From: Bryum argenteum
Lineage: Eukaryota; Streptophyta; Bryopsida; Bryales; Bryaceae
Assembly: GCA_037043015.1 (NCBI GenBank)
Contig: CM073324.1
Coordinates: 26,986,097 to 27,050,096, forward strand
Reading direction: 5' to 3'
Length of the DNA: 64,000 nucleotides
The position numbers and the translations under genes are program-made. Positions 1-64,000 of the stretch are shown here, piece after piece. Under the pieces are notes generated by a model. The model worked only from the letters and a program-made list of their open reading frames with translations. It was not told the origin of the DNA and ran no database searches. The first letter of the stretch is position 1; the number at the start of each line of letters is the position of its first letter.

Positions 1-1309
1 TGGGTGTACAGACGTCAAGAAGACTTGGAACAAGCTGTCTACCAGAGTGTTGTGAAATGGGCGGTACTTCATTTCCTTCGGTGCGAGTCTCATACGTTTC
101 ACGTCCACTTTGGCCGTGAAAGATTGTCCCCAAATGTACATGGGCTTGACTCGGTCCCTGAACTCAATCAGCTCCTCCTGAAAAGTTTTCACGTCTATCT
201 CCTTGCCTTTGGGTACTTTCGTGGGGTGTTTCTTTGGATTCTTCTTTGTCTTCCTCTTCGGCTTCTTCGGTTTAGTTTCCTCTTGTACCTCCGCTGATGA
301 ACCGCTTTCTTCCCGAACCTGCTTCTCGGACTTCTTCATGACGCTTGGTCCGGTCCACTTCCTTTTGGTTTTCGGAGTTGCTTTCTTCTGGCCTTTGGAA
401 TGTTTAGTTTAGACGACCTCCTCTACCTCCTCTTCCTCACTATTCTCAGTGGGCAGTTGACCACCGGGCGTATTATCACCTTCAGCACTAAGAGGCTTGG
501 TCGTATCTTCACGGACTTCGTCTTCATCATCCTCCATCACCACTTCTTCTCCTTTTAGACCGCTGCCCACAACTTGGCTGTCGACAACGACAATGCTAGG
601 TTCCGCCTCTGCTTCTTGTTCCTCATCTATTCTCTTTTGTTTGCCCTTCTTCTCGCGGCTGCCTGCTGGAGGACAAGCAATTGGTGGTGCGGAGGGCCTT
701 TTTCGACTTCGAGGTGTGGCTTCAGCAGTGGCTTTTAGGATTACCGCCTTGTTGATTTCAGCAATTCTTCTCAGCAATGCTTCTAGTGTCCTCTTCCTCT
801 ATAATGCTGACTGATTCAAAGCCCGCGTTTCGTCTTGGGGTAGAATAGGACCGCGGTGAAACTCGGATATTCCCTCGCCGTGGACTAAAAGGCTGTCTAA
901 AAGTGGCCGCGGCTCAAACCTATCTTCCTTGAAGAAATAGAGGTTGGCAACGCTACCAGATGCATTGACCAGCCATACAATGAGGTTGTCGCCATGCACT
1001 TTTACATCCGTCACAGTAACGGACGCCATTGTCGTATACGCCACTTCAGTACTGGGAGGCAACATGCTGTTCACCACAACTCGTAGACAGTACCCACTGT
1101 CCTTGGGCATCTTCTGCAGCTCCATCGACCATTGCCGAGGAGTGGCTAAAGCCTGCTTCAGTTGGTACTTCTTGCCCACATTGCAGTCTCCACTGACATT
1201 CACATCTCTAACTACATCGAACAACTTCTTCAGGGCACCTATGTATGGAATGTCAGGCACCCTCTCCGTCTCCTTTCGCTTCTTCATCTCCTGTTACAGA
1301 GATGCTTGA
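1..1309 (-). pseudogene. Unrecognised charged protein gene, 5' part, two in-frame stops
   Basis: A single minus-strand frame runs from an ATG at 1287-1285 to the window edge, broken only by TAG at 799-801 and TAA at 409-411; the frame is open on both sides of each stop. The first 162 residues look globular (it opens MKKRKETERV). Then come a basic stretch (SRKRP), strongly acidic runs around 430-560 and a lysine-rich tract at roughly 200-290, followed by a more ordered segment containing MYIWGQSF that continues off the window. The sequence just upstream of the ATG (ctgtaacag/gag) could be a 3' splice site, so an earlier exon may exist. I do not recognise the family. The TAG sits where CAG would keep the frame, so it may be a methylation-type C-to-T change. 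Its upstream DNA matches the upstream DNA of the DUF7869-like gene at 43 kb, which suggests the same kind of mobile element. Confidence 0.5.
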
Positions 1310-1318
1310 AGTCACTAA

Positions 1319-1855
1319 CAATGTCGCAAGTTCCAGTGGGCAATTGCCCACTGAGTGCAATTTCTTGTCCTATCTACCTCTAACAAAAAGTTAATTTCCA
1401 GCTGTTAATTAATCTACTCCCCAACAAGAAGTTATGACCAGTGGGCAATTGCCTACTGGTCTGATGGAATTTTCATTCCAGTATAGGAATATTCGCACAT
1501 TAAGTACCACTAAAGGTCGCAAGTTCCAGTGGGCAATTGCCCACTGGGATCAGTTTCTTGACGTACTATCTAGTACTTTTCTAACAAAAAGTTAATTCCC
1601 AGCTGTTCATTTATCTACTTCACTAACAAGTTAGGACCAGTGGGCGATTGCCTACTGGTCTGATGGAATTTTCATTCCAGTGAAGGAATTTTCGCACGTA
1701 AAATACACTAACAATGTTGCAAGTTCCAGTCAGCAATTGCCCACTGGGTGCATTTTCTTGTACTATCTCCTCTAACAAAAAGTTAATTCCTGGCTGTTAA
1801 TTAATCTTAATCTTAAACAGGAAGTTCGGACCAGTAAAGTTAGGACCTGTCTAGT
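1319..1855. repeat. ~195-bp tandem repeat, 2.7 copies, containing the 22-bp palindrome
   Basis: Units begin near 1323, 1516 and 1716 with the shared start gtygcaagttccagt. Each full unit has one palindrome near its start and a second, slightly degenerate palindrome ending in gcctactgg about 110 bp later, then the shared text tctgatggaattttcattcc. The third unit is cut off around 1855. Confidence 0.8.
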
Positions 1856-2145
1856 TTCTAAAATGCTACTTACGGCATTAAGATAAAACATCCTACAAAC
1901 TTGGGAATTAGGAGCTTATATTGTAAAAACTTACAACTGACAGAGTCGTTGAAGATGTCCGCGAAACAGAGATCCAAGTTCTGCTGGTAAAAGTCCTATT
2001 TGATGTTGCTAGATTTCTGCACATGAAAAGTTGGAAGTGTCAACATCTACAGAACGGTACGTATTCAACAGAAAAGAAATGCTGAAAGTCACGATGTCAT
2101 TCTAACAATGTCACTAACAAGCTTCAGTGGGCAATTGCCCACGGT
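1333..2145. repeat. 22-bp palindrome cluster, left set
   Basis: The half-site is CCAGTGGGCAA followed directly by its reverse complement. Copies lie at 1333-1354, 1438-1459, 1526-1547 (perfect), 1637-1658, 1726-1747 and 2124-2145, with weaker relatives near 450, 2227 and 2515. The same palindrome recurs at 40.2-42.6 kb. A symmetric site repeated many times suggests binding by a dimeric protein; that is inference. Confidence 0.85.
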
Positions 2146-3452
2146 ATGCAGTTTCAGACTGAACTTGAATTCTCTGCACCACACACTAGTGCGACCCAAT
2201 CACTTTAGTCTTCCTAAATGCCCTTCTCAGTAGTCAATTGCTAACTGGCTCTCTCCACACACTAGTGCGACCCAATCACCCTCATCTTCGTAAACGCCCT
2301 TCCGAGTACTCAATGACTAAATTGCTAACTAGCTCCCTCCCTAAGTCAGGCCGACCAATAACCATGATACTAAGAAACGCTATGGCCTACGAGACTAATC
2401 TGCACCAGAACTCCTTCGTGCTGCAAATTCCTCACTGCCCGAACTAATTCTGGATTAGTGATATGCATCACATACAAGTGCTGCCCGGTCAGTCGATTTT
2501 TTCTAAACGCCCTTCCCAGTGGTCAAATGCCCTCACATGCTTCTTCTTGATCCTAACCAGCCAGTCTTACTATTCCTCTCACAGATTACACCAAAACACA
2601 GGAGGGTGCAACAGAATAGTACCTTGGGTACTCAGACGACAAGTACTCTGAGCCTGAAATTGTGGTTACCTGAGACTGAAGCAGAGGGTCGAAATCTGTC
2701 GGTGGGGCTTCGTAGGTCGATCATCGAGAATTACTTTCTGATGGATACAACGTAGGTTGATCAACTTAACTGGGTGCAGATCGTGCGCAAATGAGGCGAA
2801 GCAAGTGCTGCAATTATCCAGTGGCAACACACAGGCTTCTCAATCAGTATTTGAAACGGACACCTCTAGCTCACTCATGCTTCACAAACTGTAGATCATA
2901 ATACGACTGTGTCCAAACTTACTATCTTCATGACGAAATGTCCAAACTTACTATCTTCATGACAAAAGTGCAATACTGATACGTTGTTGACCTTCATGTT
3001 TGTGACATACAACTGTAAGAAGTCTAAAAGTCACTGAGCCTCATTCAAAAGTAAGAATTCACTGCCTCGTAGACATCTTCACAATTGTAATGCTCACAAT
3101 CTGCATTATGTTCAATCCATCTTTTACTACAAAATTTGGCACAGTCAAGTGGAAGAAAAGTGAAAGAAGGTTAAATGACTGAGATGCCAGAACCATAATC
3201 ATTCCATGTGAGAATGTCAGACAACTAAGTCAACGAAATCGAGGTTACACATCATCAAAGTCGACCTGTATGTGACTGCAGTGAGTAAACAAGATTCCAC
3301 TCTATCTCTAAAGTCGAAGTTCTGGGATATAGACAAGAGTTTTGAACTGCAACCTGGTGTCAGAACCCGATCGATCTCCACACTCAGCAAAACGTACGCT
3401 AGCTAGCCTACGGACGCAATACACCATTCTTCAGATTGCTAGTAGATGGTGT
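2146..3452. other. Non-coding stretch matching 40.2-40.9 kb in inverted orientation
   Basis: No credible gene. Blocks at about 2250-2420 and 2460-2530 (for example ccgaccaataaccatgatac and gtgctgcccggtcagtcga) reappear on the opposite strand at about 40690-40860 and 40190-40263 in the same order relative to the adjacent gene. From about 2760 to 3452 nothing recognisable is present. A short direct duplication (tccaaacttactatcttcatgac) occurs near 2913-2962. Confidence 0.6.
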
Positions 3453-4268
3453 TGTTAACTGGGGATTTAAGGTAGTAGAATAGAGGGGCGGTAAAACTGT
3501 AGGGGAGCAGTAAAACTGCAATTACTGAGGGGGGCGATAAACTGTTAAGTTACTGTCCTGCCCTGTAGTAACTCTGTTGGATGAAAACCGCCTGTTTTGG
3601 ATGAAAACTTCCAGATGGATGAAACCTGTCAGATGGATGAAATCTGGTGGTTGGATGAAGTCTGGTGGTCGGATGAAAACTGTTGGTAGTTAGGGTTTTG
3701 GGGGTGGCGGCTAGGGTTTTGGATGGGGTTGTGGGAGAGGGGGTTGCAAAGCGGAGACGGGCTCTCTCTCACTCTCTCTCTCTCAGTTCAGAACTCGGAG
3801 ATGGGAGTTTTGTGTGTAGGATATGTTGTAGGACTGTAGGGAGATGCTGTTAGAGCAGTTTTCAGGACTCTGGGGGGTCCAGATAGTGATATCAGTAGGG
3901 AGCAGAATCATGTACGGATTTACAGTGAGTAAAGAGAAGGAATTGATTACATTGGGTGTAATTGTCTGAAATTGCAGTATGAGTGCTTGAGGGACCAGGT
4001 TAGTGGATTCACCTGGTGGGTCCAGTAGATCTGGTGTTTAAATGAGTGAGTATTGTAGATCAGACCAAGGGGAGTAGAAAAATGTATCAGATCTAGAAAA
4101 ATACCATCAGGATTTGAGTAGATCTAAGTTGGCAGTTTCAGATCTAGGACCCGGATTTTGGGCAGTTTCAGGGCAGTTTCAGGGGCAGTACAGAATTTTT
4201 CGCAGGATTTCAGAGAGCTTTAGGACAGTATTCATTTTTGAACGAGTAAGAAAAAGATTCCTTTCACA
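3453..4268 (+). repeat. LTR A (5' LTR of copy 1), 816 bp
   Basis: Begins TGTTAACTGG and ends TTTCACA. Holds a region of GGATGAAAAC-type repeats at about 3578-3690 and a CT microsatellite at about 3760-3783. It aligns with LTR B and C throughout but has only one copy of the 18-bp GGATGAAAACTTCCAGAT unit, where B and C have three. Confidence 0.85.
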
Positions 4269-4269
4269 T

Positions 4270-4286
4270 TGGCGACCATGCAACAG
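4270..4286 (+). other. Candidate primer-binding site, copy 1
   Basis: One base after the LTR end the sequence reads tggcgaccatgcaacag. Tat/Athila elements often have a TGGCG-starting primer site at this position. The matching tRNA was not identified. Copy 2 has the same sequence at 16239-16255. Confidence 0.5.
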
Positions 4287-5401
4287 TTCAAACCATGTGG
4301 CTCTAGCTGCCCACACCAGGACAGTACCAGATCTGTACTGTTCTAGGGGTGACAGGCACAGTGGCGATCCAGGGTCTGGGGGGAGCAGATCTACTACTTC
4401 CAGGGAGCAGATCTGCACCAATGGCGATCCACAAATGACCAGATCTCAGGATAATCAAGCATCGTGACTGATCCGGAAACAAGAAGAGTTTTCGAACCAG
4501 TCATGGGAGGCGTTTCATCCGTGGCACCAGGAGCAGTGCAGTCCAGACCAGTAGGGAGTAGTCAACAGCCAGCTGGAGAGGAGGCGCATCTCTGGAGCTG
4601 AGGGCAACTCTACAGCAAAAGGGGGATAGTCAGCCAGACTGCATCAAGGGGTGACGGCTCAGATCGACAGTGGGACCAGAGTACGAAGGACTAGTACCGC
4701 AGGGGACTGAGGAGGAGGATCGGGGCGAGAGATCCACAGTACCTACCCAAGAGATCACCTGGAAGGGCAGACTCGACTTACTGGAGGAGCAGACAGACCA
4801 GAAGACCACCAACAGGAAAGACCAGGAGGGAGGAGCAATAACTGCCCTATCATGGAAGACGACCACCAAGGGTGGGACAAGGAAGATTTGGCTAGAAGAC
4901 AAAGCGTGAGAGAGGTCGGCGAGATTTAGCTTCGAGGAGCAAAGAAAGAGCAAAGAGTTGAACCAGACAGGAACATGGGTGGGCAGCCCAGTTCTGAGGA
5001 GAGCATTGCCAAAGGAAAGACCAGGGACTTGATTGACATGGACCTGGTGGGCGAAAATTCAAGCCAGGAGACACTGCTTGGAGTAAGCAGGAGGATCGGA
5101 TCAGCTAAGGGCGAACCTGGTTCCAGTTTCAAGAACTGGCAGGAAGATGAAGAGATCAGGAAGTATGATGGCACAATGCCATCACCAAGGACCAGCAGAA
5201 GGGAGTTTCCAAGACCAGGAGGAGGAGACGTCCATCACAGTTGGAATCCTCAACTGGAGACAGCAGTAGCATACGACTAGTTTCAAGAAGAGCAGAGGAG
5301 AAACACCAGCCGACCTAATATACCAAGACCAGGGATATAGACACCAAGAAACTTGGGGGAGGCGCTGGAGACACTGAGGAAGAAACTGGACCAGGTCAGG
5401 A
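4287..5401 (+). other. Long untranslated leader of copy 1
   Basis: About 1.1 kb between primer site and the first gag-like frame. It is rich in GGACCAG-type purine motifs and has only short overlapping ORFs with no recognisable domain. Copy 2 holds the equivalent at 16256-17352, with many small indels at CAG and CTG. Confidence 0.6.
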
Positions 5402-7703
5402 GTGAAGACAGGGCCTCAGGAGAGGCAAGACTCAATCTCGACCCGACCCGACCAAAGAGACAGGGACAGCAGACCACCGGAAAGCAGACAGTCCAGTTCG
5501 TCCAGGACCAGTTCCAAGGACCAGAGCAGGATGAAGAAGAGGAAGATAGAAGGGAGCTGGAGCAGATTAAGGCCAAAAAGAGCCAGGAGGCGGCGGAGAG
5601 CGAGCCGAAGGGACCAACAGACCATGGAAGAGGTGTACAGACACCAGATGAAGGAGCTAGGACAAGCCACCAGGTTCAAGGAAACTATGCAGGCTTGGGA
5701 GCGTAAGAACAGGGAAGAAATACAAATGAAGGAAGCCATGAGGCTATGGCAGGAGACCAAGAGGATAGAGGAGCAGGACCAGGAGAGACAGAGGCAGGAA
5801 GCCCTTAGATCCTGGCAGGAGGCTCAAACGAGGGAAGAAATCAAGCAGGCGGCAGAGAAGCAGGAAGCCATGCAGCAGGACTGGCTACGCCAGAAGGCCA
5901 TGCGTCTATGACAGGAGGCCCAAAGACTGGAGGACCAGAAGAAAAAGGAGGAGGAGAGACAAGAAGGAATCCGCCAGTCTACCATGTATAGGTGGCAGGA
6001 GGTGTTGAGGGAGGAAAGTCAGAAATTACAGGCCCAGCAGAAGGACATGTGGCCAGGATATGAACACTGTGAGGTACCAGGTGGAAGATCTGGTCGAGGA
6101 AAATCAGCAGAAGTGATGGGGGTACCAGTACAAGCAACTGCTATACCCTAGGGACCAGCAGAGAGCCATTTCCACCACCAAACAAGACCAGCAGGTCCAT
6201 CGGGAGGAGGAGGAGTATCAACAACCTATGTGGACCACCCGACAAAGCGATCTATACCAACCGAGGCACCCCGGCTTAGTGATCGCGGCGGGGGGAGCAG
6301 AGGTGGGAGCAGAGCCACCAATCCAGGGGACGGGATTCCAAGACCAGCAGGCGATTGAAGGAACATCATATGGGTCCGCACCACTGGTGGGGGTGGAGTA
6401 CCATGGCAACAACGACCAACATTATCCAGACCGGCCGGTACCACCGATCTACCCACCGCTTGAAGGCCGGTATACCACCAAAGGTACCCACCAGCTGGAG
6501 GACCAGTGTACCCACCAATTGGAGGACCAGTCGACCCAGCAGTTGGAGGACCGGTATACCCACCAGCTACAGGACCAGGCTACCCACCAGCTAAAGGACC
6601 AATATACCCACCAGCTAGAGGACCAGTATACCCACCAGTTGGAGGACCAATCGGACTACCAGCATCAGGACCAGTAAGTATGGCACATAGGAAGCCACTG
6701 CCATACTCCAAGTACAAGGAAGGTACAAATCCTGATGCTCATATTCGTCAGTTTGAGCGCACTTTGTGGCACAATGGGGAAACTGATGAGCAGGTTATCA
6801 TTAACCTGATGGGTACCACCTTACTGGATAAGGTCGGGGCCTGGTATGAGAATTTTCTGGAGAGTCACCTTTACTGCTCATGGGAAGAGGTCAAGGCAGC
6901 CTTCAGGAGAAGATACAGGGACCAAACAACCGATGAAGCAGTTTACAGGGAGTTGAAGTCCTTCAAGCAGGCAGATAGGGAGAAGGTGCAGGATTACTAT
7001 GACAGGTTTATGACCCTGATCAAGTGTCTGCAGTCAGACCCTGGAGAAGGATTTCGAATTACAAATTTCAGGGCAGGTTTACAGGAGTACATCAAGATTA
7101 TGACCAGTGTTGCACCAGTCAAGACCCTGACAGAGCTGGTGGATGCTGCTCTGAGGTGTGAAGAAAACTGCACCGATTCAAGTGGCAAGCCAACCAAGAT
7201 TGAAGTCAAGAAAGTGGAGACCACCAAAGAAGCCAAAGAATCGTGACGGGAAGGAACCAGGCCAGAATGCTCCTAGGCGAATCTGTGGCACATGCAAGAA
7301 ACTGGGCCATGAAGATCGTGACTGCTGGTACAACCCAACAAATCAGAGGGGTCCAGGTATGAAGAAAGAAGGAGAGGAACCAGTAGGGGTGAATGAAGTG
7401 TCTGCACCAAAGCCAACAGCCACCTACAACAGTAACTACAACCAGGGGTACTAGCGATCGTCTAACACCAGGGCAGGTAATGGCCAGCAAGGTGGTTTTG
7501 GAGACAAGCCTGAATGTTGTTATTTGTGTGGTGGAACAGGGCATAGGAGCTGGAACTGCCCTCTGAAAGCCCACTGGGACCAGTTCCGAGCACAAGGGGA
7601 CCAGGGAACCAAGAAACCGGACTACCAGGTAAACAACGTAGAGATTGAGTTTCTGGAGGATCCGGAGGACCAGGTAAACGTGGCCAGCATGACCAGGGCC
7701 TGA
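5402..7703 (+). pseudogene. gag: gag of copy 1: coiled-coil N-part, proline repeat, capsid, two CCHC knuckles
   Basis: One frame from 5402 holds a long Q/E/R-rich coiled coil (repeats of the type RWQE, LWQE, SWQEAQ), stops at TGA 5909-5911, resumes, stops at TAG 6149-6151 (CAG in copy 2), then passes through a proline-rich octapeptide repeat into a retrotransposon capsid domain (6680-7246, around HIRQFERTLWHNGETDEQ). A frame change then leads to CCHC knuckles CGTCKKLGHEDRDC (about 7280-7325) and CYLCGGTGHRSWNC (about 7515-7560). Gag packages element RNA in cytoplasmic particles. The stop after MRL at 5909 is shared with copy 2 and sits where other repeat units have tryptophan (TGG). Confidence 0.75.
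6485..6676 (+). repeat. gag: 24-bp tandem repeat in gag, eight units (YPPxxGPx)
   Basis: Units start at 6485, 6509, 6533, 6557, 6581, 6605, 6629 and 6653 and encode the octapeptide YPPxxGPx in the gag frame. Its length is a multiple of three, so changes in copy number keep the frame. In copy 2 (about 18415-18630) the same array is present but scrambled. Confidence 0.8.
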
Positions 7704-8229
7704 GGGCGGAAGGCGGGATCGCCTCAATGGAAGACTACCAAAGGTACCGAGAACCAAGGAAGGTCGAGGACCGAGAAGACCGGGCAGAGGAGGAAACGAC
7801 TCGGGAACTCTATGATAGAGACCACGAAGGAAATTCAACTTAAGGAGGAGGAGGAGGCCAGAGCAAAGAGAGCGAGCCAAACCAGTTCAACCACCAGAAG
7901 ATAAGGACACAGTTGAAGGAAATTTACTGGACAATGATTGGGCAGGATTTCCGGATTCTGATGCCCTTGATTACAATATGAAGGCTGAACAACCTGGACC
8001 CGCACTACCGGCGAGGACCAAGATGAGAGGGGATCGAAGCGTACTACACGAAACTAGTGGGCGAGAAGATACTTGCAAGCCCAGCATGATGTCGTTGGAG
8101 CAAGCGATTACTAAAGGTAGCTCCAAACATCACTGATTATATCAAGGCACACCTGTTCCCGGAATGGGGACCGACAAGAATTGGGACTGCACTGACACCA
8201 ACAAAGTGAAGCCAAGGACCAGCACTTCG

Positions 8230-8620
8230 TAAGCCGGATTTAATTAGCGCTTTGGCTATAGATGTTGACAGAACTGCGGTGTTGATGGGTGCAGTTGGCA
8301 ACGGGACCCTGGACAATGTATTGTTGGATGGTGGATCCGTGTCAACCTGATCACCAAGAGGAGCGTAAGCGATTGGGATTGAAGAACCCCACCGCACCCT
8401 TCGATTGAGAATGGCGGCGTACTGCATGCAGCCGTAGATCCGGTGGGGTTGATTCGAAATGTGAAGATCCACATTCATGGTATCCCTTACCTTATCACCT
8501 TGACTGTAATTAAAAACGAGGAGGTCAATGAGGCATATAGCATGCTGTTAGGTCGTCCTTGGTTGATTGATGCTAAAGTAAATCATGACTGGGTAATAAT
8601 CAAGTTACAATAAGAGGTAA
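8230..8620 (+). pseudogene. Retropepsin-like protease region, copy 1
   Basis: Translated segments show the aspartic protease pattern: a hydrophobic strand, LLDGGS (active-site Asp region, 8315-8340), then LLGRPWLIDA with a following HDW near 8550-8600, typical of plant gypsy proteases. Frame breaks lie between the motifs. The enzyme would cleave Gag-Pol. Copy 2 has the same segments at 20170-20540. Confidence 0.65.
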
Positions 8621-9021
8621 TGGGACAAAAAAAACTCCTCGCCAATCGAGGAAGGGGCCCAGGCCAAAACTGCCTGAGGTCCTGGTCTGTTATAATTTCA
8701 CCGAAGGACTAACAGACGAGGAGGAAGCAAGATGGTTGGCTACAGAACAGGATCTAATGGCCATCGACAAGTGACTATACCACGATCGACCAGGGACCCG
8801 ACCAAGATAAGGCCAAGGACCAGGACCAGTTCAAGGCCAAAGACCAGGACCAGTACAAGGCGAAGGCCAAGCACCCGGACCAGTTCAAGGCCAAAGACCA
8901 GGACCAGAGCCAGGACCGGTCAGAGCACCAGGAGGGGGGACCAGGTCGAGCCTATCCGCACTGGGCCTACACCTTTGAGGAGGGGGATATTGAGGTAGAT
9001 GAGACACCAGCCAGGGAGAAA

Positions 9022-10308
9022 GTGTTGAAATTGAAGATCGCTGCCTGGACCCTACCGGAGTCGGAGCAGTTAAGAAAGATGAATCTGGGGATAGAGGAGG
9101 ACCCTCAGTATGTGCGAATTAATGCCCATATCAGTCCAGAGCAGGCCCAGGAAGCAGAGGCCCTGTTCAGGGAATACAAGGATGTATTTGCCTGGACCTA
9201 CAAGGACCTGAAGGGTATCCCGCCATCAATTGCAAAGCACAGGATAGAGTTGGAGGAAGACATACCACCAGCACACCAGGCCAGATATCGGATGAATCCG
9301 AACTACGCCAGTATTGTGAAGCAGGATCTGGACAAACTGCTCCAGGCCGGGTTCATAGCACCAGTGGAGGATGCCACCTGGTTATCACCCATTGTTATTG
9401 TGCCTAAGAAAAATGGAAAATTGAGAATTTGCATTGATTTTCGAAAGTTGAATGCTGCTACTAAAAAGGATCCTTACCCACTGCCATTTACTGAGGAGGT
9501 GTTGGATTCTGTGGCAGGACATGAGCAGTATTCATTTCTGGACGGGTACTCCGAGTACCACCAGATTCAGATAGCACCAGAGGACCGGTACAAGACTGCC
9601 TTTGTGACAGACTGGGGGGCCTTTCTCTGGGTGGTGATGCCATTCGGGCTGAAGAATGCTCCACCGACCTACCAGAGGGCAATAAACCGTGCTTTTCGTG
9701 ATTTTATTGGTGAATTCATGAAACTGTTTTTGGATGATTTCAGTGTTTACAGAAGTGACATAATCAGTCATCTGGTCAAGTTGAGGCAGTGTTTCCAGAA
9801 ATGTCGGGAGTATGGCATAAGCCTGAACCCGGAAAAATGTGCTTTACTGGTGTTTTCTGGTATCATCCTGGGCCATATTGTGTCCCAGGAGGGTAAGTTT
9901 CCGGACCCCAAGAAAATTGAGGCCATTGAAAAAATGCCTAGACCCCAGAAACCGGTTGATATCCAGGTTTTTAACGGTTTTGCCCAGCTTAACAGGTGTT
10001 ACATCAAGGCCTATGCCTTGATCATGGAGCCCATCACCAGACTGATGAGGAAGACTGAGGACTTTATCTGGTCCCACCAGTGTGAGCAGGCCTGGTTGAA
10101 GATCAAGGAGCAGTACCAGAATGCACCGATTCTTATTGTCCCCAGATGGGACCTAGAGTTTCATGTGCATACTGATGCCTCGAACATCGCAGTCGGGGTG
10201 ATGCTCGCCCAGAACCCAACAGGGAAGTGTGACGGCCCGATTTCTTATGCCAAAGAGACTTTTGAATTCTCACGAGAAAAATTACAATTACCGAGAGAGA
10301 GGCCTTAG
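9022..10308 (+). CDS. pol: Reverse transcriptase and start of RNase H, copy 1
   Basis: Open frame of 428 codons inside the polyprotein; no Met start is expected, the first codon listed is GTG, and the frame extends further upstream. RT motifs are in order: SPIVIVPKKNGKLRICIDFR near residues 121-140, the first catalytic Asp in FLDGYSEYHQI (D174), MPFGLKNAPPTYQR, and the FLDD box (D238, D239). An RNase H start follows (HTDAS, D385). The frame is lost near 10290, where copy 2 differs by small indels at CTG/CAG positions. RT copies the element RNA into DNA in the particle. The RT core looks complete. Confidence 0.85.
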   Translation: MLKLKIAAWTLPESEQLRKMNLGIEEDPQYVRINAHISPEQAQEAEALFREYKDVFAWTYKDLKGIPPSIAKHRIELEEDIPPAHQARYRMNPNYASIVKQDLDKLLQAGFIAPVEDATWLSPIVIVPKKNGKLRICIDFRKLNAATKKDPYPLPFTEEVLDSVAGHEQYSFLDGYSEYHQIQIAPEDRYKTAFVTDWGAFLWVVMPFGLKNAPPTYQRAINRAFRDFIGEFMKLFLDDFSVYRSDIISHLVKLRQCFQKCREYGISLNPEKCALLVFSGIILGHIVSQEGKFPDPKKIEAIEKMPRPQKPVDIQVFNGFAQLNRCYIKAYALIMEPITRLMRKTEDFIWSHQCEQAWLKIKEQYQNAPILIVPRWDLEFHVHTDASNIAVGVMLAQNPTGKCDGPISYAKETFEFSREKLQLPRERP

Positions 10309-10770
10309 CTATGGTTTATGCTCAACAAGTATAGACATTATCTCATGGGCAATAAGTTTGTTTTTATGTTGACCACATGGCACCGGTGTATCTGGTCAAC
10401 AAACCGCAGTATCGGGCGATTGCGAGGTGGTGATGCCAAGCTTCAGAGTTTGAGTTCACCGTGGTGTATAAGCCAGGAAGAACCATGGAGTAGCGATGCG
10501 CCGCTCCCGATCGCCTAAATGGAGAACCCGCAATCGTGTTGAGGACCGCACCAAATGATGCCGCTTTGTTTTATGTGAAGCCGGAATGGTTAGAGGATGT
10601 CAGTTCTTACCTTAAAACTGGTGTTGTACGGCAGGATCTGACCAGGGAGGAGCAGCGGAAACTGGTCCTCAAGGCACTGCCATACACCCGGATCCGGGGG
10701 GTACTGCACAAGAGGGGCCAGGATCTGGTCCTCAGGAGGGTACTGGACCCGGTCGAGGCCGAAACAAAAG
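10309..10770 (+). pseudogene. pol: RNase H remainder and linker, copy 1, frame-shifted
   Basis: Sequence matches 22230-22700 of copy 2, which is open. Here several small indels break the frame, and they cluster at positions where copy 2 has CTG or CAG (for example gcgctgtccagactgcc in copy 2 reads gcgccgctcccgatcgcc here). Confidence 0.75.
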
Positions 10771-12210
10771 ATGAAAGAGATGCATTATGGAGTGGCTGGT
10801 GGTCATTTTTCACAGGAGATAACCACCAGGAAAATACTAGATGCCGGGTATCAGGGTGGCAGCATACGTAGATGTTTCGAGCATCGTAAGGTCTGTGATC
10901 GGTGTCAGAGGGTTGGAGGCATGGCGACATCGGACTCGCCACCCCGCGACCAAAATGATGCCAGAGAGCCATTCATGAAATGGGGGCTGGATTTTATAGG
11001 ACCAGTCAAGCCTATGGCTGCCCGGTCAGGTAACAGGTACATACTGGTGGCTACAGATTATGCTACCAAGTGGGTGGAGGCCCGGGCGTTAAGGACGAAT
11101 TCGGCAGCTGTAACTGCTAAGTTCCTGTATGAGCAGATACTCACTAGGTACGGGTGTCCATTGACACTGGTCAGTGACCAAGGCTCTCATTTCATCAATG
11201 AGGCCATTGAGCACCTGGTGGAGCATTTTCTGCTCCAGCACCGGACTTCTACGACCTACTACCCCCAGGGTAATGGTCAGGCAGAGTCGACCAACAAGGT
11301 AATTGGCCAACTGCTCAGCAAACTGGTCAATGAAAAGAGGACAGATTGGGATGAACACCTGCCTACAGTGTTGTTTTCCTACAGGACTGCTTTCAAGGTG
11401 ACCACCGGGTATACACCATTTCAACTGGTGTATGGGCTCCATCCATTGATGCCCACGGAATACTTAGTTCCGACCAGGAGGACCAATATGGAGACTGATT
11501 ATACACCAGCCAGGGTACTACAGGCCAGGATAGCAGACTTAGAGCAGATGGATACCACCAGACAGGATGCACAGGAGCATGCAGGGACTCGACAGTGGAA
11601 CATGTCACTCTGGAGCCAGCAGCATTACAAGAGGAAGGATTTTCAGATTGGAGACTATGTACTCTGGTATCCCAAGGGGCACAAGGAGCATGTGGGCAAA
11701 TTTAAGAGCAGGTGGTTTGGGCCTTACAGGGTCCAGTACAGGCTGCCTAACAATACTGCTCTTTTGGTTTCAGTGCAGAATTTCGAGCCGGACCCGGTGA
11801 TTGTCAACATCAACAAGTTGAAGCCTTACCGGTTCTATGACCAGGACCAGCTTGTTACCGTAACACCAGGTGATTCGACCAAGGGACTGGTCGAACAGCA
11901 AAAGGGGGATAGTGTACAAGCAGGCCAGGAAGGGACCAGTTCGGGTGACCAAGCGGGCCAGGAAGGGACCAGTTTGAGTGACCGGGACAGTACCAGCACC
12001 AGACAGAGACATGCACCAGGAACACAGGACCAGGACATCAGATGCACCAAGGACCAGGACAGACGTCAAGACCATCAGGACAGGACCAGACAAGACCAAC
12101 AAGACAAGACCAGACAGGACCAGGACAGACGTCAAGACCATCAAGACAGGACCAGGACAGAACAAATGAAGAGGGGCAGGAAGAAATCCCACAGCAGCAG
12201 AACAGGTTGA
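10771..12210 (+). CDS. pol: Integrase, copy 1
   Basis: 479-codon frame. The N-terminal zinc region lies at the start (HYGVAGGH ... CDRCQRV), with its middle disturbed by indels near 10850-10960. The DDE core has Asp in LDFIGPV (10990-10992), Asp in VSDQGSHF (11176-11178) and Glu in QAESTN (11284-11286). A C-terminal domain with [10 protein letters not shown] and [10 protein letters not shown] follows, then a low-complexity Q/D/R tail from about residue 400. There is no chromodomain. The enzyme inserts element DNA into the genome. Confidence 0.85.
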
Positions 12211-14342
12211 AAGGGGATCAGGAAGTAGACAAAGGGGATGAGGGCGAAATTAGTGGAAAAAATAAAGAAAAAAGAGGAAATAATCAAAAAGAAAAAAATA
12301 ATGAAAAAGAGGAAGCAATCAAAAAAGGAGCAGAAGAGAAAGAAAGGAAGCAGCCAGCAGTACTATGTGGAGTAATGGAGGTCATCCCAGTCCAAGAGCA
12401 ACACGTGGCAGAGGCTATGTTACAGCTAAGGGGGCGGCCAATAAAGGAAGAGGATGAAGAAAATACATCCGGTCAACAGATTTCATCCATCATGGATGAA
12501 AAACGGCTACTAACCCTAAAACCTGTTTTCAGTTATTGGTGGTGTAGGGTTAACCGAGCCACAAACAAAGTAGAAGAAAGCTGGAGAAGGGTTCGGGTAG
12601 GTCAGTCAGGGGCAGAGGAATGAGCACCAAGAGCCAGCACCCACGGCTCGCTAGAACGGACTTGGGAGATGGGGCAGCCGGAGCAACCGCAGGTGGATGA
12701 AGTACTGGCAGGGATGATACCCGGCCACAGCAGTTCATCCGGCAGGAAGAAAAGAAGACGACCAGAGGAGGGGGACTTACCCTATGGGACCGAAACCCTG
12801 AGTCTTTTCGAGAGCAGCAGTGGAAGGTCACAGCAACCAAGGTTCGAGAGTAAGAGTGATAGAGAGTTTCAAGGAGTAGTAGCAAATGACAAAGACCAAC
12901 CGGCGGCAGGGGGCGCTCAATGTTAGAAGGCAAGAAATGGGGCGCCCAAGAAGAACACAGAGCACCGAGAGGCGCTCAACAAAGAGGAGGCAAGAATGGG
13001 GCGCAAAGAAGAAGAGGCAAGAATGGGCGCTCAAATAGGCCGGGCAAAGAAAAGAAATGACACCAAGCAGTAGAGAGAAACGAGGGTTTTTAGGGCATCG
13101 GGGGTTAGCTGAGGGCGGAGTCGCGGACCATAGTCAACACCGACAGCAGTCGGAGGAGAGAGAGGATACGCAGGGAGGGGCAGGCCGTAGACAACAACAG
13201 TTGATAGACGCCGGAGGAGCAGCAGTCGGCGAAGGAGCAAGGCAGTCAACCGGCGGTGGAGCGAGACCGTTAGCAGCAGGCGGAGGGCAGCAATCGTTAG
13301 GGGCAGGAAGAGGAGTACTAGGCGCCGGCACACGACATTCGATAGCGGCTGCAGATCAAGAGCAGGAAGGGAGCGGGGCGATTGAGCAACACGACACCAA
13401 CCGGGGAGCGAGTCGACACCGACAGGAGAGCAGGACGATCAAGGAGCAGTCGGCAGCGAGTGTGGTGGACAGGCAACAGTTGGCGGAAGCTGCACACAGA
13501 CAGCAGCAGAAGGAGACAGAGAGGAACCACAACGGTGGGGGGGGAGACGACCAGCTAGGGTTTCAAGGCGCGGGTTTTTGGGCAGTTCGCCATAGCCAGG
13601 GCCGCAACAGCATTGAGGGACAGAGTAGAGAGGAGCTTGCAGAGGCGACCAGACGAGGCCACTGCGACAGCAGTTTCGGGACTAGGGGCAAGGCAGTTCG
13701 AGGGATGGGGAAAGAAGAATAACAAGAATCATGAGCAAAGAAGTCTGACAACCACCACCACTGTGTAATGGACCGAAACCAGGGTAATTCGAGAGCTTTT
13801 CACTCGGATCGCGGACCGAACCTGGAGCAAAGAAGGGAGGATAGAGGTAGGAGGTGGAGGGATGCAGACTACTGGGGGGCTGAACCAGAAGAGAGACTTG
13901 ACACGAGGGATAGAGGGGAGAGCTCACCTTAACATTCGTAGATTGGGGAGAAGGGAGTCTTTTAGAGGAAGAAGTGCGGTAAGGAGAAGAACAATACAAA
14001 TGTAAAAAAATTAAAAATGAACACAAATGAGCTAAGAGAGGGAGCAAAAACAAAGAACTGTGGTGTAATCAGCAGGTCTATTCAGGCAAGAGACCAAAGA
14101 GTGAAGGGGGATCTTAGAGCATACCTCGCAGGACCAGGTGGTAGCGCCACACCAGAGGAGATGGACCTAGAGCAAATGGAGGGGCGGCGAACCTCCACAA
14201 ATTTTGACACAAAGGGGACCAGACCAAGCACTGAGGAAGCAGGGACCGGACCAAAGACCAGAGAGCAGCGACCAGACCAAAGACTGAGAGAGCAGGAGAC
14301 CAAAGACCAAAGACTGAGGGAGCAGGACTGCAGGCCAAGATC
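12211..14342 (+). other. Post-integrase region of copy 1
   Basis: About 2.1 kb with short, mostly low-complexity frames: lysine/glutamate-rich at 12190-12620, and Q/G/A-rich at 13057-13722. The frame at 12042-12623 is closely matched in copy 2 (23969-24580). No domain recognised. It may be a non-coding 3' region or a decayed extra gene. Confidence 0.5.
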
Positions 14343-15106
14343 GTGAGCAGAGACCAGACTGTGAACACCACCAGGAGGAAGTTCACCAACCCCATGGCCA
14401 GACTTCCTAGGAGGACCAGGGTTGAGAGGAAGGTAGACAGAGCTATTCAGCTCACCTTTCTTCCCTTGAAGCATTGGCAGGGATGGAGAGACCTCCAGGA
14501 TAGTGACTGGGCAGAGCAGGTAGGTCTGGAGTCTTTTTATGAGTACACCTGGCCTGCACCACGCACAGAGCTGGTAGCAGACCTCGTGGAGGGGTTCTAG
14601 TACACCAAGGGGGAGAAGATTGAGTATTCCATGCCGATTCGGGCCACAGTAAGGGGTATTCCAGTGGAGATTACAGCATGGACCATGCAGCAGGCTCAGC
14701 ACCAGCTGGTAGTACTCCATGAGGACCAGGACAGGGAGAGGCAGACTTGGGCGGATCAGGGGTCCAGCAGAGGCAAAGGAGGGCCTGTAGATTGGAGTTG
14801 GAGGCCAGACCAGCCGCTGTGTTCAGTGACTTTGATCGGCCGCCAAGGAGAACCAAAGAACTGCAGAGGGTGGAGTTGGCTGAGGCCAGTTCTACCCGGG
14901 CTTCTAGGGGGGTGACCAGACATATGCTGTCTACCACCAAGAAGCAGGTACTGGACCAGATTCAGGCCTACTCAGAGGACCAGGCCAGGTACTCCAGGTA
15001 TTTGATGAGGTTTGCTGAGGCTTACCTATCTTTCGTGTACTGGTCTGAGGATGACGAGGATGAGGGGGACCAGGAGATGTCTGATGGGGGCGCAGTTTGC
15101 GGATGA
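14343..15106 (+). pseudogene. Extra 3' ORF of copy 1, coiled-coil protein
   Basis: A frame downstream of integrase reads through a basic start (RLPRRTRVERKVDRA), then WPAPRTELVADLVEGF, a TAG at 14598-14600, then YTKGEKIEYSMPIRATVRGIPVEI. Copy 2 keeps the same TAG; CAG would keep the frame open. A coiled coil (leucine/glutamine/arginine-rich) and an acidic tail (EDDEDEGDQE) follow after small frame changes around 14790-14880. Athila-type elements carry an env-like ORF at this position and some Tat elements an extra ORF. No signal peptide or membrane segment is visible here, so an envelope role is not supported. Confidence 0.55.
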
Positions 15107-15396
15107 TGGAGGGGCTTCCAAAGCAAGGCCTGGGAACCACTTCGTATTGATCTCGGTCGTGATGGACCAAATAGTACCGCTCTCGCCGCACCACCACCGC
15201 ACTACGTGACCGCAGGCAACACCGGGGGACCAAAGATCGGCAGGAGGGGGCGACACCAGTTAGTAGCTAGATAGTAGACGTATGACAGATTACTGGTAGG
15301 ACCAGTAGGACTTGTTTTTTTAATTTTTTGATACCTTAGTTTTTTCGGTTAACCCCATAAAACTTAAAACCGAGCATCCGAGGCGAATCATGCACT

Positions 15397-15406
15397 AAAA
15401 AGGGGA
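15397..15406 (+). other. Polypurine tract before LTR B
   Basis: aaaaagggga directly precedes taa and the LTR start. This is the expected position of the plus-strand primer. Confidence 0.7.
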
Positions 15407-15409
15407 TAA

Positions 15410-16237
15410 TGTTAATCGGGATTTAAGGTAGTAGAATAGAGGGGCAAGAAATCAGAGGGGAGCAAAGAAAAACTGCAATTGCCGGGGGACAATAAACTGT
15501 TAACTTACTGTCCTGCCCTGTAGTAACTCTGTTGGATGAAAACTGCATGTTTTGGATGAAAACTTCCAGATGGATGAAAACTTCCAGATGGATGAAAACT
15601 TCCAGATGGATGAAAACTGTCAGATGGACGAAATCTGGTGGTTGGATGAAGTCCGGTGGTCGGATGAAAAACCGCTGGCGCTTAGGGTTTTGGGGTGGCG
15701 GCTAGGGTTTTGGATGGGGTTGTGGGAGAGGGGGTTGCAAAGCGGAGACGGGCTCTCTCTCTCTCTCTCTCGAACTCGGAGATGGGAGTTTTGTGTGTAG
15801 AGATATGTTGTAGGACCAGAGAGATGTTTGTTAGAGCGATTTCAGACTGGGGTCCAGAGATAGTGATATCGTAGGGGAGCGAAATCATGTACGGATTTAC
15901 AAAGTGAGTAAAGAGAAGGAATTGATTACATTGGGTGTAATTGTCCAAAATTGCAGATGAGTGCTTTGAGGACCAGGTTAGTGGATTCACTGGTGGGTCC
16001 AAAGAGATCCGGTGTTTAAATGAGTGAGTATTGTAGATCGCACCAAGGGGAGTAGAAAAATGTATCGTATCTAGAAAAATACCATCGATTTGAGTAGATC
16101 TAAGTTGGCGCTTCGATCTAGGACCCGGATTTTGGGCGATTCGGCGCTTTCGAAGCGTCTGAAATTTTTCGCAGGATTTCAGAGAGCTTTAGGACAGTAT
16201 TCATTTTTGAACGAGTAAGAAAAAGATTCCTTTCACA
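15410..16237 (+). repeat. LTR B (shared middle LTR), 828 bp
   Basis: Begins TGTTAATCGG, where A and C read TGTTAACTGG, and ends TTTCACA. Three 18-bp GGATGAAAACTTCCAGAT units lie at about 15555-15615. Many CAG and CTG triplets conserved in A and C are scrambled here (for example tggcagtttcag becomes tggcgcttcg). Confidence 0.85.
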
Positions 16238-17352
16238 TTGGCGACCATGCAACAGTTCAAACCATGTGGCTCTAGCTGCCCACACCAGACAAACTCTGCA
16301 TCTCAGACTGCTCTAGGGGTGACAGCACAATGGCGATCCAGTGGTCCTGGGGGAGCAGAGCTACTACTTCCAGGGAGCAGATCTGCACCAATGGCGTCAA
16401 AATGACCGATCCATGATAACAAAGTTCTCGTGACTGATCCGGGAACAAGAAGAGTTTTCGAACCACTCATGGGAGGCGTTTCATCCGTGGCACTGCGAGC
16501 AGCGTGCCTGCACTCAAAGGGAGAGTAGTCAATGTACCACCGAGAGAGAGGCGCATCTCCGAGCCGAGGCAACTCTACAAAGAAAGGGGGATAGTCACCA
16601 GACTGATCAAAGGCGACGGTCAGATCGACAGTGACCAGAGTACGAAGGACTAGTACCGGGCAGGGACTGCAGGAGGACCGGGACAGATCCACAAGACTCA
16701 CCCAAGAGATCACCCGGAAGGGCGACTCGACTTACCGGAGGAGCAGATGCACTGTAAGACCACCAACAGAAAGACCAGGAGGGAGGAGCAATAACTCGCC
16801 CTATCATGGAAGACGACCACCAAGGGGGGACAAGGAAGATTTGGCTAGAAGACAGCAAAGAGAGAGGCCGGCGACATTTAGCTCGAGGTGAGAGCAAAGA
16901 AAGAGCAAAGAGCTGAACCAGACAGAATACATGGGTGGGCAGCCCGATTCGGAGAGAGCATTGCCAAAGGAAAGACCAGGGACTTGATTGACATGGACCT
17001 GGTGGGCGAAAAAATCAAGCCGAGACACTGCTTGGAGTAAGCAGGAGGATCGGATCAGCTAAGGGCGAACCTGGTTCCAGTTTCAAGAACTGGCAGGAAG
17101 ATGAAGAGATCAGGAAGTATGATGGCACAATGCCATCACCAAGGACCAGCAGAAGGGAGTTTCCAAGACCAGGAGGAGGAGACGTCCATCACAGTTGGAA
17201 TCCTCAACTGGAGACAGCAGTAGCATACGACTAGTTTCAAGAAGAGCAGAGGAGAAACACCAGCCGACCTAATATACCAAGACCAGGGATATAGACACCA
17301 AGAAACTTGGGGGAGGCGCTGGAGACACTGAGGAAGAAACTGACCAGTCGGA

Positions 17353-18237
17353 GTGAAGACAGGCCTCGGGAGAGGCAAGACTAAATTCAGACCCCGACCC
17401 GGACCAAAGACGACAGGGACAAAGAGACCACCGGAAAGCGAGACAATCGATTCATCCCAGACCGATTCCAAGGACCAGAGCAGGATGAAGAAGAGGAAGA
17501 TAGAAGGGAGCTGGAGCAGATTAAGGCCAAGCAAAGCCGAGAAGCGGCAGCAGAGCGAGCGAAGGGACCAACAGACCATGGAAGAGGTGTACAGACACCA
17601 GATGAAGGAGCTAGGACAAGCCACCAGGTTCAAGGAAACTATGCAGGCTTGGGAGCAGAAGAACAGGGAAGAAATACAAATGAAGGAAGCCATGAGGCTA
17701 TGGCAGGAGACCAAGAGGATAGAGGAGCAGGACCAGGAGAGACAGAGGCAGGAAGCCCTTAGATCCTGGCAGGAGGCTCAAACGAGGGAAGAAATCAAGC
17801 AGGCGGCAGAGAAGCAGGAAGCCATGCAGCAGGACTGGCTACGCCAGAAGGCCATGCGTCTATGACAGGAGGCCCAAAGACTGGAGGACCAGAAGAAAAA
17901 GGAGGAGGAGAGACAAGAAGGAATCCGCCAGTCTACCATGTATAGGTGGCAGGAGGTGTTGAGGGAGGAAAGTCAGAAATTACAGGCCCAGCAGAAGGAC
18001 ATGTGGCCAGGATATGAACACTGTGAGGTACCAGGTGGAAGATCTGGTCGAGGAAAATCAGCAGAAGTGATGGGGGTACCAGTACAAGCAACTGCTATAC
18101 CCCAGGGACCAGCAGAGAGCCATTTCCACCACCAAACAAGACCAGCAGGTCCATCGGGAGGAGGAGGAGTATCAACAACCTATGTGGACCACCTGACAGG
18201 TGATCTATACCAACCAGAGGCACCCCAGTTAGTGTGA
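17353..18237 (+). pseudogene. gag: gag N-part of copy 2 (coiled coil)
   Basis: Counterpart of 5402-6240 in copy 1. It has the same R/E/Q-rich coiled coil and the same TGA after MRL at 17863-17865. At 18100 copy 2 keeps CAG where copy 1 has TAG. The proline-repeat and capsid section downstream (18238-19260) is recognisable by DNA similarity but broken by dozens of small indels, and both CCHC knuckles (about 19235-19290 and 19460-19510) are disrupted. Confidence 0.7.
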
Positions 18238-20657
18238 TCGGCCAGTGGGGGAGAGGTGGGAGCAGAGCCACCAATCCGAGGGACGGGATTCAAGACCAAG
18301 AGGCGATTGAAGGAACATCATATGGGTCCGCACCACCAAAGGGGGTGGAGTACCAGCAGGCAACAACACCAACAGCTATCCAGACCGGGCCGGTACCACC
18401 GCCTACCCACCGATTGGAAGGCCGTGATATACCACCAACAGACCCACCACCGGGAGGACCAAAGACCCACCAATTGGAGGACCAATCGACCAAAGAGCTT
18501 GGAGGACCGGTATACCCACCACTACACAGACTGTGCTACCCACCACTAAAGGACCAATATACCCACCACTAGAGGACCAAGATACCCACCAGCTTGGAGG
18601 ACCAATGGACTACCAAAGATCGTGACCAATAAAGTATGGCACATAGGAAGCCACCGCCATACTCCAAGTACAAGGAAGGTACAAATCCTCGATGCTCATA
18701 TTCGTCGATTTGAGCGCACTTTGTGGCACAATGGGAACGATGAGCAGTTATCATTAACCTGATGGGTACCACCTTACCGGATAAGGTCGGGGCCTGGTAT
18801 GAGAATTTTCTGAGAGTCACCTTTATCGCTCATGGAAGAGGTCAAGGCAGCCTTCAGAGAAGATACAGAGGACCAAACAACCGATGAAGCGATTTACTGA
18901 GGAGTTGAAGTCCTTCAAGCGAGCGAGATAGGGAGAAGGTGCAGATTTACTATGACAGTTTATGACCACGATCAAGTGTCCTGCAATGAGACCGGAGAAG
19001 GATTTCAATTACAAATTTCGAAGGCGTTTACAGGAGTACATCAAGATTATGACCAAAGTTGCACCAAATAAGACCCCGACAGAGTCAGTGGATGCCGCTC
19101 CGAGGTGTGAAAATCGCACCGATTCAAGTGGCAAGCCAACCAAGATTGAAGTCAAGAAAGTGGAGACCACCAAAGAAGCCAAAGAATCGCGACTGGAAGG
19201 AACCAGCCGAATGCTCCTAGGCGAATCATGGCACATGCAAGAAATCGGGCCATGAAGATCGTGATCACTGGTACAACCCAACAAATCGAGGGGTCCAGTA
19301 TGAAGAAAGAAGGAGAGGAACCAAGAGGGGGTGAATGAAGTGTCCGCACCAAAGCCAATGACCACCTACAACAAGAACTACAACCAGGGGTACTAGCGAT
19401 CGTCTAACACCAAAAAGCGTGAATGGCCAAAGAAGGTGGTTTTGGAGACAAGCCTGAATGTTGTTATTTGTGTGGTGGAACAGGCATAGGAGCTGAACGC
19501 CCTCTGAAAGCCCACTGGGACCAGTTCCGAGCACAAGGGGACCAGGGAACCAAGAAACCGGACTACCAGTAAACAACGAGAGATTGAGTTTCGGAGGATC
19601 CGGAGGACTGTAAACGTGGCCAGCATGACCAGGGCCCGCAGGCGGAAGGCGCGATCGCCTCCAATGGAAGACCACCAAAGGTACCGTAACCAAGGAAGGT
19701 CGAGACCGAGAAGACCGGGCAGAGGAGGAACGACTCGGAACTCTATGATAGAGACCAAGGAAATTCAACTTAAGGAGGAGGAGGAGGCCGAGCAGCAAGA
19801 GAGCGAGCCAAACCAGTTCAACCACCAAGATAAGGACACAGATTGAAGGAAATTTACCGGACAATGATTGGGCGGATTTCGGATTCGATGCCCTTGATTA
19901 CAATATGAAGGTTTAACAACCTGACCCGCACTACCGGCGGGGACCAAGACAAGGGGGATCGAAGCGTGACTACACGAAACTAGTGGGCGTGAAGATACTG
20001 GCGCCCCGATTCTGATGTCGTTGGAGCGATTACTAAAGGTAGCTCCAAACATCACCGATTATATCAAGGCACACCTGTTCCCGGAATGGGGACCGCACAA
20101 GAATTCGACTGCACTGCACACCAACAAAGAAGCCAAGGACCAAGCACTTCGTAAGCCGGATTTAATTAGCGCTTTAGCTATAGATGTTGACAGAACCGCC
20201 GGTGTTGATGGTGCGCAGTTGGCAACGGGACCCTGGACAATGTATTGTTGGATGGTGGATCCGTGTCAACCTCGATCACCAAGAGGAGCGTAAGCGATTG
20301 GGATTGAAGAACCCCACCGCACCCTTCGGGATTGAGAATGGCGTACTGCATGCCGGTAGATCCGGTGGGGTTGATTCGAAATGTGAAGATCCACATTCAT
20401 GGTATCCCTTACCTTATCACCTTGACTCGTAATTAAAAACGAGGAGGTCAATGATGAGGCATATAGCATCTTTGTTAGGTCGTCCTTGGTTGATTGATGC
20501 TAAAGTAAATCATGACCGGGTAATAATCGTTACAATAAGAGGTAATGGGACAAAAAAAAATGCCTCGGTCGATCGAAGGAAGGGGCCCAGCCAAAATCGC
20601 CGAGGTCCTGGTCTGTTATAATTTCACCGAAGGACTAACGAGACGAGAGGAAGCAAG

Positions 20658-22073
20658 ATGGTTGGCTACAGAACAGGATCTAATGGCCATCGGGACAGTG
20701 ACTATACCACGACTGGACCAGGACCCGGACCAGTACAAGGCCAAGGACCAGGACCAGTTCAAGGCCAAAGACCAGGACCAGTACAAGGCGAAGGCCAAGC
20801 ACCCGGACCAGTTCAAGGCCAAAGACCAGGACTGAGCCGGACCGGTCGAGCACCGGGAGGGGGGGACCAGTCGAGCCTATCCGCACTGGGCTACACCTTT
20901 GAGGAGGGGGATATTGAGGTAGATGAGACACCAGCCAGGGAGAAAGTGTTGAAATTGAAGATCGCTGCCTGGACCCTACCGGAGTCGGAGCAGTTAAGAA
21001 AGATGAATCTGGGGATAGAGGAGGACCCTCAGTATGTGCGAATTAATGCCCATATCAGTCCAGAGCAGGCCCAGGAAGCAGAGGCCCTGTTCAGGGAATA
21101 CAAGGATGTATTTGCCTGGACCTACAAGGACCTGAAGGGTATCCCGCCATCAATTGCAAAGCACAGGATAGAGTTGGAGGAAGACATACCACCAGCACAC
21201 CAGGCCAGATATCGGATGAATCCGAACTACGCCAAATATTGAAGCGAGATCCGACAAATCGCTCCAGCCGGGTTCATAGCACCAGTGGAGGATGCCACCT
21301 GGTTATCACCCATTGTTATTGTGCCTAAGAAAAATGGAAAATTGAGAATTTGCATTGATTTTCGAAAGTTGAATGCTGCTACTAAAAAGGATCCTTACCC
21401 ACTGCCATTTACTGAGGAGGTGTTGGATTCTGTGGCAGGACATGAGCAGTATTCATTTCTGGACGGGTACTCCGAGTACCACCAGATTCAGATAGCACCA
21501 GAGGACCGGTACAAGACTGCCTTTGTGACAGACTGGGGGGCCTTTCTCTGGGTGGTGATGCCATTCGGGCTGAAGAATGCTCCACCGACCTACCAGAGGG
21601 CAATAAACCGTGCTTTTCGTGATTTTATTGGTGAATTCATGAAACTGTTTTTGGATGATTTCAGTGTTTACAGTGACATAATCAGTCATCTGGTCAAGTT
21701 GAGGCAGTGTTTCCAGAAATGTCGGGAGTATGGCATAAGCCTGAACCCGGAAAAATGTGCTTTACTGGTGTTTTCTGGTATCATCCTGGGCCATATTGTG
21801 TCCCAGGAGGGTAAGTTTCCGGACCCCAAGAAAATTGAGGCCATTGAAAAAATGCCTAGACCCCAGAAACCGGTTGATATCCAGGTTTTTAACGGTTTTG
21901 CCCAGCTTAACAGGTGTTACATCAAGGCCTATGCCTTGATCATGGAGCCCATCACCAGACTGATGAGGAAGACTGAGGACTTTATCTGGTCCCACCAGTG
22001 TGAGCAGGCCTGGTTGAAGATCAAGGAGCAGTACCAGAATGCACCGATTCTTATTGTCCCTGATGGGACCTAG
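20658..22073 (+). pseudogene. pol: Reverse transcriptase, copy 2, one local break
   Basis: Two open frames (20658-21242 and 21285-22073) cover the RT core, with the same motifs as copy 1 (FLDGYSEYHQI, FLDD). They are separated by a scrambled patch at about 21236-21275, where copy 1 reads a continuous frame. A second scrambled patch at 22060-22200 separates RT from RNase H. Upstream (20720-20830) lies a short repeat encoding alternating DQDQ and KAK motifs. Confidence 0.8.
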
Positions 22074-22202
22074 AGTTTCATGTGCATACCGATGCCTCGA
22101 ACATCGCAATCGGGGTGATGCTCGCCCGTAACCCAACAGGGGCGTGTGACCACCGATTTCTTATGCCAAAGAGACTTTTGAATTCTCACGAGAAAAATTA
22201 CA

Positions 22203-23855
22203 ATGACTACCGAGAGAGAGGCCTTAGCTATGGTTTATGCTCTGAACAAGTATAGACATTATCTGCTGGGCAATAAGTTTGTTTTTTATGTTGACCACAT
22301 GGCACTGGTGTATCTGGTCAACAAACCGCAGGTATCGGGCAGGATTGCGAGGTGGCTGATGCTGTTTCAGGAGTTTGAGTTCACTGTGGTGTATAAGCCA
22401 GGGAAGAACCATGGAGTAGCAGATGCGCTGTCCAGACTGCCCAATGGAGAACCCGCAACTGGTGTTGAGGACCAGACCAGTGATGCCAATTTGTTTTATG
22501 TGAAGCCGGAATGGTTAGAGGATGTCAGTTCTTACCTTAAAACTGGTGTTGTACGGCAGGATCTGACCAGGGAGGAGCAGCGGAAACTGGTCCTCAAGGC
22601 ACTGCCATACACCCGGATCCGGGGGGTACTGCACAAGAGGGGCCAGGATCTGGTCCTCAGGAGGGTACTGGACCCGGTCGAGGCCGAAACAGTGATGAAA
22701 GAGATGCATTATGGAGTGGCTGGTGGTCATTTTTCACAGGAGATAACCACCAGGAAAATACTAGATGCCGGGTACTGGTGGCCAGCAGTACACAGAGATG
22801 TTTCTGAGTACTGTAAGGTCTGTGATCGGTGTCAGAGGGTTGGAGGCATGGCGAATACTGGACTGGCCACCCTGGTGACCAGTATGCCAGCAGAGCCATT
22901 CATGAAATGGGGGCTGGATTTTATAGGACCAGTCAAGCCTATAGCTGCCCGGTCAGGTAACAGGTACATACTGGTGGCTACAGATTATGCTACCAAGTGG
23001 GTGGAGGCCCGGGCGTTAAGAACGAATTCGGCAGCTGTAACTGCTAAGTTCCTGTATGAGCAGATACTCACTAGGTACGGGTGTCCATTGACACTGGTCA
23101 GTGACCAAGGCTCTCATTTCATCAATGAGGCCATTGAGCACCTGGTGGAGCATTTTCTGCTCCAGCACCGGACTTCTACGACCTACTACCCCCAGGGTAA
23201 TGGTCAGGCAGAGTCGACCAACAAGGTAATTGGCCAACTGCTCAGCAAACTGGTCAATGAAAAGAGGACAGATTGGGATGAACACCTGCCTACAGTGTTG
23301 TTTTCCTACAGGACTGCTTTCAAGGTGACTACCGGGTATACACCATTTCAACTGGTGTATGGGCTCCATCCATTGATGCCCACGGAATACTTAGTTCCGA
23401 CCAGGAGGACCAATATGGAGACTGATTATACACCAGCCAGGGTACTACAGGCCAGGATAGCAGACTTAGAGCAGATGGATACCACCAGACAGGATGCACA
23501 GGAGCATGCAGGGACTCGACAGTGGAACATGTCACTCTGGAGCCAGCAGCATTACAAGAGGAAGGATTTTCAGATTGGAGACTATGTACTCTGGTATCCC
23601 AAGGGGCACAAGGAGCATGTGGGCAAATTTAAGAGCAGGTGGTTTGGGCCTTACAGGGTCCAGTACAGGCTGCCTAACAATACTGCTCTTTTGGTTTCAG
23701 TGCAGAATTTCGAACCGGACCCGGTGATTGTCAACATCAACAAGTTGAAGCCTTACCGGTTCTATGACCAGGACCAGCTTGTTATCGTAACACCAGGTGA
23801 TTCGACCAAGGGACTGGTCGAACAGCAAAAGGGGGATAGTGTACAAGCAGGCTAG
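22203..23855 (+). CDS. pol: RNase H and integrase, copy 2
   Basis: 550-codon uninterrupted frame. It starts in RNase H ([19 protein letters not shown] ... DALSRLP), passes the H2C2 integrase zinc region (H/H in GVAGGHF and upstream, then CKVCDRC), and has the complete DDE core: LDFIGPV (Asp at 22917-22919), VSDQGSHF and GNGQAESTN. The frame ends in TAG at 23853-23855; in copy 1 the equivalent codon is CAG (caggccaggaa), so the stop is a C-to-T difference. The polypeptide is part of Pol, so no Met start is implied. Confidence 0.85.
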
Positions 23856-26569
23856 GAAGGGACCAGTTCAGGTGACCAAGCGGGCCAGGAAGGGACCAGT
23901 TTGAGTGACCGGGACAGTACCAGCACCAGACAGAGACATGCACCAGGAACACAGGACCAGGACATCAGATGCACCAAGGACCAGGACAGACGTCAAGACC
24001 ATCAGGACAGGACCAGACAAGACCAACAAGACAAGACCAGACAGGACCAGGACAGACGTCAAGACCATCAAGACAGGACCATGACAGAACAAATGAAGAG
24101 GGGCAGGAAGAAATCCCACAGCAGCAGAACAGGTTGAAAGGGGATCAGGAAGTAGACAAAGGGGATGAGGGCGAAATTAGTGGAAAAAATAAAGAAAAAA
24201 GAGGAAATAATCAAAAAGAAAAAAATAATGAAAAAGAGGAAGCAATCAAAAAAGGAGCAGAAGAGAAAGAAAGGAAGCAGCCAGCAGTACTATGTGGAGT
24301 AATGGAGGTCATCCCAGTCCAAGAGCAACACGTGGCAGAGGCTATGTTACAGCTAAGGGGGCGGCCAATAAAGGAAGAGGATGAAGAAAATACATCCGGT
24401 CAACAGATTTCATCCATCATGGATGAAAAACGGCTACTAACCCTAAAACCTGTTTTCAGTTATTGGTGGTGTAGGGTTAACCGAGCCACAAACAAAGTAG
24501 AAGAAAGCTGGAGAAGGGTTCGGGTAGGTCAACAAAAAGGAGAGAATGAGCACCAAGAGCCAAACTCCACGGCTCGCTAGAACGGACTTGGGAGATGGGG
24601 CAGTCGGAGCAACCGCAGGTGGATGAAGTACTGGCAGGGATGATACCCGGCCACAGCAGTTCATCCGGCAGGAAGAAAAGAAGACGACCAGAGGAGGGGG
24701 ACTTACCCTATGGGACCGAAACCCTGAGTCTTTTCGAGAGCAAAGAAATGAAGGTCACAAAGAACCAAGGTTCGAGAGTAAGAGTGATAGAGAGTTTCAT
24801 GAGTAGCAAATGACAAAGACCAACCGGGCGGCAGGGGGCGCTCAATGTTGACGGCAAGAAATGGGGGCGCCTGAAAGAAGAACACAGAGCACCGAGAGGC
24901 GCTCAACAAAGAGGAGGCAAAGAATGGGGCGCTCAAAGAAGAAGAGGCAAAGAATGGGGCGCTCAAAGAGGCCGGCAAAGAAGAAATTGACACCAAGCAA
25001 AAGAGAGAGAAACGAGGGTTTTTAGGGCATCGGGGTTAGCCGAGGGCGGAGTCGCGGACCATAGTCAACACCGACAAAGCAATGGGAGGAGAGAGAGAGA
25101 TACGCAGGAGGGGCAGCCGTAGACAACAACAGCTTGATAGACGCCGGAGGAGCAAAGCAATGGCGAAGGAGCAAGGCAATCAACCGGGCCCGGTGGAGCG
25201 AGACCGTTAGCAGCAGCGGAGGGCGCAAATCGTTAGGGGCAGAAGAGGAGTACTAGGCGCCGCACACGACATTCGATAGCGGCCGCAGATCAAGAGCAGA
25301 AGGAGCGGGGCGATTGAGCAACACGACACCAACCGGGGAGCGAGTCGACACCAACAGGAGAGCAGGACGATCAAGGAGCAAATGGGCGGAGTGTGGTGGA
25401 TGAACAATACATGGCGGAGTCGCACACGCACAGCAGAGAAGGAGACAGAGAGGAACCACAACGGTGGGGGGGGGAGACGACCAGCTAGGGTTTCAAGGCG
25501 CGGGTTTTTGGGCAGTTCGCCATAGCCAGGGCCGCAACAGCATTGAGGGACAGAGTAGAGAGGAGCTTGCAGAGGCAGACCAGACGAGGCCACTGCGACA
25601 GCAGTTTCGGGACTAGGGGCAAGGCAGTTCGAGGGATTGGGAGCAGAATAACAACAAGAATCATGAGGCAAGAAGTCCGACAACCACCACCACCACTGTA
25701 ATGGACCGAAACCAGGGTAATTCGAGAGCTTTTCACTCGGATCGTGGGATCTCAACTCGAGCAGTAAGGGAGGATAGAGGTAGGAGGTGGAGGGATGCAG
25801 ACCAGTTGGCGGGGCTGAACCAGGAAGAGAGACTTGACACGAGGGATAGAGGGGAGAGCTCAGCCTTAACATTCAGAGATTGGGGAGAAGGGAGTCTTTT
25901 AGAGGAAGAAGTGCAGGTAAGGAGAAGAACAATACAACAGAAAAAATTAAAAATGAACACAAATGAGCTAAGAGAGGGAGCAGGTGGGAACAGCAACCAG
26001 GGTGTAATCAGCAGAAGTCTATTCAGGGCAAGAGACCAGCAGTGAAGGGGGATCTTAGAGCATACCTGCAGGGACCAGTGGTAGCGCCACACCAGGAGGA
26101 GATGGACCTAGAGCAAATGGAGGGGCAGGAACCTCCACAGCCGACACAAAGCAGGACCCGGACCAGATACAGAAAGCGAGGACCGCGACCAAAGACCAGA
26201 GAGAGCAGAGACCGCGACCAAAGACTGGAGAGAGTGGGACCAAAGACCAAAGACTGGGAGCAGACCCAGGCCAAGATCGTGAGCAGCAGAGACTGCGACT
26301 GGGAACACCACCAGGAGGAAGTTCACCAACCCCATGGCCAGACTTCCTAGGAGGACCAGGGTTGAGAGGAAGGTAGACAGAGCTATTCAGCTCACCTTTC
26401 TTCCCTTGAAGCATTGGCAGGGATGGAGAGACCTCCCGATAGTAGTGACTCGGCGAGGGTAGGTCTGGAGTCTTTTTATGAGTACACCTGGCCTGCACCA
26501 CGCACAGAGCTGGTAGCAGACCTCGTGGAGGGGTTCTAGTACACCAAGGGGGAGAAGATTGAGTATTCC
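23856..26569 (+). other. Post-integrase region of copy 2
   Basis: Matches 11910-14630 of copy 1. The K/E-rich frame at 23969-24580 is open; other frames are short and low-complexity. Regions 24530-25480 and 25610-26460 differ from copy 1 by many indels centred on CAG/CTG. Confidence 0.5.
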
Positions 26570-27217
26570 ATGCCGATTCGGGCCACAGTAAGGGGTATTC
26601 CAGTGGAGATTACAGCATGGACCATGCAGCAGGCTCAGCACCAGCTGGTAGTACTCCATGAGGACCAGGACAGGGAGAGGCAGACTTGGGCGGATCAGGG
26701 GGTCCAGGCAGAGGCAGTGAGGGCCCAGAGATTGGAGTTGGAGGCCAGGACCAGTGCCAGGTTCAGGGACTTTGATCGGCTGGCCAAGGAGAACCAGCAG
26801 CTCAGGCAGAGGGTGGAGTTGGCTGAGGCCAGTTCTACCCGGGCTTCTAGGGGGGTGACCAGACATATGCTGTCTACCACCAAGAAGCAGGTACTGGACC
26901 AGATTCAGGCCTACTCAGAGGACCAGGCCAGGTACTCCAGGTATTTGATGAGGTTTGCTGAGGCTTACCTATCTTTCGTGTACTGGTCTGAGGATGACGA
27001 GGATGAGGGGGACCAGGAGATGTCTGATGGGGGGCAGTTTGCGGATGATGGAGGGGCTTCCAGCAGTGGCCTGGGAACCACTTCTGGTATTGGATCTCAG
27101 TCAGGTGATGGACCAAAGAGTACCGCTCTGCCGCACCACCAAAGATACTGCGACCGCAGGCAACACTGTGGGGACCAAAGATCGGCAGCAGGAGGGGCGA
27201 CACCAGTTAGTAGCTAG
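26570..27217 (+). CDS. Extra 3' ORF of copy 2, coiled-coil protein
   Basis: 215-codon open frame from MPIRATVRGIPVEI. It has a helical region with heptad-like pattern (residues about 20-115, for example ELEARTSARFRDFDRLAKEN), an FVYWSEDDEDEGDQE acidic segment, then a G/S-rich tail. The longer frame starts upstream near 26330 and is cut by a TAG at 26537-26539 shared with copy 1. It lies between integrase and the polypurine tract. I do not recognise the family. Possible roles are a structural or nucleic-acid-associated accessory protein; no evidence favours either. Confidence 0.55.
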   Translation: MPIRATVRGIPVEITAWTMQQAQHQLVVLHEDQDRERQTWADQGVQAEAVRAQRLELEARTSARFRDFDRLAKENQQLRQRVELAEASSTRASRGVTRHMLSTTKKQVLDQIQAYSEDQARYSRYLMRFAEAYLSFVYWSEDDEDEGDQEMSDGGQFADDGGASSSGLGTTSGIGSQSGDGPKSTALPHHQRYCDRRQHCGDQRSAAGGATPVSS

Positions 27218-27343
27218 ATAGTAGACGTATGACAGATTACTGGTAGGACCAGTAGGACTTGTTTTTTTAATTTTTTGATACCTTAGTTTTTTCGGTTAAC
27301 CCCATAAAACTTAAAACCGAGCATCTGAGGGCAGATGCAGACT

Positions 27344-27353
27344 AAAAGGGGGA
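27344..27353 (+). other. Polypurine tract before LTR C
   Basis: aaaaggggga directly precedes taa and the LTR start, as in copy 1. Confidence 0.7.
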
Positions 27354-27356
27354 TAA

Positions 27357-28202
27357 TGTTAACTGGGGATTTAAGGTAGTAGAATAGAGGGGCAAGAAAT
27401 CAGAGGGGAGCAAAAGAAACTGCAATTGCGGGGGGACAATAAACTGTTAACTTACTGTCCTGCCCTGTAGTAACTCTGTTGGATGAAAACTGCATGTTTT
27501 GGATGAAAACTTCCAGATGGATGAAAACTTCCAGATGGATGAAAACTTCCAGATGGATGAAAACTGTCAGATGGACGAAATCTGGTGGTTGGATGAAGTC
27601 TGGTGGTCGGATGAAAACTGTTGGCAGTTAGGGTTTTGGGGGTGGCGGCTAGGGTTTTGGATGGGGTTGTGGGAGAGGGGGTTGCAAAGCGGAGACGGGC
27701 TCTCTCTCACTCTCTCTCTCTCAGTTCAGAACTCGGAGATGGGAGTTTTGTGTGTAGGATATGTTGTAGGACTCAGAGGGAGAGATTTCATAGAGCGATT
27801 TTCGGGACTGGGGGTCCAGATAGTGATATCAGTAGGGAGCAGAATCATGTACGGATTTACAGTGAGTAAAGAGAAGGAATTGATTACATTGGGTGTAATT
27901 GTCTGAAATTGCAGTATGAGTGCTTGAGGGACCAGATTAGTGGATTCACCTGGTGGGTCCAGTAGATCCGGTGTTTAAATGAGTGAGTATTGTAGATCAG
28001 ACCAAGGGGAGTAGAAAAATGTATCAGATCTAGAAAAATACCATCAGGATTTGAGTAGATCTAAGTTGGCAGTTTCAGATCTAGGACCCGGATTTTGGGC
28101 GATTTCAAGGGCGCTTCGAGGCGTCTGAAATTTTCGCAGGATTTCAGAGAGCTTTAGGACAGTATTCATTTTTGAACGAGTAAGAAAAAGATTCCTTTCA
28201 CA
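27357..28202 (+). repeat. LTR C (3' LTR of copy 2), 846 bp
   Basis: Begins TGTTAACTGG and ends TTTCACA at 28202, after which similarity to LTR A and B stops and unrelated flanking DNA starts. Three copies of the 18-bp unit are at about 27498-27560, as in LTR B. Confidence 0.85.
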
Positions 28203-28317
28203 TGTGCTCATGAAGTCATACGAGGAAGTCGGCAATGAAATTCGAAACTCATGCAACGACGATGGGGGGCGGCCACATACCAGTTCGTGATTCACGTTAG
28301 CAGCACCTCCAACTTCG
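28203..28317. other. 3' flank of the tandem retroelement
   Basis: Unique-looking sequence directly after LTR C. No target duplication matching the left flank at 3448-3452 was found. Confidence 0.5.
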
Positions 28318-28615
28318 AAACCCAGCAAGAAGCGAAAAGCAAGCGCCACGGCCAAACCCAGCAGCAACCGCAGAACCCCGACGGCAAGCGCGTCGGCCAA
28401 ACCTCAGCAGTAACCAGAGAACCCCGACCAGCGAGCGCCACGGCCAAACCCAACAACAATCGCAGAAGTCTGCAAAGCCAGCGACACGGCCAAACCCCTG
28501 CAGCAATCGCAGAACCCCGCAAAGCAAGTGACATGACGAAACCCCTGCAGCAATCGCAGAAACCCGCAAAGCAAGCGACACGGTGAAACCCCTCAAGCAA
28601 TCGCAGAAATCCGAC
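28318..28615. repeat. GC-rich ~45-bp minisatellite
   Basis: About six degenerate units of the type gcgacacggccaaacccc / tgcagcaatcgcagaa / ccccgcaaa. The unit length near 45 keeps short open frames on both strands, rich in Q/P/K on the plus strand and A/L on the minus strand. I do not regard these as genes. Confidence 0.7.
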
Positions 28616-28696
28616 CAAGAAGCGCAGCTCGAACTTCAGGACAAAACCCTAGAACCGGGAGGGAGAGAGAAAATGCGCCGCCAAAACTCGTTGAGT

Positions 28697-28817
28697 CAGG
28701 TGATACCCGCGCCCACGCCCAGGAGATACCCGCGCACAGGCCCAGTTGATACCCGTCGCCCACGCCCAGGTGATACCCTCGCCCACGCCCGCATGATACC
28801 CGTCGCCCACGCCCGCC
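28697..28817. repeat. ~24-bp minisatellite
   Basis: Five units of gtgatacccgtcgcccacgc-type sequence, 22-25 bp each, ending at 28817. It abuts the previous array by about 80 bp and marks a sharp change from GC-rich to AT-rich DNA. Confidence 0.75.
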
Positions 28818-31800
28818 TGTGACGGTATCTTACTATTCTAGTAAGAGATTGAATGGTTGAAACCTTAAAATTAATGAAATTCAAATAACATCTTATAACA
28901 AATTCCTATGAAAGTGAACAAAAGTTAAATCCCAAGTGTGTACTTGATAAAAATATATCATATGCAAAACTTTGAGAAGTTGTCACAAATATAAATAGAA
29001 AATCTTCATTGAAAATTTAGTACATTAGGGCTCATGTGCACTCTAAAAAACGTAATTTGAAATCATAAAGATATAATCTAAGACTTGTCGAAAGAAGGGG
29101 GCTACTTGAGAGTTGTCTGAACTTAATAATAATAATAAAACTTTGTGCCCATAAAGGGTCGGTGTGAATAAAGTGTCCATTTGTAATACTAATGACTAGA
29201 TGCCCAACGGACAAGGGGATATTGGAACAATACTACTCTCTTCTTGCATCCTCGTACGGATTCGCTACCCTAAATCACTATCAGTGACTTTTTTATCTTA
29301 GAAAGTGATTTGTGGATTTGTGCCTATATACGAATCAGTTGTATAAAATAATTTATAACTTTCAAAATCTCACGTTTTACAAATTTTGTAATGTTAATAC
29401 ATATATGAAATTAACAAAATAAAGTGGCAACTAAGGAAGACGGGTACCCGTTCTCTTACCAATCGACCCAATATCGTAGCCATAATTAGCCCTGCTAAAA
29501 TCTAGAAGTAGAATTTGGCGTCGCAAATTTTACCACGGATAGATTCTATGTTTCGCACACACACACACCACATTGCAACCCAAATACCATAATTCAGTTG
29601 TTCCAATGAGGTGCCCAAAGTAGTAAAAATCCAAATAGGTTGGCCTTCAGGACTTAATGCAAAATATCTTTCTACCAAATTTGGCATACATAGTCAACTT
29701 TGTGAAAAGGAAGAGTTGATGATTGTTATCCTAAATACTTTGTTCATCTCTTTGTCCATGTAGATAACTAAATTTGAGCATGCACATTCAAAGTTTTGTA
29801 AAATCATTTGGCCTTTTGAACATTCATCGACTTATTTGTCATAAAAAGGTATAAAAACAACAATATGGTAAAACAAGTATCACGTTCATTGTCTTTGAGT
29901 TGGACTAATAATGGATTGTGAGTACGTACTCTATAATTCTTCTCTATTTTTACAAAATTATTTTCTAAAATTACAAACTATCAATTATTGAATTTTACAA
30001 GAAAGAAAATGTAAAATCACATTAAACATTGTAGCTTGTTTATGTAGAAATTGAATGTTGCCTTTATAAGATTGAAAAGTTTCGACATGGATTAGTTGGG
30101 AATTTGAGTAGTGATCCATAATGAAGATATTATGTAAGTAAAATCCTGTAAACACAAAGTAAATCAAAATAAAATTAAAAGCAAGCAATGAAGAACATAA
30201 AAGATAAGTAAAGAATACAATCTTAAAGTGCATGAGAGAAGCTTATGGAGAAAAAACAAGGTAGCGCAAAATTTACAAGACGAGATAAGAAAACACAACG
30301 CTATTAATAGCAAGTGTTACTATGAATGTTTGACAAATCCGAGATGCCTCATGTAAGCACCTACTTTGTGATCTTTAGAGCTCATGCCTCAAATGTGAAT
30401 GATGAAATCAAAATAAAAATTTTGATTTTTTTCATTCATCTTACCCCCGTTCCGTGTGAACATCCAATTACATAAGTTTGTACTTTTGACTTAAATAATA
30501 AATCTCTTCTTCCTCCCTCTAATGTGTTCATGTCTTTTTGAAGGCATCAAAGGTATGTATTTGGATCTAGAGGTTTTGACCTTTAGATGGAAAGTTAACA
30601 ACCTTAATAGACTTGTTGTAAACCATGTGAATAATAATTTGAGAAATGAGGTTCTACAGAGTGTTACATCATAATGTATTAGTACACAAATCAAATGACA
30701 AAATTCCATGACTTTTACTTTGGGGTAATAATAATACTAATGAGGCAATTGCATTAAAAAAAAATTTCCGAAATGCCTAATGGATTCTTGTTCACATTAA
30801 TCTTAGCAGCACCTTTTTACCATAAGTATTTTTAAAAAATCAAATCTTGATTAAAAAGAATAACCTTACCAATGGTGAATATCGACAAAAAGTTTACAAA
30901 GGGAAAGTATTCAAAGGCTAGACCTTTTGCACTCAAACCTATGCCTTACCTTCAAATCAACTTTGATTGAGTCAAGGTTTGTAACATAAAAACTAGATTT
31001 TATTTGCTATTCATTACAGGAACTGCAGTTCAAAATCATCAAGTTTTCACTTTTTCATTGTGGAAACATCATTGCAAATCTAACACAAAAAGTAGTTGCA
31101 TCAAGTAATTTCCAACTAAAAAGTTGTTAGATTAACCCACAATGACATGTGTTTAAAAACATATCATGATAATGAATTTCACAATTGTAATTAAAGTTGC
31201 AATCGGAATTGTAAAATATGCCCACATATTTCAAGAAATAGAAACTACTGTTTCCCTCATTAAACTTCATGCCATAAATTTTAAAAATCTTGAATTAGAA
31301 TAAGAATTTTATTAGAAAAAAGTAGACTTGGTTTGGAATCCAATCCAATCAAGTTTGCCAAAATTAAAGCTAGATGAAGACAATATGCCTCTTCAAAGTT
31401 TTGGGTTCTCATCCAATATTATCAACTTAATATTTGGTGTGCTTAGATGTTAACTTTCAAAATTATTAGTTGGATTAGACTCCATTTAAAATTTTGTACT
31501 TATGAAGAATAACTTAACTTTCTCTTCAATGTCGTTAAGAGAGAACATTCATTTTGGTGAAAGGGTCTATTTTTCTTTATTTTTTGCAAGTTCTGGGGTT
31601 CCACCATTGCAAGGCAATTATTTAGTTAAGAGAGTTGTTTTATTTTTTTCATTCATACTTTTAATTTATTTCAACCCTTTTTTCGAGCATGCCCACCTCT
31701 TATTTTATTACTTTGTAGTCGGGACTTCATATTTCGATGGGATTTTTAAATTTTTTAAATTTTTTTTTCAAACTATGTTTATTGACTACCAAATACTAGA

Positions 31801-33072
31801 TTCACCGTTGGGATTTTGAAAACTTCATGGTTATGTGTGAATAATATGGAGTCAAAAGCGTGCCTTTGTATGCATGTTTTTCTTACCTCCTTCAACTCAA
31901 TTTCACATTTACTACACTTAAGATTTTATAAAAATTCCTAATTTTTTTGAGCTTATTCGAAACTCAAGTAGTAACATGGATCCGCAGAGCCTCGTCCAAA
32001 GAAATAAATAAATAAATAAATAAATAAATGATTTTGACCCTCTAAACTCTAAACCCTAAACCCTCCAAAATTTGAATATTTCCATGTTGCAGTGAAAAAG
32101 GGTGGTTTTGAAGAGTTTCTGCAGTCTTGGGGGCTTTCGACTTTACGGGTTAACAAATAAATCTATTTTAGATTCTTTTGAAAGAATTGTACAGGGAATT
32201 CATGTGATTAGAAGAGCCCGGAAACAAAAAAAACAAACACCTTTATGACCAAATCTTGCAAAATTTGGAAGTGAAGAAACTCAATAAGTAATTTGAGTTC
32301 CTAACCCCCTAACCATCCCAACATTCATACTTTTAATTTATTTAGGGTACATTCACCTCCAAAGAAATGAAATTCTGCGGGAAAAAAAACGGTAATAATT
32401 TATTTATTTTTTATATGGTGTGCACCTGGGGTTGAAACCAAACAGTTCAATAAATAGATTATTAGATCCAAGTTTGACTTTGAAATTTATACCATAGACA
32501 CCATGCTCATGTCAAATCATAGCTTAAAATTCTAAACTTAGACCCTTCATCTCAGCTGCCAAAAATAGGCAACAGCCATTGGCTATCATGGATATGTATG
32601 GGGTTAAAAGATGAAATAGTTTTATGTTGTTTTGGGCATCCTAGATGAAATACTGAAAATCAATACTTAAAAATCATAGGCAAAAATATTACTTTTAATC
32701 TCTTCAAAATGGCTACCCAAAATTGCAAATACCCATTTGGGTATTAAGAATAGTGAGGGCTTAATGGTTCCCATTGATCTTCATGAGATCAATAATATCA
32801 TAAAACGCTCCAACCTACAAAGATTTTGATAATAAAGTAAAAAGGGCAGGTCAATATTTGTTGTTAAGCTTTGCAAAGACATCTAAAATTAAATAGTCCA
32901 ACATGTAAAGAGCTCAATAAATAAAAAATACAAAGAGATTTCCAAGATTCAAACATAAACATTTTATAAAAAATACTAAAGTGAATAATTTTCCTCAAAT
33001 AATTCAATTTTTCATCTCGATTTTACCACTAGTAAAGTGAATGAAGCAATTTAAGTTAAATAAACTTGTCAC
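28818..33072. other. AT-rich stretch without recognisable genes
   Basis: About 4.2 kb of AT-rich DNA. Open frames are short and compositionally biased. Simple repeats: CA run at 29556-29570 and AAAT run at 32002-32029. A telomere-like CTAAACCCTAAACCCT lies at about 32049-32064. Confidence 0.6.
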
Positions 33073-33357
33073 CTTATCTCTAGCCTTACTATTACCCAAC
33101 TCTAGTTCACTAACCTTATCCCTAGCCTTACTATTACCCAACTCCAGTTCACTAAACTTATCTCTAGCCTTACTATTACCCAACTCTAGTTCACTAACCT
33201 TATCCCTAGCCTTACTATTACCCAACTCCAGTTCACTAAACTTATCTCTAGCCTTACTATTACCCAACTCTAGTTCACTAACCTTATCCCTAGCCTTACT
33301 ATTACCCAACTCCAGTTCACTAAACTTATCTCTAGCCTTACTATTACCCAACTTCAG
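33073..33357. repeat. 42-bp tandem repeat in alternating A/B variants (84-bp dimer)
   Basis: Units start at 33073, 33115, 33157, 33199, 33241, 33283 and 33325 (last one partial). Odd units read cttatctctagcc...tctag, even units cttatccctagcc...tccag, alternating perfectly. The 42-bp length is a multiple of three, so both strands show a long open frame (LALLLPNSSSL on plus, SKARDKFSELELGN on minus); these are probably by-products. Confidence 0.9.
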
Positions 33358-33679
33358 ATACCCATACCTTATCCCTATATTCACTCTAAGTGTTTGCATG
33401 CCTCCCTACCCTACCATATAATGAGGATTAGCCATACTTCTTCTCTCATTTTTCTCTGCAACAGCGATGAGGGGCGGCGTGCCAGGCTGTTTGCAGGTCA
33501 CGACTTGACATGTGGAGGTTGTGTAATTCTGAAGTTAGTGATTGAGCAGTACTCGAGAATTAAGGAACAAATGGCAATAGATTCCACGAATGGCTAAATC
33601 ATGCAAGCTTTTATGAGTGTTAACCCTGTTTTGGAGGGTAATTATGTTCGATTGTAACAAGGTGAGTGTTCTGCTGCAG

Positions 33680-33883
33680 GTTGGGTTGAATAGTGTGCTT
33701 GGGGGCGCAGTGTTCGTGACATCTGTGGTGGCCGGTTCAGTGAGCCTGGCGGTGCAGCCGTCGTCGCCAGGGGCGCCGCGGCCGCGGCTGGATTGCGTCT
33801 GTTTTCTACAGGATGTGGGTTTCTTCCTGTGCTCTTTGGCGGTGCTTTCCTTCATCATCTATGAAGGAAAGATCAACCTCTGA
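33680..33883 (+). pseudogene. Cation/calcium exchanger (CCX-like) exon fragment
   Basis: After a good 3' splice site (ctgctgcag at 33679) the frame reads VGLNSVLGGAVFVTSVVAGSVSLAV, then CVCFLQDVGFFLCSLAVLSFIIYEGKINL, ending in TGA at 33881-33883. In plant CCX and animal NCLX exchangers (Na+/Ca2+ exchanger superfamily) this segment follows the first alpha repeat: two membrane helices with an F-RDV-FF motif between them, and the next residue is usually tryptophan, so the TGA may be a mutated TGG. Neither the GNGAPD motif upstream nor the second alpha repeat is found nearby. It looks like a remnant or captured exon, not a working transporter. Confidence 0.55.
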
Positions 33884-34339
33884 ATTTAGTGCATTCACAT
33901 TCGTTGACTTGTCTACTTTCTGGCTTTCTGCAGCTGTCATCCATCACTTTTCAAATTTTGCAAAGCTTGAAAACATGATTGTAAAGGTCTACCGGTTCGT
34001 GTCTTGATCGAGCAAAAGCATGGTTGAGTAGGGTACGATGCGACTTCTCCTTCCTCGCTTTGGATATCTGGCAGCTAGGATCTCTTTATCTCAATTCCTC
34101 TTCTTCCCCTTCTAATTCCAGATCTTAAACCTTCCGCTGTCAATCATGCCAATCATGCCCTTGAGTTCAACGATATTTCCTATGCCCTTGAGTTCAACGA
34201 ACAAAAGTCCCAAGATGGAATTGAACATCCCAAGTTGGAATTGAACATCCCAAGTTTGCAAGCATTCGCTCAAAAACAAAAGGAGTAAGAGACTGTAAGC
34301 GCGGCTACCGCACAGAAGGCTGCTGCCGATTTCTTAAAG

Positions 34340-35184
34340 GTAATTCCTTGACTATTACCTTTAACTTCTATGTCAACAATTGTGTTTTACTTATACTTAT
34401 ACTTATACTTTTAGTAAAATATAAAATGTTATTGAGAACTCGGTTGGTGGCTTATCTTCCCAAAAGGTTGATAAGTTGGATTCTTGATATTCTTTGACAA
34501 AATTATAAAATATTATTTTTAATTTATATAAGAACTCACTTGGTGAATGGTCTTCTCGAAAGGGTTGATTTTTCGGATAGTTGATGTTCTATTTAATTAT
34601 ATTTTTGGTGAAATATAAAATGTTATTGAGAACTCGGTTGGTGACTTATCTTCCCAAAAGGTTGATAAGTTGGATTCTTGATGTTCTTTGATAAAATTAT
34701 AAAATATTATTTTTAATTTATTTAAGAACTCACTTGGTGAATGGTCTTCTCGAAAGGGTTGATTTTTCGGATAGTTGATGTTCTATTTAATTATATTTTT
34801 AGTAAAATGTAAAATGTTATTGAGAACTCGGTTGATGGCTTATCTTCCCAAAAAGGTTGATAATTTGGATTCTTGATGTTCTTTGACAAAATTATAAAAT
34901 ATTATTTGAACATTTTATGTGAGAATTCATTTGGTGGATTGTCTTTAAAAAATGTTGACAGTTCGGATTTTTAATGTTCTTTTTAATGTTCAAATATTTA
35001 ATAATTATTTAATTAATGTATACAATAGATATTATTTTTATCTAAAAAAGTATTAATAAAATCTCTCTTCTAAGGGGAAAAAATTAAAATTTATTGTTAA
35101 ATTAATTATATAATTCGGATAATAGTAAAAAAGTTTAAAATTCTGTTCTTGATTCTAATTGGTTTTTTTATTTATTTAATTTAG
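34340..35184 (+). other. Probable 5' leader intron of the oxygenase gene
   Basis: A donor (aaag/gtaattcc at 34340) and a strong acceptor (tttatttaatttag ending 35184) flank 845 bp. The acceptor lies one base before the ATG. If spliced, the upstream sequence is frame-broken relative to the ATG, so the preceding exon (ending 34339) would be untranslated leader. Confidence 0.5.
34405..35005. repeat. 194-bp tandem repeat inside the leader intron
   Basis: Units begin attgagaactcgg at 34431, 34625 and 34819, an exact 194-bp spacing. Each unit consists of two diverged halves of about 97 bp (gagaactcggttggtg... and agaactcacttggtga...), so the array grew by an older dimer being amplified. The third unit is the most diverged. 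Confidence 0.9.
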
Positions 35185-35185
35185 A

Positions 35186-36658
35186 ATGGCGAGCAAGATA
35201 AGAGGAAAGAGACCGTCTAAACAGCGTCGTGAGAATATTACTTTACCGAGTGGTGAACATTTGATATTAGGAGAAAATGAAGATTTCTTCTGTTCTGCAT
35301 GTAGCAAAACAGTTGCTCAACAAGGACTTGATAATCATTTCAAGGGAAGAATTCACAAGAACATGGAGAAGTTGGAGTTGTTTTATCCTTTTCTCTTGAA
35401 ACAAGGTCTGAGTTGGATGGAAGGGAGAAAGAGTTTCAAGTGCGCCAAGGAGTGCTGCCAGAGGGAGAATTTGCCGGCACATTACGAACAGCTCGAACTT
35501 CATGTGTTCAAAAAACACTTCTCTACTGTTCAACCTGTTTACCCTGCTCCATCGCCTTCAGCATACAGAGGTTCTCAATTACCAAAGGTTATTTATGGTA
35601 ACCAAGGAGCAAAGCATACCAAGCAGTTTTGGAAGAACTTCGATTTACATGCAGCAATGGGGAGTTATGAGAAACTTACAGCTCCAACCACTATCCTATC
35701 CAAAGGTACAAATGAGTTTCTTCTTCAGATTGTGAATGGACAATTCAATGAGACTGATCTGCAGGAGATGACCTCTTTGGCATTGTACCTTGAAAAGAAT
35801 GGTAATGCTGTGAGGAAGGATCCAAGGAAAGAAGGAATAAAAGGTGGCACGAGAATGATGTGCCATGGTTTTCGCCATGCCCATGGCTATATAGGAAGGT
35901 AAGTTATATTATTTCAAATAATACTTTTATATTTTTTCTTCAATTTTTGTTCTTGTTTATTTGTTATTTAATGTTTTATAATTATTTTTATATAAATATT
36001 ATTCTTAAGAAATGCTTTTTGCAGATTTAAGCAAGATGACCCTCTGTGTTACCTTCATGCTGATAAGCTAGCTTCTATGCTCTACAACCATTTGAAGTCA
36101 TTATTTCCAACAGTCTTCGAGCAGTCACAGATGATTTGGGCAAAAGAGAATTTACCAGCTGGTGTTGGTAGAGTTGGTGAATCTCCTTACACAACAATAA
36201 GTGTTACGAAGGATTATTCTTGTAACCCTCATACCGACGATGAAGATCTCAACTACGGCTTTTTTATATGGTTGGGAGCTGCTGGTAAGTATTCTTAAAA
36301 CTTTACGATACATTTTTTTGTTTTTTTGTTTTTATTTTTTCTAAGTTTTTAATTGTAGTTATATTTTTTGAATGTAGGTACCGAAGATGATGCTGAAAAT
36401 GAAACGTGGTTTTATTTTCCAGCTCTTGGGTACTATTTTAATCCTGCTATAGGAGATATTCTTCTGTGCAAGAGCAATGATATAGTTCATTGTTCGAAGA
36501 CTACTGGATCCACTAGACAACTGGGTATTGCGTTGTTTCAGAGGTCTACATTTTTTCAAGGTTATCATCTATTGCAGCAGAAGCTACGTGACGGTATCAA
36601 TGACCGTTTAACTAGCAGTTGGTTAGCCTCAGAAGTATTTTATGGTGCTTCTTTTTAG
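35186..36658 (+). CDS. Zinc-finger 2OG-Fe(II) oxygenase, TET/JBP-like
   Basis: Coding exons 35186-35898, 36025-36284 and 36378-36658 join to an uninterrupted 417-residue protein; both introns have GT-AG ends and the frame is kept at each junction. The N-terminus is basic, then a C2H2-type finger (C36, C39, H51, H57) and a second Cys/His cluster (C86, C90, C91, H106, H111). The C-terminal half has the oxygenase signature: HTD (H307, D309), a GDILLCKSNDIVH strand with H362, and R371 in TRQLGIALF, i.e. the H-x-D...H...R set binding Fe(II) and 2-oxoglutarate. The hydrophobic strand pattern and a conserved-looking NPAIGD turn resemble the TET/JBP DNA-base oxygenase group known from animals, kinetoplastids, fungi and algae. 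Substrate is not shown; oxidation of methylated or plain pyrimidines in DNA would be expected for that group. The DNA-binding fingers fit. It could also be a different 2OG oxygenase carried by a mobile element. Confidence 0.65.
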
Positions 36659-38350
36659 ATTTTATTTCTTTTTACTTTTCTTTGTGTATAGAGAAATGCA
36701 CAATGTTGAATATTTTGTTTTCTGTATATAAATTTGGATTTGTATTTGGACTGTAAATCTTCAATACATATGTATAATGGTATTGTTTTACATAAAGTAT
36801 TCTTTAATAATCTTGCATTTTATAAATGTACATTTTTTGTTTACTACAATGAAAGTAAATGTTCATATTATATAAATTTTAATATATATTTAACAGTAAA
36901 AATTACAAAGTTCATAGCTTTTCCAAGGATTTCTGAATTCTATTTGAATCAAATTTCAATTAATGATATGTTATTGAAGAAAATGTTTAAAATAATTCTA
37001 CTATATTCAATTTACAGCTCTAGTATGCTCTTAGTCAACATTTATTACTTAAATAATTTTCTATAGAAATTGACTATAATTTAAGTGGCTAGTGTAAATG
37101 AGATGAAATTGTTATAAATGGATACATATTGTACTTAAAGAAGGAAGTGTTGCTCCAACTTCGAACGTTATGAAATAAAAAATGAAATACATTTAACTGT
37201 CAATCTCGGAAAAAATACCTCAAAATTGGGTATGGTACTATGGTTCAGTATCTTACGGTTGGAAGTCTACAAAAAATACATATATTTGTTATGTACCTCC
37301 GAGAGTGTATAGAGACTAAAAGTCGTAGTTTTTAGATTTCAAGCTCCTAAAAATACAAGGAAATATAGATGTTAAATGATAAGGGACATGTTATTTGCTT
37401 AAAACCCTTTTTATACAACCATAGTATTCAAAGTTTGAAGATATCTCTGCTTGTTAAATTTCTGTCGAAGAGGAATAGTGCTCATTGATAAGGGTACGCA
37501 TTATCTTTTCTTAAATTCAAATTTAATGAATAATTTGAACACAATTAAGTGGTTTTTTATACATTTACTTCAAAAGTACCAGATAATTTATTTCAAAAAC
37601 CTATAGTAACACTAAGTATGCGGCTGGATACATGACAGCTGGCTCTAAGGTAACAAGCACCAAATAGACATGAAGAAATGCACGATACGTATAGATATCT
37701 GTATATGGCAAGAAAATAATATCAAACACCCGCCTCTTACCCAGAAGCTGAGGCTGATACTATTTTTTAATTAGTCCATAATTTGTTGGATATTCTCCTT
37801 AAATTGGCTCCTCTACCTTTGTGGAGTAGACATCTTTCTAGATAGAGTATTTATACAAAACTATAAGAATTAACTATAAGCTGTTTGTGTGCAGCTTGAT
37901 ACATGAACTCAATCTTGAGAACCACATTTCGGCAGAACAATGCATGAAAATCATAAGTATTAGGTTCATACCTACAATAAAGAAGATAGGAAGTCTTCTA
38001 CAAAAACATGTTGTTGAGATGAGAATATGACATTTACCCACAGTAACCTTCAAGCTTATGTGGAAGTACATTAACTTTTACATTAATTTTTATTGCACCA
38101 ATCAATATATTATCAGCTTCATCTTCTGCAATGTCATTGCAAAGACTAGCTTTTGAACACTTTTAAAGTTATTTCGAATGTAAGGGTGCCCAACTGCAAG
38201 ATCGGTTTTTGGGAGAACGTTTATTGGCCCCATGTCAATTAACGCGAACGCACATTGTCTTTAATTTTCTTTAACGGTTTAGGGTTTAAAAAATCCGAAT
38301 CTCAGTAGTAACTAGATAAGTATCTCCAATTTCGCATTTTATAACTCTTT
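36659..38350. other. AT-rich stretch without recognisable genes
   Basis: Downstream of the oxygenase gene. The only longer frame (36734-37066) is AT-biased and has no recognisable domain. No clear polyadenylation signal was picked out. Confidence 0.5.
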
Positions 38351-38377
38351 GATAATTAGTGTTAGATACAATAATTT

Positions 38378-38573
38378 GATAATTAGTGTTAGATACAGTA
38401 ATTTACATAAACATGTTATAAGTTTTTACTGTTGTTCAATAATTTTACCCACTATATTGGCCAAGATGGGGGTCCTTATATAGTATCAGAATCAATGCTC
38501 ATGTTAATTATTATTTTTTTAAGTAAAAACTTATAGCATTTTCAAATCTTATAATAATCTAACACTAATTATC
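38378..38573. mobile_element. MITE, 196 bp, with 17-bp perfect terminal inverted repeats
   Basis: Terminal repeat GATAATTAGTGTTAGAT at 38378-38394 and its reverse complement at 38557-38573. Inner parts also match as an inverted repeat (ataagttttta). A second copy, in opposite orientation, lies at 59690-59872. The left terminal repeat is duplicated at 38351-38367. It codes for nothing and would depend on a transposase elsewhere. Confidence 0.75.
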
Positions 38574-38832
38574 GAATTTAGTGTAGTTTTTTTCCGACTC
38601 ATATTCTAAATAATACCAAAGTATCACATGGGTAATACATAATTACCATGGAAGAATCAAAAAGAATTAACGAAGAAGTTCATGAAGGGGAAAGTAGATG
38701 GATTCTCAGTAAAAAACTTCCCAAACAGTAGTTCTTAATGAGGAGAAGTTACATCATAGTAATTTCATTAATAGAAACGTAAAGTCCAACTTCCAATCAA
38801 AGCGCAGCCGATTTCGAAATTAAGGAGCTGGG

Positions 38833-39258
38833 ATGACGTGGGCCGGCGGCGCATTGGCGGTGGTTGCACTCACTGTCACCACTCTTCCTCATTCTGTCGT
38901 TGTTGAGCATCAACGATGTGGAGCTCGCGAATCGCGTAGGAGCGTTTCTCGTGGTGTGTCCTCCAACTGCACCGTCGGCACCCATTGCCGAACTCATGCT
39001 GTCGACTGCCGACTTCCAGCGAGACTTGGTTCCATGGCGAATCAGCTGAGTGTTTCTCGTTTATGAAGGTCGACTAACTGCACTTGGAGGTCGACAAACT
39101 GGTCGAACCAGCTTTTTCGCTTCTGAGAATGTGTCGCTTCTTGCCGACAATGCTTCTTTTGTTACCTGGAAAGAACTCGCCCTCCTAGATCACAAGCAGA
39201 GTCCGAAACGAGGGAGTTCCCCGAGCGAAGCTCACGTGAACCACTTACAGGTAAATGT
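38833..39258 (+). other. Possible exon, unrecognised, frame-broken
   Basis: A GC-richer island in AT-rich surroundings. One frame from 38864 reads a hydrophobic start (SPLFLILSLLSI), then ELMLSTADFQRDLVPWRIS, a TGA at 39047-39049, then VFLVYEGRLTALGG on to HVNHLQ, where a possible splice donor (cttacag/gtaaatg) follows. A second frame from ATG 38833 begins with a signal-peptide-like MTWAGGALAVVALTV. No family recognised. It may be a decayed gene start. Confidence 0.25.
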
Positions 39259-40044
39259 TGTACTCAGTTTGTTTGCTTCCATCTATGATCGAGCTTTGCT
39301 ATCATGGGTTATGTGCGCTTTTTAGTTGGTTGGTATCATCAGCGTGGGTTTTTCTGTTTATCGGCCTGTTGTCTGCAATGCATTTGTAGCGACGGTTTGA
39401 GTCCCTAAACTTAGTTACTCATCATTATGCGCAAAGATTACTACATTGCTGAGTCGAGTGTCGGGTTGTTCATGTGCAGCTATTCTTTTTCGTATTGCAG
39501 GATCAAAGGAAGCTGAGTGGTGTACGGACACCTTGCTACGCCTTAGAAGGCTGTCGTAAGCATCACATCGTGTACATAAGGTTACACCTTGTATTCATGA
39601 GGTTATGAAGGTCCACTAACTGCACGAAGAAAGAGATCTTATCATGGTGGTTGTGGTTTCCAGGACACAAAAAGGAGTGAATGCCAAGGAGCTTTTCCAC
39701 TTGTATATTGTTTTGTGGATTCGAGACAAGCGTGTGCATCTGTTGGATCTTTGCAAGTTTGAAAAGGTAATGAACTACTCCCATTGAAAGCTCGTACATT
39801 TGTTTTATGATTGTCCTTCGATGATGATTACTAAAAGGTTCATTGGATTGAGTAGTTGTTCTCCTTGTCACCGAGGAAAAGCTGTTTTCGTGTCTGAAAA
39901 TGGATCTGTGGTTGCTTGTAGTGGTTCCGCTGATGAGCCGGTCCGTATCGGTGTGTGTAGAAAGCCTGGCGATTCTGGGCAACGTATTCTTTTATGTTCT
40001 TTTACATGTGTGAAGACCTAATTGCAACGGTGAGTGCTTTCTCT
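39259..40044. other. No clear gene; short duplicated segment
   Basis: The phrase atgaaggtcgactaactgcac near 39063 recurs as atgaaggtccactaactgcac near 39604, about 540 bp apart. Open frames here show no recognisable domain. Confidence 0.4.
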
Positions 40045-40188
40045 TCAAGCGTACATTGTTGGTCTTTCACGAGCTCGTATTTCTTTTGATGTAAATATTT
40101 TTATACAGTTTATTCTAGTTATATAATTATGGTATAAAAAATTAAATTCGACGTCGTATAGTACAGCTTGTGCAAAATTCGTATACTT

Positions 40189-42631
40189 CCAGTGGGCAAT
40201 TGCCCACTGGGAAGGGCGTTTAGAAAAAATCGACTGACCGGGCAGCACTTGTATGTGATGCAAATGACTAGTCCAGAATTAGTTCGGGCAGTTTTAGATA
40301 TAATTCATCAGGTTGTCAAGAGTCTGTGAAGGAAATAAGAAACAAATTCTCTTGAGTCGGAATAGATTTCATCGTCGGTAGCTCCAAGTAAAAACAACCA
40401 CTAGCCATAAATATTTGATTGTCCAATAAACGAATGTTCATTGTTTGTTGTTTCTTAAGTGGCAGTGGACAATTGCCCATGGCATTTGTCTCCCACGGAC
40501 ATTAACTAGAGTCTTCATTTGTAAGGAGGCGTAAGAGCTGACCTCAGACGGTACATCTCGAATACTCAAGAGAGTTGTTTGAATCCTACGCTTAAGTGAG
40601 AAACTTGTTTCTAATATCTGAGCACAACTCACATGTTAAACACTAGGTAATTGATTAATTGAACAGGGTTGACAAGTTAAAAGCAGTGAGGAGTTTGCAG
40701 CATGGAGTTATGATGGAGATTAGTCTCGTAGGCATAGCGTTTCTTAGTATCATGGTTATTGGTCGGCTTTGAGTCGGGAGGGAGCCATTAGCAATTGACT
40801 TACGGGAAGGGCGTTTATGAAGATTAAATTGATTGGGTCGCACTAGTGTGTGGTGCGAGAGAATTCACGAAGTTGATGCAAATCGCCTTGTCGTAACTCG
40901 CAGATTATGAGTTTGTCAAATGTCGGAAGTATCTAGGAGACAACTACTCTAGAGTCGGAAGAGCTTCCGCCTTTAGTTTCTTGAAGTACATGACTAGACG
41001 AATACTCTAGAGACGGAAGTCGGAACAGCTTCCGCCTTCAGTTTCTTCAAATACAGGACTAGTACACTTTTTGAGATATAATCATTATTATAGGGATTTA
41101 AATGAGTATAATCTTTGAAGTGCCAGTGGGCAATTGCCCACTGGATTTTTCTCCTGGAGCAGTCTGTGAAAATGTTAAGTGTGTAATAGCTGATCTTTGA
41201 TGTCAGTTGCCAAATACTCATGAGGCGTTTGAATACTACGTTTGTTTTTAGTGAAACTTGTTCTGCAGTTTTAAGCACAGCGCTGCAGTGGGCATATTAG
41301 ATTGTAGGCAATTGATAAATTGGACAAGGCTGATTAGTTAGGAGCACTGATGAAATCGCAACATCAAATTACGACTACATAGGACAGAATTGAAGTAATT
41401 ATTGTAGTTAAGAATTGAAGTAATTATTCTAGTTAAGAATTAGTGTAGAGAAAAATGATTGAATAGACTTTACTTGGGATGTATCAGTAATGTTATTCTT
41501 TAATCTTGTAGTATAGTACTTAGGAAAAACATTGATACTGTAATAATCAAGCCTTTGTAGGTTAACATCGGGCTATGTGAAGATATTGGAGAGCGGATTA
41601 GAAGTGAGACCTGCTGCATCCTCACCATTTCCAAAGGTGCGTTGTCTGCTTTAACTCTTGATAATAGGTATGCTTCTACTACTAACCTCTGAGTTATAAT
41701 TAATCTTGTACAAAAATAGGAGTAAAAATGAGAACGAGTGACTAGAGCAATCACTGATGTTGAATTACAGAAGTCTACTGGGATTGGGTAAAAATGTCGA
41801 GTATGGAAGAAGTAAAAGTAGGATGCCAGTACCGAGCTTACGACAAGTGGGCAATTGCCCACTGGATCCGTAACAAGTGACAGTAATTCATCTTTGGGGA
41901 CTACACCTAAATTATGTGAAGAAAATTGTATTGATGCATGTAGAGGTGTTACATGTGGCCCCTTTTGAAAATGCCAGTATGGTTGTTCAAAATGTATAGT
42001 GTAGAGAATGGTATAGGATGCAGTAATGAAAAGCGGAGTAAAGTTCCAGTAGGCAGTTGCCTACTAGTAAACTACCCATGTATGCAAATCCAATTTTGTG
42101 CATACTTATTCTTCTAAATTCATTATCGGGAAGGATACTCGGGCACTGAATAGTAAGTGTACTCATAAAAGCTTGCCAGGTTCTGTACGACGGGAGCAGT
42201 GGAGGAATCACGAGCGGTTTACGACCAACCCCTACTGCCTTCCCAGATCTTTTTATATGCAGAGGTGCGATGACAAACTTTGAGCCTAACAGTAGAATGC
42301 GTGTTATCAGCACTTTGAGTTTTGAAGTAATTTACTTGAGAAATCATGATTATCATTATTTTATTATTACATTATCGAGTACTAAGAATAGTGTCATTGG
42401 TAAGCATAACAGAGACATTTGGCAATTGCCCACTGCATTTGTGACTTAACTCGTCCATGTAATGCACACTTTGAGACATGGTGAAAGTAAATCATGAAGG
42501 AAACGATGTTGATGTATAGAACGCCGTTAGAAGTGGCACATTCTAATAATGTCGAAATTGTAGAACATGTATACTATAAGAATCGTTGAATCTACAATCA
42601 CATAGAAGTTCTAAGGACAGTTGCCCGTTGG
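40189..42631. repeat. 22-bp palindrome cluster, right set, upstream of the DUF7869-like gene
   Basis: Copies at 40189-40210 (perfect), 40462-40483, 41123-41144 (perfect), 41844-41865 and 42046-42067, with decayed relatives near 42420 and 42610. Surrounding blocks at 40190-40263 and 40690-40860 match the left edge of the window (2460-2530 and 2250-2420) on the opposite strand. Confidence 0.8.
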
Positions 42632-42981
42632 AAGGAATACCCATGTATACCAAACCAACTGTGAAAATAGCGGTCATGCATTCGATCTCTAAATTCGTTA
42701 ACGTACGGGCCTGTCGAATAAATGCTTGCTGGAAGCATGCGTCAGAAGATGGCGGTTGTTGAAGGCGGTTGTTGAAGAATGTGCAGAGAATGTGGGTGTG
42801 GAGCATAAACTGTACAAAATCAGTCAGGCAATTATGGAGAGTGATGCATCTGCAAGCGACATTGTGAGATTGTAGTAAAAGATTATGACGACTTTCAATG
42901 TTAATGTATACCCATATTTGTTTAAATGATGATGTATCCAACATTTGGATTGGGATCTCTGAAATCTACTAGTGGTATTGA

Positions 42982-45900
42982 TATAAATTTGGAATTGAAA
43001 ATGATAAGAATGTGCCTAGGATAATTAGGAATAATAAACTAAAGCCGCATTGTTATAACGGTACCCTTACAGAAATTATTTCGACTGAAACGCAGGGAAA
43101 ACAGTCAGATTCAGATGATGCTAATGCCCTGTATCACATCGGCGACGAAGAGAGGCCGATTCCTATTTGCATCGGGATCGGTAGAGATGATTGGTGTAAA
43201 AAAGAAGTAACCCTTATAGACGAGAAGGGAATGGTGGTGGGGTATGCGTTTGTAGAGTTTTCAAAAGAGTGGCAGTCTATAAACGGTCGAACAGAACTCA
43301 GAAAGGAGTATGTGGGAGTTGTCGTATGTGAAGTTGCTGAAATGCAAACAACATTAACACCTCGTACACTTCAGCGGTGGTCTACAAGACGTGTACTTTA
43401 CGAAGGAGTCAGCCTTTACGATCATGAGCGTATATACAACGAAGGTCTAGATGCACGAGCAGCTCGCCTGGGGGATCGTCGAGGAAGTCGGCAGTATTTC
43501 TCTGTTCGTAATACTTCATGTCCTTCCAACAAGAAGCGAAAGGATGTTCTCATTGACAAAAAGTCGATTGTAGATACATTGACGAAGTCTTGCTACAAGC
43601 GAGAATGCATAACGCAGTTTAGCCCAGCTCTTATTGAGACATTACGCTACGAATTGCACCACGTAGACAGCAAGTCAAAAGATAGTATTAAATTGGCGGT
43701 TCATAAAAACTTCCACTATATACCAAACACATCAAAGAAAGTATGTGTTATAGAAGGGAAGGTTATCTGCATGGGTGCATGGCGAATGATCCACGGAGTG
43801 TCCAAGACAGATTTCTATAGGTATCGTGCATATGCGGCGAGTGGGCGTCGTGCACAAAATCATGGATTGTTAGGTAGACGGAAGACTTCGAGAAGCACAG
43901 CTCAAGTAGTGCAGACAATGTCAATGATATTGACAAATACAGCTGAGTCGATGCCACACAAGATACGGACTAAAACATCAGGGTTAATGAAAGGTCAGAA
44001 GGTGGTTCAAAGAATTCTTCCGACTGGTACAAAGTGGAAGAATATACTACACGACATTAATAAGGTATGTTTCCATAAGTATCATCATTTTCCGAGAATA
44101 ATGAAGTTGCTAGAAAAACAAGGGTTATGTGAGGTTGCGTATGAAAAAAAGAAAAAGAGAGTGGATTATGTAGGATGAATTTAAACTTTCCGATAATTGA
44201 TTCTATTATAAAATCGTTTGGGTATATTGGGAACATGAGATATAGCACTGAATTAGATGATGTAAGTCGTGGTCAATTGGTAGCTTTATCATCGCAGATT
44301 TCTCCATGTGGACGAAAATGGTACGTTCGAATATGAGACATTGATGGATTACAATTCTAAAACAATGGGGACTGTGTTGCAGATACAAAAAGAATGTGGT
44401 CATAAACCCATATCGCAGTCCAGTTGTAGTAAGATTCGGAAAGAACACTTTTCGGAGTACCAAATTAAGCGACGAGGTGATAATTTTGCGCGGTGTGGGA
44501 GGTGTGACGAACTAACTGCATTGCGTAATGTCCACGCTCATGGTTCCCCTGGGTACAAACATGCGAACCAACTTCTCACATTTCACCTTCGGGAACAAGA
44601 AGCATCGCGTGCACACTACTATTTTAGTCGAGCTTTATCATGCTATCGCCCTGAACAAGTGTTGTGTATTATGCATGACAAAGTGGACCATTCAAAAACA
44701 GCTTCTCCATGTTTTGCGGCAAAGAACAAAGCTGTGGATGGACTTATGAAGCTTCAGATTTCAGTGACGGGAATGTTGGCGCACGGACACGGAGACAAGA
44801 AATACGCTCACTATGCCTTGGACTTGTATCCAGCAGATAGCAATCAAACAATTGGGTCTATTGCGAAACTACTCCGCAATCTCGAAAACACAACCAGAAT
44901 CTTTATTTTTGGGTGCAGGTACCACCGAGTTATACGAAGCAATACTCGGAGGTTCAGAGCAATGTGTTAAATCCATATTGAAAAAACCTTTCACACCTGC
45001 AACTTCGATCCGGTCGTTACCTCCCATCTTACACGTACAGCTTGACAATTGTTGGAAAGACAACAAAAGTCGACATATCAAATGCTTTCAATGGTCACTA
45101 CTGGTTGGCAAAGGTATTTTTGAGGAAATTCAAGTATCGTTTTTATTGGTTGGACATACTCATGACGATGTTGATGCATCATTTGGACGGTGGAGCATGA
45201 AACTACGGGAGAATGATTATCCAACAATTCCCCTCCTGATGAAATCGTACATGGATTTAGATGACGAACCGTTTGTACCTGCCTCATCGAAGAAGTTCCA
45301 GATTTTAAATCCTTCATTGATGGATATATAAGCGATGACGAACTCATCGGACATTCCAAGGGGCGACAATTTCGGTTTTACAGGGATGGTAGTGGATGGC
45401 CTCTGATGCAATAGAAGCTGCGATGTACTGATGAGAAATGGTGCCCTGCCGAAGGTATCAAGTTATGGAAAGCAGACCATGAAGGGAAGCCCAAGTTGCC
45501 GCCGGGCACCCCACGTGCAGTGTTACCTCGTGGTATGAAGGGGCAAGACGACATTGTGAAAGGCATTAAAGGCTTCATACAACATTGGAAAACAGTAGGT
45601 GATGCAGACAAATCCGGAGAGTATACACGAAAATTTGCTCACGTTGTGGAGTACTGGAGTAGAGTGAATGAAGCATTGAAAGAACCAGAAATGGAAGCGG
45701 TGGATGTACTTTGCATGGGATTTTGGCCACGAACTAGACAATCATTTGAGTTACAAACATTATACAACGCAAATGGTGAGCTGCGTGACGAATTTGCGGA
45801 GGACGATATCTATATCGGACCAAGAAGCCTGAAACCAAAACCATCATTTCGGGTAGCCCGAGACTGTCGGGCTGGATATTTGTTGCTTGTTTGCGCAGCT

Positions 45901-46254
45901 GTAGACAGTGATGCACCTATATGGCTAGGAGAAGCTCGGTCAGACCCAATACTTACATTCGGTGATGTGAATGAGAGGATGATAAAAGTGCAGTGGTACA
46001 AGCCTTGCAAACGGCGAGGGAAAGAGTCATGTCCTTATGACAATTGGGACACTGCGGTAAATTTCAAATGGGAGATTGATGAGACATACGAGGTGCAAAT
46101 GACTAGTGTCATTTCTATATTAACAGCGTGGATGCCGAAACGAGCAGAAGGATCAACAAGTGTGACCGTTCCAAAGCGTCACATTCTTCACGCTTTAGCT
46201 AGAATAGCTCTTAGCATCAGAGCGTCCCCAAAGGCCCAAATGCTCCCGAAGTAG
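42982..46254 (+). pseudogene. DUF7869-like gene, copy A, decayed
   Basis: Frames 43012-44178, 44308-44970, 44813-45331 and 45496-46254 line up as one protein of about 1050 residues. Conserved blocks in order: PIPICIGIGRDDW, SSQISPCGRKWYVRI, a Cys-rich ARCGRCDEL, IMHDKVDHSKTASPC, GMLAHGHGDKKYAHYALD, LHVQLDNCWKDNKSR, FLLVGHTHDDVDASFGRW and LLMKSYMDLD. The QLDNCW and VGHTHDDVD blocks are the hallmarks I associate with DUF7869 proteins and look like an RNase H-fold, DDE-like core; that role is inference. Breaks: frameshifts near 44180-44320, 44890 and 45290, and TAG at about 45412 in place of a tyrosine codon (MQ-KL). No ATG precedes the first block in frame, so an upstream exon is likely. The arrangement in a palindrome-flanked unit suggests a mobile element gene. 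Confidence 0.6.
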
Positions 46255-47650
46255 CTAGCTCGTCAGATAGTGAATAGGCTAATATGAATGGTTATTTATT
46301 AGTACGTTTAACGTGAAGACGATCGTACTTGTTAACGTACTACATTATGTATTAAAAAACTCTGCTTATAAAAAAATATATATGTACATGGAAAAACAAT
46401 AGTTTCATAATCGTTTCTTTTAATGACATTAATTACCATTGAATATCCAATTCCGTCAATTGGTATTTCATGTTCTATGAATATACTCACACTGTAACAT
46501 TCAGAGGTAGTACAAAAGATTGGTGTGGAGTATACAATGTATCATACTAACTATAATAAACAAAATTAAATTTGGACACAAACTACGTTACGATGTTCTT
46601 AAAAATGTATGATTTCTCAACCTTATCCGAGATTAGCAGTGAGAACATGGTACAAACCTCAATAGTGTATGAATTTATCAAATGATGTGCGTAAAGATCA
46701 TTGCGTTTATAGTTACGAGTGCCAATAAGTGAAATCAAATAAAACATATATTTGTTTATGTGACATTGGTACATGAAGTTAATGCAAAAAATAATCAAAA
46801 GTACATTTGTCAAAAGAATATGGTCAGAGAGTGAATGCATAAATAGATATAGCATGAATGTGTTCATTATATTGATTGTCGGAACTGAATTTTGTATATG
46901 CCAAATATTGGAAACAACAATAAGCCGAGACTAGAAAAAAAAACTAGATTGTATACGAACTCGCTCTGTATATATTATAAAAATACTGCAGTTTATCTAG
47001 GATGGAACGTCACATACATGAAGAAAATAATATCATACCAGAAGACCAATCATGTCACACATTCACAAATTTCTTAAAGTAGTTATACGATTTACCTCGC
47101 TACAAGAGAGCCAGGTTAATAAAAATTTTAAAAAATGTAATAAAGAAATCCATGAGTTTCCTATTTTTGAGGGAAGCTTGGACATCACTGTAGAGCATAA
47201 GAGCATGATACAGCATTGTTAATTTTTTGCAACTCTTTCCAAAGTAACCTCTATCATAAAATAGTGTTACCAAATTCAAGTATATAAATGTCCAACTTCC
47301 GTAACTTCCATAACCTGTGACTACATCTACAAATGAAAACTTGGACGTTGGATTTTGATAGCGGGATTTTTCCTCCCGAAAACTTCAAAACCTTTACGTA
47401 CACACAACCAAAATAGTCCCCAATTAAACGAATAGTCCCAATTAAGCGAATAAGGTGTTTATGGTGAAATCTACCCAAACTCACTACAAAAAAGTGTATT
47501 TAGTGCAAGGCACTCTAATTGTGAATATCACTTTCAATATCAAAAACCTTACTTTTACAAAACAATAAATGTGAATACTATTTATGAAGCCAATGGTAAG
47601 TTTTTTGACATTCTGATATCTTGAGATATAGATATTCAGTGTTGGTAAGA
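46255..47650. other. AT-rich stretch without recognisable genes
   Basis: Short frames only (for example 46583-46867 on the minus strand), AT-biased and without domains. Confidence 0.5.
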
Positions 47651-47685
47651 GAATGAAACTTGAGATGAAGTTTTAGATAGAAAAA

Positions 47686-47907
47686 TTGATTGTGAGGAGG
47701 TTTACCATATCCAGAAGGTTTTTCACCAACTGGTGCCGCAACATGGATATATATGAAACCCTATGCAGTTCGTCGCTCCGTCTCCCGCCGGTCCAGACCC
47801 CACCTTCTCCCGCTGCCCGATACGATCAGATTCTGATGCAGATGCTCCGGGCTACCCGGCGATCGTGGCCTGAGCGTCAAATGTTCATGAAAAAGAACGA
47901 AAAATAA
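47686..47907 (+). other. Small unrecognised ORF
   Basis: 73 codons with a GC-richer middle encoding RLPPVQTPPSPAARYDQ and then LRATRRSWPERQMFMKKNEK. Codon use differs from the AT-rich flanks, so a small or partial gene is possible. No family recognised. Confidence 0.2.
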
Positions 47908-48059
47908 CATCCCATTTATAAGTACCAGCTGCTGATGAGACCTGTACAAAACTAAGTAGAGCTGTTGACCTATTTCTTAGTTGCACCGGCAGTGTTTATG
48001 TTTTGCAATGATGTGGAATTAAGTCCTTTCAAAAAGTGTGTTTAGGAGTTAATGGACTA

Positions 48060-48189
48060 GGTAATGGTCGAGCAGCCTGTGGTTATGAGCAATAACCGAT
48101 GGGGCGGTACCTACTGAGCCGCGCAAGCGGCGAGGTAGGTACTGCCCCATTGGTTATTTCTCATAACCACGGGTCACTTGACCATTGCC
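48060..48189. repeat. 130-bp foldback hairpin
   Basis: Arms 48060-48116 and 48132-48189 are inverted copies (ggtaatggtc...ggttatgag...ggtacctac against its complement) with about 15 bp between them and few mismatches. This looks like a foldback or MITE-type element; transcribed, it would form a long hairpin RNA. Confidence 0.8.
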
Positions 48190-48561
48190 GGACATAAATC
48201 AAGTCCGTGGATGGATGTGGATGATTTTCATCCAAACGTCTAGTAGGAATCCTTGAATGAAATTTCATTTTCCGTAGGACATCCGTTTGTTCATCCCTCC
48301 CAAATAACTACGCCGCCATTGTGATGAGCTCCGCCGTCATTTTCTCGCGAGGTGCGTGCTTCCTGCCTCGCGATGGAGCGTTCGAGCGCAAGAGGGTTCC
48401 TACATACAAGCGGATCATGTTGATTGTTGATCGTCCTCGCATGGTCGCGGTCGAGGGCGAGGTCGTGGTGGTGAAAGTGGTAGTAGCGCCGCACCAAATC
48501 CCTACATACAGCAAAGAGCTCCAACTCTTAACCTCGCACTGTTTCACTTCGAAATGATCTA

Positions 48562-49605
48562 ATGACGGAGAATAGTCTCGTTAGTGTGGAAACTCTCTCG
48601 GTGTTTGATGAAGAAACACTAGAAGGCTTTGATATCTTCGAATTGGGATCGATTTTTCAAGTCCTACAACTGTTGAAGTGCCGAATAGGGAGTTATCGTG
48701 ACACCGTTTTGAATTCAGATAGTTTTCTCGTAGATCCCGATACAGAGTCGATGGTAGCAACAGAAGGTCCGCATGTGGATTTTTTGATTGTGATCCGGAA
48801 AAAATGGAAAAAATGTTAAGTTCTGCGTAAAATCCAAGCAAGAGATGAGATACATGGGCGAGAAATCGGTTTGATGCTTGGAGAAATTTTTGTGGATTGG
48901 ATACTTCTATTACAATTGAGAAGCTTCTCTTCGAGAATTTGGATCAATGTTGTCTAAGTTTTTTATTATGCTGAACAAGGAAAGTGGTGAACACTATCCT
49001 ACTGGAACGATCATGAGTATGCTACAAGCTTTCAATCGAATTCGTGCCATGCTCAAGATGAAAGGATTGTTACAACCGAATTCGGAGGTGCCGTTTAACA
49101 TAAAAACGCATCCTTGGTTCAAAGCCACTACTAGGGTCATGCGAGGATGCTATGGAACGGAGTAGAGATTTCGGTGCCAACAAACCGAGGAAGAAGGTTG
49201 ATTGTATCACATTTGATGAAGAATGTAGAGTACTTTCTCATCCTAAACATTTGGCAACTCATCCGTTGGGAGTTCAGAAGAGATTTGCATATTATTGTGT
49301 TACGGTGTTTCTTATACGAGGAGGATCTGAATTGCAAGGACTTTTGGTGTCTGACTTTCAACTTGGAAAAGATGAAGCAGGGAAAGACTTTCTAAGGTAA
49401 GTTTGAACCTCTGAAATGTGGAAACTTTGAGCATGATATGTTGTATTGATAAGTTCATGATTATATTTATGCAGGTACGACGAAAGACTCTCCAAAAACT
49501 ACAAAGTGTCGTTGAAGCGATTTCAGCAAGAGCACTTTCGAAGTGCGGTTGTTTCCTACAACCGAGACGTGTTGGAGACCTTTTCGACGCTCATTGAAAC
49601 ACCAT
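48562..49605 (+). pseudogene. DUF3504 / Crypton-like tyrosine recombinase, truncated
   Basis: Frames 48562-48819, a piece at about 48856-48945, 48947-49165, 49152-49396 and 49475-49605 add up to one protein. Blocks: ARNRFDAWRNFCGLDTS, FFIMLNKESGEHYPTGTIMS, ANKPRKKVDCITFDEE, RFAYYCVTVFLIRGGSELQ and YDERLSKNYKV. The layout (SAM-like core-binding part, then the first half of the catalytic domain with an Arg in FLIRGGSEL) resembles DUF3504 proteins derived from Crypton recombinases. An intron at 49397-49474 (gtaagt...gcag) keeps the frame. Frameshifts lie near 48790, 48945 and 49155. The protein ends before the HxxR and Tyr motifs, where a repeat also found at 61.3 and 62.3 kb begins. Confidence 0.5.
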
Positions 49606-49735
49606 ATTCGTTAAATTGGCCCAATCCCCGTTATATTTGGCCGCACACTATTCAAATAAATAGAGTAAAGTGTAACATAGAGGGGGTCTCAAATACTATG
49701 GTTATGGAAAATAGTAATATTTTTAATTGCCAAAT
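49604..49735. repeat. Fragment of the 61-62 kb dispersed repeat
   Basis: Starts ccatattcgttaaattggcc and matches 61310-61440 and 62305-62430 (shared aataaatagagtaaag). It replaces the 3' end of the recombinase pseudogene. Confidence 0.7.
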
Positions 49736-49739
49736 GTGA

Positions 49740-50160
49740 TGGTTGTGTGACGTGGCGATAATATGTTGAAAATGCAAATACAATGCGCGATAAAATATGG
49801 AGAAGATAAAGATTTTTTTCAGTAAAGAAAAGAGGTAAAGAAATACGGTATAGGCAAAAGATATGTTTGTATCTGTAAAAGAAACATATTGGAAAGAAAA
49901 GAAGCGGAAGTAAAAGATAAAGAAACCGAAAGATAAAGAAAAAGAAAACTAGTAAACAAAAAGAAAAATAGTATAGAAAAAGAAGCACATAAAATGAAAA
50001 AGAAATGGAATGAGAACTCTAAGGCATAGAGATATTTCAAATTGGTACGTTAAAGTGAACATATTCAAATACATATCCTACTTGCAACAATCGAGCCTTA
50101 AAGAGAGCTCAAGCGCACATGTTGTATGAAGTGTGTCTCATTCTCACTAGGATTCTTCAA
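49740..50160. other. Purine-rich stretch
   Basis: A strand bias toward A and G (agtaaagaaaagaggtaaag and similar) from about 49800 to 50010 produces K/E-rich or F/L-rich frames. No gene supported. Confidence 0.5.
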
Positions 50161-50624
50161 ACTCTATGATGCGACGTAGATTGTCAAGAGCAAATTGGAT
50201 CTCACGATCTTTGGGGCAAATTGTATCCTGCCTTTCGGGGGCCTCCAAGAAGCAACAACGCTATCTGTAGATATCGTATCTTCCGTTTTTGTTGAAATAT
50301 CTAACTTGTATGGAAATTCGTGAACTGTATCCCATCCTCGGTACAACTCCGCAATAGGGTTGTCATTGTTGTATGGCACCCACCAACGCACTTTGAATGT
50401 CTTGAAATTTGGTTGCGTTGGGTCCATTTGTGGTTGGTTCATAACCTTCCCTAGCCATATTGGTTCCTCGCAACCTTCTGCTGGTCTTACAAAAACCAAG
50501 TGTAACAGGGCAAGAACTAGATTTTTGTGTTTGCTAGAAAAGTAGATAGATAGTTGAAACCATTTTAGGAGTTTTTAGAAAATTTTAGAATTTGAGGTAG
50601 ATGGCCTATGTGGGACCCACCATA

Positions 50625-50753
50625 GAAGCTTCGAGAAGGTGGGGCCCACCTCTAGAGTCTTCTAGAAGGGCGGTTATCTAGGTGGGGGCCACCTCTAGGA
50701 CCTTCCGGAAAGTTCCATGGTGGGGCCCGCCATTGGAACATTCTAGAAAGTTC
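50625..50753 (+). promoter_or_regulatory. Heat-shock-element cluster in the 5' LTR
   Basis: Alternating GAA/TTC pentamers: GAAGCTTCGAGAA at 50625-50637, TTCTAGAA at 50660-50667, TTCCGGAAAGTTC at 50703-50715 and GAACATTCTAGAAAGTTC at 50736-50753. The last is a perfect run of four inverted pentamers (GAAnnTTCnnGAAnnTTC), the binding pattern of heat-shock factor trimers, and lies 20 bp upstream of the TATA box. Confidence 0.75.
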
Positions 50754-50772
50754 CAAGGGCGGTTAGGCAGAG

Positions 50773-50780
50773 TATAAATA
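50773..50780 (+). promoter_or_regulatory. TATA box of the chromovirus LTR
   Basis: TATAAATA within gcagagtataaatagaac, conserved in the 3' LTR at 55797-55804. Transcription would start about 30 bp downstream, giving an R region of roughly 180 bp. Confidence 0.75.
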
Positions 50781-50989
50781 GAACTGGCCGGGGCCATTTG
50801 GAGGCATTCGGTCATGTACGCCTTAGTCCCTCTCTCTCAGTAAAGTTTGGTTTGTACTTTGCTTCTTTAGTTCTGCTTTGTTCTGTTCTGTTCAAGTCTA
50901 TTTGGTCTTGTTTAGTCCGGTTTTCTCAGATCTTGTTAGGTTAGCAGTGTTTGAGTTGTGACCAAAGAGAGAATTCAGTCCCGTTTCAT

Positions 50990-51006
50990 TGGTATCAGAG
51001 CGAGTG
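50990..51006 (+). other. Primer-binding site, initiator tRNA-Met type
   Basis: TGGTATCAGAGCGAGTG begins two bases after the LTR. TGGTATCAGAGC is the standard complement of the plant initiator tRNA-Met 3' end. Confidence 0.9.
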
Positions 51007-51174
51007 TCAGTCTATCCTTACGTTAGGTGCTATTAGCAAGAGTCTACTTGAGAGTCAGTCATTGTGGTTTCATCAAGTCTTGTCCTTGGATCTACTTGGA
51101 GTTACTTTCAAGGATTTGGCTAGAACGAGAGAAGGCGTCACGTGAGCGCAGGTCGTCGTCGAAAGAATTGCATC

Positions 51175-51840
51175 ATGGGAGAAATGGCGGAACCTACTCA
51201 TATGGAGACTCAGATTCAGCACCTACTAGACCAGATTGCTGCATTACAAGGACAAGCGGACACTTCTAGAGCTAGAGAATTGACAACTGCGAGGCTGAAG
51301 TTGAGCAAGCCTGAAACATATTCAGGAACTTCAAGACAAGATGATGTATCTCAATGGCTTTTCAGCATGCGACAATATCTCCAACTCGTCCGGGGCGAAC
51401 TCAACCGACGGAATTATATATGCAAAAACTATTTGAGGGGTGCAAAGAACCATTTGGTGGCGACTTGAGCTCAAAACTATGGAGCTCAAGGCGGATTTCA
51501 AAATTGGGAGGAATTTGAGACCGAGCTCACAAACCGCCTTTCGCCCATCAATGCGGAGAAGTTAGCGCGATCAATTGGCCACCTTGACACAAAACTAAGG
51601 TCGGTGCAAGAGTATGTCACCCGGTTCAAATCCATATGTCTCCAAATACCCAATGTTTCGGAGGGAGAGATGATGGATCGATTTGTTCGAGGATTGAAGC
51701 CGATCGTTCAACGAGAAGTGGAATTAAGAGACCCTCAAACATTTGAGGAGGCGGTTAGGATTGCGAAAGAGTTGATGCCATAAACTTTAGAAATCGTGGA
51801 GTACGACTGCAAAGATGGAACCCTACGCCACCACCTACTA
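51175..51840 (+). pseudogene. gag: Chromovirus gag
   Basis: ATG at 51175 (MGEMAEPTHMETQIQHLLDQ) starts a frame that ends at 51468. The retrotransposon gag domain continues in another frame (FQNWEEFETELTNRLSP ... QEYVTRFKSICLQIP ... MMDRFVRGLKP) to a TAA at 51781-51783. A short Cys-containing knuckle remnant follows near 51920. Multiple frame breaks. Confidence 0.7.
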
Positions 51841-52189
51841 TGGTAGCCCAACAACCGACGCCAATGGAGATTGACGCCCTACAAGGACCATTGACGCCAC
51901 AGAGACGACAATTATTGGCACGGAAGGGATTGTGCTTCTCTTCGTCGGGAGTCGAGGCCATCGATTGGAGAGTGTCGAAAACGCCGAATCCGGTGCCAAC
52001 AAACCAAGGCGGATCCACAACCTCGAGGTGACCAAGATGATGAAGGAATGGAGCAGGGAAAGCGGGGCTCCCGAGAAGGGGCACCGGGACCAATATCGTG
52101 GATAGTTGTTGTCTCTCGAGTCAAACAAAGATGGCCTCGGGCAACACTCAAAAAGGTCACCGATATGTCTCACGAGTCGACTTAGAAGA

Positions 52190-52290
52190 CAACCGTGTCG
52201 AGTACTAGTGGATTGCGGTTCTACGGAGAATTGCATCTCGACCGCAATTGCCAACCGACTTGGGATCAAGACTAAGGTGATCACCGGAGG
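52190..52290 (+). pseudogene. Chromovirus protease remnant
   Basis: VLVDCGSTENCIS within the frame 52106-52450, then ANRLGIKTK: the retropepsin active-site region, with DCGS in place of the usual DSGA/DTGA. Confidence 0.6.
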
Positions 52291-52629
52291 GACTATATAC
52301 CTCGCAGACGATCGGGAAAATGATTTAAGTGAGACATGTGAAGAAGAGACCTTGAGATTGTGTGATGCCTATGCACTACGAGGAAAATTTAAGGTAACGA
52401 AGCTCAGATATGATGTTATCCTGGAATGCCGTGGTTGGAGGCGGAAATAAGCAGATTGACTGGCTGGCAAGAACCATTTCTTTTAACGAAGGTGGGCGCA
52501 AGATAATTCTTCATGCTTCAACATCAAGTGGATTGAAGAAACGACAGACAACTAAAGGCATATTAGTGGGGATGGCCTTCATGAAGAAACAGATGCGACG
52601 AAAGCAGCCGGTGTATGTGGTGGTTCCGA

Positions 52630-53990
52630 ATATTGCTTCAATGGTAGAGAAGAGAGCCGAAGGAGCAGAACGAGTTGAGCAACTTATCAGCGAGTTCCGA
52701 GATGTCTTTCCCGCCGACTTACCTAGTGGTTTACCACCTGATCGAGGTGCTCCCTTCCACATAGACTTAATGCCAGAAGCTAAACCAGCAAATCGGCCAA
52801 TTTATCGCCTAGCACCAAACGAGCTTGAGGAGCTGAGGAAGACGTTGGACGAGCTTTTGGAGAAGGGCCTCATTCGAGAAAGCACATCGCCATGGGGAGC
52901 ACCCGTCCTTTTGCACCCAAAAAGGATGGTGGATTGCGGCTATGCATCGATTATCGGGGCCTTAATAAGCAGACCATCAAAAATGCTTATCCACTCCCAC
53001 GTGTGGATGACCTTCTTGATCAACTTCGAGGCGCAACCATTTTTAGCAAGCTAGATTTTCGAAGTGAATACCGCGTATACCAATTGCAAAAGAGGATATT
53101 GAAAAGACAACATTTCGTGACGCGCTATGGACATTTTGAGTGGCTCGTTCGCCTTTTGGTCTCACCAATGCCCTACTTCCTTCATGGGTCACATGAACAA
53201 AGTTGTTCCGGGACCTTTTGGACAAGTGTGTAGTTGTTTTCATTGACGACATTTTGATCTATAGTAAAACCCCGGAAGAGCATGACCAACATCTACGGGA
53301 GGTGCTACGTCGGTTACGGGATAGTCACTTCTATTGCAAGCAATCAAAGTGTGAACTTTGGAAGTCCGAGGTCACATTTTTGGGGCATGTAGTATCATTC
53401 GAGGGTGTGTACATGGAACAAGCTAAGGTGAATGCAAAGAAGGACCGCCAACTCCCAAGGATGTTTCTCAAGTTCGTTCTTTCTTAGGCCTCGCGGATAC
53501 TATCGTCGTTTTGTTCGGCGGTTTGCGCATTTCTTTGCTCCTCTCGACAAATCTATTGGAGAAGGGCGCTCCATTTGGTAGAAACTACAACAACAAGGCG
53601 CTTTCAATAATTTGAAGGAGGCACTCACTACTGCTCCAATTCTGCAACCATATGATCCTGACCTTCCGTGTACGGTTGACATTGACGCCTCCGACTTTGC
53701 TATAGGCGCGGTCCTCCAACAAGACTTCGGTAGGGGCCTTCAACCGGTGGCATATGAGTCACGCAAACTTAAGAGGGCAGAGCGCAACTATTCTGCACGT
53801 GATCGGGAACAACTAGCAATTGTACATGCTACCAAAGTATGGCGGCACTATCTATTGGGAAAACTCGCGACAATTCGGACCGATCATCGGCCCTTACTAC
53901 ATGATCTGCATTTAGAAAATATGAAATCGAGACACCACCGCCCAAAGAACGATTCTGGTTGTTTGATATTCAACTTCAAGATGCAAGGGC
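52630..53990 (+). pseudogene. pol: Chromovirus RT and RNase H
   Basis: Pieces in different frames: EFRDVFPADLPSGLPPDRG and [21 protein letters not shown] (52690-52880), [16 protein letters not shown] and [10 protein letters not shown] (52910-53065), then [12 protein letters not shown] with the catalytic FIDD (about 53235-53265), FLGHVVS, and RNase H with TVDIDASDFAIGAVL and the LRAERNYSARDRE-type block (53660-53810). Frameshifts lie near 52915, 53215 and 53480. Confidence 0.8.
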
Positions 53991-54348
53991 GACAACATAT
54001 TGTGCCGACGCTTTATCTCGGAGACCAGATCTGAAATCAATCGGAGGACACGAGGGAGATTGCTACCATTAGTAGTATTGTTCGGATCTAACCAGAGAGG
54101 AGAGAATGGAAGGAAGCCACCTACCAGGATGCTTACTTCACAATGGTGACCGATCGAGTAGAGGTAGGTGATGTGCAATATCAAGATTACAACCTCGTTG
54201 ACGGCCTCCTCTATTTTAAGAAGCGGGTTTATGTACCTAACGATGCTAAACTTCAACCCGCATACTTCAAGAAGGGCATGACATTCCTATCTCTGGACAT
54301 CTCGGACGTGAGAAGACCTTAGAACGGATTTCTAGAACATGGTTTTGG

Positions 54349-54960
54349 GTGGGCTTGGATCGTGATGTTCGAGCTTTTGTGCGTTCCTGTGAGCTATGCC
54401 AACGGAACAAGGCACGCACATCGCACCTCTTGATCTCGCTGCAGCCGATTCCACTACCTACTCTGATGCGATGGGAACAAGTAACCATGGATCTCATTAC
54501 TTGTTTGCCACAGGCGCATCGTAATCACACCGCTGTTTCTTTGTCTTTGTGGACCGCCTTTGAAGCAAATTCATTTGGCCGCGTACGCCCGATATTGATG
54601 CCCCAACACTTGCACGAGTCTTCTTCGACACCGTCTTCCGTCATCATGGATTGCCTCGTGTCATTATCTCGGTCGGGATCCGCGCTTCACAGGAGTTTCG
54701 CAAGCACTATTCAAGCTTCTCGGCACACGACTTGCTATGTCCACAGCCTTTTCATCCTCGACCGATGGATGAGACAGAGCGTGCTAACCGGGACCTTGGA
54801 GGATATCTGTCATGGGCGTTTGTGGCAATTCACCACAACGACCGGATGAGTATCGACCCCTTTGAGTTCGCCTATAATGATAGTTCCCAAGCAAGCACGG
54901 GTCATTCACCATTCTTTCTTAACGCTGGTCAAGACCCGATTACGCCGCAACGCCCCACCG
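54349..54960 (+). pseudogene. pol: Chromovirus integrase
   Basis: FVRSCELCQRNKA (zinc region), RWEQVTMDLITCLP (first catalytic Asp), and a block ending in DETERANRDLGGYL (Glu of DDE), then FEFAYNDSSQASTGHSPF. At least two frameshifts lie between 54540 and 54650. The GPY/F part (about 55080-55260) is barely recognisable. Confidence 0.7.
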
Positions 54961-55349
54961 CCCCATCAACACCAACAACCCTACAACGGAGGAGTTTATA
55001 CAACGACTAACATCGGCGTTGCAAGAGGCTCGACAAATGCTCTCATCGCACGTAATCGACAAAAACAATATGCAGATAACCACCGCAACATAAGACCTTT
55101 CAAGAAGGTGACTTGGTTCTGGCTCTCAAATGCCAACCTTCCGTTAGCTACATCGACTCAAGTCCGTAAACTTGCACCCGGTGGATTGGACCTTTCCGAA
55201 TCTCTACGGTCATATCTGATGTTGCATACCGCCTCGAGCTTCCGCCACATATCCACATCCATCTAGTTTTTCATGTCCTCGCACTCAAAGAATTTCATAC
55301 TGAATCGGAGCGCTTTCCAGGCCGACATCAGCCTCCGCCGCCACCGGTA

Positions 55350-55562
55350 GTGATTGAAGACCAGGAGGAATATGAAGTGGACTGCATTTTGGAACATCGC
55401 TATCTTCGTCGTGGCAATGGACGTCCGCAACTACAATACAAAGTCCGATGGAAAGGTTATCTCATCCACGATGCAACATGGGAGCCCGTTCACAACCTTA
55501 CCCATTGTCAAGAAACCATTTGGAGATATCATCAGGAGCGAAACGAGGACGTTCCGCATTAG
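55350..55562 (+). CDS. Chromodomain at the integrase C-terminus
   Basis: Reads YEVDCILEHRYLRRGNGRPQ, then YKVRWKGYLIHDATWEP and a C-terminal helix (CQETIWRYHQE): the complete chromodomain pattern with the aromatic positions Y, W and W. It ends in TAG at 55560-55562 just before the purine tract. In chromoviruses this domain directs integration to chromatin with particular histone methyl marks. Confidence 0.85.
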   Translation: MIEDQEEYEVDCILEHRYLRRGNGRPQLQYKVRWKGYLIHDATWEPVHNLTHCQETIWRYHQERNEDVPH

Positions 55563-55577
55563 CGGAGGGGGATTAAT
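55563..55577 (+). other. Chromovirus polypurine tract
   Basis: cggagggggattaat directly before the 3' LTR. Confidence 0.75.
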
Positions 55578-56012
55578 TGTAACAGGGCAAGAACTAGATT
55601 TTTGTGTTTGCTAGAAAAGTAGATAGATAGTTGAAACCATTTTAGGAGTTTTTAGAAAATTTTAGAATTTGAGGTAGATGGCCCCACCATAGAAGCTTCG
55701 AGAAGGTGGGGCCCACCTCTAGGACCTTCCGGAAAGTTCCATGGTGGGGCCCGCCATTGGAACATTCTAGAAAGTTCCAAGGGCGGTTAGGCAGAGTATA
55801 AATAGAACTGGCCGGGGCCATTTGGAGGCATTCGGTCAGGTACGCCTTAGTCCCTCTCTCTCAGTAAAGTTTGGTTTGTACTTTGCTTCTTTAGTTCTGC
55901 TTTGTTCTGTTCTGTTCAAGTCTATTTGGTCTTGTTTAGTCCGGTTTTCTCAGATCTTGTTAGGTTAGCAGTGTTTGAGTTGTGACCAAAGAGAGAATTC
56001 AGTCCCGTTTCA
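55578..56012 (+). repeat. Chromovirus 3' LTR, 435 bp
   Basis: Same ends as the 5' LTR and nearly identical outside the deletions. Keeps three heat-shock-element-like sites (55692-55704, 55727-55739, 55760-55777) and the TATA box at 55797-55804. Confidence 0.92.
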
Positions 56013-57745
56013 CCAAGAATCCCTTCAAAATATCTCGTCCTGTAGTGAAAGACGGCGGTGGTCTGTCCTCTATTGTTCCAATATAATGGTCTTCTTCTTC
56101 CTCCACGTCGTCCTCTCCAAAGACCACCTCCGCTTCGTGTCCTTCTGCTATTCGATTTACTGATTGTACATCGTCTATGGAAAGTCGGCTTGTCGGCCAA
56201 AATCCACATTTCAACGGCACATCACCTTCAATTCCAACAACACTTGTCATTGACCTAATTGCATCTCGTACCCCTGTCCAGTACTCCACGTAATGAGAAT
56301 GCTCTCCTCTGAATGCGGGCGTCACGTTCGCATTCAGCAGCATATTGTAATGTGCAATGAATCCATCAATACCCTTCAGTATCTCATCTTCATGCTTCAA
56401 TCCTTTTGATTTCACAGCAAACGGCTCAGCATCCTCTGGAGGTAATATAGGCCTACCTGTTGCGTCAGCCTTCTACAATTTAATCCCAGCTGAATGTGTT
56501 GGTTTCCATTTTTCTTCCGTACATGCTAATTTGTATTGCATCAAAGGCCATCCGTCCTCATGGATAAAGAATCTGAATTGACTTCCCTTGCTATGGCCTT
56601 TTAGCCTCGTCCTTCGAGCCTTTGCCATGTATGGAGCAATGAACTTCTTGAAATCCGGAACTTCCTCAATAAGGTGCGGAATCATGGGGCCATCCTTATC
56701 TAGATCCATGTAAGATTTCATTAACATTGGAAGGGTTGGATGATTCCTCTCTTTCAAAACTGCACTCCACCTCCCAAATGAAGCATCAATGTCTTCATGC
56801 GTGTGTCCCACCATCATGAATGATACTACCACTTCTCTCACAATCCTCTTCGCCACTATCAACGACCAAAAACAAAAAGAGTATCTATTTTTATTCTCCC
56901 TCCAACAATTATCCAATTGGATATGCAATACTGGTGCAAGCGGTCGTGCTACTCTTGAACTCTCAGTTGGTTCCTTGAGAGATGCTAAACACATTTCTTT
57001 CCCCTGCAAAATGGCTCTATACAATGCGGTGCTTTCACTTTGTGGAAATAATGCTCTCGATGATGTTGCCGGCGTGTCTTCTATATCACGCAACAATTTG
57101 GCAACAGACCCAATTGTGAAGTTACTATCATTCGGAAACATATCCACTGTATAGTGAGCGTACCTTGAATCCCCATGTCCATGAGCATACATGCCCGTCA
57201 CTGAAATGGGTAGCTTCATCAGGGCATCCAAATCTTTTGTCCGAGATCTAAGACATGGAAGTGCAGTTTTAGGGTGGTCCATCTTATCGTACAAAATGCT
57301 CACAAATTCCAGGGGTTTCTTTTTCGAATGTGTTCAATCCAACCAATATGCAACGCGGGCTGCCCTTTGAGCATTTGTATGTTTGGCGTACTTCAATGCA
57401 TATTCTTTGTGTTCTTCCGATCCAGGTACTACTGATTGTTTCAACGTATTATATGTATCACACATGGAACAATGTAGAGTGCCGAGTCCCCATCAAATAT
57501 TGCACACACCACAACGCCAAAGTTCATGTTACCTAGTTCATTCTCACCATCCACAGACAAGATGGGATTTGTAGCAGAAACAAGGACATCGGCAAATTTT
57601 CGCCCATTGCTGTGCACAGCCTCTACCATTAGACCCTTCCACTCATCCCTACTAATACCATCACAATCAGGGATGGGAGAATTATCAATAACATCCTCCA
57701 CATTGAGATCATCTTGTCCCACATCTGCGGTTGATGCAGTACCCT

Positions 57746-58820
57746 ATACACGACAATTTACGTGACTGTCTCAGTATATCGTACCATTCCGATCAACTTA
57801 TAGATCATTCCGGCTAACACACACCATCTAGACCCTAAAACCCTTGAAACGAAAAAATTTACTGAACCGTGCTATTAAGTTCAATCAATTATACATGCTA
57901 GTAGTTAAAGCTTTCTTATTCCTACCGAGTCGATTGCCCGATGTTGTTCCTACTTAGTTGAATCCGATTCATAGTAGAAGATATAATTATAAAGACAAAG
58001 GTACTGATATTACGAGCGTACCCATTCGCTCACATCATCTGCGATGCAGGGGCCAGACCCGTTCAACTCCTCATCCTCGCATACCGAAGCAGATTCCATA
58101 CCTTGAACACCAGAACCTACACAATACACAACAATGCATCTGCTTCCATTAGTTACTCCTAATCGTTATCACGCACGCTAACCTGCACGTAATCGAGATG
58201 ACTGCTACATGTGCGGACCGCTAAGGATGCAAACATCCAAGGTGCTCGCACGACACTAATATGATGCACGCGGTACGAAGCACAGGTCATAAGTTCGTTA
58301 TCATAGGAAGCAGACATTGCATACACAATCAATGCATTGCGTCCAGTGCATCGCTAACTTAAAACTCCATCGACCATCCACCAACTTGACCTATACTCAT
58401 GATTTCAAATCGATCGCCTCAACCTCAAAGCTGCCATTAGAGAACTACAATTCGTAAATCCAAATTGCTTTGGCCTCCACAATGACTCAGGTAAAATTTT
58501 ACCGGCCATCAACGCACCGAAGCTCCCTCTACTTACAGAAAGGTGCGTGACATTAACATTCAAATTGTGATTACAAACGATAGGTAGTAAGACTTTTTCT
58601 ACTGCCAAACGCGGTATGTGCTGCTGCACAAGGACTCAAAATTCGGACCAAAAGCACTTCAACACTCAACAGAGAAGCGAAAACGATTCATGCATTTCAA
58701 GCGTGCTATACTTTACGAACGGTAGTTCGTATATTGTCAACTGTCGACTACATTGATATTTAAGTGTCTTTGTTGTGTCCGACGCGTGAAACAGACATTT
58801 GCGGATCCCTCCATATAAAA
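57746..58820 (-). other. Upstream region of copy B, no recognised exon
   Basis: About 1 kb between the first recognisable exon of copy B and its upstream repeat array. One minus-strand frame (58629-58405) has no recognisable domain. It probably holds an intron or untranslated leader. Confidence 0.35.
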
Positions 58821-58990
58821 AACGAATCGCGATTCGAATTTAACGAATCGCGATTCGAATTTAACGAATCATCAGATTCGTAAGTTAACGAATCATTTCA
58901 AAGTTAACGGCGCGATTCGTAAGTTAACGGATCATGATTCGTAAGTTAACGAATCGAGCCACAACTTACGAACGGCGATTCATAAGTTAG
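58821..58990. repeat. Palindromic ~21-bp repeat array upstream of copy B
   Basis: Two near-perfect 21-bp units (aacgaatcgcgattcgaattt at 58821-58841 and 58842-58862) with the palindromic core GAATCGCGATTC, followed by degenerate units ending in cgtaagtt (about 58863-58990). Confidence 0.8.
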
Positions 58991-58992
58991 GA

Positions 58993-59088
58993 TGACGTCA
59001 CCGCCGACGCCAATCTGACATCGACACGTCGAAGAAAGTCACCGACATGACAACTAATCATAATAGTGTCATTAAAGTGATGACGTCA
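58993..59088. promoter_or_regulatory. Two TGACGTCA sites
   Basis: The perfect 8-bp palindrome TGACGTCA occurs at 58993-59000 and 59081-59088. In plants such ACGT-core sites bind bZIP (TGA-type) factors. They lie between the palindrome array and a minus-strand TATA box. Confidence 0.5.
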
Positions 59089-59176
59089 CGAAAATGCTAA
59101 CCTCAACCCTCCAAGAGAGAACGACGAAGTGAGTCGAAAAAACTCATGAAATGGGAGCTCGGTGAGTGGGGCGGGC

Positions 59177-59186
59177 CTTTATATAC
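59177..59186 (-). promoter_or_regulatory. TATA box oriented toward copy B
   Basis: On the minus strand GTATATAAAG is followed by a GC-rich stretch and, 30 bp on, by ATG at 59147-59145. Transcription from here would run into the copy B gene. Position relative to the bZIP-type sites (downstream of the TATA box on this strand) is unusual for a simple promoter. Confidence 0.4.
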
Positions 59187-59689
59187 CCCCGAATTTTGGA
59201 GGTGGTCGCCCTGCCGAATATAATCTTTCAATGAACGGCCCACTGGCGATGAGCGCGCATTCAATCCGGTCATAAATTAATGTGCGGCCCCCACATACAA
59301 TGGGTTAAATATGGTCGATGTACCCATAACCACCAACATAAGAAAATTCGCCCATTTATAGCTGGTCTATTTATAATGGGTAATTTTTTTTGGGTGGCAA
59401 GATACTTTTTAGGAAGGTTTGCAACTTTTTCATATTTTTCAAAACACACGAATTTTTACAAATTCTTAAACAAGAAAGTACTCGAAGACCCGTATTCAAC
59501 CTATGGGGTAATTATGCAAAAACTACCTTAGGTGGTACAAATTTCCATTCATGATTCGACCCAAAGCCAATAGCTTTTTGATTGCTTTGATAGGTTAGTT
59601 TGAATTGAGTGTTGTGACAATGCTAGTTTAGGCTAGGTGCGGTTTTTTGGAGACCTACATGTTGATAGTATGGATGCTACACTAAATAG
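59187..59689. other. No gene seen
   Basis: Mixed-composition then AT-rich sequence. The frame at 59280-59531 has no recognisable domain. Confidence 0.4.
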
Positions 59690-59872
59690 GTACATTAGTG
59701 TTATATTTTTATAAGATTTGAAAATGCTACAAGTTATTACTTTCGTAAAAAACATTTTACGAAGAGTATTGATTCCAATACTCTGGAAGTATCCCCATCT
59801 TAGCCATTGTAGTGGGTAAAAATATTTACTAACGGTAAAAACTTATAACATGTTTATATAAATATGTGTATC
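59690..59872. mobile_element. Second copy of the MITE, inverted
   Basis: Matches the reverse complement of 38378-38573: attagtgtta near the left end, ataagatttgaaaatgcta, ccccatcttagcca in the middle, and taaaaacttataacatgttta on the right. The termini are more eroded than in the first copy. Confidence 0.7.
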
Positions 59873-59899
59873 GAACAATAATCTATCTATTTACTGTAG

Positions 59900-62800
59900 T
59901 GGTTTTAGGTACTTCTACCAAAAATGTGTGGAAAAAATTGAATTTTGGTATGGCGAAGATCCACATATTTGGAAATAAACCAAATTCAAATTTACGGTGT
60001 AGTATGTTTAATAAGCTCGTTCAGTGTTACTTGATTTATTCAAATCTTAATGAACATTGAAGTACAATATCTAAATATCATTTCCTATTTTAGCATGTGT
60101 TGCAAATTTGTTGTAATTTGGTTTTGTATATGATTGTTCTAAATAACAATATTGGGAATGTATTTATGTGAATTATGATTCAAAACCTACCTTGACATAT
60201 AATTAGGAAATTAAAAGTAAAATCTACCTCGGTTCGTATGGCAATCTTTAAATTCAACTTTTTTTCTAGTTTCATTTAAGAACTTATAATAGTTGCTTGT
60301 TTTGGGCTTCAAACCCAAAATATCTTTACGAATGTTGCATTATTGAGATATTGCTAAGAACATTTTACCACATATACTAGAGCCAAACTCGTAAACCCTA
60401 ATTCCTAAACGACAAAAACCAAAAACGTAAACAATTAGTAGTGTCTTCCGTAAACCACATTTATGATATATCTAAAACAAATTGTATCCTAAACTTTAAT
60501 TTTGACATACCTTCACAAACATGTGAATCTTGTGCAAAATAGTCATTTTGAGTGGACGGACTAGAGATAACGTTTACGATATGTAATTTCGCATGTGTTG
60601 CAAATTTGTTCTTATTTGGTTGTGTATCCATTTCTCAATAAGAGAATTGGGAATAAATTTATGTGAATTATGATTTCAAAACGTACCTTCATATATAATT
60701 AGCAAATTTAGAAGTAAAATCTACCCCGGTTTGTATGGCAATCTTTATATTCAACTTTTTTTTCTAGTTTCATTTAAGAATGGATAATATTTGATTGTTT
60801 TGGGCTTCAAACCAATCATATCTTCACGACAGATGCATTATTGAGATATTGCTTAGGACATTTTACGACATACCGTAGAGCCAAACTCGTAAACCCTAAA
60901 CCATAAACACCTCAAACCAAAACCCTAAGTCGTAATCCCTACCCTAAACCACATGTAAGGTAAATATAAAACAAATATTGTCGTGAACTCAAATTTTGAC
61001 ATACTTTTAGAATTACATCATTTAATACCCTCACAAACATTTGAATCATGTGCAATGAAGTGATTTTGAGTGTACGGCCTGGAGATAACGTTTACGATAT
61101 GTAATTTCGCATGTGTTGCACATTTGTTCTCATTTGGTTGTGTATCTGTTCTCAATAACAGAATTGGGAATAAATTTATGTGAATTATGATTTCAAAACG
61201 TACCTTAACATATTATTAGCGACTTTTGAAGTAAAATCAACCTCTGATTGTATGGCAATCTTTAAATACAACTATTTTTTCTAGTTTCATTTAAAAACTA
61301 TTATGCCATATTCGTTAAATTGGTCCAATCCCCTTTAAATTTCGCCGCACAATATTCAAATAAATAGAGTAAAGAGAAACAGAAAAGTTTTAAGATGGGA
61401 AAATATATTAATATTTTTTTTTAATTAGTCCACTCAATGCATGTTGATTTTAATGCAATTACCTACATGGCATTGTTTTCATTTGTGCTATATAGACTAT
61501 TTCAAGCATCCAAAATAATAGGGCTTGGCCAATTTATGGCGTCTAATAATAGTTGCTTACTTTGGGCTTCAAACCTAAAAAAGTTCTTGAAGGTTGCATT
61601 ATTGAGATATTGCTTAGGATATTTTACCACATACCCTACAACCAAACCCGTAAATACTAAACCGTAAACAACTAAAACGAAAACCTTAAACCCTAATTCG
61701 AACCAAAACCCACATTTAAGGTAACAAAAAAAAATTTATTACCGTGAACTCTAATTTGGTTTAGTATACGTTCAAAATAACAAAATTGGGAATAACCTTC
61801 TGTAAATTATTATTTCAAAACGTAACTTCATGTATTATTAGCAACTTTTAAATTTAATTGCATGTCGGTTTGTAACGCAATCTTTAAATTGAACTCCTTG
61901 TTTGTAGTTTTATTTAAGAACTAATAATAGTTGTTTGTTTTGGGCTTCAAACCAAAAAAAACTTCACGAAGGTTGCATTATTGAGATATTGATTAGGATA
62001 TTGTACCACATACCCTTGAACGAAAGCCGTAAATACTAAACCGAAAACAACTAAAACAAAAACCTTAAACCCTAATTCGTACCCAAACCCACATTCAAGG
62101 TTACTAAAAAATTTGTATTACCGTGAACTGAAATTTGGTTTAGTGTACGTTCAAAACAACAAAGTTGGGAATAAACTTATGTGAATTATGATTTCAAAAC
62201 GTACCTTCACATATTATTAGCGACATTTGAAGTAAAATAAACCTCTGGTTGTATGGCAATCTTTAAATTCAACTATTTTTTCTAGTTTCATTTTAAAACT
62301 ATTATTAAACGCCACTATTCGTTAAAATGGCCCAGTCCCCTTTATATTTGGTTGCACAGTATTTAAATGAATAGAGTAAAGTGAAACAAAAAAGTTTTAA
62401 TATGGAAAAATATATTAATAATTTATTTTAGTCCTCTCAATGCATGTTGATCTTAATGGAATTATCTACATGGCATTGTTTTCATTTGTGCTTTATACAA
62501 TACTTCAAGCAACCTATATAATAGGGATTGGCCACTTTATGGCGTCTAGTAATAGTTGCTTAATTCGGAATTCAAACCAAAAAAACCTTCACAAATGTTG
62601 CTTTATTGATATATGGCTTAGGATATTTTACAACATCCCCTAGAGCCAAATCCGTAAATACTAAACCCTAAACAACTTAAACCAAAACCTTAAACCCTAA
62701 TTCGTACCCAAACCCTCTTGTTAGGTAACTAAAAAAAATTTATTACCGTGAACTCAAATTTGGTTGAGTATACGTTCAAAATAACAAAATTGGAAATAAA

Positions 62801-63075
62801 TTTATGTGAATTATTATTTCAAAACGTAACTTGATGTATAATGAGCAAATTTTGAAGTTATTTGCATCTCGATTTGTAACGCAATCTATAAATTCAACTT
62901 ATTGTTTGTAGTTTCATTTAAGAACTAATATAGTTGGGTGTTTTGGGCTTCAAACCAAAAAAGTTTCACGATGGTTGCATTATTGAGATATTGCTTCGAT
63001 ATCTTACCTCATATTCTACATCTTAACCCCTAAACGACAAAAACCGAAACCTTTAACCCTAATCCCTACCTTCGC
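59900..63075. repeat. Degenerate repeat array ending in telomere-like motifs
   Basis: The segment gttttgggcttcaaacc ... gttgcattattgagatattgc ... followed by taaaccctaa-type motifs recurs at about 60300, 60800, 61555, 61930, 62550 and 62945. A second block (tatgtgaattatgatttcaaaac) alternates with it. Spacing varies from ~375 to ~760 bp because some units carry an extra segment also present at 49604-49735. No coding capacity is seen. Confidence 0.7.
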
Positions 63076-63724
63076 AGACGGTTAAGGAGGCTTGGAAGTC
63101 TCTGAACAAGTCTCGGAAGTCGCTTTAGAAGTCTCGGTAGTAGCTGCGTGTCTTTTGGTATATATAAGAGTTCTAACTCATATCTTGAATTACTAACTAA
63201 GTCTTCTTTTTTCGATTTGTTTGTGTTCCCTTGTTTTGTTTATCTTAGTTCATTTCTGTTTCATTTCTTAATATCCTTTTGTAATTTTGTGTCCTTGACG
63301 TATTATTTGCGAATAATCTAGTTTGGATTAGAATATGTTCTAAATAACAGAAGTAGGAATATATTTTTGTTTATTCAAATTTCAATTTTTGAATAGTAAA
63401 TTAAAATATGCTAGTTCTAAAGTTTTAGTTTTAAAAAAATATGTTACAAATAAAAGAATTGTGAAATTTTTTTGTGAATTCTAATTTCAATTCTTGAATA
63501 GTAAATTTCAATATGCTAGTTCTAAAGTTTGAAGTTTTTTGAAAAAAAAATAATCATATACTTAAATTGCCGAAAAAGCAAATGCATTTTTAATAAAAAA
63601 AAAAACCATTGCGCAGGGCCTGAGACCGCGGAAATGAATTTGAAATGTAAAAACAAAATGCCGTTGGGGCCCATGACCGAGCGCTTGAGAGCGTATTACC
63701 GTGCAATGATGAAGAAGACATGAT
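63076..63724. other. AT-rich stretch with a TATA-like motif
   Basis: tggtatatataagag at about 63156-63170 follows a run of gaagtctc repeats (63090-63145) and could be a plus-strand promoter or an LTR remnant. No gene follows within 400 bp. Two near copies of gtgaattctaatttcaattcttgaatagtaa-type text lie near 63370 and 63480. Confidence 0.35.
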
Positions 63725-64000
63725 GGGCCCACACGGATAAGACATCAATGCCGTGTTTTGGCGGCTGCCCGCCTTCGTCCCTGCGCCACCCCCCCCCTGC
63801 AGAGGTCATTCTGCATTTCCTGCCTCGATCTCCGCGCCGCACCTCGCGCTCCTCCCGCCTACTCGTTTTTCGCTTGTTTTTGTATGTTCTCGCACCCCTT
63901 CCGGCCACCTCCTTTGTCATTTATCTGCAATCGTGCTGTCGCGGTCTGTTTGCGTGGATTTCAGTTGTCGCGCCGCAGCGCTGTAAGTTGTTTTTTAGCT
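63725..64000 (+). other. GC-rich segment, possible 5' end of a gene leaving the window
   Basis: An abrupt change to GC-rich, pyrimidine-rich DNA (CT-rich tract from 63770 to 63960) ends in gcgct/gtaagttg at about 63983, a good splice donor. This resembles a GC-rich leader exon. The frame 63753-63986 has low-information Pro/Arg/Ser-rich composition and is not a convincing protein. Confidence 0.35.

Follow-up and report, generated by a model that had tools for sequence, protein, structure and literature searches.

A gene coding for a TET/JBP-like oxygenase preceded by C2H2-type zinc fingers is carried by a giant transposon with terminal inverted repeats (TIRs) in a genome that is most likely that of a moss, and not of a flowering plant. 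The analyzed stretch of 64 kb, hereafter the window, corresponds to C4:26986097-27050096 in an assembly of 258.8 Mb made by 25 contigs. Paired TIRs enclose the window copy of the gene and four further ones, and copies with matching flanks reside at many places in the genome. On balance, we favor the view that the gene is cargo of the giant moss transposon, and that its product, a zinc-finger homologue of TET/JBP enzymes resembling the algal protein CMD1, counters silencing.

The TET-like gene

The gene had been described as a 417-codon frame split into three exons at 35186-36658. The frame is present and free of stops, with H307, D309, H362 and R371 as originally placed. Introns of the window copy measure 126 and 93 nt, and both start with GT and end with AG. 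Coding features in the window are:

35186..35898, plus strand, exon 1 of the TET-like gene (zinc fingers and N-terminal part); the relatives P0001 and P0004 share its splice end
35291..35356, plus strand, C2H2-type finger 1 (C36, C39, H51, H57); of 11 other copies covering the site, 4 have C36 substituted
35441..35518, plus strand, C2H2-like finger 2 (C86, C90, H106, H111); found also in the paralogues L017 and L028
36025..36284, plus strand, exon 2
36378..36658, plus strand, exon 3, including the stop codon

The GT/AG/GT/AG series of splice dinucleotides is found in 11 of 13 other aligned copies. The same exon 2/3 junction is crossed by the annotation of a protein of the moss Ceratodon purpureus (P0002, 78% identity), encoded in a 112-Mb contig. 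Remaining protein relatives found are exon-sized; among them, P0001 and P0004 correspond to exon 1 only, and end at the splice junction of the window gene.

The two Cys/His clusters noticed earlier upstream of the oxygenase domain are both there, and read C36-x2-C39-x11-H51-x5-H57 and C86-x3-C90...H106-x4-H111. Their assignment as fingers rests on spacing and conservation, because Pfam gives nothing above cut-offs (E 0.047 for zf-C2H2_13, matched in one of the family members, and E 0.1 for zf-C2H2_jaz). Such fingers may bind DNA. Two AlphaFold models of the protein (pLDDT 41.9 and 37.9) were unusable.

A giant transposon with terminal inverted repeats

The gene is embedded in an element of 55,306 bp that starts before the window, its left tip being 7,847 bp away from position 1. 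Features of the element in the window are:

1..47459, no strand, window part of the TIR transposon C4:26978250-27033555, delimited by pairs of the tip pattern and by collinearity with an element in contig C11 that lacks the TET-like gene
3453..28203, no strand, LTR-retrotransposon-like tandem insertion in the element, found by self-comparison and assigned to its class by eye from the frames
34403..34987, plus strand, 194-bp tandem array immediately upstream of the gene, differing in copy number between elements
42982..46254, plus strand, frame-broken remains of a DUF7869 gene region, candidate transposase (DUF7869 matches at 44284-45331)
47414..47459, plus strand, right TIR, about 46 bp, matching the left tip in the 6 elements, out of 17, that were compared side by side
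47460..47463, plus strand, right target-site duplication TATG, one base different from the left flank TATC

Similarity between copies ends sharply on the right at position 47459. The 20-base tip occurs 68 times in the genome, 36 in forward and 32 in reverse orientation, when up to one mismatch is allowed, and the reversed control sequence does not occur. Neighboring tips within 60 kb point inward in 18 instances and outward in one, versus a mean of 5.7 and a maximum of 11 in 1000 rounds of strand shuffling. The 4-bp flanks are identical in 15 of the 17 elements examined at their ends, two of the identical duplications (TTTT and AAAA) being simple and weak; flanks are one base apart in the window element (TATC/TATG) and in the element at C5:15.7 (CAAC/GAAC). 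Complete pairs of tips enclose the TET-like gene in 5 of 14 close copies, that in the window included, and in these five elements the 4-bp duplications are identical in four and one base off in that of the window. No tip pairs were found, at up to one mismatch, around the other nine close copies.

The TET-less element C11:2949829-2973166 and that of the window are collinear on either side of the stretch carrying the gene, at window positions 8-2532, 28218-28816, 31362-31738 and 41588-47465. Position 31362 had been considered as left end of the element, and was discarded as nine TET-less copies share sequence further left. The LTR-retrotransposon-like insertion (24,751 bp) has two bodies along with three terminal copies, the similarity being 92% over 13 kb. 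To the right of the TET-like gene, the region 37755-38350 resembles, in inverted orientation, the sequence next to the left end of the elements, and in three loci (L013, L014, L022) the TET copy ends in a TIR-like tip just past that stretch, with the same flank following. The TET module may once have been placed beside a terminus.

Outside the element, the window hosts a second LTR-flanked insertion (50498-57333; terminal copies at 50498-50988 and 55575-56012), alongside which a second DUF7869 frame (56473-57333, E 8.5e-44) is encoded by the minus strand. A diverged repeat array with TAAACCCTAAA-like stretches spans positions 60086-63551. Scans of the 64-kb window for tRNAs and Rfam families returned nothing.

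The DUF7869 region, located toward the right end, is broken in the window element, and the C11 element features an open frame of 582 codons at the equivalent place. At least 151 DUF7869 matches were scored in the genome out of 1809 first-look candidates, copies within these elements not being included among the matches listed, and none was found in 14 control genomes. Place and abundance make the DUF7869 protein a candidate transposase. It could not be identified as a known one, since no match was obtained with solved transposases, and the name DUF7869 was found in none of the papers searched; it may represent a little-described transposase group. Many of the genomic DUF7869 copies have long open frames.

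Copies of the gene, decay and selection

At least 134 protein matches to the gene product were obtained genome-wide (174 candidates, 100 scored), which correspond to at least 58 loci once matches less than 5 kb apart are merged. An alignment spanning the whole gene, or the larger part of it, was possible for 13 other copies, with a DNA identity of 88-98%; two of them lack the first fifth. Flanks resemble those in the window as well, as in loci L010 (97.6% over 5,673 bp), L011 (96.9% over 6,709 bp) and L020 (97.0% over 6,059 bp). The gene had been proposed as a different route of DNA demethylation or base marking; such a route in the host is not supported, the gene being cargo of a transposon which has TIRs and target duplications and is repeated at so many loci.

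A host gene, either domesticated or an ancestral plant DNA demethylase lying by chance in repeat-rich DNA, was rejected as the main reading on account of the TIR element and the multiple copies, and we regard it as very improbable. Some paralogues do look intact, with no TIR element shown around them, as that at C9:4618624-4620065 (59% identical, stop-free), but the window copy sits between paired TIRs, has many close decaying relatives and carries private changes in a ratio that speaks against a host gene (8 non-synonymous to 3 synonymous). The C9 paralogue, stop-free in all three exons, is in its own right a candidate domesticated copy. Six further loci (C3:19069367, C8:7014074, C4:168337, C1:4029215, C6:15152888, C5:7608552) are about 34% identical to the TET protein, have similar open frames, and are probably members of a second multiplied TET-like family.

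Of the 13 other copies, L009 alone has a fully open frame, and stops, frameshifts or missing parts affect the remaining 12. The unbroken frame in the window had been taken as a sign of selection, and as unique among the long genes of the stretch. Neither statement could be maintained. L009 is equally open, and the LTR-retrotransposon-like repeat features stop-to-stop frames of 516, 522 and 557 codons. Changes private to the window copy (the 8 non-synonymous and 3 synonymous above, plus 1 intronic) are close to a neutral ratio; selection on this copy is not supported, and was rejected. In pairwise comparisons, dN/dS of the window copy ranges from 0.49 to 0.86 versus nine copies with dS below 0.08, and measures 0.42 versus L015 (dS 0.21), 0.96 versus the strongly decayed L019, and 0.25 and 0.36 versus the partial copies L018 and L024, respectively. 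Such values fit an element lineage that would be under modest constraint, with single copies drifting.

Family of the oxygenase domain

The Pfam family best matched by the protein is Tet_JBP (PF12851; residues 252-380, E 2.5e-6, 27.3 bits, under the curated cut-off of 34.9), followed by the Tet-like family PF20515 (E 0.0041). The first family alignment had six members, four of which match Tet_JBP at E values up to 1. Neither AlkB nor prolyl-hydroxylase families are among the matches, and the TET/JBP assignment first proposed is supported. The NCBIfam search gave nothing useful. An unnamed phage protein family of the PHROGs collection, phrog_24024, matches the oxygenase core (residues 255-363, E 4.1e-5).

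When a profile of nine family sequences was compared with the PDB, CMD1 (E 1.4e-7) was the sole oxygenase among the 20 sequences retrieved up to E 10; TET2, NgTET1, CcTET and JBP were absent from these. A six-sequence profile reached CMD1 at E 0.033 only, and the window protein alone, searched up to E 10, found neither CMD1 nor any other oxygenase. The diverged paralogue L084, used alone, matches CMD1 with E 3.5e-4. PDB matches to a lysine methyltransferase cover residues 147-230 approximately, outside the oxygenase core. Judging from these profile matches, the oxygenase domain is probably a member of the TET/JBP group, and its nearest solved protein is algal CMD1. CMD1 (5-methylcytosine-modifying enzyme 1; PDB 7CY4-7CY8) is found in Chlamydomonas reinhardtii, and uses vitamin C in place of 2-oxoglutarate (2OG; PMC7854593). 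Enzymes of its type make 5-glyceryl-methylcytosine with ascorbate, independently of 2OG.

The active site and its co-substrate

Residues were compared in two sets of sequences, the 14 close copies (the window copy and the 13 others) and the distant sequences, nine or ten of which cover each position. Of 20 loci, seven (L016, L017, L023, L025-L028) were omitted from the copy alignment, being too diverged or rearranged, and distant readings exclude L023. Sites of interest are:

36230..36238, plus strand, iron motif H307-T-D309; of 14 close copies, all have H307 and 13 have D309
36269..36271, plus strand, W320, counterpart of CMD1 W358; kept in all 14 close copies and all 10 distant sequences read
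36488..36490, plus strand, H362, second iron histidine; in 14 of 14 close copies
36515..36520, plus strand, R371, mostly Gly in copies, and Q372; the latter kept in all 14 close copies and all 9 distant sequences read

The first-pass annotation had seen in H307, D309, H362 and R371 a complete 2OG set. All four residues are in the window copy and the iron ligands are conserved, but position 371 is Gly in all 12 of the other close copies having the codon. Gly predominates also in nine distant sequences (Gly 6, Thr 2, Arg 1, the last in the decayed copy L026). The idea that R371 belongs to a conserved set, serving there as the arginine for 2OG, was consequently rejected, Arg being found in the window copy and in L026 only, and position 372 being Gln. 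An arginine holding the 2OG carboxylate, as R1896 in TET2 and R289 in NgTET1, is thus not a conserved feature of the moss family. The spacing of NgTET1, counted from His279, would presumably put the arginine place at Q372. Whichever spacing is used, that of CcTET or that of NgTET1, R371 in the window is a departure from the family state, which is Gly.

CMD1 residues were numbered by counting from His345 in the profile alignment, which spans about 85 residues. In this alignment S335, T337, D350, W358 and T399 of CMD1 pair with S297, T299, D312, W320 and S364 of the moss protein, respectively; R244, H249 and S414 of CMD1 fall outside the aligned stretch, and their counterparts are not alignable. 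T299 is found in all 14 close copies and in 8 of the 10 distant sequences, D312 in 13 of 14 and 9 of 10, respectively. Position 364 is Ser in 13 of 13 close copies, and Ser or Thr in 9 of 9 distant sequences. S297 is conserved in all but one of the 14 close copies, and Ser is found at this site in just 4 of 10 distant sequences. CMD1 D350 contacts N4 of 5-methylcytosine (5mC), S335, T337, W358 and T399 contact vitamin C, and W358 replaces the 2OG-holding arginine of TET2 and NgTET1; CMD1, itself a member of the TET/JBP group, likewise has no working 2OG arginine and is described as unable to use 2OG (PMC7854593). Cytosine in DNA is a reasonable guess for the substrate of the moss protein, because the Asp contacting cytosine in CMD1 is retained as D312. 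Q372 and W320 together suggest a CMD1-like pocket. As in CMD1, ascorbate is the first candidate for the co-substrate.

The cargo might alternatively be an ordinary 2OG-dependent TET, producing 5hmC and bases oxidised beyond it, in which case the 2OG carboxylate would be held by R371 or by a different basic residue. Tet_JBP is the best matched family, and R371 of the window copy is at +9 from the second iron His, as is Arg385 in CcTET, which requires 2OG (PMC11040006). In addition, position 365 (K365 in the window) has a basic residue, Lys or Arg, in every one of the 14 close copies, and this residue might in principle serve to hold 2OG. We hold this alternative to be possible, but rather unlikely: in the other close copies position 371 is Gly throughout (12 of 12), the sequences read show no variation at Q372, and the place of the Trp which blocks 2OG in CMD1 is taken by W320. 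By spacing, W320, S364 and R371 have Leu339, Val378 and Arg385 as their equivalents in CcTET, which differs from the moss family at these three sites (PMC11040006). As to the chemistry, that based on ascorbate is a tentative choice and the classical one based on 2OG is about as tentative, the remainder being left to an undecided or inactive enzyme.

An inactive oxygenase, or one working on RNA or protein, is improbable. The cargo would then be mainly a zinc-finger binder, involved for instance in regulation of the element. Breakage of 12 of 13 other copies and conservation of the fingers are in line with such a role, and DNA is proposed as substrate from sequence; against it, the iron ligands are retained (H307 and H362 in 14 of 14 close copies, D309 in 13 of 14), as is the Asp contacting cytosine.

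A possible way to escape silencing

In the reading that we prefer, a transposon cargo countering silencing, the fingers would bring the protein to DNA, probably that of the element itself, the oxygenase would act there on 5-methylcytosine, and silencing based on methylation would be weakened, favoring the spread of elements carrying the gene. The 194-bp array located directly upstream of the gene might, as a speculation, be the natural target of the fingers. The anti-silencing proposal follows the case published for fungi, where 11 lineages of DNA transposons carry TET/JBP genes, and are thought to evade silencing by removal of 5mC (Kojima 2025, PMC12730594). A narrower version is possible and put forward tentatively. 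Land plants would have transposon-encoded, vitamin C-dependent enzymes of the CMD1 type, with which giant moss transposons put 5-glyceryl-methylcytosine (5gmC), or another base derived from ascorbate, on their own methylated DNA and escape silencing, the fingers recognizing the adjacent tandem array.

The moss elements are similar to the fungal ones in being complete DNA transposons, flanked by target duplications and ending in TIRs, that host a TET/JBP gene, and in the escape from silencing proposed for both (PMC12730594). They differ in host, in size (23-56 kb), in having 4-bp duplications and a DUF7869 protein, and in the predicted CMD1-like pocket, and could not be placed in any of the 11 fungal lineages named in that source. 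CcTET of Coprinopsis cinerea, a fungal relative of the transposon-encoded TETs (PMC12730594), shares with the moss protein the HxD...H iron site and the assignment to the TET/JBP group. The likeness to CMD1, predicted from aligned residues, extends to the counterparts of T337, D350, W358 and T399, and to the lack of a conserved arginine at the place of the 2OG carboxylate. Unlike CMD1, the moss protein has N-terminal zinc fingers and is encoded in a transposon. According to an abstract by Iyer et al. (2014), genes of the TET/JBP type were reportedly transferred to some Viridiplantae.

Transposon proteins which oppose silencing have a precedent in plants. The anti-silencing protein of Vandal elements is not known to be an oxygenase. 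Vandal (MuDR) elements encode this protein themselves (PMC12730594), and the moss gene would similarly provide a plant transposon with a product countering silencing of its own element; unlike in Vandal, base chemistry is the means proposed for the moss element.

Significance

Descriptions of TET-carrying transposons in plants or mosses, or of giant moss transposons, were not found among the papers listed by a literature search in which text matching of family names was imprecise. Carried by elements that could not be placed in the named fungal lineages, the moss version points to a separate capture of what is predicted to be a cytosine-modifying enzyme, and the capture would have taken place in a lineage that silences transposons by DNA methylation. 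The active-site pattern leads to a concrete prediction, that ascorbate, and not 2-oxoglutarate, is used. According to a 2025 paper (PMC12458080), 5gmC had not been reported from other species, so that moss DNA offers itself directly for a search for this base. If the vitamin C reading is true, 5gmC would occur outside Chlamydomonas, and base hypermodification would be a weapon in the contest between plants and transposons.
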